A DNA stretch of 64,000 nt from Crossaster papposus (Eukaryota; Echinodermata; Asteroidea; Velatida; Solasteridae), in the NCBI GenBank assembly GCA_037893245.1, contig JBAIAA010000700.1, positions 1 through 64,000 of the forward strand. Direction: 5' to 3'. A program made the translations under genes and the position numbers. How positions within the stretch are numbered: the first letter of the stretch is position 1; every line of letters starts with the position of its first letter. Below, piece by piece: positions 1-64,000 of the stretch. The notes under the pieces are model-generated. The model was not told the origin of the DNA. It did not search any database and saw nothing but the letters and a program-made list of their open reading frames with translations.

Positions 1-3000
1 TATTTTTTGCATAATTAATAAATTTTAACCTAATTTGCATCAAAATACAAGGCTTACCCCTTATTAATTAAATTTAGAGACATTTGCCCCATTTTTGGAC
101 AATATCTTATTTTTTGCCATAATTATTATATTTTTAACTAAATTTGCCTACAAATGCAAGGCTTACCCCTTATCAATTAATTTTAGGGACATTTGAGACA
201 TTTTTGGACAATATCTTATTTTTTGCATAATTAATATATTTTTACCTAATTTGCATACAAATGCAAAGCTTACCCCTTATCAATAATTTTAGGACATTTG
301 AGACATTTTTGGACAATATCTTATTTTTTGCATAATTAATATATTTTTACCTAATTTGCATACAAATGCAAGGCTTACCCCTTATTAATTAAATTTAGAG
401 ACATTTGCCCCATTTTTGGACAATATGTTATTTTTTGCATAATTAATATATTTTTACCTAATTTGCATACAAATGCAAAGCTTACCCCTTATCAATTAAT
501 TTTAGGGACATTTGAGACATTTTTGGACAATACCTTTTTTTGCATAATTAATATATTTTTACCTAATTTGCATACAAATGCAAGTCTTACCCCTCATTAA
601 TTAATTTTAGGGACATTTGAGACATTTTTGGACAATACCTTTTTTTGCATAATTAATATATTTTTACCTAATTTGAATACAAATGCAAGGTTTACCCCTT
701 ATTAATTAATTTTAGGGACATTTGAGACCTTTTGTTGACAATATCTTATTTTTTGCATAATTAATAAATTTTAACCTAATTTGCATCAAAATACAAGGCT
801 TACCCCTTATTAATTAAATTTAGAGACATTTGCCCCATTTTTGGACAATATCTTATTTTTTGCATAATTAATATATTTTTACCTAATTTCCATACAAATG
901 CAAGGCTTACCCCTTATTAATTAATTATAGGGACATTTGCGACATTTGTGGACAATATCTTATTTTTTGCATAATTAATATATTTTTACCTAATTTGCAT
1001 ACAAATGCAAGACTTACCCCTTATTAATTAAATTTAGAGACATTTGCCCCATTTTTGGACAATATCTTATTTTTGGCATAATTAATATATGTTTACCTAA
1101 TTTGCATACAAATGCAAGGCTTACCCCTTATCAATTAATTTCAGGGACATTTGAGACATTTTTGACAATATCTTATTTTTTGCATAATTAATATATTTTT
1201 ACCTAATTTGCATACATATGCAAGGCTTACACCTTATCAATTAATTTCAGGGACATTTGAGACATTTTTGGACAATATCTTATTTTTTGCATAATTAATA
1301 TATTTTTACCTAATTTGCATACAAATGCAAGGCTTACCCCTTATTAATTAATTTTAGGGACATTTGAGACTTTGTTGACAATATCTTATTTTTTGCATAA
1401 TTAATATATTTTTAACCTAATTTGCATCAAAATACAAGGCTTACCCCTTATTAATTAAATTTAGAGACATTTGCCCCATTTTTGGACAATATCTTATTTT
1501 TTGCATAATTAATATATTTTTACCTAATTTGCTTACAAATGCAAGGCTTACCCCTTTATAAAATAAATTTTAGGGACATTTGCGAAATTTTTGGACAATA
1601 TATTTTTTTTGCATAATTAATATATTTTTACCTAATTTGCATCAAAATACAAGGCTACCCCTTATTATAAATTATAGGGACATTTGCGACATTTGTGGAC
1701 AATATCTTATTTTTTGCAAAATTAATATATTTTAACCTAATTTGCATCAAAATACAAGGCTTACCCCTTATTAATTAAATTTAGAGACATTTTTTGACAA
1801 TATCTTATTTTTTGCATAATTAATATATTTTTACCTAATTTGCATACAAATGCAAGACTTACCCCTTATTAATTAAATTTAGAGACATTTGCCCCATTTT
1901 TAGACAATATCTTATTTTTGGCATAATTAATATATGTTTACCTAATTTGCATACAAATGCAAGGCTTACCCCTTATCAATTAATTTCAGGACATTTGAGA
2001 CATTTTTGGACAATATCTTATTTTTTGCATAATTAATATATTTTGACCTAATTTGCATACAAATGCAAGGCTTACCCCTTATTAATTAATTTTAGGGACA
2101 TTTAAGACATTTGTTGACAATATCTTATTTTTTGCATAATTAATATATTTTAACCTAATTTGCATCAAAATACAAGGCTTACCCTTTATTAATTAAATTT
2201 AGAGACATTTGCCCCATTTTTTGACAATATCCTATTTTTTGCATAATTATTATATTTTTAACTAATTTGCATACAAATGCAAGGCTTACCCCTTATTAAT
2301 AAATTATAGGGACATTTGCGACATTTTTGACAAAATCTTATTTTTTGCATAATTAATATATTTTTACCTAATTTGCATACAAATGCAAAGCTTACCCCTT
2401 ATCAATTAATTTTAGGGACATTTGAGACATTTTTGGACAATATCTTATTTTTTGCATAATTAATATATTTTTACCTAATTTGCATACAAATGCAAGGCAT
2501 ACCCCTTATTAATTAATTTTAGGGACATTTGAGACATTTTTGGACAATATCTTATTTTTTGCATTATTAATTTATTTTGACCTAATTTGCATCAAAATAC
2601 AAGGCTTACCCCTTAAATAATAAATTTTAGGGACATTTGCGACATTTGTGGACAATATCTTATTTTTTGCATAATTAATATATTTTTACCCTAATTTGCA
2701 TACAATTTCAAGGCTTACCCCTTATCAATTAATTTTAGGGACATTTGAGACATTTTTGGACAATACCTTTTTTTTTGCATAATTAATATATTTTTACCTA
2801 ATTTGCATACAAATGCAAGGCTTACCCCTCATTAATTAATTTTAGGGGACATTTGAGACCTTTGTTGACAATATCTTATTTTTTGCATAATTAATAAATT
2901 TTAACCTAATTTGCATCAAAATACAAGGCTTACCCCTTATTAATTAAATTTAGAGACATTTGCCCCATTTTTGGACAATATCTTATTTTTTGCATAATTA

Positions 3001-6000
3001 ATATATTTTTACCTAATTTGCATACAAATGCAAGGCTTACCCCTTATTAATTAAATTTAGAGACATTTGCCCCATTTTTGGACAATATCTTATTTTTTGC
3101 ATAATTAATATATTTTTACCTAATTTGCATACAAATGCAAGGCTTACCCCCTTATTAATTAAATTTAGAGACATTTGCCCCATTTTTGGACAATATCTTA
3201 TTTTTTGCATAATTAATATATTTTGACCTAATTTGCATACAAATGCAAGGCTTACCCCTTATTAATAAATTATAGGGACATTTGCGACATTGTGGACAAT
3301 ATCTTATTTTTTGCATAATTAATGTATTTTTACCTAATTTGCATACAAATACAAGGCTTACCCCTTATCAATTAATTTTAGGGACATTTGAGACATTTTT
3401 GGACAATATCTTATTTTTTGCATAATTAATATGTTTTTACTTAATTTGCATACAAATGCAAGGCTTACCCCTTATTAATTAATTTTAGGGACATTTGAGA
3501 CATTTGTTGACAATATCTTATTTTTTGCATAATTAATATATTTTAACCTAATTTGCAACAAAATACAAGGCTTACCCCTTATTAATTAAATTTAGAGACA
3601 TTTGCCCCATTTTTGGACAATATCTTATTTATTGCATAATTAATATATTTTTACCTAATTTGCCATACAAATGCAAGACTTACCCCTTATAAATTAATTA
3701 TAGGGACATTTGAGACATTTGTGGACAATATCTTATTTTTTGCATAATTAATATATTTTTACCTAATTTGCATACAAATGCAAGGCTTACCCCTTATTAA
3801 TAAATTATAGGGACATTTGCGACATTTTTGGACAATATCTTATTTTTTGCATAATTAATATATTTTTACCTAATTTGCATACAAATGCAAGGCTTACCCC
3901 TTATCAATTAATTTTAGGGACATTTGAGACATTTGTGGACAATATCTTATTTTTTGCATAATTAATATATTTTTACCTAATTTGCATACAAATACAAGGC
4001 TTACCCCTTATAAATTAATTATAGGGACATTTGCGACATTTGTGGACAATATCTTATTTTTTGCATAATTAATATATTTTTACCTAATTTGCATACAAAT
4101 ACAAGGCTTACCCCTTATAAATTAATTATAGGGACATTTGCGACATTTGTGGACAATATCTTATTTTTTGCATAATTAATATATTTTTACCTAATTTGCA
4201 TACAAATGCAAGGCTTACCCGTTATTAATTAAATTATAGGGACATTTGCGACATTTGTGGACAATATCTTATTTTTTGCATAATTAATATATTTTTACCT
4301 AATTTGCATACAAATGCAAGGCTTACCCCTTATTAATAAATTATAGGGACATTTGCGACATTTGTGGACAATATCTTATTTTTTGCATAATTAATATATT
4401 TTTACCTAATTTGCATACAAATGCAAGGCTTACCCCTTATCAATTAATTTTAGGGACATTTGAGACATTTGTGGACAATATCTTATTTTTTGCATAATTA
4501 ATATATTTTTACCTAATTTGCATACAAATGCAAGGCTTACCCCTTATTAATTAAATTTAGAGACATTTGCCCCATTTTTGGACAATATCTTATTTTTTGC
4601 ATAATTAATATATTTTTACCTAATTTGCATACAAATGCAAGGCTTACCCCTTATTAATTAATTTTAGGGACATTTGAGACATTTTTGGACAATATCTTAT
4701 TTTTTGCATAATTAATATATTTTTACCTAATTTGCATACAAATGCAAGGTTTACCCCTTATTAATTAAATTTAGAGACATTTGCCCCATTTTTGGACAAT
4801 ATGTTATTTTTTGCATAATTAATATATTTTTACCTAATTTGCATACAAATGCAAGGCTTACCTCTTATTAATTAATTTTAGGGACATTTGAGACATTTTT
4901 TGACAATATCTTATTTTTTGCATAATTAATTTATTTTGACCTAATTTGCATCAAAATACAAGGCTTACCCCTTATTAATAAATTATAGGGACATTTCCCC
5001 ATTTTTGGACAATATCTTATTTTTTGCATAATTATTATATTTTTAACTAATTTGCCTACAAATGCAAGGCTTACCCCTTATCAATTAATTTTAGGGACAT
5101 TTGAGACATTTTTGGACAATATCTTATTTTTTGCATAATTAATATATTTTTACCTAATTTGCATACAAATGCAAGGCTTACCCCTTATTAATTAAATTTA
5201 GAGACATTTGCCCCATTTTTGGACAATATGTTATTTTTTGCATAATTAATATATTTTTACCTAATTTGCATACAAATGCAAAGCTTACCCCTTATCAATT
5301 AATTTTAGGGACATTTGAGACATTTTTGGACAATATCTTATTTTTTGCATAATTAATATATTTTTACCTAATTTGCATACAAATGCAAGGCTTACCCCTT
5401 ATTAATTAAATTTAGAGACATTTGCCCCATTTTTGGACAATATGTTATTTTTTGCATAATTAATATATTTTTACCTAATTTGCATACAAATGCAAAGCTT
5501 ACCCCTTATCAATTAATTTTAGGGACATTTGAGACATTTTTGGACAATACCTTTTTTTTGCATAATTAATATATTTTTACCTAATTTGCATACAAATGCA
5601 AGTCTTACCCCTCATTAATTAATTTTAGGGACATTTGAGACATTTTTGGACAATACCTTTTTTTTGCATAATTAATATATTTTTACCTAATTTGCATACA
5701 AATGCAAGGTTTACCCCTTATTAATTAATTTTAGGGACATTTGAGACCTTTGTTGACAATATCTTATTTTTTGCATAATTAATAAATTTTAACCTAATTT
5801 GCATCAAAATACAAGGCTTACCCCTTATTAATTAAATTTAGAGACATTTGCCCCATTTTTGGACAATATCTTATTTTTTGCATAATTAATATATTTTTAC
5901 CTAATTTCCATACAAATGCAAGGCTTACCCCTTATTAATTAATTATAGGGACATTTGCGACATTTGTGGACAATATCTTATTTTTTGCATAATTAATATA

Positions 6001-9000
6001 TTTTTACTTAATTTGCATACAAATGCAAGACTTACCCCTTATTAATTAAATTTAGAGACATTTGCCCCATTTTTGGACAATATCTTATTTTTGGCATAAT
6101 TAATATATGTTTACCTAATTTGCATACAAATGCAAGGCTTACCCCTTATCAATTAATTTCAGGGACATTTGAGACATTTTTGGACAATATCTTATTTTTT
6201 GCATAATTAATATATTTTTACCTAATTTGCATACATATGCAAGGCTTACACCTTATCAATTAATTTCAGGGACATTTGAGACATTTTTGGACAATATCTT
6301 ATTTTTTGCATAATTAATATATTTTGACCTAATTTGCATACAAATGCAAGGCTTACCCCTTATTAATTAATTTTAGGGACATTTGAGACATTTGTTGACA
6401 ATATCTTATTTTTTGCATAATTAATATATTTTAACCTAATTTGCATCAAAATACAAGGCTTACCCCTTATTAATTAAATTTAGAGACATTTGCCCCATTT
6501 TTGGACAATATCTTATTTTTTGCATAATTAATATATTTTTACCTAATTTGCTTACAAATGCAAGGCTTACCCCTTATAAATAAATTTTAGGGACATTTGC
6601 GAAATTTTTGGACAATATATTTTGTTTGCATAATTAATATATTTTTACCTAATTTGCATCAAAATACAAGGCTTACCCCTTATTAATAAATTATAGGGAC
6701 ATTTGCGACATTTGTGGACAATATCTTATTTTTTGCAAAATTAATATATTTTAACCTAATTTGCATCAAAATACAAGGCTTACCCCTTATTAATTAAATT
6801 TAGAGACATTTGCCCCATTTTTTGACAATATCTTATTTTTTGCATAATTAATATATTTTTACCTAATTTGCATACAAATGCAAGACTTACCCCTTATTAA
6901 TTAAATTTAGAGACATTTGCCCCATTTTTGGACAATATCTTATTTTTGGCATAATTAATATATGTTTACCTAATTTGCATACAAATGCAAGGCTTACCCC
7001 TTATCAATTAATTTCAGGGACATTTGAGACATTTTTGGACAATATCTTATTTTTTGCATAATTAATATATTTTGACCTAATTTGCATACAAATGCAAGGC
7101 TAACCCCTTATTAATTAATTTTAGGGACATTTGAGACATTTTTTGACAATATCTTATTTTTTGCATAATTAATATATTTTGACCTAATTTGCATACAAAT
7201 GCAAGGCTTACCCCTTATTAATTAATTTTAGGGACATTTGAGACATTTGTTGACAATATCTTATTTTTTGCATAATTAATTTATTTTGACCTAATTTGCA
7301 TACAAATGCAAGGCTTACCCCTTATAAATTAATTTTAGGGACATTTGAGACATTTTTTGACAATATCTTATTTTTTGCATAATTAATATATTTTGACCTA
7401 ATTTGCATACAAATGCAAGGCTTACCCCTTATTAATTAATTTTAGGGACATTTGAGACATTTGTTGACAATATCTTATTTTTTGCATAATTAATTTATTT
7501 TGACCTAATTTGCATACAAATGCAAGGCTTACCCCTTATAAATTAATTTTAGGGACATTTGAGACATTTTTGGACAATATCTTATTTTGTGCATAATTAA
7601 TATATTTTTACCTAATTTGCATCAAAATACAAGGCTTACCCCTTATTAATAAATTATAGGGACATTTGCGACATTTGTGGACAATATCTTATTTTTTGCA
7701 TAATTAATATATTTTTACCTAATTTGCATACAAATACACGGCTTACCCCTTCTTAATTAATTTTAGGGACATTTGCGAAAATTTTGGAAAATATCTTTTT
7801 TTTGGCATAATTAATATATTTTGACCTAATTTGCATAAACATACAAGGCTTACCCCTTATTAATTAATTTTAGGGACATTTGCGCCCTTTTTGGACAATA
7901 TCATGTTTTTTGCATAATTAATATATTTTGACCTAATTTGCATCAAAATACAAGGCTTACCCCTTATTAATAAATTATAGGGACATTTGCGACATTTGTG
8001 GACAATATCTTATTTTTTGCATAATTAATATATTTTTACCTAATTTGCATACAAATGCAAGGCTTACCCCTTATTAATTAATTTTAGGGACATTTGAGAC
8101 ATTTGGGACAATATCTTATTTTTGCATAATTAATATATTTTACCTAATTTGCATACAAATACACGGCTTACCCCTTCTTAATTAATTTTAGGGACATTTG
8201 CGAAACTTTTGGAAAATATCTTTTTTTTGGCATAATTAATATATTTTGACCTAATTTGCATACAAATGCAAGTCTTACCCCTTATTAATTAATTTTAGGG
8301 ACGTTTGAGACATTTGTTGACAATATCTTATTTTTTGCATAATTAATATATTTTGACCTAATTTGCATCAAAATACACGGCTTACCTCTTCTTAATTAAT
8401 TTTAGGGACATTTGCGACATTTTTGGAAAATATCTTTTTTTTTGCATAATTAATATATTTTGACCTAATTTGCATAAAAATACAAGGCTTACCCCTTATT
8501 AATAAATTTTAGGGACATTTGCGACATTTGTGGACAATATCTTATTTTTTGCATAATTAATATATTTTGACCTAATTTGCATCAAAATACAAAGCTTACC
8601 CCTTATTAATAAATTTTAGGGACATTTTGGGACAATATCTTATTTTTTGCATAATTAATATATTTTAAACTAATTTGCATACAAATGCAAGGCTTAACCC
8701 TTATTAATATATTTTGACCTAATTAGCATCAAAATACACGGCTTACCCCTTCTTAATTAATTTTAGGGACATTTGCGAAAATTTTTGAAAATATTTTTTT
8801 TTGGCATAATTAATATATTTTGACCTAATTTGCATAAACAAATGCAAGGCTTACCCCTTATTAATAAATTTTTGGGACATTTGGCACATTTTAAGACAAA
8901 ATCTTATTTTTTGAATAATTAATATGTATTGACATAATTTGCATACAAATGCAAGGCTAACCCCTCCTCAATCAATTTTAGGGACGTTTGAGACATTTTA

Positions 9001-9010
9001 GAGCAAAATC
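1..9010. repeat. AT-rich satellite array, ~107 bp monomer
   Basis: About 84 head-to-tail copies of a ~107 bp unit. Each unit carries the landmarks TTTTTTGCATAATTAATATA, ACCTAATTTGCAT, GGCTTACCCCTTAT and GGGACATTTGAGACA. Monomers fall into recurring variants, for example a form with AGAGACATTTGCCCCATTTT and a form with CATCAAAATACAAGG in place of CATACAAATGCAAGG. Copies decay between about 8600 and 9010, which looks like the edge of the array; the left edge is outside the window. No gene is seen here: the block is free of any long ORF. Confidence 0.97.
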
Positions 9011-9052
9011 ATATATAAACGTTCGATTTGTACTTGGTCATTTTAACTTACC

Positions 9053-9290
9053 GGCACTGTTTCAGGATTCTAACCCGGGAGGTGGCGATCGATAGTCCCG
9101 TTGGTTACCGCTAGGCCACCGGCACTTCCGGATGAGATCTTTTGAATTTGTAATATATCAACCTTCGATATTTTAACGAAAACAATTCTCATCGACACCG
9201 TTTCAGAATTCGAACCAGGGAGGTTGCGATCGAAAGTCCCGAACGTTACCGCTTGGCCAAAGGCACTACCGGATTCGATTTTCGAATTTT
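9053..9290 (-). repeat. Two tandem tRNA-like elements (SINE head or tRNA relics)
   Basis: Two copies about 144 bp apart. Read on the minus strand, each has a good Pol III A box (TGGCCTAGCGGTAACC and TTGGCCAAGCGGTAACG) and B box (GGTTAGAATCC and GGTTCGAATTC) at tRNA-like spacing. The acceptor ends do not pair properly and no sound anticodon arm can be drawn, so these are tRNA-derived repeats or pseudogenes rather than working tRNA genes. They sit directly beside the end of the satellite. Confidence 0.6.
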
Positions 9291-9424
9291 ATATATATTG
9301 GACGTTGAACAATGATTGACAAATTGACAAATCTCCACTGTGGAGATTCGTGTACAAAACATATTTCTTCTCAAAATATATCGGTGGTCCACGATTGAAA
9401 GTATTTACAACGTTGAGAGTATAG

Positions 9425-9645
9425 ACCATGTGCCCTCTGTTTACGTCTATATTCAAATGTGCCTGGCAATATGCGCACGCATCGTGATTTACATAAATTT
9501 GGTTAAGAGGCGACATCAGAGGTCACATAATTCAAAGGTGGTCTGACCTGTGGCGTCACTCCTCAACCAAATTGTATGCAAAACATATTGCCGGGCACAT
9601 TTGAATACAGATGTAAACACGTGACGTCAGAGGGCATATCGTCTA
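9425..9645. repeat. Hairpin MITE-like element
   Basis: Imperfect inverted repeat. The left arm begins ATGTGCCCTCTGTTTACGTC and continues to CAAATGTGCCTGGCAATATG; the right arm contains CATATTGCCGGGCACATTTG and CAGAGGGCATAT. The inner parts also pair (AAATTTGGTTAAGAGGCGAC against GGCGTCACTCCTCAACCAAA). There is no coding potential. Confidence 0.6.
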
Positions 9646-9680
9646 TAGACGTAAATGTACATTCACATGTTTTATGAAAT

Positions 9681-9898
9681 GGGCCCCTGCTAAGCGCAAC
9701 AAATTGCTTAGCATAAATAAGTATTGCTTAGCAAAAATAGGTTATCAGCCAAAACTCCATGCTAAGCATATTACAGCTGAATATCAATCACACTAGTAAA
9801 CATCACCTGGAAATCTGGTTAGTAACCCTGTTTTTGCCAAGAAAGAATGTTCATGCTTAACAAGTTTTGTGTGCTAAGCAGCTCCACGGAATCGGGCC
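9681..9898. repeat. MITE family A (GGGGCCAATTTCATAGAGCT ends), copy 1
   Basis: Short element with inverted ends (GGGCCCCTGCTAAGC at the left, GCTTAGCACACAAAA-like and GGGCC at the right) and internal repeats of TTGCTTAGCA. Three further copies lie in the window at 10881-11113, 22065-22300 and 45466-45707. No protein is encoded, so it would be non-autonomous. Confidence 0.75.
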
Positions 9899-10083
9899 AT
9901 GTTGGTCGTTTGAGTAGCTTGTAAGATTATTCGTGCTATTGAAACTACTGCTGGTATTGCGCGTATACCCACTTTTAAGCCAATTATGGCTTAAAAGAAT
10001 TTATTACCTCGAGACAGCTTGGTATGCAGGGGTCTGGCCCAATTCCCCTTTCCCACGCTATACATCACGGTAATTGCACTTCT

Positions 10084-10094
10084 CTATATTTATA
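10084..10094 (+). promoter_or_regulatory. TATA-like motif upstream of exon 1a
   Basis: CTATATTTATA lies 51-61 bp before the ATG at 10145. The spacing would allow a start site near 10115. Such AT-rich motifs occur by chance in this window, so this is a weak call that stands mainly on its position. Confidence 0.25.
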
Positions 10095-10144
10095 TCGCCG
10101 TTCTAATTTAAACCAAAATTCGTTGATCCAGACGCGGTATAAGA

Positions 10145-10408
10145 ATGGCGCCTGGTTGGATCTCAGTGTCTTTATTTGTGGCACATCTGTGGTCGTTTCT
10201 GGTGATTTCTGGAGCTGATGTGGAAGGGACGAATGTGACGGACCTTTACATCCTGACGCTGTTTCCGATGTCGGGGTCTTGGGCTGGGGGTGAAGGGCAG
10301 CGGCCCGCGGTGGAGATCGGCCTAAAACACGTCAACTCTGACCCGGCCGTGCTGTCCGGGTACCGACTGGTCATGCAGCCGCCGTCCGCTGAGGAAGCGG
10401 ACACGCAG
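10145..10408 (+). CDS. Duplicated first exon of GABA-B receptor-like gene (exon 1a or relic)
   Basis: 88 codons from an ATG in good Kozak context (AGA before, G after), with an in-frame TGA upstream at 10124-10126. The peptide has a hydrophobic signal sequence (about residues 8-24) and then the first strand of a type I periplasmic-binding/Venus-flytrap domain. The segment LFPMSGSWAGGEGQRPA closely matches LYPLSGEWAGGQGQLPA in the first exon of the gene at 17412. It ends in phase 0 at CAG followed by GCAAGT, a strong GC-AG donor. The 17412 exon also ends in phase 0 at the homologous place, so this exon could splice to the shared exon 2 at 18902. I find no homologue of exons 2-18 between 10409 and 17411. 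Either it is an alternative first exon (alternative N-terminus and promoter), or it is the only surviving piece of a tandem duplicate gene. Confidence 0.75.
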
Positions 10409-10880
10409 GCAAGTCCGTTAGTCCGTCATCCCGCTTGTGTGTTTGGTTGTAATTATAACGGAGACTTTGATAGTTATCCGCATTTAAATACGCACAACAT
10501 GGGCTCGATTGTTGCAGATATACTTGTTTTTGCCATTCATTATTACCCCTGCTCGTCATGACTATAAAGCACCTAATTACATGTATCTACCAACATTTTT
10601 AAAATCGTCGCTTACCTTAACATGCACTTTTGTTTTGTTTTAATCTTCACATTTCTATTTTCTTGCAATGTGACATGATCTGGCACTACGATGAGAATAA
10701 ATCTTTGAATTTGTAATTAGAAAATGTAAACGTTTGTGGTTGAACATGATTATATCCTTCATTGGTGTAAACATTTTGAATGGAGACGTATTATATATAT
10801 ACTTGTTTTCATTGCTACGTTGATTCGAACATCGGTTTTACTGCTTAGAATAATTGCAGTGCCAAACGAATAGAACGGCT

Positions 10881-11113
10881 GGGGCCAATTTCATAGAGCT
10901 GCTAAGCATAAACAAAAATTAATGTTAGCACAAAAACAGTGTTGCTCAGGAAAAACAGGTTACCAGCCAAATCCACATGTGCTTTTCACGCTAAGAAAAA
11001 ACAGCTAAATACCAGTCACAAACATGCTCGTCTGATCATTTATACTATTTTTTCCAAGAAAGATTTTTATTGCTAAGCAAATGTTTGCGCTCAGCAGCTC
11101 TATGGAATTGGTC
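10881..11113. repeat. MITE family A, copy 2
   Basis: Starts GGGGCCAATTTCATAGAGCT and ends AGCAGCTCTATGGAATTGGT, nearly perfect terminal inverted repeats of about 20 bp. The interior resembles the copies at 9681, 22065 and 45466, with the same AAACAGGTTACCAGCC segment. Confidence 0.85.
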
Positions 11114-11984
11114 TTTGGTCAGAATTGCTTGAAGGTTTCAAGTTGGAAAGCAATTATTTTGTGCATTGCTTCAATGTTTCTTATCGTTCATTTGTCTGTG
11201 AATTAATTGCTAGTTCTTCTTCGTCCATCGTTACCCGTATACTCCGTACCCAATCCGGGCTTCATCGATCAACCGTCAAATCACTGCATAATATTCCAGC
11301 CTGCATTTGATCGGAATATGAAATACTTCCATGGTGTTTATTTTTTGTTTTATTTTATAAGACAACAGAGAGAGTGGCCCTGGATTAAGCCTGTTATTAG
11401 GTTGATTAATGGGTTGATATTTGATAGTTAATTCAACGCATTTAGCACTCTAAAGATAAAAATTATCGAAGGGCGGATTAGGTAAAAATATTGATGCCGT
11501 GCAGAAAGAGCGGGTTGAAGTTGATCGTTTTTTCAAATCGCATTTTCGCATTGGCCAACATTTTGAAATGCCTTTTTTGATGGCCGGTGTCATATGAAAA
11601 TATGACTCTTATATGAAAATCAGATTCATTTCCCTTATTATAATTGGTTAAATCATCTCACGTGACCGGTCACGTTCCTATAGTTATCTTTAAAAAGTCA
11701 AGATTTCATAGTCTAAAATTCAGGCTACACTGTTTAATTTAATCAACGAAATGTCTCGACAGAATTTGTTCGTGTATATTGTATACACGTTATTATAAAA
11801 CAAAGACTTGAAATACCTATAGCTTTTGTTTTTTGTATTTCGTTTCACACAAAAACCTGGTATTCTGCGATTCCTTTTGAGCTAAAATGTTACAGCTGGA
11901 TCGTATCGTATTATTTTTTTTCCCTGCTAGAACTAGAAGTTCTGTCCATGAAATCTCCGATGAGGAACATCATACAAAATTGCA

Positions 11985-12795
11985 TTCAGTGACATTAATC
12001 TATTTCTGTGACGTCATACTATTGTTGAAACTGTATTTTTATGAGGGTACAGTCGGAGTCTTTGTCAACTTAATCTACAGCCAAGAGTAGATTAAGTTAG
12101 GAATCTACTCTTGGCTGTACAATTAAGTTGACAAAGACTGTAGATTAAGTTAACAAAGACTCCGACGCGCACATAATCAATTTTGTTTTACAACAAAGGC
12201 CAAGTTCGATCAAGGAACTATAGTTAACTAGTGGTTAGTTCGTGACGTCATTAGGGCATGCGCACTGAAGTTGAAGTGCGAACGACTCTCGTCGAACTAT
12301 TGATAACTGCCAAACTTGAACTGGTCCTCTGTGTACTGTGCTTTTAAAGCGGCTACTGGTTACCATCGATGCGACCAACCGCGGTAGGCTGGTCGTGAAT
12401 AGTTGACTAGACTATAGTCCAACCATCGTCGACTAGCCTGAGTTCGATCAGAGTTAGTCAAACTATAGTTAACTATAGTCCTTGATCGAACTTGGCCAAA
12501 GGTTTATTCAAATGAGCCCTGGCGTCACCCCGATCGCCAGGTTTTTGGAGAAAGTGTATATCTTATTTTTATCAAACTTAGTGCTTTGTGAATTAAAGTA
12601 GGTATAGTATAGTCGGAGTCTTTGTTAACTTAATCTACATTGTCAACTTAATGTGCACCCAAGAGTAGATTCGTAACTTAATCTACTCTTGGCTTTAGAT
12701 TAAAATGACAAAGACACCGACTGTACATTCCTTAAAACAATCTACATTTATTTTCAACAATAGTATGACGTCACATAAATAGATTAAGTCATAAG
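11985..12795. repeat. Foldback element with long inverted arms
   Basis: Left arm 11985-12165 and right arm about 12610-12795 are inverted copies. The outer parts share TGTGACGTCATACTATTGTT. The inner parts share AGTCGGAGTCTTTGT and AACTTAATCTAC, and each inner arm contains a smaller palindrome around CCAAGAGTAGATT. The centre is occupied by a separate MITE (12198-12497). Confidence 0.65.
12198..12497. mobile_element. 300 bp MITE with ~30 bp terminal inverted repeats
   Basis: The left end GGCCAAGTTCGATCAAGGAA and the right end, CCTTGATCGAACTTGGCC, are inverted copies over about 30 bp with one indel. AAA flanks both ends (ACAAA before, AAAGG after) and may be a short target-site duplication. 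The interior has no ORF. It sits inside the foldback element at 11985-12795. Confidence 0.8.
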
Positions 12796-13679
12796 AAACA
12801 CATTTAGAAATAGGGCCATCACAGATTTTTTTTTTTTTTTTTTTTAAAGTAGAATAACACAAATTTTAATTTTTTTCTAAGGGACAAAAAATGCGACGGC
12901 CCTATAATAAATATCTTTCCCATGCCTTACTCAGACGATGTGCCAAATTTCATGCTTGTATCATCAAAGACACAATTTTCTGCCGCAATAACATCAACAT
13001 GTCTACCGTGGGAGATTTCTACTTATACTGAACGGAACAAGGAAGGTTCGGAGAAGCATCGAGGGCCAAGTAATTGCAGTTATTTGCGGAATGGCATCAG
13101 AATCAGCACCTGATCGCGACAGCCTTTCCAACAAAAATACAAATTTAGTGTCCATTACCAATCGGAAATCGGCGTCCGGACAAATCTCTTGAGAGACTGG
13201 AAATTAACGAGCAACATTCAAGAATGTGTCGTATACACTTACTTGGCCTTCGCTTTTCTCCTAGTCTGATTTTAAGCCGTGCTGTTCCAATTTCATTTCA
13301 AATTAACGGTGTCGGCAAACAAAATCTAAACTTGGCTTGAGCTTGCGACTTGGATGATAGAGGGTTGGCTTTCAAAAATTGCTGGGCGTTTTACACGCGT
13401 CTGAATGAACAGGCACTGTTTACTAATCTGTACATATTTTCCCCGCTGGAATGCAGTTTGTTCAATCTCAGATTAATTGTAATCTCTCGAGTGGACAAAA
13501 AGAATCTGCGGCCAGCATATAGGTGTGGTCCCCCCCCCCCCTTCAATTTATTTATTATGTAAAACGAAAACTGTAGACTCCTTTGTCCCCATAAAGGTTA
13601 TTTCACGAGTTTTTGCCCATCCCGTAAATCTTAATTGGCCTTAAACAGAACTTTCCCAAAATTAATGTTTAGACTTACC

Positions 13680-13930
13680 TCAGTATAAAGGTTTTGTATT
13701 CCTGTAAATATCATTGTACGTCTGTAAATATTATGTTTGTATTTTTGTGTAAATGTTGTTGTATTTCTATGTATTTATAGTAAGTTGTCCGTTTAACAGA
13801 CGTACGGTTGTGTTGATGACTTTCGATGTATTATTGATGTATGCAGGGCGGCTGGGCCCCAATGGAAACCAGTTTTTAAACTGTTTGGGCGCACCCTGGT
13901 TAAAGAAATGTAATAAATAAATAAAATTAA
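13680..13930 (+). repeat. Possible non-LTR retrotransposon 3' tail
   Basis: A TGTAAATAT/TTTTGTGTAAATG-rich segment leads into GGGCGCACCCTGGTTAAAG and a terminal AATAAATAAATAAA run. This is the look of a truncated LINE 3' end. No reverse transcriptase sequence is present, so the family is not assignable. Confidence 0.35.
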
Positions 13931-14148
13931 CTATTGTTTTCACGGAATGCTGCAGCAATTAATGAGATACAGTTTATTTGGTTAGTTGTCAACCACCTTC
14001 TTTAGATTCTGACAAAATACAATTCATTATACTTGGAAGCAATTAAAATGTAGAACAAACATATCTTGGTTCTTTGCTGCAGCCAAAAGCAGCCCTTTAT
14101 TTGACCAAAAACTTATTCAAACAAATTTAAACATATATATATGATGAA

Positions 14149-14567
14149 GGTTCATCTCAGTGACCCCACCATGGTATAGCTGCGGGCGGCTCACCGTACC
14201 AGCGTGATGCCCGACTTTTTCTTGGACCGACAGGGTCTCTTTTTGGGGTTCATCTCAGTGACCCCACTATGGTATGCATGCGGGCTACTCACCAGCGTGA
14301 TGCCCGACTTTTAAATGGACCGACAGGGTCTCTTTTTGGGGTTCATCTCAGTGACCCCACTTGGACCGACAGGGTCTCTTTTGGGGGTTCATTTCAGTGA
14401 CCCCACTTGGACCGACATGGTCTCTTTTTTGGGTTCATCTCAGTGACCCCACTTGGACCGACAGGGTCTCTTTTTTGGGTTCATCTCAGTGACCCCACTT
14501 GGACCGACAGGGTCTCTTTTTTGGGTTCATCTCAGTGACCCCACTTGGACCGACAGGGTCTCTTTTT
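14149..14567. repeat. Tandem array, 93-98 bp units shrinking to 46 bp units
   Basis: Seven units begin GGTTCATCTCAGTGACCCCA and end GGACCGACAGGGTCTCTTTT, at 14149, 14247, 14340, 14386, 14432, 14478 and 14524. The first two carry an extra ~50 bp (with CCAGCGTGATGCCCGACTTT) that later units lack, so the array seems to have expanded from an internally deleted unit. Confidence 0.9.
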
Positions 14568-15684
14568 AAATTTAACTGTTATGATTTAATTTCAATGTGA
14601 TCTTAACACAGATGTGCTGTTCAATCGTCGTACGGCTGGATCGAACAATATAATCTCTCGGGGAACAGCAAGAGAGATTGCAAGTCTGTGTAATAATATA
14701 CATACTACCTTTGACTACAAAAGTTTTACACAAACAAACTACTGGCTGTCTGAATCCCGCAATTTAGGCCATTATTGCTGGTTGTGCAATTTTTCAGAAC
14801 GACCTTAGAAACCTTTTGCCTACGACGCCAAAAAGAGTTTAGGCTTTATGTGCCTCAAGTATAACGTATTTTATCTTTTATGGATAAAATTAATTATCGC
14901 TCGTGCAAGATCTGCAAACCTCCAAAATAGGGCTTAATTTACCTTTAAACTGTTCGGGAAAAAAATAGGGTCTATGACTAACAAAAGAGCGCGAAAACCG
15001 CCGACGTAGGGCTCTCAAAGCCTTTATTTTTGTATTCGATTCGAGCTAATAATATAAAAGGTACTATCGGAAGATTATTTTAGATGCTACCTTGAAGATT
15101 AAAAGGGTCACAATTTAATATCTACATGTACCATTCACGTCCTTCACCGCGAATGCATTAAGTTTCGCTTCTATAGAATGGCAAAGCAACCTCCCAGCTA
15201 AACGGTAAGCACGGCAATTAGACGACAGCTTTTAACTCGTTAAGTGGTTATGTCTTTTTCACGGTCAGATTTTCGTCCGCGTCTGGGGATAATGGAATTA
15301 CACACAGCCCGACAGACAGACAGACAGCCCGCCCAACAAACAGACAGACAGAATATAAAATCAGTTTGAATTTAATTGAATTAAAAATGGTTTCTTAAAA
15401 AAAAGTCAATCTCGCAGCCGCCATGCTAAATTGCACGACTTGTACAATTATTAAAGCTAAGTTAACATTAACAGTCTCCTAAATAGAAATACAACTAAAA
15501 ACTAACACCAAAAATACACGCACATTTTACAGGACATAACTAATTAATTTGAAGGGGAAAAGGGGAAGTTAAATGTAGATAAAAACTGGGCAAGTTTGAG
15601 GAAAGGAAAAAAATAAAATCTTGATCTTGAAGTTGCTAGTTGTTTTGCAATAAGGATAATAACCATATAATATTGTATATCAAG

Positions 15685-16075
15685 TTTAAAGGGATCGTAT
15701 ATACGTTTGGTAATTACAAAAATGTATGGCAATAAAAACTTACTTGGTAAGAAGTAGAGCAGCTTGGGATAGTATAATGCATTTTTAGAAACTTTTCACT
15801 TCGAAGTACTGCGGTTATGGAAAAAGATATCACTTTTTATCTCCAAAAATTTGAATCTGAGAAGCGTTACTGCAGTGACGTTTCTCAGATTGTGTATTCC
15901 AATGCAGATTATTCTTCCTGCGTGGACATAACCGTTCCAGATTTTCGGCAATATCTCAAAATCGGTACCACCTTTTGAAATATTTACAGGTTAGTTTTAT
16001 GGTATATATCTATAACTATATAAGATTGAAACAAACAGTGGGTTCCAATTACTAAACGTATACGATCCCTTTAAA
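15685..16075. repeat. MITE family B (TTTAAAGGGATCGTATACGT ends), copy 1
   Basis: Inverted ends TTTAAAGGGATCGTATA and TATACGATCCCTTTAAA bound a ~390 bp element. The interior contains an inverted pair around TCTGAGAAGCGTTACTGCAG and GTGACGTTTCTCAGA. Other copies are at 50622-51011 and, truncated, at 57343-57513, both inside myosin introns. Confidence 0.85.
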
Positions 16076-16446
16076 AGTAGCTTCCTATTTTAACAAATCA
16101 TGATTTTCGAACGTTCAGCCTTTGTCAAAGAAATTAAATAAATTCGGCTCCTTTGTTGTTTATTCAATAGTTGTTGGGCGGTATTCAGAGTTGGTGAAGA
16201 TTATAAGATTATTGTCTTTTGTTATATCAATCCACTTATGAGATTAATTCCCAACCTTGCGTCAGCTACACGAGTTGCCATGGTGATGACATAATTTGTT
16301 CAAGGTTACAAGATGAGTGAAAAAATTGCGCCCTTTTGGAAACCGAAGCTCAGTCTCAATAGTCAGTGATCACGAACGGGGTTATGTCGTGTTGCACATC
16401 GCTAGTGCAAAATGCTGATCGAGATGCGCAATGACCGGATATATCG

Positions 16447-16570
16447 TAAGGCCGCGTCCGAATCTTTGTCTATGGCTATTGTCTAAGTGTTCGGTCATCA
16501 CAACTACGTGTGAGCAGGCTGACAATAGACGTAGCCGTAGCTCTAGAAGCCCGTTTTGGACACGGCCTTA
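16447..16570. repeat. Small MITE, ~124 bp
   Basis: Ends TAAGGCCGCGTCCGAA and TTTTGGACACGGCCTTA are inverted copies, and the inner segments GGCTATTGTC and GACAATAGACGTAGCC also pair. No coding potential. Confidence 0.65.
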
Positions 16571-16639
16571 AAGCCAACCGCCAATAAAAACCGCGGCCAC
16601 TTCCAATTTCCACAGTACGCGATTTCCGAGCTCAACCAA

Positions 16640-17310
16640 GCGAGTGATGACGATATAGAATTGACGGTTCTGGTCATTTCCAAAACTACTCGTCCATTTA
16701 GAGACAATCACTTCACTGGTTGCTTGCTTGTTTTGGTGTACTCTCCTAATTGCTGCTGTCCTGGAGAGGGTGGCACGTAAAGGCGCCTCTGGCAGCCGGC
16801 CAACCAACGAGGATTAAGTACCTGTGACGAGCTCTCTTGATGACGATCAAAACATCCTGACTGAAACGTCGAGTAATAAACACCGGTGGTTCGTTCCAGA
16901 ATCACTTCTTCATTTAGAGATATTCACTTCGCTCACTGGTAGATTGGAAATAAAATACCTGTTCCTGGCCAACCGATGAGGACCGAGTACCTGTGACGAG
17001 CTCTCCTAGTGACGATCAGATAATTTTGACCGAAACGTCGAGTTGGCAGCTCTGCATCGTTCTTTCCAGAATCACTTGTCAATTTGGAGATATTTACTTC
17101 ACTGGTAGATTGGGGGAAAATTGCAGGAAAATTGCAGTTCAACGACGACAGATTAACGGTGACAAACTCGCCCGGTGACGACCAGCGAATCGGGAGAAAA
17201 ACGTCGAGTCAAACCTATGGATCTCCCGGAACCGCCTCTTTCATTCAAAGAAAGGGTAAAATCTTTCGGTGACAATCATCGATTCTTCCCTGAAACGTCT
17301 ATACAACACC
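16640..17310. repeat. Degenerate ~170-215 bp tandem repeat with GAAACGTCGAG motif
   Basis: Repeated landmarks are TTCCAGAATCACTT, TTCACTGGTAGATTGG, CCTGTGACGAGCTCTC and GAAACGTCGAG (16863, 17032, a variant near 17197, and GAAACGTC at 17292). The stretch GATGACGATCA to GAAACGTC recurs with changes. It is probably retroelement-derived, family uncertain. It ends about 100 bp before exon 1 of the receptor gene. Confidence 0.55.
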
Positions 17311-17411
17311 TCTATAGTTGTTCTTAAGAATTATCTATCTCAAGATAACTACATATATTTTTTAAATATAAAATCAAATCTTTGAATTGCTCAAGAACTT
17401 CATTATTTACT

Positions 17412-20400
17412 ATGCATCATTCGTCACACGGCGTAATCCTATCGCTGGTGTGCTTGTTCGCCACGGGGTTGTGGTCTCACCGTTGCAAAGCGACGCCCGT
17501 AAATGCCTCCACCACGCCCCTGTACATACTTGGGCTGTATCCGCTTTCGGGTGAGTGGGCCGGCGGCCAGGGCCAGCTGCCTGCCACGCGTCTTGGCATT
17601 GAGCACGTGAACGCCAAGAAGGTTGTGCCCGGTTACGAATTGGTACTTGTCCCCTGGGACACTGAGGTGAGTGCAAACATTTCAGTGTCACCTAAAATGT
17701 ATACACAATAACACCAACGCTACCGAATACTACAAAATACTACTTGAGTTTAAGGAGTACCGACTCTTACTACACTGGCCCAAGATAATTGTGTAGTAGT
17801 TTAAAGTAAAGTGTACTGTACCACAATGAATGGACGTTAGTGTCAATTTAACAAGAAGAAAACATTGCTTGTATAATACTAGGATTCACATCGTACGAAA
17901 TCCATGATGTTTTGTATTTCACTCAACCGTACATGAATACCTTATTGAAGGAGCAATTGCATTCATACCAAAGGTAACACCCCGAATTATTATCAAAAAC
18001 CTTGCTTGGATTCAATATTGTGACGGTACATGTACTAAACACCCCGTGAAATTAGTCTGTCTGCCTTGCCGTCGTTTTTGGCAGAAATCGAGAAATGTAG
18101 GTGGTTTCAAACGATCTGCCAATTGAATGATTTGTTGAATAAAAAGGAATTTCTTGAAGAATCGTATTTCGAAACTAAAACCTAAATTATGAAATGGCGA
18201 TGGTTTAGAGAAACATGATAGTAAATTTAGGGCAAATGTTCTTTTTGCTATCAGTTTGTTAACTGTGTTGTAATAATAAATATGTGTTGAAATAATAAAT
18301 ATAGAGTATTGGGTTGTAATAATACAAACTAGCATTGGCTTTTACTACCGATTTTTTATAATTTTACTAGCACCTGCACAAACAACAATAAAGAAAATGC
18401 TTTTACTGAAAAGCATTTGCTATACTAAAGTGTTTACATTTTACATTCTAGCTTTTGCTAGAATATAAGCGGTTTTTCCCGACTTCCAGCATTATTTTGT
18501 TTATTTATTGCTCTATTGTGTTCGCTAGCTGGTCTTCTTTTGTATGGCAACGGTCCTTGAACGAAGTTAAATATAATTAACCTGCTTTGCGTAAGAAGTA
18601 TTGAAAGTGCTCCTAAGATGTAGCAAAATTACACTGGCACCGCTAAAACCAGTTAAAAAAACTGTTTTGTCTCTAATGAGGTTAGTCCACGATTGAAGTT
18701 GACACTTTGATAAACAAATAATTTCGAATATGACGTTGAAAAACAGTCGCTGCGAAAGTCACCAGACAGTGCGACAGTAAACAGTGCGACAAGTTGACAT
18801 CACAAATCCGCGTTCACGTTTGCTCTAAGAAGCGCTCTAGGCATCATTCTATTTAGGTGTTGTATAAAATGGTGTACCTTTATTTGTTTATGTGTGCACA
18901 GTGCAATGGAGGGAAAGGAACAGATGTCATGTACCGTGAGCTATTCAACAAAACTACCACCAAGATCATGATACTAGGAGCTGGATGCTCTATTGTCACC
19001 CAACCGACTGCACAGGCGTCTCACCACTGGAACCTAATTCAGGTATGGCGATCGGTTATGTAACACCTAAAATATAAGATAGTTGCATGGGAAAGACAGC
19101 TTGTTGGCAGATTGTAATCTGAAAAACAATACTTCGTCACCTTGACAAGATAGTTTGTCAGCCCGACAAGATAGTTCGTCATTGTGACAAAATTGGTTCT
19201 CATTCTGACAAGGTATAGTTCGTCAGCCTGACAAGATAGTTTCCATAGTAAACATGACAAAATAGTTCGTCAATATGACAGTATAGTTCGTCAACATGAC
19301 AGGATAGTTCGTCAACATGACGGGATAGTTCGTCAACATGACAGGATAGTTCGTCAACATGACAGGATAGTTCGTCAACATGACAGGATAGTTCGTCAAC
19401 ATGACATGATAGTTCGTCAACATGACAGGATAGTTCGTCAACATGACAGGATAGTTCGTCAACATGACAGGATAGTTCGTCAACATGACAGAACAGTTCG
19501 TCAACATGACAGGACAGTTCGTCAACATGACAGGATAGTTCGTCAACATGACAAGATAGTTCGTCAACATGACAAGATAGTTCGTCAACATGACGGGATA
19601 GTTCGTCAACATGACGGGATAGTTCGTCAACATGACAGGATAGTTCGTCAACATGACGGGATAGTCCGTCAACATGACAGGATAGTTCATCAACCTGACA
19701 ATATAGTTCGTCAACATGACAGGGTAGTTCGTCAACATGACAGGATAGTTCCTCAACCTGACAAGATAGTTCGTCAACATGACAGGATAGTTCGTCAACA
19801 TGACAGGGTAGTTCATCAACCTGACAAGATAGTTCGTCAACATGACAGGGTAGTTCGTCAACATGACAGGATAGTTCCTCAACCTGACAAGATAGTTCGT
19901 CAACATGACAGGATAGTTCGTCAACATGACAGGGTAGTTTGTCAACATGACAGGATAGTTCGTCAGAAGCCTGGCAAGATAGTTTGCCTTCCTGGCAAGA
20001 TAGTTCGTCACTGTGACAATATAAATCCTCATTTACAAGATATTAGTCCGTCATGTTGACATTAGTTCCTCTTTCTGACAAAATAATTCGTCAGTTTGTC
20101 AAGATAGTTCACCCTTTTTTACAACGTACTTCGATAATATACTTTACTACTAAGCAAGCTTGATATTCTTACGACAATTTGCTATTCGTCATGACAAGAT
20201 GTCTGACTATAATTTGACAGATTTCTTGTATTTAAAAAAAATCCCTTTCAGCTGTCTTACTCCTCAGCATCGCCGCTGTTGTCCAACAGAAACCTCTTCC
20301 AGAAATTCTTCAGGGCATTTCCCCCGGAGACCGTCTTCAACGTGGTCAAGTTTGCCATGCTGAAACATTTCGGCTGGAAGCGGGTGGCTACGCTCCACCA

Positions 20401-23400
20401 AACCATTGATCTGTTCGCTCTGGCAAGTGCAGCTATTTTGTTTCGACTGTAAATTTTACGGACATTTTCTTTTTTAGACAGTGTTGCTTTTAGCTTCCTT
20501 GCCAGAAAATAATCAATAAAATCGAGGCCCAAAAGGTGAAATATCCACCTCCCAAATAAGAAAAATCGACTTTTAATATTATGATCAAACCGTGAATGTT
20601 GTTGATGGTAGTTAAGGTGTTTTGATGTTTTCTTTTCTTAGCCGACAGTTGCTTTTCTTGACCAAGCCGAGGAAAACGGGATCGAGATTATTACGTCTGA
20701 GAGTTTTGCCGACAGTCCGGCAATGCAAGTGTCGAATCTCAAGGTAAATCGTGAATCTACACAGTGATTGCAAAACAGTACAAATGTAAATTATGAGTAT
20801 CTAGGACACTCTACTTGTTTCTATTGGTTCAGTTCACATCACGTGGGTGGTTTAAACGATTAATAAAACCGAAGCATTCAATTCAGCGACACATCGCTCA
20901 ATACGCGCGATGACCGCGCTAATCTTCACGAATGAGATTGTTTAGCATGGCGCGCTAGACCTTAAACATAAAACTAAATAATAATTCACAATACATGTAC
21001 ATGAAGACAAACTGTTAGTGTTAAACAAAATCGTTGGATATCCATAATTATTTATTAATATTTATAAATGTTCGGCTCGGGCCATTATCAGTGTCCAAGC
21101 CCCGAGCTGGTATACGTACTTATACTTATACTTATACGTACTTGTATTATCTGATTTAAACAATTACAATTATTATAATTATGATTTAAACAATTACTAT
21201 TTACATATTTAATGAATATTCACTCCTAAATCCTCCAGGTTTAATACATGTAATAATACACACACCCTAGGAAGTTAGAATTTATTAATAAAGTGAAACC
21301 AGGCATATATGTGGCATATTAAATCATGTTAACGTTTACAACGTAACATGTTACTGTGTTAAATAACCGAATATATGCAGTTAATGTTACGTGTTACGTT
21401 TACATGTACATGCCGTAAGCATATCACGCAACCCCTTTTCTCCCCCCCCCCCCCCCCCACCCCTCAAGAAACAAGGTGCAAGGATCATTATTGGCAACTT
21501 CTACGAGACCAAAGCGAGACAGGTGTTTTGCCAGGCCTACAAGGAAGGAATGTACGGAAAGAAATACGTCTGGATTATAACAGGTAAGCAAAGAGGTTAT
21601 AATAATACTAATATTAATGGGTCATTTGGGAGACATCTTCATAAACTTTACTGTTCTTTTTTTCCATACAATTTGGTATTTATATATTTTTTAACCCTAC
21701 TCTATCGATTTAGACTGTTTAGACAGTAAACATGTTTTTCCTTTTTGTGCTCCATCGAAATGTCCCCCTAATGTCACTTTTCCTCCTTAATAGCATAACA
21801 CTTGCGCTACTGTCTCCTTAAGAGTATTTATAAGGCAGTTCTTATATAGCGCACTTATCTACCCAGACTGGTACTCAAGGCGCTCTCACATTATTATTAC
21901 AGGTTGGTACAGCCATCAGTGGTGGTTATCAGACGACGAGGAGAACAGACATGATTGCACCAAGGAGCAGATGGCGGAGGCGGTGCAAGGCTACTTCACC
22001 ACCGACGCTCTGCCGCTGAGTCTTGCCAAGGAGCCCGGAGTGGCTGGCATTGTGAGTCACAGCTGGGACCAATTTCACGGAGCTGCCAAGCACAACAAAA
22101 TGCTTAGCATAAACATTCTTCCTCGGGAAAAACAGGGTTACAAACCAAATTGTCAAGTGATGCGTATTGTTTGTGAGTGGTATTCAGCTGGTTCTGGCTT
22201 ATGAAAAGCACATGGAGCTTTGAGTTGTACCCTTTTTAACGAGCAAGACTTTGTTGTGCTAAGCAAATGTTTGTGCTTAGCAGCTTCAGGAAATTGGCCC
22301 ATGTATTGTGTATAGCAGTACATTTCCATGATGTATATATTTTAATGGCGTGTATCCATATAAGTACCTTTCAAGAATGCGCATACGTACGCGTGTTCGA
22401 GTACGTTGTAACAAGTATAAGTATGATAGTTACGAGTACGATAGTACGATAGTATACGAGCAGTACCTTGCTGAGAATATAAATACAGGTAGTACGGATA
22501 CCTTGTCATGACTATACGGGTACACGTATGAATACGAGTGCGAGAACAAGACGATTGTTGCCATAAAAGTGCGAATAAGAGTACCTTTTCACCAGTCTAT
22601 AAAACACCAACAATTATCAAATAAAATTACACATACATGTAATAGATAATAATAACAAGGCGATTTTGTGTGATAATTGTACACATGTACATCAGACGAA
22701 ATCTACTCGAGTATATTAACCGTGTGTGATATATTTTAAGCCGTTTGCAGCAGTTTTAATCTGAGTCATATATCTTTAAACCTAGACGACAGCAGAATTT
22801 GAAGCGGAATACAGGGAGTACGTTGGCGGGGAACCAGAGAAGTTGTCCGGGTACCAGGAAGCCGCGTATGGTTTCGACAGCGTGTGGACGATAGCGCTTG
22901 CCCTGAAGGAGGCGGAGACAAGACTTCAGGCTTTAGGTAAGTTATTATTAGTATCGACTAGCACATAATTGTTACACTGATCTGTTTTAAAGGTTTTTTT
23001 TATGGATGCAGGGAAGAAAAACAAAGAGATGAACTTGTTTTTGTAGTCTGGTTCCCTGATCATACTTTGGACGAAACCAAGCAATTGTCAGGTGAGGGAG
23101 CTATAGAAAAGCTGGCTTGCTTCGTTCATGCACAAGATTTAACTATTTTGGTAAATTGGGGGCAAGATAAGAAAATTGTCATTTTTTTTTCCAAATATGG
23201 GCGGCCGACCATCGTTGAAAATGGATGCACGTTTTGGAAAAGGACAATACACCAGGCGCAGTGATTTTACATGATGCTTTAGACTGTTACTCACTTATAA
23301 GATATTTCATAATCTCTTTTTTTTTTAAATGTTTGCAGATTTTATTAAAACAGTTGTGAACAAGTTGGCAAAAATAAATAGGCCTATATGTTCCACTATC

Positions 23401-26400
23401 GTGTACCTGATGTGACAAAATATATGTACTTTTATGTAGAATGCGATAAGTCACCGACAATGTCTATATGACTGCAAGAATTATAAACAAACATATGTTT
23501 ATATACATGCATACAAAACAAAATCTACACAAAATTACAAAAACTGGTAAGAAGCCAACACGAGTCTGTAAACTAAAACATAGTTGGATTGCACTGTCGC
23601 TTTCAATCACGAAAACGACGATAAACAAATGCCATGAGGCTAGGAACACACTTTACGATAAAGCTTGTCTGTGATATTATCCACACAGGCTAATTAAAGT
23701 CTCCCTGGTGACCTGCTTAATGGGTGTATAAAATGCTAATATCACTCGATACCACGGCTCTCTGTATGATACTTGATCTTGCCAAGAAGCTTGGAAGTCA
23801 TTTCTGTAATTACGGAGCGAAAATAAAGTGTCCGTATCAGAATGCACTTCGGGAGATAAAAACACAGGGCATGCGATATGTTAAAGGTGGAGTAACCGTT
23901 TGCAGCTATCCAGAAAGTAACCCAGTAAATTACTCTTGAAAAGCTTGTTTTACAGATATTAATTACACTAAACTACCTCTAAAATGATTCCATCTTAAAT
24001 GCTGTCGTCTAAAGCAAAACAAGAAAAGGTCATATTGCAATACTAACAATAAAATGACCTCTTTTAGGAAAGGGGAAGTATTCAGTTTCTCGTCAACAGG
24101 ATGTCGGCCTTGCCTTAGCTTCGTGTATACAATCAGCAATAACCGCACCTGATCACAAAACCCAATTTTTTGTTAACGTCCCTCTTTATTAATTGCGAGA
24201 TCTCTCGAGGATTGATGGTCTGACAAGTTTTCATTAAGGCCTGTGCGATATTAAAGAAATTGCGGTCTGTACATGTTGGTGCAATAAGGCCGACGTGAAG
24301 TTAGGTGTCGCGTTTTACGGTCAAGAACATGGCTTCCTGTCAAGGGAAATTGACTTTTGAAAACTAATTTTGTCAAAATAACAGAAGTTAATTTCCCGAT
24401 ACACGAGGCTCCGTCCTATCTGCAATACATTGATTTACGTACACTAATGCTGTAACTGAGTTAATTCTGACTAATCGCAAAAGTACATCTGGTACCACAC
24501 GTAGACGTCCGTTCCGTGAGTGTATTTGAAATAACTTGTTAGATTTCATCAAATGAATAGCAGGGTTGTAGTCGAGTCCCTGTAAGTCCTTTCACAAGTC
24601 CTTTCGTGAAGCCAGTCACAAGTCCCTTCATAAAGGCAGTCACAAGTAACTGGATGAACAATGACAAAGGAATGCCTTTGTCAAAGCTGATTTGAATAGC
24701 TTGTGATTTAAATTTGAACTGAAGGACTTGTGATGGACTTGCAGGGACTTACAGGGACTTGCAGGGACTTGTGATGGACTCGACTACATCCCTGGTGAAT
24801 AGTAATGATTTACATTGAAGGTAATTGCTATATTTATTACAGACCCACCCAAGACGATTGCAAACTTTTCATATGATGATGATGAAATGGCAAATATATT
24901 CTTTGAGGTCATCAACGCTTCAAATTTTGAAGGGGTCTCGGTAAGAAGTACTTTTTCGTTTCACCTAGAGACGTAATTTAGTTAGAAAAGAACTCGCTGT
25001 CATCTTGAGTAGACAGCACTGTGGATATAACTCGCTAATATCTTTAGTAAACAGCACTGGATAGAACTCGCTGCTATCTTCAATAGACATCACTGTGGAT
25101 AGAACTCGCTGATATCTTCAGTAGGCAGCACTTTAAATAGAACTCGCTGCTATCTTCAGTAGACAGCACTCTGGATAAAACTCGCTGCTATCTTCAGTAG
25201 ACGGCACTGTGGATAAAACTCGCTGCTATCTTCAGTAGACAGCACTTGAAATAGAACTCGCTGATATCTTCAGTAGATCGTGATAGATCAACAAGGAACT
25301 ACAATTCCGAACAACAAATGCAGTTTCTCCTAAGAGAAAGAACATTTATATTAATTTAGATAACGAATGTTGGATTCTACTAACGAGTAAACCAACCTTT
25401 AAATAAAATACAATTAACTTGGCTTCAATTTGGTATTTTACACAGGGCCCAGTGCAGTTTACATACGACGGCGACCGAAAGGGATTAATGCAAGTTGAAC
25501 AGAACCAAGGTACACGGCCACCCGATATCTGCACTGCATTTAACACAAATGGCGAATAATGGATTCTGACTAATTACAAGCAAAAATACCTAGTCCTGGC
25601 CCATTAGTCCTGATGAAGTAACATTTTCTGGATATTTTATTGTGTCTTTTTTAATTAGATGGGGCTGAAGTAAGAGTGGGGATTTATCATCCTACGGCCA
25701 CGGAGAGCAAGCTGAAGTGGACAAATGAGCCGCAAATCGTCTGGCAAGGTGAATGATCGGAACCGTGGATTGGATTTATCCAATTGGTTGGTGTCAGGTG
25801 TTACGGGGTCATCCTATACAACAGCACTGCCCGGGTCGACATTGCAGTGTGGATACATTAATCAGCGCCCTCTACAATACTTTTAGTACAAGTACATTGC
25901 AGATTCAAGTAACAGAAGTATCATTTTCCAACGATATACAACAAGTCGACCATTGCAGTAACAAACATTTAACTTTGCCCATGGCACTTCTGACCCGCAG
26001 GTGGCAAACCCCCAGCAGACTCCATCCTTGAGGAGGAGATACCACAGACAATCTCCCAGGAACTTTTCATCGGGATGTCGGCCCTGGCTTCTGCCGGGAT
26101 CGTGCTTGCGATGGGCTTCCTGGCGTTCAACGTGCACTTTAGGAACAGACGGTGAGCTTTTAATGTTGTCTTACCTTCAACAAAAACACACCTAGGTAAA
26201 GCAGCCAAGAACAGCAACATTTCCTAGAGGCATTTTGAATACCACTGTATTAACCATAACCTCGAAAGATGCATGCAAAATCATTTTAAAGTTAGATGAT
26301 TTGAGACTGTAGGGGTTATTTTGATTTGATAAGGGTTAGTTTTAGGTAAATATAAAGTACTGCTGCTACTTGTGTGATGTCACAGAAGAAACCTATTGTT

Positions 26401-29400
26401 CTCTTCTTTTTGTTACGAGCCACAAATCTGGCCCACGAACGGAACTGATTCAAGGTCTTCTAGCAATACGCTAATGCAATTTATTAAAAAAACTTATTTA
26501 TTGCGCCAACAGAAAATATAATGATTCTTCCAGACATTGTTTGTAAATTAAATTACTTTATCCGTCTGTAGTAATTTTGTGCTGTTCGTTACCCTAAGAG
26601 TAAGAAATCAAATTAAGTGTTTTCTGATACAAAGACATGGCAAATTAGCAATGCTGTTTGTCCTTGTTTTATTGGATTAAGAGTTTAATAAGGTTTCGCT
26701 TCATTCATTGCCAGAGTAGGTCGACTCAATGTTTGGTCTGGAGCCTTTCCCAGCAGAGAGCAATATCAATTACATTATCCATTAGGTCAAGGTCAATGCT
26801 GCCACATTTCGAGGATGAAATGTATCGCAAGGGATTACTATTATAAAAAAAAACGAAGTTACTTTGGTTAAAAGGTCAACCTAAATTGAACAAGAAAACA
26901 CGATTTACAGACTTGCATTTTCTTCATAAATCAATTCAAAATATTACTAGACAACGGCAAAGGAAAATACTTCCGTAATAGGCCGTATTTCTGCTCGAAT
27001 GAGGGCGCTAACGCCGGACGCCATTTTCTTTAGACTATCACGTTTTATATTGAAGTCGTTTTAACTAAACTCGCTTTTAATCTGAAAATTAAACATCGAC
27101 AAAATGATCTTGTCGAACTGTAGGTGTGAATTGACGTAAATAATTTTTATATTTACAAGCCGCCCAAATGTCGTAGCTACAGCACCATATTTTGTTCAGG
27201 AGTACAGCGAATTGATATATATCTCCCACGAGAAGAGAATACTCGTTGTGGATGCTGTTATTTAAATAATTGTACATTGTACATGTACTTGGGCTTTTCT
27301 GGAGTAATTTTTAATGGAAAGATAAAATTGTCTTACCAACAAAAGTTTTTTGTTGTATTGTTTATTGACAACAGATATTTGTAATAGAAAGAAAAGCAAG
27401 TTCTTGTACACAGTCACAGATGTTTATTAAATTTTCCGTTTTGTTTTTTTCTTGATCAGATTTATCAAGATGTCCAGCCCAAAGATTAACAATCTGATTC
27501 TAGTAGGAGGGATGCTGATGTACGTGTCCATCTTCTTCAACGGGCTGGATACGAGCAGGGTTCCGTTCGACTCCTACGTCTGGATGTGTAAGGTGAATGT
27601 CTAGAAAGAAGAGAAAGGTGTGGAAAAGGCGTTTGGTGTTTTGGCATTATGATTTCAAGTTGAGAATTGTTGTAGTATTTTTGTTTAGGTAAGGCTTGAA
27701 GTCTGCGTCGTACATAATTTACTGAAGGACATTTAGCAGCACGTGTGTCAGTTTTGTTTTGTTTGTTTTGTTTTGTTTGTTCTTTTGCGAAATGTATAAC
27801 GCTATAGCTTTCTAAGGATTGTCGCTGTGGGGAAGAGAGAAGCGATTGATCTATGTTACACCTTCCCCACAAGGCTATGCCTACAAGTACGTGATGCCGC
27901 ACAGCGATAAATAGTGACGAGGTCAGGGCTATTGCGCGCATTAATGTCACTTTTGGTACCGTTTTCTTATCCCGGGTGTACCAAACTATAGTTAATTTTC
28001 GAGCGTGTGCAATGTTTTTTTATTTTCAGGCCAACATGTGGTGTTTGGGCATCGGCTTTTCATTGGCTTTTGGCGCCATGTTCAGCAAAACTTGGCGAGT
28101 GCACAAGATATTCACAAGCAAAATTATGATGAAAACGGTAAATAATCACATGTATATGACATACAGGGTGTGCGAATACTTATTTCAAGAAATGAATATC
28201 GCCATCTGCTTTAGACTGGTGTTAATCATGTATTGTTGGGCTGTATGCATAAAAAAGAGAACATACTTATAGTAAAAAGTAAAAGTTTTTGCTTGTCAAG
28301 TAAAAGTAAAAGTAAAAGTAAAAGCATATGCTCGATTTGGTATGCATAACCTTTACCTTTTACTTCGTAGTAAATGCTAGTACTTGCCTAGTATTCTCTC
28401 TTATTTCCAAAGAGTGAAAATCCACTCCATTCGATTAAAAATTCACTCTATTTTATTGAAAATTCACTCCCACAGTCTGAAACTAGGGGCCAGACGTTTT
28501 AGAGTGAAATTAATTCACTCGAAAAAGATTGAAATCTAATAAAATTCCACTAAAATCTAATAAAATTCCACTGAAATCTAATCAAATTCCACTGAAATGG
28601 TACAATTTTTAAGTGTGTTTTAATCTAAATTAAGAGTGAGAACCACTCTAAAACGTCTAGTTCCTAGTTTCACTTTTTGGAATTTAGTTTGCATATGAAT
28701 TCATTAGATCATTGTGGTCAGACTATAAAATCTTTGCACAAAAGGCCATTCAAATCATATAGATGTCCTTCAGATAATTATACTTCACCAGAGCAACTCT
28801 TCTTGGCTGGTACTCCTGCTTTTTAATTGGTAACTGCATAAACTCAGCCATTTTGCATGTAGATGTTATCGACACATCTGTACAAGTATACTGCCAAGGT
28901 AGCTCTGTTTTCAAGCATCTACTAAGAACTCTCTAAATTCCAAAGAGTGAAACTAGGGACTAGACGTTTTAGAGTGGATCTCAAATTTAGATTGAAACAC
29001 ACTTAAAAATGGTACCATTCCAGTGGAATTTGATTAAATTTCAATGGAATTTGATTAGATTTCAATCTTTTTCGAGTAAATTAATTTCACTCTAAAACGT
29101 CCGGTCCCTAGTTTCAGACTGTGGGAGTGAATTTTCAATCGAATGGAGTGCATTTTCACTCTTTGGAAATAAGAGAGAAAACGCTAGTAAATACTTGGTT
29201 TAATGCATATCAATGGAAGTATTTACTACTATTTAAGTAAAAGGTTGTTGAGCAAATGCTAGTAGTAAAAGCTTCGAGTACAATCTTCTACTACATTCTA
29301 TGCAAAAACATTGAAGTAAATGCTTACATTTTCAAGTAAATAGTAAAAAGTAAATAGTCCCTTAGACTAACCCAAATATTACTGCACAAAATGTTCAGAC

Positions 29401-31960
29401 TTAACCCACAAGACAAGCCTACACATTGTCTAAGAGTGACACAAATTCCCACATGAAAGGTTTTTCTATCTGATGGTATAACCTCTTCTGTGATTGGTAT
29501 TCCTTTCGTTTTTAAACGATCAGATAATAAAAGACTACCAGCTTTACGTGATGGTGGCTGTACTAGTCCTGATCATCACTCTGGTTTTGGTTATCTGGGA
29601 GATTGTGGATCCACTACAGACGGTAGTCCGAAAAGGAGCTCGGCAGGTAATTCATAGCAATAACAATTGCCAACCTGCCAATCTGTTGATCAACCACATT
29701 CACCAGTATTCATTATCCACCTGTCAAGTAATTTTTCCACATAATTTCAACCAATCAACACATCCACTGATCAACCAGTAGTACATGTACAGTCCACCGT
29801 CTTGCTAATCGACCAGTTTTGCCCCTACCAATTACCAACCTAAACTAATCCACACGTTTGTTAACCATTCCAACCAACCTCTAAATATTGCCATCAATCC
29901 ACCAATTAAATAAACTTCTACATTCTTCCACCAAACCACTCAACCAACCACCGATTAACCAGGAGCCTTTAATTCGACGATCAGTCAGAGAATAGTGCCA
30001 CTGTGGTTCAACAGTCAAACCATGCTACAAATTAGTTGACTACATGTACAGTAGTACATGTAGCCAACTAATTTGTAGTCTACTATTCCACCAATCTGTT
30101 GATCAACACGTGCATGCTTTTGCACTTGACACAGTAAAATATGTAAAATATCTACAATGTTTGCATCCCAAACAGCAAACGGATGACCTGGATGTGGTCA
30201 TCATCCCTGTCCACGTCACCTGCGAGGCTAAGTGGCAGGTGTATTGGGTCGGGACTCTCATCTGTATCGAGGGATTGTTGCTCGTCTTCGGCGCCTTCCT
30301 GGCCTGGGAAACCAGAAAGGTGACGGTACCGGCCTTGAACGATTCCAAATACATAGGTGAGTGATTGTAAAATCATTTAAAAGCAAAACGGAATCGGAGT
30401 ATTATGTATTATGTTGAGGAGAAATGACAAAAACCCGTGAACTTGGACTTCTTTGATTCGAATCCATAATAAATAAATAAATGTCCACCTTTTGAGTAGT
30501 TAAAAAAAATAATTAAACTATGTCCTTTTTACACCAATTGTCAAGATGTATAAAATGAATTAAGTCCATTGTTCAGTGGTGAGCTACAGGTACATGGAAG
30601 GTTCGCCCGGTGTTGCGTAACAAAACAATATGAATCAACAGATTCAGTTCTTGATAGTACAGTTTAACTGTACAGTACATTCTGCTTCCTTTGGAAAACA
30701 CAATCTCTTTATATCAACTTCCAATAGGAATGAGTGTGTACAACACCGTCATCCTCTCATTCATCGTGGTTCCCGTTTCGCTCATCTTAGACGAGGTGGA
30801 TGCTCGTTACGTCATCATGTCTGTCTTCATTGTGTTCGCTACTACACTCACGCTGTGTCTCGTGTTCGTTCCAAAGGTAGAGTTTTTTTTTTCCCTTATC
30901 AATCTGATATATTTCTTTGATGTAGTAAACGGTATGCAGATGAAAACAAAGTCATGTGAAACTGAAAGACAACGATTACACAAATGTTAAAAACAAATCA
31001 TTTAAAGTGATCAAGATTTTTGTTCTGGATCCAGATCAATCTGAAAGCTTGTGGAATAATCACCGACACATAAGCTATCTAACCACTAAGTTTCCATAAT
31101 ATCTCTCCAGTAGAGTGTCTGTAAACATGCTTACAACCAGACAGACAGACAGACAGACAGACAGAAGGACAGAGACAAACAAACCGCTGGCAAAAACATA
31201 ACCTCCTTGGCAGTGGGAACAAAATTACAATCACTTCAAATAAAATTGAACTCTTATTGGCGGTAAGCTCGAAGATGGTGTTGTTTTACAGTTCTCATTC
31301 TTTCGCTGTTTTTTCTCACTGTTTTCAATTTGTTGTACTGTTCTCAGCTGAAAGTAAGAAACGACATTCACCCGAAGGGCAGCATGCTGGCGACCATGAA
31401 GAGTCGGGAGGAAGGGGAGAATGACTCTGACAAACGAATACGCCTACTAAACGAGATGATACAGAAGCTTCAAACATCGCTTGTCAAGGTAAAAAGTAGG
31501 ACTAGTAATAGGAAATTCTTATATTATATATATATGATGGTTTATTTCTATTTGAATTAAAAGCAGCCAATAGGTTGAAAACATTCACTTTTTTCAGATT
31601 AAAAACTACTCTAGAAAGATTGAAAACCACCCCAAAAGAGTCGATTTTCTTTTTAGAGTTGTCCCTCAGTTGGCTTCTCAAGAGAGTGACAAGTTACACC
31701 GTTTTATACCTATAACTATACCTTTTGTCACCCGTGTCTACATTAGTGACATAAAAGGTAGCCTACGCAAGTCATATACATTGTAGCAGTTATCTACGAT
31801 CTACTGTTATCCATGTTCTTTGTTCTTGCAGAAGGATAGCATTATAAAAGAACTGGGGACGGCCGGAGTCAGCGGCCAGAGCAAACATCACAGGGAATCG
31901 GCAGACGAGGGAATCAACACGACAGGAACGTCTCAGAAGGAAGCGGCTAGTACAAGTTAG
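17412..31960 (+). CDS. GABA-B receptor subunit 2-like class C GPCR, 18 exons
   Basis: Exons: 17412-17666, 18902-19042, 20252-20422, 20642-20743, 21469-21583, 21903-22051, 22786-22936, 24843-24940, 25446-25509, 25659-25748, 26001-26151, 27460-27592, 28030-28137, 29524-29646, 30176-30356, 30728-30876, 31348-31488, 31832-31960. Joined, they give 816 codons plus TAG with every phase matching. The protein has a signal peptide (1-32), a Venus-flytrap domain (about 36-450, with paired Cys86 and Cys114), seven membrane helices (465-490, 505-525, 543-564, 583-604, 637-664, 678-698, 706-727), the extracellular Cys539-Cys633 pair, the class motif FVPK (724-727) and a short coiled coil (about 755-785). 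MSSPKINNLILVGGML and ALNDSKYIGMSVYN point to the subunit 2 branch, which in vertebrates carries G-protein coupling and forms a coiled-coil heterodimer. The C-tail is shorter than in vertebrate subunit 2 and has no RSRR retention motif. Exon 3 uses a GC donor. The ATG is the first in frame after a TAA at 17346. Ligand binding cannot be deduced. Confidence 0.93.
17710..17835. repeat. Dispersed repeat, shared with myosin intron 1
   Basis: The segment with CTACAAAATACTACTTGAGT, CTCTTACTACACTGGCC and GTGTACTGTACC recurs at 47935-48050. Both copies sit shortly after exon 1 of their genes. Short, with no ORF. Confidence 0.7.
19138..20110. repeat. 21 bp minisatellite in receptor intron 2
   Basis: About 34 near-perfect copies of GATAGTTCGTCAACATGACAG (19260-19965) with decayed copies on both sides. 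Because 21 is a multiple of 3 and the unit lacks stops in two frames, it creates long open frames on both strands (repeating RQHDRIV on + and MLTNYPV on -). These are repeat artefacts, not genes. A larger pattern using CTCAACCTGACAAGATAG units recurs from 19690 on. Confidence 0.95.
21836..21902. repeat. SINE/LINE-like tail that supplies a splice acceptor
   Basis: TTATATAGCGCACTTATCT, CTCAAGGCGCTC and a terminal ATTATTATT run resemble, in inverted form, the 3' end of the element at 41995-42300 (CTTGAGCACTCC, GGCGCTATATAAGT, ATTATTATT). Its last bases, TTATTATTACAG, are the acceptor of receptor exon 6. Confidence 0.45.
22065..22300. repeat. MITE family A, copy 3, in receptor intron 6
   Basis: Begins GGGACCAATTTCACGGAGCT, only 13 bp after the donor of exon 6 (22052), and ends AGCTTCAGGAAATTGGCCC. 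The interior has GCTTAGCATAAACATTCTTC and CTTTGTTGTGCTAAGC as in the other copies. Confidence 0.85.
24562..24795. repeat. Hairpin element in receptor intron 7
   Basis: The ends AGGGTTGTAGTCGAGTCC and GGACTCGACTACATCCCT are inverted copies. The arms contain repeats of AAGTCCTTTCACAAGTCC and GGACTTGCAGGGACTT. No ORF. Confidence 0.75.
24990..25275. repeat. Tandem repeat, ~38 bp unit, ~7 copies
   Basis: Units of the form ACTCGCTGCTATCTTCAGTA followed by GACAGCACTGTGGATAGA, with a few single-base variants and small indels. The array begins about 50 bp after exon 8. Confidence 0.85.
28350..29240. repeat. Large foldback element in receptor intron 13
   Basis: Left arm about 28350-28690 and right arm 28932-29240 are inverted copies over roughly 300 bp. 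Shared segments include TCTCTTATTTCCAAAGAGTG, CCACAGTCTGAAACTAGG, CCAGACGTTTTAGAGTG and AAAGATTGAAATCTAAT. A run of AAGTA/AAAAGT repeats (28283-28330) precedes it and AGTAAA-rich sequence follows. The ~240 bp spacer holds nothing recognisable. Confidence 0.85.
30025..30078. repeat. Palindrome
   Basis: CTACAAATTAGTTG and TACATGTA on the left pair with TACATGTA and CAACTAATTTGTAG on the right around a CAGTAG loop, with one mismatch. It is in the intron before receptor exon 15. Confidence 0.8.
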
Positions 31961-32530
31961 CTTGGATTTACAATGTAAACAAAACCACCCGAACCTGGGA
32001 ATGCTGACAAGACTCGACAAACCGCGACAGACAAACAGACAGACAGACAGACATAAAGACTGACAAACATGACGACGAAAAACTCAGGTCTTTACAGACT
32101 AATTCGGCAACGGCCATTTTCTGCGGTGCCACCAGATGTCGTGCAATGTCGTTCTCAGGTAGTAAACGCATGTACTCCACACTCTTTTGACCAAGAGGGT
32201 TTACCAAAATGCAAACCCTCTTCTTATGTTCTTTAAGTTAATTGTGCAACCTCAATAATGACTTGTTGAATTGGTGAATTCTTGTATAAAAGAAGGGAGG
32301 GGGGATTAAAACAAGACATCTTTTGGTCTGTTTAACCTCCACTTGTTATAACATTCATCGGGAAGTAATACATGTACATAATTATATTAGCTATCGTATT
32401 TTTGGTATCTAATTAATTGGTAACCTTGTTAATTTATTGTTTTTGCTTAACAAGAACAGTTTCACCAACAAGTATTATACAAATAATGTAACAAATAATG
32501 AAAAGTATTTTTGTTCTTTGTTTATTCTCG

Positions 32531-33512
32531 TTTTATATTGAGGTTGATATCTAAGTGTTAGGAGTATATGCCCTCCAGATATCTACAATGAATTTGGGAT
32601 GGATCCGTTAGCTAGCCGGCCGTCTAGCATTCCATCTTTTATTTTGGCCCCATCTCAAAAGTACCATAACATTACTTCATATCTTAAAACCCCTCTTATA
32701 ATATTATAAATATTTTATATTGAGGTTGATATTTAAGTGTTAGGAGTATATGCCCTCCAGAAATATATAACGTTTCGGCCTAATCGTGCAATGTGGGATG
32801 GATCTGTTAGCTAGCCGGCCGTCTAGCATTCAATCTTTTTTTTTGGCCCCATCTCAAAAGTACCATAACATTACTTCATATCTTAAAACCCCTCTTATAA
32901 TATTATAAATATTTTATATTGAGGTTGATATTTAAGTGTTAGGAGTATATGCCCTCCAGAAATATATAACGTTTCGGCCTAATCGTGCAATGTGGGATGG
33001 ATCTGTTAGCTAGCCGGCCGTCTAGCGTTCCATCTTTTATTTTGGCCCCATCTCAAAAGTACCATAACATTACTTCATAATCTTACAACCCCTCTTATAA
33101 TCTTATAAATATTTTATATTGAGGTTGATATTTAAGTGTTAGGAGTATATGCCCTCCAGATATCTACAATGTTTTGGCCCGTGTTCGGCCTAATCATGCA
33201 ATGTGGGATGGATCTGTTAGCTAGCCGGCCGTCTAGCGTTCCATTTTTTATTTTGGCCCCATCTCAAAAGTACCATAACATTACTTCATATCTTAAAACC
33301 CCTCTTATAATCTTATAAATATTTTATATTGAGGTTGATATTTAAGTGTTAAGAGTATTATATGCCCTCCAGAAATATATAACGTTTCGGCCTAATCGTG
33401 CAATTTGGGATGGATCTGTTAGCTAGCCGGCCGTCTAGCGTTCCATCTTTTATTTTGGCCCCATCTCAAAAGTACCATAACATTACTTCATAGCTTACAA
33501 CCCCCTCTATAT
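32531..33512. repeat. Tandem array, ~182-210 bp unit, five copies
   Basis: Units start TTTTATATTGAGGTTGATAT at 32531, 32713, 32912, 33112 and 33322. Each contains GTTAGCTAGCCGGCCGTCTA, TTTTGGCCCCATCTCAAAAG and ACCATAACATTACTTCATA. Copies differ by small indels around ATATATAACGTTTCGGCCTA. Confidence 0.95.
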
Positions 33513-33619
33513 ATCCGCCTTAGTTGTATCATTTTTAAGAGGATTGATAATTTTTGAAATTTAGTCAATTGACATGAATACAAATATAATTGCTATCAAG
33601 TGGGAAAAAAACAGATGAA

Positions 33620-34080
33620 AAGAATGTAGTATCCTGACGCAACTACTTCGTTTGTGTACAAAGTTTATGGAGAGTAATTTTCAAACAAAATTGGAAATGT
33701 TTCTCAGTCCCAGATTCATGTCTTTTCCACAATTTTGCAATGACTGACCTTTATCGAGATGATATATGTAGCCAGCTCCACATTTTTTGAGTTATATACT
33801 TGCAATGTAAGCTTTTATTTCGTATATAATAGAGCTCCATAGCCTCTCCCGTTCTAGAGATATGACGTGTTTACATATTGATTACTTCCTTGGAGTTCAA
33901 ATTACACAACTAAGAAAACAGGCTTTGAAATAGCTGGCTCTGTTGTATAACAGAATGTTGCACACAAAATGGTATTTTTTCCACTTTATTCATCAAAATC
34001 ACATTTTGAAGGAATGTTTACCCATTCAAATGAAGAACAAAAGTGGCGTTAGGTTGCAACATTCTTTCCAACTAGACACA
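33620..34080. repeat. Dispersed repeat family C, copy 1
   Basis: Begins at CCTGACGCAACTACTTCG, contains TTTGTGTACAAAGTTTATGG and CAGATTCATGTCTTTT, and ends near GTGGCGTTAGGTTGCAACAT. Partial copies lie at 38815-38985 and, inverted, near 41635-41695. Terminal inverted repeats are weak. Confidence 0.6.
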
Positions 34081-34664
34081 TTAGATAAAATAACAATGTA
34101 ACTTGTCATCAACATCAACAAACCTTTTAGAGCCCCAGGGTCAAACATCAATCATCCTTCTTTGACGTTTGTTGGGATTTGTGGGCTTTTCTTTTGGTTG
34201 ATTTTATCAGACACTGGTTCACGACGGGGAAGATCCTCACACAAACCTCAACACACTTCTGCAAACACTGCCCAAACAGACGAAAACAAATTTCTATGTA
34301 TTTTTGTATCAGTTTTCTGCACGATTCTATTTTGATGATGGAATTTATTCCTTACTGCACCAGATTATACACACGACTGCGCGCAGCTGCACTGCACAAT
34401 AGACCAGAGTGTGCAATGTTTGCAATGACTGACCTTGCATTGTTTGAGATAATATATGATGAACAAAGTGGCGTCGGGATGCAATGATCTTTCCTTTTCT
34501 ATACATTATCAGTTCGTTTGGGTACTAATCACGTTACTTGTATTTAAACATCAATTGTAACAAGTCTAAATTATTACACTAAACAAGTTAATAAAATAAA
34601 CAGATGACCACAGTTTTAAAAAATATCTGCAGGTGTACACAAATATTATTTTATATTTTAAACT

Positions 34665-34990
34665 AAGGTAGGATACACCATTTTTACAAAAATGTTTACT
34701 ACCGAACTATTAATAAATATCTTACTTAATTGAAAGTAAAAAACGATTCTACGCATCCAACAAAATGATTGCGCAAGATATCCTGTAATTGTTACAAAAA
34801 ATTGAATTTTATTTTTAAAAAACGCCCGTTGAAAACGAACGCATTTTTCCAGGGTTTTTTCTCGGCATCCATGATTGTTTTAATTCGGACATGTCAACTG
34901 AACGATATTTACTATAAAATACACCCCCGCCCACCAAATCCACCCATTCCTGATAATTCAAACAATTACCAATGGTGTATCCTACCTTCA
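34665..34990. mobile_element. MITE whose right end seeds the 54 bp array
   Basis: Left end AAGGTAGGATACACCATT and right end AATGGTGTATCCTACCTT form terminal inverted repeats of ~18 bp around ~320 bp without an ORF. The last ~55 bp of the right side (CCACCCATTCCTGATAATTC to TGTATCCTACC) equals the unit of the tandem array at 35378-36180. Confidence 0.7.
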
Positions 34991-34999
34991 AGAAAATAT

Positions 35000-37900
35000 T
35001 TATTGAAATTTGACGGACGTTGGCTTCACTGACTTTACCTTTGTGGCAACTTCAGGTTCTACCTCCCCGGTCTGCTGAATGGCTGATAACTGATTGAGCG
35101 AGGGTAAGTAAGCCACAGTCACTGAGCCATGATTGCTGGCTTCCTCGTCCACCGATCGACTATAAAACTCCTCCGTGATGGTGGGATCCAGCACAGATGT
35201 AGTCTCACCTGCCTGACGCTAAAAAAAGGAAAGAATTTCATACCCGGACATCAATTGCATGTAAAGGAGGTCCCAAATTTTACCACAAAAGATGTAAAAA
35301 AAAAAATTAAATTGCAGAACATCATTTAGGAATACAAAAAACTAACTAAACTAACTCTGAACAAAAATCTGGCCATTCTTGACAATTCAAGCCTTTACCA
35401 ATGGTGTATCTTACCTTTACATCCACCTATTCCTGATAATTCAAGCAATTACCAATAGTGTATCCTACCTTTACATCCACCCATTCCTGATAATTCAAGC
35501 AATTGCCAATGGTGTATCCTACCTTTACATCCACCCTTTCCTGATAATTCAAGCAATTGCCGATGGTGTATCCTATCTTTACATCCACCTATTCCTGATA
35601 ATTCAAGCAATTACCAATGGTGTATCCTGCCTTTACATCCACTTATTCCTGGTAATTCAAGCAATTGCCAATGGTGTATCCTACCTTTACATCCACCCTT
35701 TCCTGATAATTCAAGCAATTACCAATGGTGTATCCTACCTTTACATCCACCCATTCCTGATAATTCAAGCAATTAACAATGGTGTATCCTACCTTTACAT
35801 CCACCCATTCCTGATAATTCAAGCAATTGCCAATGGTGTATCCTACCTTTACATCCACCCTTTCCTGATAATTCAAGCAATTGCCGATGGTGTATCCTAT
35901 CTTTACATCCACCTATTCCTGATAATTCAAGCAATTACCAATGGTGTATCCTGCCTTTACATCCACTTATTCCTGGTAATTCAAGCAATTGCCAATGGTG
36001 TATCCTACCTTTACATCCACCCTTTCCTGATAATTCAAGCAATTACCAATGGTGTACCGGTATCCTACCTTTACACACACCCATTCCTGATAATTCAAGC
36101 AATTGCCAATGGTGTATCCTACCTTTACATCCATCCATTCCTGATAATTCAAGTCATTGCCAATGGTGTATCCTACCTTTAAAGGGGGGAAGCTGAATAG
36201 AAATATGTAAAACTCACCAACGAGCATCCGATGACAACATCGTACATTTCAATTCCTGCATCGGCAACAGCAACGGAGGCACATGTCAGAGCAGCCGCGA
36301 GAACTACAGTCCAAAAACAAAACAGAGTTTAACCCTAACCCTGTTGAATTCTGCGAGGTTCAGGGCAGAAAGGCATAAGACTTGTAAAAATGTTGGAGCT
36401 TGGCGGAATGCGCAGGCATTTTATTCATGGGTGTCACGGCACAGTTCCTGGTCAACTGTAAGTGTATGTACATGTACATCCTGTGTGTCCCCACTCAAGT
36501 ACATAATACCACTGGCCAGTCATCACTGCACTGATACTGAACAATGTATTGACCCATCTGTACCAAGTCAGTCAAACTTCAACTGTTAGAGTGTGGCAGG
36601 TTTAGTACTGTTAGGTTCGGTACAGTTTACCAATAATTACTGAACCTTTGTAAGCTGTTGATGTTTGTTAGGTTTGGTATGCTTTCTAGTGCAAGAGCCT
36701 AGGGGGTTAATAATCAATACGTTTCAGACAAATAATCCGAAAGAGTTATGTTTTCATAAGTATTTGGAAAAAAATGGTCAAAAATTTCGAAAAAAATTAC
36801 AGTTTATCCAAATTTGTCTGTAAAAAATTGTGAATTAACAAACTACACATACCACTTCCATCATTCTGAAGCACAGTCACAAAAACATCTAGCTGCGACT
36901 TCGGAAACTTGTACTAAAAAATAAAAAAATGAGGACAATTACAAGTGGGTTGTAAAACCCAACTCATCCCATCAAAATATAATTTGTGACCTGCTCCCAT
37001 GAAAACGGTGTAAAGTCGCGCTATGCTATATTGAGTTATGATTGAAAATAGCCGATTTGACAGTGGGGAATCGTTTTGGAGGTTTTGGCACGATACAATT
37101 ACCACATATGTTTTCTTTCGAACTACCAAGTATTTTTTGCAAAAGATTAGCAGAAAAAATCTAAATTTAATTTTATTGAGCGTACCTAAGTAGCAAATTT
37201 AATTCTTAACTATTCTTAATTTGATGTGCTCAATATTATATATTTTTTAAATACCCTACCCAATAAATTATATATCATTTTAAAGCTAAGAATTCAAGGA
37301 ATCTGGAAATACCAATATCTCAAAATATCAAAATGTCAAGTTTTGACTTGATTATTCCCGACCTAATTATCCCAGACTGAAAAAAGCGAAACTAATTTCC
37401 CTGATTTTCCGGATGTAATTAGGGGGAACCATGACTACAACTCGGTTCTGAACTCCCCCTGTTCACCTACCAAGCAGATAGCGGGCTGCAGCGCCTGGGC
37501 AATCACAAGCCCCATCTGTTTCTCCTCGCTATCGGCCTGATGCTGCCGTCTCTCTGGACACGAGAACGTCGCGTACTTGAAATCGCAGCGCAGCGACCCC
37601 TGCATGCTGAACCCTTCGCGGCGCTGCACCTCGTGGGGACCGTACACGGCGCAGATGACCTTGGTGTTGGACGCCTCTATGTAGGCGGAGCCTCGGGCCT
37701 GGCTCACGACGCCAGCCTTAAGAACTGCATGGCAATGTAAACAAAAGGTCCAATTAGGCCAAATAAAAAAATAAAACATGTTTAGCGTCACCGCCCGCTT
37801 TCTTTTGGGGGGCCGCCTCCTTTTTTCTTTTCTTTTTAAAAAAACAAAATGATAAATTTGACCATTTTTTATTTATTTTTTAAGATAATAAAATTTTAAG

Positions 37901-39183
37901 ATCGTATTTTAGACTTTAGCATCACTGTGTACATGCTCTGGAAATATATTTGTTCTAATAGGAAGGCTAGGGTGTGACGTGTAATCGTGTACGGTGCATA
38001 CATAATCGACCCACATGAATTTTAATTAATTTTAATCGTGGGTGAACCATGTTTTAATTTTAAATTGGAAGATAGGGTGTGACATGTTCACTAAATGACT
38101 CGAATTAAGATGTTATCGAGCGGCCATTTAAAAAAAAAAAAGGGGAAAAAAAGGTCCTCCTCCTTTTAAAAAAAAAGGCAAGAATTCCACATCTGAACAT
38201 CATCCATGTTCCTGTGTAAAAAACCTATTAGTCCCGACAGTAAAAAGACTTAACTTTAGCGATAGGTTTCTCATTCCTAAACAGTAACTTTCAAATTTTT
38301 GCATCCTTTGTTGTAATAAAAAATGAGATTTCCTCAACATATACAGTACAACATGTGATGTTTGGATTTAAAGTCCCCACAATTGCCTGTTATAATACCT
38401 TATGTATGTACTTGTACAATTTGTTTTTTTAATTATTTTCCATTAGAAAAAAATCCTAATACTATAGGAAAAAGTATTTCAGTCTGAACTCTGGGGTTTC
38501 TAATATTTCAACAAAATTTCTAAAACTATTTTGCTGCAAGTGGAAGGTACTGAATGGGGTTAACAAACAAATCAATCAAAACTTGTAACCAATAATACTC
38601 TAAATAGTATAGGTCTAATTCGCGTGACTTTAACTTAAGCTTCAACTAGGGCTATAAGTAACAACAAGTTTTCTTACAAATTGGTCTGATTTCATCTAAA
38701 CTCCTTTTGTCTGCTCTTTCACCATTTTCTTGAAGCTATGGAAGGCAGTAAAAAGAAATAAAGTGAATAAAAACACAGTGGTTTCATGAATTCAATGAAT
38801 GTTTAACAAACTGACAGCGGTTGTGTACAAAGTCTATGGAGAGTCAAGAAATATTTCTTAACAAAATTAAAAATGTTCTTAGTCTCAGATTCATGTCTTT
38901 TCAAAATTTGTTCACTAATTGACCTTCATTGAGATGATGTAATATATAAAGAAGAAAAAATAGCGTCAGGTTGCAACATGTATTAGTGACACCAATTACA
39001 AAGATTTCTACAGCCGGCCGCGCAGTCGGTCGAGTTGAATCGAACTACATCATCATCATGAATGATCCTGTTCAAAGACCACGAATAATTATTTATACAT
39101 GTAGTACAAAAAACGGCCCTACCAGTTGCTTTTTCGTTGACGCTGTACAGTAAAGCTGGGGTTGAAATGTCTCTTGCGGACAT
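35000..39183 (-). CDS. EXOSC6: Exosome complex component MTR3-like (EXOSC6), six exons
   Basis: Minus-strand exons: 39183-39123, 38728-38678, 37724-37471, 36913-36853, 36303-36218 and 35218-35000, in frame throughout (243 codons plus TAA). The product is an RNase PH-fold subunit of the hexameric ring of the RNA exosome, a structural non-catalytic part in animals, acting in nuclear and cytoplasmic 3' RNA decay. Family signatures seen: [15 protein letters not shown] and [10 protein letters not shown] (strand 1-2), [53 protein letters not shown] and [10 protein letters not shown]. They line up in order with EXOSC6. The ATG at 39183 has an in-frame TAA 12 bp upstream. Exon 1 (start [13 protein letters not shown]) and exon 2 are short and rest on splice signals plus weak similarity. 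The last exon runs to a stop after [17 protein letters not shown] followed by GTAAAG could instead be a donor to an unseen exon, since the human protein (272 aa) has a longer C-terminus. A polyT-AG acceptor begins the last exon; one 6 bp further in is also possible. Confidence 0.88.
35378..36180. repeat. 54 bp minisatellite in the last EXOSC6 intron
   Basis: About 15 copies of a unit running ACCTTTACATCCACCCATTC to CAATGGTGTATCCT. The unit is 18 codons long, so it keeps a frame open over 267 codons on +, an artefact. A six-unit block (marker GCCGATGGTGTATCCTATC at 35560 and 35884) is duplicated with a 324 bp shift, exactly six units. The unit matches the right end of the MITE at 34665-34990. 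Confidence 0.95.
36983..37390. repeat. Dispersed repeat family D, copy 1
   Basis: Contains CTATGCTATATTGAGTTATG, GATTTGACAGTGGGGAATCG, ACCAAGTATTTTTTGCAAAA, CCTACCCAATAAATTATATA and GGAATCTGGAAATACCAATA. An inverted copy lies at 53767-54215 inside a myosin intron. Both copies sit in introns, and no ORF is present. Confidence 0.85.
37756..38180. repeat. MITE family E, copy 1, in EXOSC6 intron 2
   Basis: Starts AGGCCAAATAAAAAAATAAA and ACATGTTTAGCGTCACCGCC, and runs through CCGCCTCCTTTTTTC to TCCTCCTCCTTTTAAAAAAA. The right end is eroded. The element starts about 32 bp upstream (on the minus strand) of EXOSC6 exon 3. Confidence 0.8.
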
Positions 39184-39527
39184 GGAATTCGTTTATGGTC
39201 GACTGGCATTCTGACAAAATAGTAAGTCTTCACAATTTGGAACTTAAATTTTGCTGTTTTTTACCGTACACGTGCGGAAAGCGGAAGCTGACATCTTGAT
39301 ACAGCGCCCTCAACAGTTATGTACATGTATTTGTAAGTGTATTGACCTCAAAATGAACTTTTCGGGTCGTGATTTTTGTTCTAGCATGGTAAAGGCCAAC
39401 TACATGTATCATAACTGGGCGTATATAGATCACACTGAACGGAAGACACTTAGGTTCTCGGAACCTTGCTTTCCCTTAAATTAAACTCATCCCGACAATT
39501 AAAACTTGGAGTCCCAAAATAGTCAAT

Positions 39528-39993
39528 GAGGTGGGGTGGGGTGGGGTGAGGTGGGGTGGGGTGGGGTGGGGTGGGGTGGGGTGGGGTGGGGTGGGGTGGG
39601 GTGGGGTGGGGTGGGGTGGGGTGGGGTGGGGTGGGGTGGGGTGGGGTGGGGTGGGGTGGGGTGGGGTGGGGTGGGGTGGGGTGGGGTGGGGTGGGGTGGG
39701 GTGGGGTGGGGTGGGGTGGGGTGGGGTGGGGTGGGGTGGGGTGGGGTGGGGTGGGGTGGGGTGGGGTGGGGTGGGGTGGGGTGGGGTGGGGTGGGGTGGG
39801 GTGGGGTGGGGTGGGGTGGGGTGGGGTGGGGTGGGGTGGGGTGGGGTGGGGTGGGGTGGGGTGGGGTGGGGTGGGGTGGGGTGGGGTGGGGTGGGGTGGG
39901 GTGGGGTGGGGTGGGGTGGGGTGGGGTGGGGTGGGGTGGGGTGGGGTGGGGTGGGGTGGGGTGGGGTGGGGTGGGGTGGGGTGGGGTGGGGTG
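39528..39993 (+). repeat. (GGGGT)n array, ~93 copies
   Basis: A nearly perfect pentanucleotide run with one clear interruption (GGTGAGG near 39550), flanked by unique sequence. It opens all three + frames over hundreds of bases (repeating GWGGV), which is an artefact. Runs of four G every five bases are classic G-quadruplex substrates. It lies about 350 bp upstream of the EXOSC6 start codon, C-rich on that gene's coding strand. Confidence 0.98.
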
Positions 39994-40574
39994 CGTTTGC
40001 GAACGTAACTTGGATAGTTCGCTTAAGTGGAACTCACACCTGTCCTCCTAAGCCGTTTTCCAAACCCCAGCATAGGCCGATCACGTCCATTTCCGGCTCC
40101 ATCACCATAACCAAACTGTATGAACGTAGCCAAAACGGAGACGAAGTTATAGGGGCTTGGAAAACAGCCAACAACCCACCACGTGCACTTCATTGTTTTT
40201 TATAAGTGCGCCCTCAGGATTATAAATCAAACAACATTCGCTAAACCGGGAAAAACAGTAACAGTCAGTGATTCTGCACGAGTCTAATACGTAATTTTAA
40301 TAACAAAAGACAGAACCTATCGAACCATGTCTACACAGGTGATCAGGTTCAATTTGCCGTGCTATTTTTGTTCCGCTGTAGCCATTGCAAAGTTACACTA
40401 CTGATGTGTACATTATACCTGTTTCTCTTCCTCCATGATCGATAATATTATGTTAACATAATTGTTGGGTTCATTTTAATCACGATGTTAACTCAAACTA
40501 CGCAATCTTAGGAGACTTTGGATTCGTGATGATTGCTTCTTTGACTTGTTATCAGAACACAATTCGCCAGATTA

Positions 40575-40758
40575 CGGTAAACGCGCGCCGCGCCGATCCA
40601 CTATCTGGCTAATAATACGTGTACATGCATGACTCACGTACCTAAGTACCTGTACACTACGCGCCATTGGATAAGTGGATTGTAGTGCAGAAAGCGTCAT
40701 CGGGTGTCACCTAAAATCAGTTCACCGGGTGGAATTTGGTGGATTGTATCCTGGTAAG
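40575..40758 (+). promoter_or_regulatory. CpG-rich segment with CCAAT box and splice donor (possible 5' UTR exon)
   Basis: ACGCGCGCCGCGCCGATCC, then GCGCCATTGG (CCAAT core on +, 40671-40680), then a consensus donor CTG followed by GTAAGT at 40754. It could be a promoter and non-coding first exon for the myosin gene, whose exon 1 is preceded by an acceptor-like TTTTTTCAG ending at 47524. No direct proof. Confidence 0.3.
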
Positions 40759-41994
40759 TCTGCGGTGTTTTTGTATTTGCTTTTTTTATGATTTAATAAA
40801 GGGTCATCATTGTTTTAGCTCAATTTGCTCATTTTATAATTCAATAAAATGCCATCTTTGCTCATTAATTAAATAACGGGTCATCATTGTTTTTAAGGGG
40901 AAGGCCTATTATGGGGAAAATAAACTAATTTGTACGTGCTATTTTCCCATTGGCTTCAATCAACAGCATTAACAGTGACATGCTGACGTCATTGTAACGT
41001 CACAAAGGGGCAACATTTGACCTTAAAGTACGTCTGTGGCATTTGCCATTAATTTGATATGTTCATTTTAATCTCGTAGGGCCTATAGCATGGACCACGT
41101 ACTTTTATGTATTTATTCCTAACTCTCTGTATACAATTACTAAATGCACAAAACACAATTGTACGCGTATGTAAATTTCAATTGGACGTCAGAACAAAAC
41201 CGGTTTCTGTTCTGTTCAACAGGGGATCGTTTTGCAGGAAGGAAATGCTTGCGTTTCATGACGGCTAAGAGCCTTTTATCGATTCTACTATATTGTAGAC
41301 AATTATGTATAGGCCTACATGAATTTACATCGTGCATGCAAGATTATGTCGTATACATTACTGTAAAACGGGTACATGTACAACGTTTGGCCCGGCATGC
41401 ACTACGTTTCACTAATATTTACCCTATTTCTTCCATTTGTTTGTTTCATGTACACAGCCATTTTGTCTCTAAAAAGAAGATCTTGTTAAGAACGAAATAT
41501 AAGGCCTTCTTAACCTATTCAAGTATTATGTCAGGTCATTCCAACTAGTAAGCAGTTTGCAGCAGTTTTAATCTTATTCATTTTCGAAGATGGTTATAAT
41601 TTCGAATTTTGTTAGAAAAATACTCTCACACTGCACTCGACTCTCCATAGACTTTGTACACAACCAACGAAACGAAGTGACGGCAGGATACTCGTATGCA
41701 CATTATTTCCCCATTGAAATGGTTCCAAAGTTCAATAACATCTTTCGAAATTTGTTGAGTATTCATTCTTTACGTAATTCGATAATATGGTTGTCGATGA
41801 GTGGCTGGCCCTTGCAACCTACAAAATAAATCTGCCATTTTCGAGTGGCACATTCAAATGCGTAGCGTAAACTAAAAGCTAACTCCATGCTAATAAAAGC
41901 GACCACTAGTTAACCCCGATCGTTGAAGAACCAAAAATAATTCTTGAAGCCAGTTTAGAACACTCCAGGATCAAGCTGTAAGGGAGTTAAGTCA

Positions 41995-42300
41995 CTCCCG
42001 ACCCCCATTGACTCCGTGGGTTTTCCCCAGGATATTCTTCTGGGGTTTTCCTCCCACCTCTAAAACTGTACCTTCTTCTCATTGTCTTCTCTCTACTGAG
42101 GGCCCCAAATGATCAGCTCCTGCTGGATGGGTTTCCCTCATTAAAAACTTCTCTCTAACTGCCCATCTCTGTATGCTGTGCGCCGTTAGGCTGCCGCTAC
42201 CATGGTCTTCTCTTAAAAAGATGTAATTGCGCCTTGAGCACTCCACAGAGTGGATTTGGCGCTATATAAGTTACATAATTATTATTATTATTATTGTAAC
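41995..42300 (+). repeat. SINE-like element, 3' part
   Basis: Runs from CACTCCCGACCCCCATTGAC through GACTCCGTGGGTTTTCC, CCCACCTCTAAAACTGTACC and CATTGTCTTCTCTCTA to GCGCCTTGAGCACTCC, GGCGCTATATAAGT and an (ATT)n tail. The middle matches the inverted element at 55443-55662, which still has its tRNA-like head. Confidence 0.8.
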
Positions 42301-42637
42301 TCGCTTCAGAGGGTGAACACAAAAGATCGGTTTTTTTTAAGGCTTGTCGTTTAAAAGTTCGATCAAGGTCGTCACCTCAATTCACGTGGCAAATAAAGTT
42401 CTTCCTTTTACATGTCATGTATTTATACAAGAAATACACACAAGTTATATATGAAAGGACATACATGGTCAGTTCACTTCATTCTATACGTTTAGGATCG
42501 AAATTGTGAAATTTGTCCTTGTCCTTAGTACATGTACTTTCTATTTTGCTAGTATATGAAGAATTACTTTAAACGGTTTTTGCTTGATGGATAGGTAGTT
42601 TGCTATTCATAATCACTCTTGGATTCCAAATACATTG

Positions 42638-43110
42638 GGCCAAATTAAAAATAAAAAAATGTTTAGCGTCACCGCCCGCTTCCTTTTTGGGGGCCGCCTC
42701 CTTTTTTCCTTTTTTTTTACTTTTTGAAAAAAATGATAAATTTGACCATTTTGGCAACAACTTTTTTATTTATTTTTTAAGATAATAAAATTTTCAGATC
42801 GTAATTTAGACTTTAGCATCTCTGTGTACATGCTTTGGAAATATATTTTGTCTAATGGGAAGGCTAGAGTGTGACGTGTAGTCGTGTACGGTGCATACAT
42901 GATCGACCCACATGAATTTTAATTTTTAATCGTGGGTGAACCATGTTTTAATTTTAAATTGGAAGATATGGTGTGACATGTTCACAACATGACTCGAATT
43001 AAGATGTGTCGGGCGGCCATTTTGAAGGGGAAAAAAGAGAAAAAAAGGCCTCCTCCTTCCTTTAAAAAAAAAGGCATGACGCTAAACATGTTTTTTTTTG
43101 TATTTGGCCT
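42638..43110. repeat. MITE family E, copy 2
   Basis: Ends GGCCAAATTAAAAATAAAA with ATGTTTAGCGTCACCG and, on the right, TGACGCTAAACATGTTTTTT with TTTGGCC: terminal inverted repeats of about 35 bp. The interior matches 37756-38180 closely (AGGCTAGAGTGTGACGTGTA, GGTGCATACATGATCGACCC). Confidence 0.88.
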
Positions 43111-44250
43111 TAAGTAATTCATCATTATAAAATCATAGATGTTAGATGCAGCAGCGAATTCCAAAAGAACAAAATAAACCCACAATTATTGGCTAACACA
43201 TTTGTTTTACCACAAATTTGAATCCCTTTAAATAAAAAATGCAAAGTGTCACCATTAGACACACAGTTGTTTTCTCGTGAGCTTGGAAATTATGTCCCGT
43301 CATAAAAACATCACTCGTTCAATCAGAATAACCCCATACCTTATAAGCCGACTTTCATTGGCACGATTCGGCTTATTTATCGAACAATGCATGCAAATGC
43401 AACGTCACTAGAGGCACTGATCTGTGTCATTGCTTTTCATGTACAAATTCTACTTTTGATATTGAGTGTATTCAGCTATAAAGTATATGCACCACGAAAT
43501 GAGCGGAAAGTCGCACATGGCCAAAGCGAGTTATTGGCCGAAACGTCAATTTTTCAAGTGGGAGGTCGGTTTCGAGTTGTTAACGTTTTTACATACAAAA
43601 CCACCCTTCTTTATCATATCCCAAAATTGTATAGCTCAATTAAAACTCTAAAGTGTGTTTTTTTGGTGGCTGAATTGCACTGAGTGATAGTATAGTTGGC
43701 ACGGTTCACATACTGTGAACTCAGTTTTCTCCAAACAAGGGAGCATGACTTCAGCAATTTCAAAGGAGTATAGCGGCGGCTAGGAATAAGCTACAGCAAC
43801 ACACAATATATCATTTGAAAGCTGAGGACTTCCTCTATCTAGAAATGTAACAATGTCAATTTTGTTATTTTTGCGACTTTCCACCCATTTTGTGGTGATG
43901 TATTATAGACTATCTATTTTATTTTGAGAAAAATGAAATGCATTTATAAAGATTATTTGTTCTGCTGTTGTGTCGTTCTTCGGATATTCTACACCATGAA
44001 CACAGCACGATGCTAGTTTAATTACCTTAAGCCTACCGTGAAGACGGGCAAGTTTCATCCAAATAAGGGACACACCCTTCTCAAATTATCGGTTTAATTT
44101 CACTACATGTATTGATGAACATACAGGCATATCGCTATTGGCGCATTCACATGGGGGTACAAACATTTGAAAAATTTGATTTTCGTCGCGTTGGTGTAAT
44201 TTTCTGGTAAAGGTTTGCCGTAAAAATCGAAGTCACTAAAACTAACTAGT

Positions 44251-44583
44251 GTAGCGGTTCTTGTTGTAATTTTCAAGGCACTTAGGGAGCCTATATATAC
44301 CTAACCCGGTTTTTCTTTCAACCTTGTTCTATGGTTAAAATAACCCATAAGAAAATTTGACTAAGAAAAATACAAGCGTTAACGATAGTCGGATTCGAAC
44401 CACAGACCTTTCGATCCATAGCTCTCCTCTCTACCAACTATGCTATTGACGAGTTGGTTGAGGAAGCCGTTCTTAATTATGTATAGTTCTTTAATGTACA
44501 CGAGTTGCCGTTGCTCTTCTTAATTAATATACATTCAGGCACCACCCAGCTCCTGAAAAAAAATTAACAACGCGAGTCGCTAC
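44251..44583 (-). repeat. tRNA-derived element family F, copy 1 (minus)
   Basis: Read on minus: GTAGCGACTCGCG, then an A box TAGCATAGTTGGTAGAG, a B box GGTTCGAATCC, and an end AAGAACCGCTAC. The outer bases form a short inverted repeat (GTAGCG and CGCTAC). Copy 2, in the opposite orientation, is at 47148-47470. The tRNA-like part lacks a credible full cloverleaf. Confidence 0.8.
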
Positions 44584-45175
44584 ATCGGTTGTCTTCCGTA
44601 ATAATCTTTCCACGACTGTAATCTTGATCATACATTGTATGGTAAGTTATGGTTATACATGATGTACACATCAGTCAACTTCATAATGTGTGCGTCTGCG
44701 TGTTTTTATAAGCAGAGGTGGAAACTTCCTTATTTTTTGTTGGCATATAACGTACAGTACTGAAGTCACAATACATTCGGTGAAATACACGTACACACAG
44801 TGTGATTTTGTTGTTTTGTAAAGAAAGTGTGTAAACATTGGATGTTAAAAATAACTTGTCGGAGTGTGTGGTTTTGTTGTCACTTTTTCTTTCCTTTTAT
44901 AGACATAGGCTGGGGTGAACAATAACCTAAACACACGTGCGTCACGAGCGAGCTTGTTTCAATGGTCGCGCATATTTTGGAAGTACCTTACCGCGACAAC
45001 AATAGTGTCACACAAAATACTTTGTATAGTATTCGCTAAACCGTGAATGCCCGTATGATCGAGCCTCTGTCACGAAGGTTAAACATTTAAAGGGGTATAT
45101 CTTTTACAACTATCTAAACAGTAGGCAACGAGAGTATGGTTAAAAAACTTACTTGGTGTATAGATATATTAGGGA

Positions 45176-45271
45176 GTTTAGCAGCACGTTTCCCGCGAAC
45201 GTCAACGCGTAATTTCAGCTAAAATGTTTTGCGCACTTGCGTTTACGTTCGCGTAATAAGTGCTGCTAAAC
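45176..45271. repeat. Small palindromic element
   Basis: GTTTAGCAGCACGTTTCCCG and GCGAACGTCAACGC at the left pair with GCGTTTACGTTCGCG and AAGTGCTGCTAAAC at the right. About 96 bp in all, so it looks like a very short MITE. Confidence 0.75.
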
Positions 45272-45341
45272 CTCGCTAGTATTCAATGGCTCTAAACTTC
45301 TTGTGAAATAATTCCTTCTGGCATGCTGTCATTACAAAAAA

Positions 45342-45376
45342 GTCCAAAGATGCGTCCCAACGACGCATTTCTGGAC
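45342..45376. repeat. Short hairpin
   Basis: GTCCAAAGATGCGTC and GACGCATTTCTGGAC form a 15 bp stem with one or two mismatches around a CCAAC loop. Not followed by a T run in a way that suggests a Pol III terminator. Confidence 0.6.
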
Positions 45377-45465
45377 ATTTCATTGGTAATTGGTTAACAA
45401 AAATTGAAATGTCAGAATATTATTGTCTCGGACTATACAGCAATCACAGAGCTAAAAATTCGTCA

Positions 45466-45707
45466 GGGGCCAATTTCATAGAGCTGTTAAGCAGACAAAT
45501 TTGCTTAGCATGAAAATTCTTCCTTGTCAAAAACAGGTTTACAAACCAAATTTTTAGGCAGCGTATATTGTTTCTGACTTATATTCAGTTGGTTTTTGCT
45601 TAGCATGAAATGCATATGGAGTTTTGGCTGGCAACCTGTTATTCATGAGCAAGACTTGTTGGTGCTTAGCAAATTTTTGTGCTTAACAGCTCTATGAAAT
45701 TGGCCCC
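45466..45707. repeat. MITE family A, copy 4
   Basis: GGGGCCAATTTCATAGAGCT at the left and AGCTCTATGAAATTGGCCCC at the right are perfect 20 bp terminal inverted repeats. This is the best-preserved copy in the window. Confidence 0.9.
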
Positions 45708-46020
45708 TAGTTGGTATAGTCAAATCACAATTCTTTAGATTTTAAGGATGTATGCTTCAAAATAAATGCACAACTGACAAATGGTATACTCTTCCACTAT
45801 GGTATTATCTGGGGCTGTGACGTAATTGTTTTACACAATGAAAACAAATGCGTCATCCTGTTAAACTAATCCTGAGGTCTATAGCTCGGAGAGGCTTGCC
45901 AGCAGTAATAGGCTTTTTCGAGCCGCTGTGATCGGCGCGCTGCAGCGAAAACACTCCTACGTGCATATTTCGTGTATACACGGGCATGCATGTAGGCTCC
46001 AATTTTGGTGCGAAATACGG

Positions 46021-46079
46021 TACCCTCTGGAGACATGAACACAATGTGTACAATGGAGACAAAACGTCTCCAGAGGGTA
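46021..46079. repeat. Short inverted repeat
   Basis: TACCCTCTGGAGAC and GTCTCCAGAGGGTA are perfect 14 bp arms separated by about 31 bp. No neighbouring gene is evident. Confidence 0.8.
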
Positions 46080-47147
46080 AATTTCTATAGATGAATAGGT
46101 CTGGCCAATGGGAATTTCACGAATTAGATTTTTGGATTGTACTTAAATTACTCAAAGACTAGGTTTAGGGTGTGGGTTAGGGTTAGTGTTTGGGTTAGGG
46201 TATATTGGGTCGAAATTTCAACCCCCAAAAATAATTATGGTTAAAATGGGAGAATTTTGAAAAACGTGCTCGACTTTCTAACCATTTTGTACACGAGAAC
46301 AAAGCCATGTCTCCACAGTGATACAAAAATGCGAACGTGTGTTCCAACAGTTATAATACATTTGTACACGCATCCTTTAGTTAGCCATGATATCGCTGAC
46401 CAATTTTTCGAGATTCTTTTACAGAAGGCTTCTCCGTCATTGTACGCAAAATGCTAATATGTTTATATACCCAAAATGGCCAATTTCTTGTATTAATTTC
46501 GAAGCACGATACGTCGATATGATGGGTACGTGAACAATAAATTTCACAGGAGCTTTTTGTTTGTGAAGTACTACTCATGCAGCTAAAATTGATTCTAACC
46601 GAAAGATTAAAGTCGGCAAGTGCACACTAACCTGTTAATAAATAACCTGCTGTAATAACCGGTAACACGATTGATTTGGACTTTGTACCGCGCACGTCAT
46701 TATTACTGGCATGAATCGATGTATAGCATGAAATGGGCAGTGATAGAAATACTGTGACATTGTTTAATATCAGTTCACGTAGTGAAATAGGATTACTTCA
46801 GCGGTAGAGAATCTGCTACACATTCGATACACGAAGAGTATGGTGCTTATAAATGCAGCTGTTTAAGTGGTAATAAGTAGCATATACGTAATACATATAT
46901 AGGCCTAGGTAGGAAAATACCGTATTAATAACTGGGAAATATCGTCGGTATAGTCAACTAATTCTTGTTGCTTGACTTACCGTGCTTGATGTCATTATAA
47001 ACATAATTTACAGATATTTTCATGGTTTTTGTTTTTGAACTGCCACGGTTGTTGTGCATAATCCTATAGATATTTTCACGACAATAGTGATCAGTTTTGT
47101 ACGTTCGTTTCTGTTCCTGATCATGTGTGGTAACATCAACTGCAGGT

Positions 47148-47470
47148 GTAGCGATTCGCGAAAGAAAACCTTCAGAAGCTGGGTGGTACTTGAATGTATA
47201 TTCATGAGAAAGAGCAATGACGACTCGTATACATTAAAGAACTATACAAAATTATAAAGAAACGGTTTCCTCAACCAACTCGCCAATAGCATAGTTGGTA
47301 GAGAGGAGAGCTATGGATCAAAAGGTCTGTGGTTCGAATCTGACTAGCGTTAACGTTTGTCTTTTTCTTCGACAAATTTCGTATGGGTTATTTTAACCAT
47401 ATAACAAGATTGAAGGGAAAACAGGGTTAGAATACATAAGTGCCTTGAAAAATACATCAAGAACTGCGAC
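47148..47470 (+). repeat. tRNA-derived element family F, copy 2 (plus)
   Basis: Begins GTAGCGATTCGCG, carries the A box TAGCATAGTTGGTAGAG and B box GGTTCGAATCTG, and ends AAGAACTGCGAC. It is the inverted partner of 44251-44583 and ends about 125 bp before the myosin start codon. Confidence 0.8.
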
Positions 47471-47593
47471 ACTGGTCAGTTTTGAGTGACTTCCACATCA
47501 GTCACCGTTTGGTCATTTTTTCAGAGAGAAAACTTACTGACCGACGATCGTAGGTATTCCGACCGTACACGAGTCACACCGTGACCCGTTAGA

Positions 47594-50500
47594 ATGGCGC
47601 TGAAACCCGTGGACGATCTGGCTACGCTCGAGTCGCTGGACGAGAAAGCGATCTTGGATGAACTCAAGAGAAGATATGCAAATGACGTTATCTACGTAAG
47701 AACTTGTATATAAAATGTATATAAAATGTATACAAAATGTATACAAAATGTATATAAAATGTATATAAAATGTATAGAAATGTATAGAAACATTATAATC
47801 TACGGTCGAGCATTTCTTTCACTTCTTCTGCCATGCACTTGTATACAGACACACCCTTGTCTATGTTTATACCAAAATATGACCCCAAATAAAAGTATAC
47901 CGTTGTGTAGATATAGGAATTCAAAATATATAACGTCACCTACTACTACAAAATACTACTTGAGTATTAACTGTAGTACTCTTACTACACTGGCCTATAG
48001 AATTGAGTAGTATTTTATAGTATAGTGCACTGTACCCCGAATGTATGATTGGTATTTTATCACATAAATATATGTGTGGCTGTTTTTGTCACAGACATAC
48101 ATCGGCGATATATTGGTTGCGATTAATCCCTACAAGCCGCTTCCGATATATTCCTATCAGGTAAGAAATTAATGGGACATTTTAGTTAATTAGAATTGCA
48201 ATTGTTTCTGTTGTTGAGTTGTGATTTGGGGGTAATAAAACATAAACCACTACGTATATTGCATGCAATTACGTAATAAGCAAAACACTTGCGTCTGGAC
48301 ATTAATAAGTTGGACCAATTAAAAACAGGGGCGACTCCAGAAATGTTTTGCATCCGCCAAAATTCCACCAAACAGTTTATGGAGTTTGACTGATTTAGGG
48401 AGGTCAGCTAGAGTTAAAGAATAAAACAACCGCTATTCCTTTCACTCAATCTCTTAGTACAGGCATGGGAGTATCTACCAATACAAAAAAGAGGGGGAAA
48501 TGAAACAAGGTCATTCACAGAAAAAAAAGGAAAAGATGATATTTCTATATACTTTAGCACACAGATGTAAAGAAAAAGAAAAAGAAAACAAAAAACACAC
48601 CAAAAACAGCGACAAATTTGCTGAAGAAAACACCCCAATTTGTATGCCTGCTCTTACCTCCCCCAGACATCATGCTCCTACACAAACCTCCAATACAGAC
48701 AGGCGCTGCCGCCCCACATCTTCGCCGTAGCGGACAAGGCTTACAGCAGCATGAAGCGACTGGGCATGCGCCAGTGTTGCGTCATCAGCGGCGAATCGGG
48801 CGCCGGGAAGACGGAGAGCGCCAAGTATCTGATTGGTCACGTGATCAGCCACTGCAGCAGCAACAAGAAAAATCTGCAGGAGAAAATTCTGCAGGTATAA
48901 GGAACTAAAGGTCATGTTAATTTGTATATTCATCGTTGTTTGTTTTTTTGAAAATTTGCATATTCATCAGGAATTTACATATTTGTTGAAAATTTGCATA
49001 TTCATTGAGAATTTGCATAATTATTGGGAATATCATGTTTCGAAATAGTTTGTTGCATTTTGGTCCAAATCTTCGATAACTATATTAACCTTTAATAACT
49101 ATATAACATCCATAACCTGTTTTTAATTGTAATCTTTCGGGTTTTCTTTAATCTGAAAATAACAATTGGCAAATATACTGCATCATTTTATTGAGGCTGT
49201 TTCGTCACATTTATTCACAGCTCGTTAAAAGATATGTATTATCTACTTATTTCGGATGTACAATTTTAAGCTGTCGGACGTGATTGTGCGGAAGTTGGTT
49301 ACGTACTGTGATTAAATACATGTATATATTTTCACACTACATGGTTACTATTTGAAACGGAATGGTTCGATATTTGTTGTTAAAAAATGTTAAGAGCAAG
49401 AAAACGAACTATTTCACTTGTAAAAATGGTTTTGTGTGAAAAATATATTCCTAGGTTAATCCACTTTTGGAAGCATTTGGCAATGCACGGACTGTCATGA
49501 ACGACAACTCGAGTCGGTTCGGCAAGTTTTTGGAACTGAAGTTTTGCCGCGATGGAAGGATCGTCGGAGGTAATTATAATAAATGGCATTTAAATGTTAT
49601 TTACATTATTATCATTATTGCCGTGCATTGATTTAATTAGTTTAACTAATTCGGATATTCTATTATCAACCGAACATCCCAATAGCATTTTGTCGCTTTG
49701 AATGTTCGAATTGAAAAAAGGAAAGATACATGAACGTGCGGACATGATTGTGATGTTATCTTAATCGTAAAGTTGCGTTTCCTGCACTTTTTGGTCATCT
49801 GCAACTTTTAGTCAACGACTATTTATTGGACACATAATTTTAGCTGCGTAAAGTACATGTACATTGATATAGTCATGCATTTATAGTACTGTACACTCCG
49901 ACGTATACCTAGCAAGATATGGGACCGAGCGACTCCCCCCTTAGTCCCCTATACACTCCCTAGACTATTGTTACCTAACACAGTTTCGAATATTTGAATA
50001 TTCGGTCAAGTGGATTTTCGAATAATCGAATACTGAATTACACTGAATAACACAGCCCTATTTGTTCGGTTCCAATTTTGCAGCCACGATCGATCAGTTT
50101 CTTCTCGAGAAGTCCCGAGTCGTCAACCAGGGCAAAGACGAGAGAAACTTCCACATCTTCTACTATATGTTCGCCGGATTGACGGAACAGCAGCTGTTGA
50201 ATCTGCTGCTCTCACCCCCTGAAAAGCACAGGTGAAGTACCGCCACCTTGAACCTAGATGCTGTGTTTATTCGATCAATCAATAAGATGATAATTACAAA
50301 TCTCATGTCACTTAGAATCTTATGTTAATCAGAGTATACCTGTTTTGAAGTCATGGCAATTGGAACTTGCATATCAACAATGAAACTCGCTCAAAAGACT
50401 GAAAGAGGCATATACAATAACTATCGTTTGATGATGTAATATCTAATACCAATTCTAATATATAAAGGAAATTGTTCCTAGTGGTAATAATACTTCAATA

Positions 50501-53500
50501 ATACCCACATACTAATATTGTTATATCATATATAGCGATCTTTGTATACATATCAAAATTACCACGTGGATAACGTATAACAATCTACGGTACTAATTTA
50601 ATCATCTATTAAATTGTGTACTTAACGGGATCGTGTACGTTTGGTAATTGGAACCCACTGTTTGTTTCAATCCTGTATATAGTTATAGATATATACCATA
50701 AAACTAACCTGTATAAAAACCATTTCAAAAGGTGGTAGCGATTTTGAGACATTGCCGAAAATCTGGAGCGGTTATGTCAACGCAGGAAGAATAATCTGCA
50801 TTGGAATACACAATCTGAAAAACGTCACTGCAGTAACGCTTCTCAGATTCAAACTTTGGGGATAAAAAAAGTGATATCTTTTTCCATAACCGCAGTACTT
50901 TGAAGTGAAAAGTTTCTAAAAATGCATTATACTATCCAAAGCTGCTGTACTTCTTACCAAGTAATTGCCATTACTTTTTGGAGTAATTACCAAACGTATA
51001 CGATCCCTTTAGATAATATATATATATTTCTATTATTTAATTGCAGAATATTAAATGCCATTCCGGGTCAAGGGGTGTATTCGAGCGAAGAAGAGTTTTT
51101 GTTTAATCAGAAGATGTACGATGAACTGCAGGATATTATGGAACTGGTGGGATTCACGCAAGAAGTAGGTTTGAATTTTTCTAATATTTTGAAATAATAT
51201 ATTTTTGTCTTAATCCTATTCTAATATTTGAATAAATATCACCGTTATATGTGAATGAATGTCAGTTTCCCAGTGGTGTGATATTACATTATATATTACA
51301 ATAACAAAATATGTAACCACGGTTTGCAGAATATTTTTTGTACTACTGTCATTTTGCCTCTGAGGTATGTCTTGTTTGGATTTTCCTCATATTTTGAAAT
51401 AATTAAAACTGATATTTATTGACATATAATAAATTAAGATTTTATAATTCAGTATTACCACAAAATGAGCACTTAGGGAGACAAATTAGCGTAAGTTTTT
51501 AGGTAATAAGGAGACGGTGGTACTTAGGGAGACATTTCAGTGTCTCCCTAAGTGTCTAGCTACCTTAACAAACGATATTTGGTAGTTATTTTTGTTCCAG
51601 AACGACAGATTTGGGTCTAAATAGCATAAATCGTGAAGATCTTGGAGAAAAGGGTTAGGGTAAACAAGTTAGGACTGTTTTAAGTTTGTTTACTTAAAAC
51701 ATTGTGTACTATGGGATTGTCTCCCTAAGTGTCGGTGTTTTTTTAAATTTATTATTATAATTATTTTCATTATTTTTGTGTTTCTCCTCCCAACTCTGTA
51801 TGCTAGTGTGCTCACCTTCGTTTGTTTCTTGTACCACTGTCATTTTGTCTCTAAAGATCTTGTTAAAATCGAAATACCTGGCTCTTTTTATTAAATTGAA
51901 TAATAAACTGTGTTAAATACAAAATACCTGTGTCATATTTTCTGTTACAATTATGGGCAATTGTGTTACATTGTACAACAATAATACCAAGAATATCTCT
52001 ATGGCTATTTTGTTTTGATACACACTAGCTGGATAATATTCAGTCACAATATTTCAAGAATACCTAATTGTTTGCAGCAATATACAACAAATATCGTTTG
52101 TTGTGTTACAGGATATCTGGATGATATTCACCATCTTGTCAGCGATCATCCAGATAGCGGATATCGATTTTGACTTTGATGAGGAGACTGGCGGCTCGTA
52201 CATCGTGGACGAATACGTACTCAAAGTTGGTACGTGGTTCACACGAGCTCACATAATGAGCTTCATTCAATGATTAATTTAATTGTCTTAGATTTTTATA
52301 AGGGTTTCGTGAAAATCGTTCTAATGCAAGAAATGTCTTAGGTGTTTTCAAAACACTGGAGGCTCCTAACCAGTTTTGACTTGAGATTCGTGCATTATGT
52401 CTATACAGAAACACGAAGCCATAGACAAGTTCGAGATTTGAAAAATTGCCATTATTTTAAACGCAAATGTGCGTGAGAATCTAAATGACAACGAATATAA
52501 CATAATTTGTACATAGAATTTTCGACCTTATTTTGTTTGAAATAATTTGAAAATCATGAAAAATGATGAAACAATAACATTTTCCATTTATTTTAGTGTG
52601 TAATCTACTAGGATTGGACGTGGTTGAAATGGCGACGGCTCTCGTGTCCAACGTCTCATACACAAGAGGTAGGTTGATTTTTAGTGAGAGTTTATCATAC
52701 CAAAGATAAAATATGGCTTTTAAAATTGTTACTTTTTTCCAGAAACAAATAAAAATCTGACAGCAAATGCAAAATATATCATTACACAAAAATAACAAAT
52801 CTTAAATTTTAAATAAACACTTTGTTGAATATACACGCAATACAAGCTGAAGAATAAGTTGTGGAGGTAAGTTATTGTTGTCGTTTATAGGTGAGCAGAT
52901 TTTGACGCTGAAGACTGTTGCCCAAGCTAACGATGGCCGAGACGCCTTGGCCAAGGCGCTGTACAGCAAGCTCTTTACGTGGATCGTACGACAGATCAAT
53001 ACGCTGATCGCACCAGATCCACATCTACAGGGGTGAGTTTGTGATCACAAATATACAAAGTAATCACAAGGTAATCACAAGTCCACCAGAAGTCGGTCAT
53101 AAGTCCATCAAAAAGTAATCCCAAGACATTTACAAGTCCATCAGAACCTAATAACAATTCAATCGAATGTCCATCGCAAGTAAGTTCACACCAACCACAA
53201 GTCAATCGCAAGTCCATTAGAACCCAATAACGATTCAATCATAAGAACATCACAGGTCAATCGGAACTTAGTTCCAGTCAATCACAAGAAAATCACAGGT
53301 CAATCGGAACTTAGTTTCAGTCAATCACAAGTCAAATCACAAAGCACTCATACGTCAATCACAAAAAACTCATAAGTCAATCGCAAGTCAATCACAAGTC
53401 AATCACAAGTATACCTGACTGACGTTTTTTCAAAACCTCCCCACAAATCCACAAAAGAAAATTCGTACACAACCCAGACTTTAAAATCTTCACCATGCAA

Positions 53501-56500
53501 ACATTCAATCTATTTTGTTTTAGAGGAACGGAGGGTTACGAGATAGGCATCCTGGACATCTACGGTTTCGAGAGCTTCGAGACAAACAGCTTCGAGCAGC
53601 TCTGCATCAACGTGACCAATGAACAACTTCAGTTTTACTTCAACCAGCGCATCTTCGCCTGGGAGCTGGCCGAGTACGCCACAGAGGGCGTCTCACACGC
53701 CAAGATAAAATTCCAAGACAACCAGCCGGTTCTGGATCTCTTTCTCGCTGTGAGTTTTTTTAAAAATATGCCCTGCTCCCGCAAAATCAGAGTAAAGTTG
53801 ACATTTTGAAATATTGGTATTTCCAGATTTCTTGAATTCTTAGCTTTAAAATGATATATAAATTATTGGGTAGGGTATTTTAAAAAAATATCTAATATTG
53901 AGCAAAACCAGCGGTCTTTACACACCAAATTAAGAATAGTTACGAATTCATTTCGCTACATTTTACCTCTTAGGTACGCTCAGTAAAATCAAATTTAGAA
54001 AAAAAATTCTGCTAATCTTTTGCAAAAAATACTCTGAAGAAGATCGAAATATTAGGCCCTCTTAACTTATTTGATTTGCAAAAAAAATACTTGGTAGTTG
54101 GAATAAAAACATATGTGTATCATGCCAAAACCCCCAAAACGATTCCCCACTGTCAAATCGGCTATTTTCAACCATAACTCAATAGCATAGCGCGACTTTA
54201 CGCCGTCAGTAGCCGTTTGATGGAGCATCCCTGTTAGCCTTGATTTACCTCAACCCTAACTCTCTAGTGTAATATAATAACCATACCCATTCTTCCAAAT
54301 TCTAACACCATTTTTATCCTGTATTTTAACAGAAACCGCTTGGACTCTTCTCCATTCTGGATGAGGAGAGTCGTTTTCCTCAAGCCACCGACGTCACGTT
54401 CGTCAACAAACTAATCAGCAATCACGGCAAGAACAGTAACTTTCTAAAGGAGAAGAAATCCCGCGGACAGGCCAAGTTTGGTATCAGTCACTACGCTGGA
54501 GAGGTACGTATAGAGAAATATAGTTTGTAATACTTTTGTAATACTTTTGTAATACTTTTGCAATACTTTTGCAATACTTTTGCAATACCTTTGCAATACC
54601 TTTGCAATACCTTTGCAATACCTTTGCAATACTTTTGCAATACTTTTGCAATACCTTTGCAATACCTTTGTAATACCTTTGTAATACCTTTGTAATACCT
54701 TTGTAATACCTTTGTAATACCTTTGTAATACCTTTGTAATACCTTTGTAATACTTTTGTAATACTTTTGTAATACTTTTGTAATATTTCTATATAGTGGG
54801 AGGCGTGAGGAAAATGCACATACACCTACAGTGTATTAAAACATATAAATGCAATATATAAGATTGGGTCTATTAACTATTAATGTTCCGATCATCTTTT
54901 TAAATATTTTTTTTAAATACATTTAATGTGAATTTTCATTAACAAGAAATTAAAGTAATGTCTTCTTAAATGTTACCTTGACCAGTTGTGGTATGACGCC
55001 AGCGGTTTTCTTGAGAAGAACCGCGACACGTTCAGTACCAATCTGACGGACAGCATGCTACACAGCCAGAACGGTCTACTGCGATACCTGTTCAGCGCGA
55101 GCGAAGCGGAACTATCGGAAACGTAAGGAATGGGTTCACTTCATCGTAGACATTATGGTCATCAGATGGTGTATATACACCCGTTTCACTTTCGGAAAAC
55201 AAGTTGTTCTTGAGATTTTGATTAAGTAAATTAAACTTGTGGGACGATTTGTTTAATTTTTGACCCAAAAAAGCCAAAACAAACAACAACAAAACAACAA
55301 AACATAGTTTCGAAAACTAATAATGATTTGCGGTTTATGAAACAATTAAGTTATGTAATGCTGGTATTCGTTGCCGGTATACGGTTCCTTTTTGTAAAGG
55401 AAAATTTACCTGTAACAAAATTACCTTATTTAAAACAACATCATTATTAATGGTATTGATACCAAGGATCCCTCAAAAGCGCCCAAGAAACCTGTAGAGA
55501 GAAGACAATGAGAATAAGGTACAGTTTTAGAGGTGGGAGGAAAAACCCACGGAGTCAGGCAGAGACTGAAAACGCAATCCAAATATTGGCCCAGGCCGGA
55601 TTTGAACCCGGGTCATAGTGGTGGAAGGCGAGGAAAGAACTGCTAAGCCAACCTGACTCCCCATAACTCATTTTAAGCGTATGTTCCTATTAAAATCAAA
55701 AATGTATGGGAGACAAAATGTAAACCGTAGTTTTACTTGAAGACAGTTAAATAAATTGACATCCCACTAGAAATCAGACGGGTCCGTTCGCAGTGTCGCA
55801 AAGTCAAAAGGACATCCTTCTCTGCAAGCCGCCACCAAAAATCATCCACGACGGGACGGTCAGTCTGTCTCGCGCCGCCACCAAGAAACTCAAGAAACAG
55901 TAAGTCGATGCCCATTGTCGGTACCAGACTATACAACCTCATTGTAGAAGATGTGGTCTCGATCATCGTTGTCCCATTGTCGGTACCAGACTATAACACT
56001 TCATTGTAGAAGATGTGATCTCGTTCATTTCATCGTTACCAGATTAAAATTATATTTCAGAGAGATATAAGGGTTTGAAATCGTTTAAATATTTATATAT
56101 AAATAAGCATCAAGTTAGACATTATTACATAATTATATGGTAAAAACCCTTCTATTTTTTAAGTGTTATTTTGGTGATGTGTTTTCATATCTTCTTACTC
56201 GATATTATTATTGCGATTATTTTTTAAAGAATGAAAGATGGGAAAGCCCAAAGTGACAAGGGGAAGCGAAGAGGAACAGTGCCCTCTATCGGCTTCCATT
56301 TCAAGGTAAAAACTTATATTTAGGCCTATAAATGACTCATAGAATCGCTTCAAATATTCATTTTGTCAATCGAAAAAAAAAAAAAAAATACAAATATGCA
56401 TTTTTATTTTTATTTTTTTAATATGGATTTCCGCAAAAATGAAGTACATTAGGATATGAAACCCAAAAATAATTTTGATAATAAGTATATTTTGGATGAA

Positions 56501-59500
56501 GAAGTTTAGATATTCACTAGCATGATAGTAAAAACAAACACATTGTAGTTAATAAAATACAAGTATACGGACATTTTAGTCTGCAAGTTCTTCTCAAGAT
56601 GATCAGAATATAATGATCGAAACGTTAGATATTACACAGCGAATTTTCCTGGAAACACCCGTTTACAAATAAAAGAAACGTTTAATGCGCCGTATATTGA
56701 AGTAGTTTTAGTAACTTTACTTTATCTAAAAATTGAATATTAGAAAGAAAAACAATTTGGAGCTGTAAGAATATTTAAACTGACGTGAATTATCTCCTAA
56801 TCACTTTTAATTATACCCCAAATACTGTGAGCACAGCGCCCTCAACGTTCAATAATACGGCCTATTGCTAGCCGTTACTATACAAAACTTTACAGTAATT
56901 TTGACTCCGAACTCATCAAAAAGCTCAAAAAGTCAACTTAAATATTCTTCATCTTTCAAATGTTTTTTGCAGCGATCTTTGACGGATCTGATGGCTAAGA
57001 TTCTAGGGGCCGAGCCCCAGTTTGTCCGGTGCATCAAGCCCAACGCCCAGAGCCGTAACGACTTCTACGAGGACCGGCTAGTCCAGCGGCAGCTACAGTA
57101 CACGGGGGTGCTCGAGACTATCAAAATACGGCGCATGGGGTTCCCGTCGCGGCTCAACTTCGCGGACTTCATCAAAAGGTGAACCAAATAGACCGAGGCT
57201 GGTATTGGACAGTTACGAGCACGTGATGCACTCGTTATAGTGAAACAAGAACTGTGCTAAGCTATAATTTATGCTCGCAATATTCATTATATTGACTTGT
57301 AAACATTACGCATTATAGGTTATTGTTATAATGATGCTGTCTTTTAAAGGGATAATTCTGGAGCGGTTTTGTCCATAACCGCAGTACTAATTCAAAGTGA
57401 AAAGTTTCTAAAAATGCATTATACTATCCAAAGCTGCTCTACTTCTTACCAAGTAAGTTTTTATTGCCATAAATTTTTGGAGTAATTACCAAACGTATAC
57501 GATCCCTTTAAATAATTTTTTTTTTAAACAAAACAAATCTTCAAATGAGTTCGATGTTTTGTTGTTTTAACTTGACAAAACTGAGCTTTGGTGGGTGACA
57601 TTGCTTCATTTGTGTTGCAGATATAAGTTCATAGGTTTCTCCTTGTCGGTAAGCATCAAAGCAAATGCAGCGGCCTGCAAGAAGATTCTACAAGCGGCAG
57701 GACTCACGGGCTTCGAGATCGGCAAAACAAAGGTAAGATTTTCAACCAGTTTTCTACAAATTACCCTGATTTTTATTACCCTGATTGACTGACCGTAAAT
57801 CATTTTACGCAATGCCCACGCAGATGAAGTATTAAATTGCAGTTTTACGTCATTGTAATACTACATGTAGCATATTTTTTTTTAACGTTTACACAGAGAA
57901 GCGATTTGGAAAAAGCAAAAAAACAATGGGTTAACGATTTCGTTTCAGCTGCGTTTTTGTGTGCTAAGGTGGATAATCGTCAGTTACTAAAATATGCAAA
58001 CGGAGGCTATATGCTACAGGTCAGAATAAAGGTGTTTGAACAATTAAGATATGCATTTATATAATCCAGAAAGTTCTAACGTTAATTGCCAATGACGATA
58101 TTGAAAGTATAATTTGACGCACATTCTGAATATTCATCACTTTTTTTTCTTTTTGCCGACGTCACTTTAATCACGCGCGTCTGTATCACAAGCTACCCAC
58201 AATACAATGTTCCTATTTTTCTACCGATTCATCACACCTGTTTTATTGAAATTAAGTCCACCCGAAACAATCTTCGCGACAATTTGACGTGTTTCGCTAT
58301 CTCCATTTAAAGCCCGGAGCCCTGGGATTATCATGCCTTCCAAAACAAGACTTGCCCAAATTAGGTAATCCCCGCGGGCGCGCTTTGCGACTCATCGGAC
58401 GCGTTAAGACCTTGGCTTATGTACCCTGTCCGATCTGATCAGGGAGAGAGCGCGTGTGAGACTTGACAAGTCTATGATGACGTCATGCGATGACGAAAGA
58501 CGCGCCTATTGAATATGCATGAGTTGGTTTGTGCAGGGGCGTCTATTGCATCTTGGACGACTGAGGTTGGATATATAGGCATTCAGCCGATTGTTTCTGA
58601 TACTCGAATAAACTTGACAAATCATGCAACTGGATTGTTGGTTGGGTTTTGAAAAAAAATCGTACATGATACCTGTGTTAAACATAGCTTGAAGTACATG
58701 TATTTATAATTGTGCTTTATCATAATATATTTATAAATATATTTTTACCAGAATGAAACAGTTTCTCAGGACAATGACCGACGTCAAATAAGGGTCATTT
58801 GTAAACGAAACGATGACGTCGTCATAAAAAAACTGGGCTTATCTATAATTTCCCATACATTTGACAAACACTACTTGCGTCACTCGTGGCGTACGCCTCG
58901 CATCCCTGGGAGTAGCGGGGAGAAGTACCCAGGGGTCATGTTGTTGTGGGGGTGGGGGTGGGGTTGAATAACAAGATCTTACCTGTATAATTATCTTGCT
59001 TAATTCCTCCTTGGAATTTTTCACAGTCCGAGAAGAATATTAACAGATCTAAGTCTTTCAACTTGCTTCTTTACTTTGCTCATATAGCCACCCGTGTTGT
59101 GCGTGGACGTCTTGTGATTTACGATTCTAATGAAAGAAAGTTTTGTCAAAGAGAAATCAAATATTACCAAGTTAATTAATAATGTGGCACTTTTTGCCAA
59201 CCACGGTTCGCAGAACTAATATAAGGTCAACGTTTCAAAACAAGAGTAATCATTGTTTCCAAGTATTTTGTTCTCAGTTATTCAATAGTCTACGATTTAT
59301 TTGTCAACCCGATAAGATTGAATTCTTGATGATTTTTTTTTACATAACCCCCATGTATAACCGTCATGAAATCCTGAATTATTACCAGGAAAGGTTTATG
59401 TACTAATATAATCTATACAAGGCCCATATCTGACCCTTTATTGACCTTATGATATACAATAGTTCTACACTAGTAATCGTTCTAACAAAAAAGTTTAAAA

Positions 59501-60489
59501 ATACTTAGTAATTAATAAGCATTAATCTAAGTGAGTAATATTGTGATAAATACCATTGGACAAGCGTGCACACAAAATTCTGTGTCGTGCCTGGGAAGAT
59601 AACTGTGACGTGTTTCCGGTTTTCGTTTTTAGAACTAGCGCGCGTTATTCTAAACCGCAACTCCATGTGTTTTGTTTTTGTTGTGTATCTCGCTGATTTT
59701 TACAAGCGACTGAAAGGTATAAAAACGAGTTTCCAAAAAACATTGCTTTAATGCAGTATTTGTCTTTGACGACACCTCGTCAGTTCGTCCAGTCCCCAGT
59801 CGCAGGTCGACCGATCGTCGCTTTGTATAGATACCCTGTTTCGTTTGGTTTCGGGCGCTTGTTTAAATTCTGTTTGTAAGTGAAATTTAAGCCTATGTGA
59901 AACTAATTGCTGTTCAAACTCACCGTGGTACTACTGAGCTGTCATGTTGAGGTTTTTTTCAGCGATAAACGTTTGTTAGTGAATAAGCTGAACTACCTAT
60001 AAAGGATAGATCTCGTTATAGTCTTTTAAATCGTTCTGACCACATTTTGACACATTGCCAAGTATTTAGGGACTACCCACGAGCTTACTAATAACTCAGA
60101 TTGTGTCATCCCACCCACCTACTACGGTATAGCGTGTACACCCCAACCACCACCCACCTATTTACACCCCCAAACACCACCCACCTACTACGTACGGTAC
60201 CTTTTACACCCCAACCACCACCCAATAGGTTTTTCTCAAGTACTGGCACTCGGAGAAACTCGACACTCGCCTGGATCAACTCGTGTCCAGCGTGCTGACG
60301 TGCCAGCGGTTCGCGCGTGGAAAGCTCGGCCGTAAATTCACTCGCTCGGTCCGGCAGAAAGGGTGGAAGCAACGCGGCACCGTGGTCGGCTTTCTGGAAG
60401 ACGTGGAGGTGAACAACGAGAAAGTCTTCCGGCTGATGGCGAAGATGGACAAGCACGACAAGGAACGATTCGAGGCTAAGAAGAGACAG
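47594..60489 (+). CDS. Class III-like unconventional myosin, motor plus one IQ motif, no kinase domain
   Basis: Exons: 47594-47695, 48095-48160, 48667-48894, 49455-49569, 50084-50231, 51047-51164, 52112-52229, 52597-52668, 52891-53032, 53524-53749, 54333-54503, 54986-55122, 55771-55899, 56230-56305, 56973-57178, 57621-57732, 60229-60489. They make 809 codons with all phases matching; the gene may continue beyond 60489 (CAG followed by GTTCGT). It is an actin-based ATPase motor. Seen: P-loop GESGAGKT (98-105), switch [11 protein letters not shown] (148-157), Glu324 at the TEDS position (16 before DALAK), switch II DIYGFE (381-386), a basic loop 2 (about 550-612), actin-binding [10 protein letters not shown], converter with GKTKVFLKY, and one IQ motif [10 protein letters not shown] (748-757). 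FAWE and [14 protein letters not shown] favour class III. Class III myosins normally carry an N-terminal kinase, but here an in-frame TGA at 47582 precedes the ATG. Introns hold many repeats and a candidate cassette exon at 57897-58019. Confidence 0.92.
47700..47790. repeat. 11 bp tandem repeat in myosin intron 1
   Basis: About eight copies of TATATAAAATG / TATACAAAATG, starting within 20 bp of the donor of exon 1. Confidence 0.85.
47935..48050. repeat. Dispersed repeat, second copy of 17710-17835
   Basis: CTACAAAATACTACTTGAGT, CTCTTACTACACTGGCC and AGTGCACTGTACC match the copy in intron 1 of the receptor gene, same orientation. Confidence 0.7.
50622..51011. repeat. MITE family B, copy 2, in myosin intron 5
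   Basis: Opens TTAACGGGATCGTGTACGTT and closes AAACGTATACGATCCCTTTA. It is inverted relative to the copy at 15685 and ends about 35 bp before exon 6. Confidence 0.85.
51470..51732. repeat. MITE-like element with CACTTAGGGAGACA ends
   Basis: CACTTAGGGAGACA at the left and TGTCTCCCTAAGTGTC at the right are inverted. An internal perfect hairpin (ACTTAGGGAGACA, TTTCAG loop, TGTCTCCCTAAGT) lies at about 51522-51553. Confidence 0.7.
53050..53425. repeat. Degenerate short tandem repeat in myosin intron 9
   Basis: Irregular repeats of AAGTCAATCACA, AAGTCCATCA and GGTCAATCGGAACTTAG, 10-25 bp units, begin right after the donor of exon 9. Confidence 0.8.
53767..54215. repeat. Dispersed repeat family D, copy 2, in myosin intron 10
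   Basis: Inverted relative to 36983-37390. It shares TATTGGTATTTCCAGATTTC, TTATTGGGTAGGGTATTTT, TTTTGCAAAAAATACT, CGATTCCCCACTGTCAAATC and CATAACTCAATAGCATAG. It begins just after the exon 10 donor. Confidence 0.85.
54522..54788. repeat. 12 bp minisatellite in myosin intron 11
   Basis: About 22 copies of TTTGTAATACCT and variants (TTTGCAATACTT, TTTGTAATACTT) arranged in blocks, starting about 18 bp after the donor of exon 11. A unit of four codons keeps minus-strand frames open ([11 protein letters not shown]-like), an artefact. Confidence 0.95.
55443..55662 (-). repeat. tRNA-derived SINE, minus strand, in myosin intron 12
   Basis: Read on minus: a head with A box TTGGCTTAGCAGTTC and B box GGGTTCAAATCC, then a body with GACTCCGTGGGTTTTTCC, CCCACCTCTAAAACTGTACC and CATTGTCTTCTCTCTA, and an end CTTGGGCGCTTTTGAGGGAT. 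The body matches 41995-42300. Confidence 0.85.
55905..56042. repeat. Two-copy tandem duplication, ~65 bp
   Basis: CCCATTGTCGGTACCAGACT and CATTGTAGAAGATGTG occur twice in a row, starting at the donor of exon 13. Confidence 0.85.
57343..57513. repeat. MITE family B, copy 3 (truncated), in myosin intron 15
   Basis: TTTAAAGGGATAATTCTGGA, then CCATAACCGCAGTACT and the intact right end CAAACGTATACGATCCCTTT. About 220 bp of the interior is missing compared with 50622-51011. Confidence 0.8.
57897..58019 (+). CDS. Candidate cassette exon in the myosin converter
   Basis: 123 bp, 41 codons, phase 0 at both ends. It is bounded by a TTTTTTTTTAACGTTTACACAG acceptor region and a CAG/GTCAGA donor. The peptide runs [17 protein letters not shown] and [19 protein letters not shown], hydrophilic and helix-like. 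Inclusion would insert 41 residues between GKTK and VFLKY, at the conserved junction of motor and converter, without shifting the frame. I do not recognise the sequence in myosins. It could be an alternative exon, a fragment of a transposon ORF, or chance. Confidence 0.4.
58280..58620 (+). promoter_or_regulatory. GC-rich island with CRE-like sites and TATA-like motif in myosin intron 16
   Basis: Differs from the surrounding AT-rich intron. It has CCCCGCGGGCGCGCTTTGCGA, GATGACGTCATGCGATGACG (CRE core TGACGTCA), AATATGCATGAG, and GATATATAGG about 30 bp before ATTCAGCCGATTG. It could be an intronic enhancer or an internal promoter. A function is not shown by sequence alone. Confidence 0.3.
60106..60228. 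repeat. C-rich short tandem repeat forming the exon 17 acceptor tract
   Basis: Three or so copies of ACACCCCAACCACCACCCACC separated by TACTACGG- and TATTTACA-type spacers run straight into CCAATAG, the acceptor of myosin exon 17. Confidence 0.75.
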
Positions 60490-60588
60490 GTTCGTAACCA
60501 ATAAATATGACCGAATCAATTGAAATGAGTCTTAGTGACATGCCCTTAATCCATAATAATTATGTTTCCTATTGGGAATAAGTTTGGG

Positions 60589-61535
60589 AATCCGATACCG
60601 TATCGCCAACCGATACCCGGCGTGTCGCCAACCGATACCCGGCGTGTCGCCAACCGATACCATATCGCTAACCGATACCCGGCGTATCGCCAACCGATAC
60701 CATATCGCTAACCGATACCCGGCGTATCGCCAACCGATACCCGGCGTGTCGCCAACCGATACCATATCGCCAACCGATACCCGGCGTATCGCCAACCAAT
60801 ACCCGGCGTGTCGCCAACCGATACCATATCGCTAACCGATACCCGGCGTATCGCCAACCGATACCATATCGCTAACCGATACCCGGCGTATCGCCAACCG
60901 ATACCATATCGCTAACCGATACCCGGCGTATCGCCAACCGATACCCGGCGTATCGCCAACCGATACCCGGCGTATCGCCAACCAATACCCGGCGTGTCGC
61001 CAACCGATACCATATCGCTAACCGATACCCGGCGTATCGCCAACCGATACCATATCGCTAACCGATACCCGGCGTATCGCCAACCGATACCATATCGCTA
61101 ACCGATACCCGGCGTATCGCTAACCGATACCGTATAGCTAACCGATACCCGGCGTGTCGCCCACCGATACCCGGCGTATCGCCCACCGATACCGTATCGC
61201 CCACCGATAACCGGCGTATCGCCAACCTATACCATATCGCTAACCGATACCCGGCGTATCGCTAACCGATACCCGGCGTATAGCTAACCGATACCCGGCG
61301 TATCGCTAACCGATACCCGGCGTATCGCTAACCGATACCCGGCGTATCGCTAACCGATACCCGGCGTATCGCTAACCGATACCGTTCGCCAACCGATACC
61401 CGGCGTATCGCCAACCGATACCCGGCGTACCGCCAACCGATACCCGGCGTACCGCCAACCGATACCCGGCGTACCGCCAACCGATACCCGGCGTACCGCC
61501 AACCGATACCCGGCGTATCGCCAACCGATACCGTT
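60589..61535. repeat. Minisatellite of mixed 22 and 18 bp units
   Basis: Units CCAACCGATACCCGGCGTAT plus CG (22 bp) and CCAACCGATACCATATCG (18 bp) alternate in several orders, with CTAACCGATACC variants. Roughly 45 units. CpG-rich compared with the neighbourhood, and it begins 100 bp after myosin exon 17. Confidence 0.95.
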
Positions 61536-62196
61536 AATGACTGACAGTGTAGTAACTTTGACTACACTTTCTGGTTAGAACCGATAAAGTAACACCAATT
61601 GAACCATACATGTTGACTATACACTATCAGTCAATTTGTTGATACATTATCAGTCTGGTGATACAGTATCGACCAATTTGTGGGACATTTTCGGTTATCC
61701 ATTGGTTACTAATTAATAACACAGACTCCCGGTAAAACACATCATGGATCAAGATTCAATCTCACAACGCACTTGTTAAAACTGACGAACAACCCATCGT
61801 TACACGGGACAAGACGTGAGAAGTATAAATGCAGGGTTCGGGGTATGAGTATCTGACAGCCACGTGGGTGAACCGGAAGGAAACGTGGGTGTTCGTTCGA
61901 CAACTGGGGAGAACCCGAGTCCCCCAAAGCACCGGTTAAAACAGATGACACATTATGCGCTCACACCAGTCTCGCCGTCAGCTCTGACATTAATATTTGT
62001 GATGTCTCGGTTTTTCATTCACGAATTTCGGAGTCTGGTTCAGTATAACTCAGAAGTTGACGTTTTTGATTAATTTGACCGCAAAGTGGGTACTTCCGGA
62101 TCATTATGAAACGTTTAAGCCTTGTTTTGTGTTCATGATCGAAGAACAAATTCTGGGAAATGGGCCAAGTTAGCCGATTGTTAAGCCTTTATAATT
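61536..62196. other. Stretch without recognised features
   Basis: After the minisatellite the sequence is unique in the window. Some weak CACTATCAGTCAATTTG-like repeats appear near 61620-61680. No exon with both splice signals and myosin similarity was found, so the 3' end of the myosin gene is not placed here. Confidence 0.5.
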
Positions 62197-62466
62197 ATGG
62201 TCGATTTCCAACAAAATGTCCGGCAAACTCTGATGGATAATCAAAGCTGCAATATTGACCCAGACAACCACAGCTTGAAGCTATTCCCGGGTTTTTCAAA
62301 CCACGGACTCGCTGCAGCTTCTTCGAATATAAACATTGTCTCATTAAACGAGCTCATTAAAATTAAGGAATTAGCGTGTAACATTCGCACGATGGCACGA
62401 GAACTTGGTGCGACCTCGGTTTTCATTAATGGCGTCCGTTCTGTGGTCGCCGAATCGGTGTTTTAG
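62197..62466 (+). CDS. Hypothetical 89-codon ORF
   Basis: ATG in fair context (ATT before, G after) and a TAG stop. The peptide is not a repeat product. It ends with a helix-like stretch ELIKIKELACNIRTMARELG and FINGVRSVVAESVF. No signal peptide, membrane segment or family I recognise. It could be a small intronless gene, the last exon of something, or chance. Supporting it weakly: unique sequence, ordinary amino-acid make-up, and a perfect hairpin 62 bp after the stop (62528-62555). Confidence 0.3.
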   Translation: MVDFQQNVRQTLMDNQSCNIDPDNHSLKLFPGFSNHGLAAASSNINIVSLNELIKIKELACNIRTMARELGATSVFINGVRSVVAESVF

Positions 62467-62527
62467 TTCCATATTGATCTGCAATTGATGAGCTTTTTTA
62501 ACTCAATTTGGTACATCTTAAACGAAC

Positions 62528-62555
62528 GAAGATTATTGGATAGACAATAATCTTC
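62528..62555. repeat. Perfect 11 bp stem hairpin
   Basis: GAAGATTATTG, loop GATAGA, CAATAATCTTC. It lies 62 bp past the stop of the 89-codon ORF. It is not the histone 3' stem-loop. No function assigned. Confidence 0.75.
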
Positions 62556-62703
62556 CTTGAAATTAACATTTGTTTAAAAAAAAAAATCTACCCCCATTTT
62601 TTACGGTGCATTCAACGTCATTGTGAAGCGAAACGAAATTCACACAGAAAAAAATTAATTCTCAGAAAATCAAATCCCCACATCTGTGAACGGATCAACT
62701 TTA

Positions 62704-62706
<3 letters not shown>

Positions 62707-62739
<33 letters not shown>

Positions 62740-62815
62740 TCTTTTCGGCAATGATACCGAGGATTCCTCAAAAGCGCCCAAGGCACTGTAGCTCGTAAGC
62801 CTGAAGAAACCCGAA
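62707..62815 (-). repeat. (ATT)n tract and SINE fragment
   Basis: An (ATT)n run at 62707-62739 is followed by CAATGATACCGAGGATTCCT and CAAAAGCGCCCAAG, which match the start of the SINE at 55443 (ACCAAGGATCCCTCAAAAGC). It is a truncated minus-strand copy. Confidence 0.7.
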
Positions 62816-63273
62816 GGTATAACAAAATAATACCTTTTTGGCAAAGTTAAATCTGTAAAATCGGACCAAATCGCTATCCAGGGCTACGTCGGAATCCATT
62901 TTTTAAAGTTGGTATTAATCCAGGGTCCACACTATAATAATAATGCACCAGTTTTAAAAATAGACAGACGTCTATTTTTAGGCACACTTAGGCCGGATGT
63001 TACGTGCGTAAAGCTCGCTAGCCAAGCTACTCCTTGTGCCGTGGAATGTAATCCACAGAGGCCGAGAACAGACCGTTTTTAAGGGAATATTCCACCTTTT
63101 TCCTTTAAGAGGAAATTGGTCCAATTAGAGCGTCGAGCCGATAGCGACGCGTTCATTAAACGGACAGGGGTGGTGATTCACAACTTCCTTTTCTGCGAGG
63201 GGTTTCCATGATCTGATAGCGTCACATCGGTTGTCATAGCTACGCGTAGTGGCGACCGGGAGTTAACCCTGTG

Positions 63274-63330
63274 TATATAAGGCCGGGTACGCTATCTGAT
63301 GCTCTGAAATCATTTCACGTTCAGCTCAGT
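63274..63330 (+). promoter_or_regulatory. TATA promoter of the gene at the right edge
   Basis: TATATAAGG at 63274-63282, in a GC-richer setting (CCCTGTG before, CCGGGTACG after). About 30 bp downstream lies TTTCACGTTCAGCTCAGTC, which could hold the initiator. Some 45 bp upstream, GGTTGTCATAGCTACGCG resembles an RFX X-box half-matched palindrome, a weak similarity. Confidence 0.6.
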
Positions 63331-63367
63331 CAAAAAGTATCTTGGTGTTATATCATAAACATTTACG

Positions 63368-63406
63368 ATGACGTGTGTCGCAATGCATTCCTTACCTTCA
63401 CGAAAT
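63368..63406 (+). CDS. First coding exon of an unidentified gene
   Basis: ATG at 63368 opens 13 codons (MTCVAMHSLPSRN), then AAT followed by GTAAGT, a perfect donor, in phase 0. The TATA box lies 94 bp upstream. The remaining exons must be to the right of the window or in its last 600 bp, where I see none. The peptide is too short for any assignment. Confidence 0.5.
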
Positions 63407-63694
63407 GTAAGTAGTTTCGTTAATTTCATATTGATTCTGAGTGTTACATTTGTTATGTCGGTTGAAACTTACACCTATTTATAAAAAAAGCGCCAAAACA
63501 GTTTCAAACACGTGCTTATGTACACACAAGCTTAAAGGAAGCCACGGTCACATGAAATGTCCACAGTTTTCGTTGTATTGGACATTTCTTGTATTCGTCT
63601 TAGATAAGAAAACCGACCAAATACTTTCAACCCGAACTTGTGATCGTGACTACCTTTAAGTATTCCTCATCATTATTCTACATATAACGGAGGG

Positions 63695-63945
63695 GAAACC
63701 TTGTGTGGACGTGGGAAAGTCCACACATCTTTACTACCTGCACTGTGTGGACATCTTTTGTTCAGAGGTCCACACACAATGAATGTAATGCTTGTACAGT
63801 ATCGCGCTTTACCATTACGTCCAAAGACGTAACATTGAGTTAGTCTTGCATACGCACTGTGGACCTCCGAACAATATAGGTCCACACGATGCGGGAAGAG
63901 GTTACGGTTTGTGGACTTGCACACGTCCACAATCCGTTTTTCAGT
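63695..63945. repeat. Cluster of alternating GTGGAC / GTCCAC motifs
   Basis: At least eight motifs: TGTGGACGTGG, AGTCCACACA, TGTGTGGACA, GGTCCACACA, CTGTGGACCT, GGTCCACACG, TTGTGGACTT and CGTCCACAAT. They alternate in orientation and could form several small hairpins. This looks like a dispersed repeat rather than a gene. Confidence 0.6.
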
Positions 63946-64000
63946 TTCCGAAAAAGAGCGCTAGAGGAAAAACGGGTTAGGGTTATATATAGAAAAGATA

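Follow-up and report, generated by a model that had tools for sequence, protein, structure and literature searches.

Vertebrate GABBR1 isoforms arise by alternative promoters. The main ones, GABAB1a and GABAB1b, are products of the one GABA-B subunit 1 gene with different N-termini; they are set apart by two sushi domains, which lie outside the ligand-binding fold and are not reported to change pharmacology in heterologous cells (PMC7411975). GC splice donors make up about 0.8% of the splice sites of human protein-coding genes according to the cited portion of PMC7242645, and GC-AG introns are described in the cited portions of PMC7242645 and PMC2490688 as over-represented among first introns and in genes that tend to be alternatively spliced. 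A search of the open-licence literature by title returned none on alternative first exons inside the GABA-B ligand-binding domain, which is weak evidence of absence. Here we describe a Crossaster papposus locus in which two intact, old, constrained and phase-matched first exons stand before one receptor body.

Organization of the receptor gene

The window, i.e. the whole stretch of 64,000 nucleotides analysed (contig JBAIAA010000700.1), carries at 17412-31960 a GABA-B-type receptor gene, complete in 18 exons and coding for 816 aa, which is headed by the proximal first exon, E1, and a further first exon upstream of it:

10145..10408, + strand: the distal exon, a first exon upstream of E1; 88 aa, phase 0 end; has a start codon, a hydrophobic leader and the opening portion of the ligand-binding lobe, in which the counterpart of Trp65 lies
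10409..10414, + strand: GC splice donor GCAAGT of the distal exon, which ends in CAG (CAG/GCAAGT)
17412..17666, + strand: E1, the proximal first exon; 85 aa with a phase 0 end and a GT donor (GAG/GTGAGT)
18902..19042, + strand: exon 2; begins with Cys86, CAG acceptor; common to either first exon, its use by the distal exon being putative
20252..26151, + strand: region of exons 3-11; remainder of the ligand-binding domain and lead-in to helix 1
20252-20422, 20642-20743, 21469-21583, 21903-22051 and 22786-22936, + strand: exons 3-7
24843-24940, 25446-25509, 25659-25748 and 26001-26151, + strand: exons 8-11
27460..31960, + strand: region of exons 12-18; seven-helix domain, then the C-terminal tail up to the stop codon
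27460-27592, 28030-28137, 29524-29646 and 30176-30356, + strand: exons 12-15
30728-30876, 31348-31488 and 31832-31960, + strand: exons 16-18

The product combines a Venus-flytrap ligand-binding domain with a class C seven-helix domain, as expected of a GABA-B-type class C GPCR, and among solved structures it is closest to GABA-B receptors (E 8.8e-172 to the subunit 1 chain). Five of the seven ligand-site residues of subunit 1 are kept (Trp65, Ser130, Tyr250, Trp278 and Glu349), and two positions are changed (Ser153 to Ala, His170 to Phe); Tyr250, Trp278 and Glu349 we take to be ligand residues of GABA-B subunit 1. Trp65 lies inside the segment that would be exchanged and is present in both first exons. 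When the distal exon was joined in silico to exons 2-18, an open 819-aa protein was obtained which matched PF01094 (E 1.7e-51) and PF00003 (E 3.8e-57), the E1 form giving similar results, and whose ectodomain aligned with GABA-B subunit 1 across the junction (E 1.3e-92), five extra residues preceding the junction. Scanned by itself, the 88-aa distal exon had no Pfam match at E≤10, and E1 alone gave a weak match to Peripla_BP_6 (E 0.065).

Examination of the two exons bore out the original prediction as to their coordinates, open frames, common end (DTQ and DTE) and phase 0, and likewise as to exon 2 starting at Cys86; a CAG acceptor stands in front of this exon. The same prediction had each exon encode a signal peptide plus the first strand of the fold; each has its own start codon, and the distal exon a hydrophobic leader, but the segment exceeds one strand, presumably reaching, by homology, from the first to the second strand by way of the Trp loop and the first helix.

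The two first exons are homologous

The peptides of the distal exon and E1 share 46% identity across 76 aa (E 1.6e-16 by tblastn within the window), and across the genome of 1.02 Gb each is the best non-self match of the other (E 4.1e-13 and 5.5e-13). A chance open frame at 10145-10408 is ruled out by this E of 1.6e-16 to E1 and by that of 1.1e-7 to GABA-B subunit 1. Nor was there any sign of a recent duplication, an allelic contig or a retrocopy, the best match between the DNA of 8001-12500 and that of 14501-19000 being 25 bases at 88%. In the two exon-1 genome searches, only the query itself exceeded 49% identity among the matches listed (13 each, the best candidates scored), and the matches listed included no other GABA-B-type gene with two exon-1 matches.

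Within the window, exon-1 queries (both window exons and eight exon-1 peptides of other loci) hit the two first exons and nothing else at E≤0.02, and each of the queries for exons 2-18 matched itself alone; neither a third exon-1 copy nor a second receptor body was found at this threshold. The claim that no other exon homologue lies between the first exons thus holds at that sensitivity. No other credible gene was seen between them either, the 10 of 23 open frames of at least 70 aa in 9015-17411 that were scanned against Pfam giving a best E of 0.1.

Two paralogues from the same genome, C255 and C499, share the exon order and junctions of the window gene (C700) for the exons compared, and differ from it in that one exon 1 was detected in each. 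In C499 the donor of exon 1 is GT and about 320 bp away from exon 2. The exon 1 of C255, 40 kb from its exon 2, has a GCAAGT donor like that of the distal exon and a near-identical core motif, LFPMSGSWA.GE being common to the two. The distal exon also gave a weak tblastn hit of 28 aa, with an internal stop, at C255:36888-36971; at E 0.022 it fails the threshold of 0.02, and it was taken as chance. As exon 15 of C255 contains a frame break in this assembly, C255 is not a clean reference. Body identities, counted with paralogue exon ends placed by hand, group C255 and C499 (191/319) apart from C700 (173/324 and 162/317).

The distal exon was long under constraint

Between the distal exon and E1, dS is 1.51 and dN 0.48; between the distal exon and the exon 1 of C255, the values are 2.31 and 0.35. 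All three pairs involving the distal exon show a dS of at least 1.5 with a dN of 0.35-0.60, indicating constraint at the protein level. Compared with E1, the distal exon has a smaller dN relative to C255 (0.35 versus 0.40) and a somewhat greater one relative to C499 (0.60 versus 0.50). As synonymous sites are near saturation at a dN of only 0.48, the distal exon must have been under selection for long, and in simulation a copy without constraint seldom kept an open frame. In A1, an alignment of the distal exon with nine other exon 1s, Trp65 and the near-invariant family positions are retained in the distal exon, which alone among the ten carries five additional residues before the junction.

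Past constraint is not proof of current use. The distal exon might once have headed a separate receptor gene in tandem and might now be unused or starting to decay. The remaining exons of that gene would have been lost in a fairly recent deletion, of which unequal crossing-over between its first intron and the region before E1 is one possible cause. We regard this as unlikely, while taking it seriously: the window has no body exons belonging to the distal exon, the genome contains many related receptor genes, several with exon 1 tens of kilobases from the exon-3 match, and former constraint would give the same dN/dS picture. On the other hand, its frame is fully open and its donor intact, so that any loss of constraint must be recent, and the deletion itself would set the distal exon before exon 2 and could thereby create an alternative first exon.

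Splice sites and mutual exclusivity

Each first exon has its own start codon and donor, and both are in phase with the one acceptor of exon 2. The donor of the distal exon, overlooked in the original prediction, is a consensus site of the GC type, with GC in place of GT; the nearest phase-0 GT site, TTA/GTCCGT after 10420, is a poor match, and in A1 the DT[QEK] family boundary falls precisely at the GC donor. Exon 3 of the receptor gene bears a second GC donor; this and the GCAAGT donor of the one exon 1 detected in C255 were counted for a distal exon spliced to exon 2, and the rarity of GC donors and the insertion unique in A1 were counted against it.

E1 has no usable acceptor near its start. 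An in-frame stop lies at 17346, 5' of the ATG, and the sole AG in 17349-17411 is out of frame, which rules out that E1 follows the distal exon as an internal exon; use of the distal exon should therefore skip E1. The distal exon likewise has an in-frame stop 5' of its start codon.

That the distal exon starts a different transcript, continuing into unrecognised downstream exons or being read on into its intron to give a short secreted protein, seems improbable. The frame does stay open past the donor, which is of the rarer type, up to a stop at 10559; yet the 10 of 23 open frames scanned in the interval gave no credible Pfam match, and the exon ends on the family boundary right at the donor. 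Hardly credible is the idea that, as in C255, the main first exon was originally the distal one, with E1 later and minor or unused. It would account for the GC donor and motif common with the single exon 1 detected in C255, which likewise stands a long way from its exon 2. But identity to that exon hardly differs (27/55 for E1, 29/56 for the distal exon), the exon-1 tree (12 rows, 57 columns, 0 of 9 branches starred) gives no resolution of the distal exon and E1 and leaves their relations open, and E1, which adjoins exon 2, is itself intact and has a GT donor.

Discussion

On the basis of sequence, the locus is best read as a receptor gene with an old, mutually exclusive alternative first exon, which is probably spliced to exon 2. 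Each first exon would presumably be under its own promoter. RNA from the proximal promoter would join E1 (17666, GT donor) to exon 2, and RNA begun near 10.1 kb would be spliced from the GC donor after 10408, where the distal exon ends, to the start of exon 2 at 18902, skipping E1. The two proteins would be identical from exon 2 onward. Ahead of it, each would have its own signal peptide, N-terminus and opening portion of the ligand-binding lobe, with different surroundings for Trp65 and with a loop five residues longer in the distal form. The original proposal that an alternative first exon changes part of the ligand-binding lobe is in this way partly supported, phase, retained Trp and constraint all fitting it. 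We infer the two promoters, the 10408-18902 junction and any difference in ligand response.

More tentatively, promoter choice may swap a lobe segment with a ligand-contacting Trp and so produce two receptors differing in affinity or selectivity, an arrangement perhaps kept since about the split from the nearest paralogues, with the GC donor possibly helping to control the distal form. If so, the locus would be a natural test of the role of the first lobe segment in the affinity and selectivity of class C receptors, and the animal could tune inhibitory signalling per cell type without a second gene.

The GC donor of the distal exon, lying in a first intron, resembles the GC-AG first introns described previously; these are a statistical class in human and mouse, which the cited parts of those studies do not link to receptor ectodomain choice. 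As in vertebrate GABBR1, one gene would here give receptors with different N-termini. In contrast to the sushi domains of GABBR1, which lie outside the fold, the piece exchanged here would be within it and carries the ligand-site Trp, so that promoter choice might, if both first exons are used, alter part of the binding pocket.

Results

Paired first exons ahead of one receptor body

The receptor gene of the window has two candidate first exons, the distal exon and the proximal exon (E1), on an 862 kb contig (C700), of which the window covers the first 64 kb, in a genome assembly comprising 1.02 Gb in 1841 contigs with an animal gene content.

Features of the window
1–8715, 107 bp satellite at the contig start, ∼82 copies
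to 9014, array related to the 107 bp satellite, stopping 1.1 kb short of the distal exon
10145–10408, plus strand, distal exon, 88 residues translated
17412–17666, plus strand, E1, 85 residues translated
17412–31960, plus strand, receptor gene in its E1 form, 18 exons, 816 amino acids
19129–19965, 21 bp minisatellite, ∼40 copies, forming much of intron 2
37435–37872, minus strand, probable exosome subunit gene, its open frame encoding an RNase PH domain (PF01138, E = 6.9e-19)
39530–39993, pure 5 bp repeat (GGTGG), ∼93 copies, 99% matches, several frames open
53423–57182, plus strand, myosin motor domain in two exons (PF00063, E = 6.9e-25 and 1e-21)

The long open frames on both strands of the minisatellite exist because its 21 bp unit is a multiple of three. 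The distal exon and E1 were 46% identical over 76 residues by tblastn (E = 1.6e-16), and in genome searches each was the best non-self match of the other among the best candidates scored. Both matched human GABA-B subunit 1 chains in the PDB (best E = 1.1e-7 for the distal exon and 6.4e-8 for E1); a Pfam search with the 88 residues of the distal exon alone gave no match, and one with E1 gave only a weak match. Both peptides contain a hydrophobic stretch, each ATG is preceded by an in-frame stop (21 bases upstream in the distal exon, 66 in E1), and both exons stand out in G+C content (0.59 for the distal exon with flanks of 0.40 and 0.36, and 0.60 for E1 with flanks of 0.40 and 0.36). The shared exon end and phase claimed in the original prediction were confirmed, both exons closing in phase 0 with DT[QE]. 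The pairing of these first exons is real and goes beyond chance.

An 18-exon receptor model was assembled by hand with all junctions in phase, and its E1 form aligned with residues 27–782 of subunit 1 (E = 8.8e-172). When the distal exon was spliced in silico to exon 2 (18902–19042) in place of E1, the joined frame was open and encoded 819 amino acids, in keeping with the predicted phase compatibility. PF01094 and PF00003 were present in the spliced forms, the E1 form being scanned without its tail (727 amino acids). Alignment of the 819-residue form to subunit 1 was continuous across the junction within the ectodomain, with a five-residue insertion immediately before it that is absent from all nine other sequences in an alignment of ten family exon 1s.

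The ectodomain of the distal form scored 314 bits against subunit 1 versus 252 bits against subunit 2, and the seven-helix domain of the receptor scored 260 bits against subunit 2 versus 207 bits against subunit 1. Given this mosaic likeness, ligand binding and G-protein coupling might be combined in a single chain.

Ligand-site residues

The subunit 1 chain was numbered by setting the Trp of its GGW motif to 65, which put the expected Ser, Ser, His, Tyr, Trp and Glu at positions 130, 153, 170, 250, 278 and 349, respectively. Tyr250, Trp278 and Glu349 are ligand-site residues of subunit 1. A review places Trp65, Ser130, Ser153 and His170 in this site and describes a Trp65 change as abolishing antagonist binding and agonist activation (PMC7411975). 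The Trp65 equivalent is retained in both the distal exon and E1. The remaining six positions are encoded by the common exons, in which Ser130, Tyr250, Trp278 and Glu349 are retained and, in alignments to subunit 1, Ser153 is replaced by Ala and His170 by Phe. The exchangeable segment therefore carries the equivalent of one of these seven ligand-site residues together with its surroundings.

Family members and GC donors

Two genome searches with exon 1 gave 13 matches each, with the best candidates scored (weakest E = 0.6 and 7.3). Among the matches listed in both, only C700 carried two assignable to one gene, at most a provisional uniqueness, the intervals between exons on contigs C567, C642, C518 and C74 lying outside this comparison. 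Three exon-1 matches on C567 probably represent three genes, since every one of them precedes a separate exon-3-like match. Neither C255:10001–120000 nor C499:1230001–1260000, on the contigs carrying the nearest paralogues, yielded a second exon 1, nor did 10 kb stretches of C446, C408 and C43. Exon 15 of the C255 paralogue (∼15030–15210, minus strand) is read in two frames in the assembly, a break that may reflect sequencing error, an allele or decay.

The distal exon donor is CAG|GCAAGT, and the neighbouring phase-0 alternatives are poor matches to the consensus. Within the receptor gene 16 of 17 donors are GT, that of exon 3 being GC (CTG|GCAAGT, 20420–20428); the matching junction is GT in C255 and C499. 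Exon-1 donors were read by eye at the 3′ ends of the 13 matches of the first search, the further match C74:3287208 of the second being set aside; GC donors occurred in two of them, the distal exon and exon 1 of C255, and GT donors in the other 11. GC-AG sites make up ∼0.8% of those in human protein-coding genes, are enriched in first introns and occur in genes likelier to be alternatively spliced (PMC7242645), and alternatively spliced genes were earlier described as enriched in GC sites (PMC2490688). The GC donor and an LFPMSGSWA.GE motif, both common to the distal exon and its C255 counterpart, suggest shared ancestry in a single GC-type first exon, although the change may instead have occurred independently.

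Age and constraint

Identical core residues numbered 29/55 between the distal exon and E1, 29/56 between the distal exon and C255, and 27/55 between E1 and C255; comparisons with C499 gave 23/56 (distal exon), 22/55 (E1) and 30/56 (C255). Across the six exon-1 pairs dN was 0.35–0.60 and dS, one value of which was not computable, was at least 1.30, these being rough values that give no date. The C700 body shared 173/324 residues with C255 and 162/317 with C499. Because first-exon identity resembles body identity to the paralogues, the split between the distal exon and E1 and that of C700 from its nearest paralogues may be similar in age, a comparison qualified by the different rate at which exon 1 may evolve. 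In a simulation of 4000 unconstrained copies that took the indel rate to be 10% of the substitution rate, 0.2% lacked stops and indels at 0.2 substitutions per site. Protein-level selection has therefore acted on the distal exon during most of its existence, a constraint that does not specify the transcript.

Discussion

We consider it plausible from sequence comparison, and the likeliest reading, that the distal exon and E1 serve as alternative starts; the age of the distal exon and the recurrence of its GC donor strengthen this interpretation. As both lack a usable acceptor and face a single receptor body, their use could only be alternative. We infer two promoters and a junction between the distal exon and exon 2, as well as any functional difference between the forms. 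The arrangement could have originated by duplication of the first exon together with its promoter, or by a deletion between two genes in tandem that joined the first intron of one to the region in front of the other; the deletion would supply an alternative promoter in one step. The main rival, that the distal exon was recently orphaned, is less likely but keeps an appreciable probability. If confirmed, such use would represent a class C receptor whose alternative first exons swap part of the ligand-binding lobe itself, not an added domain.
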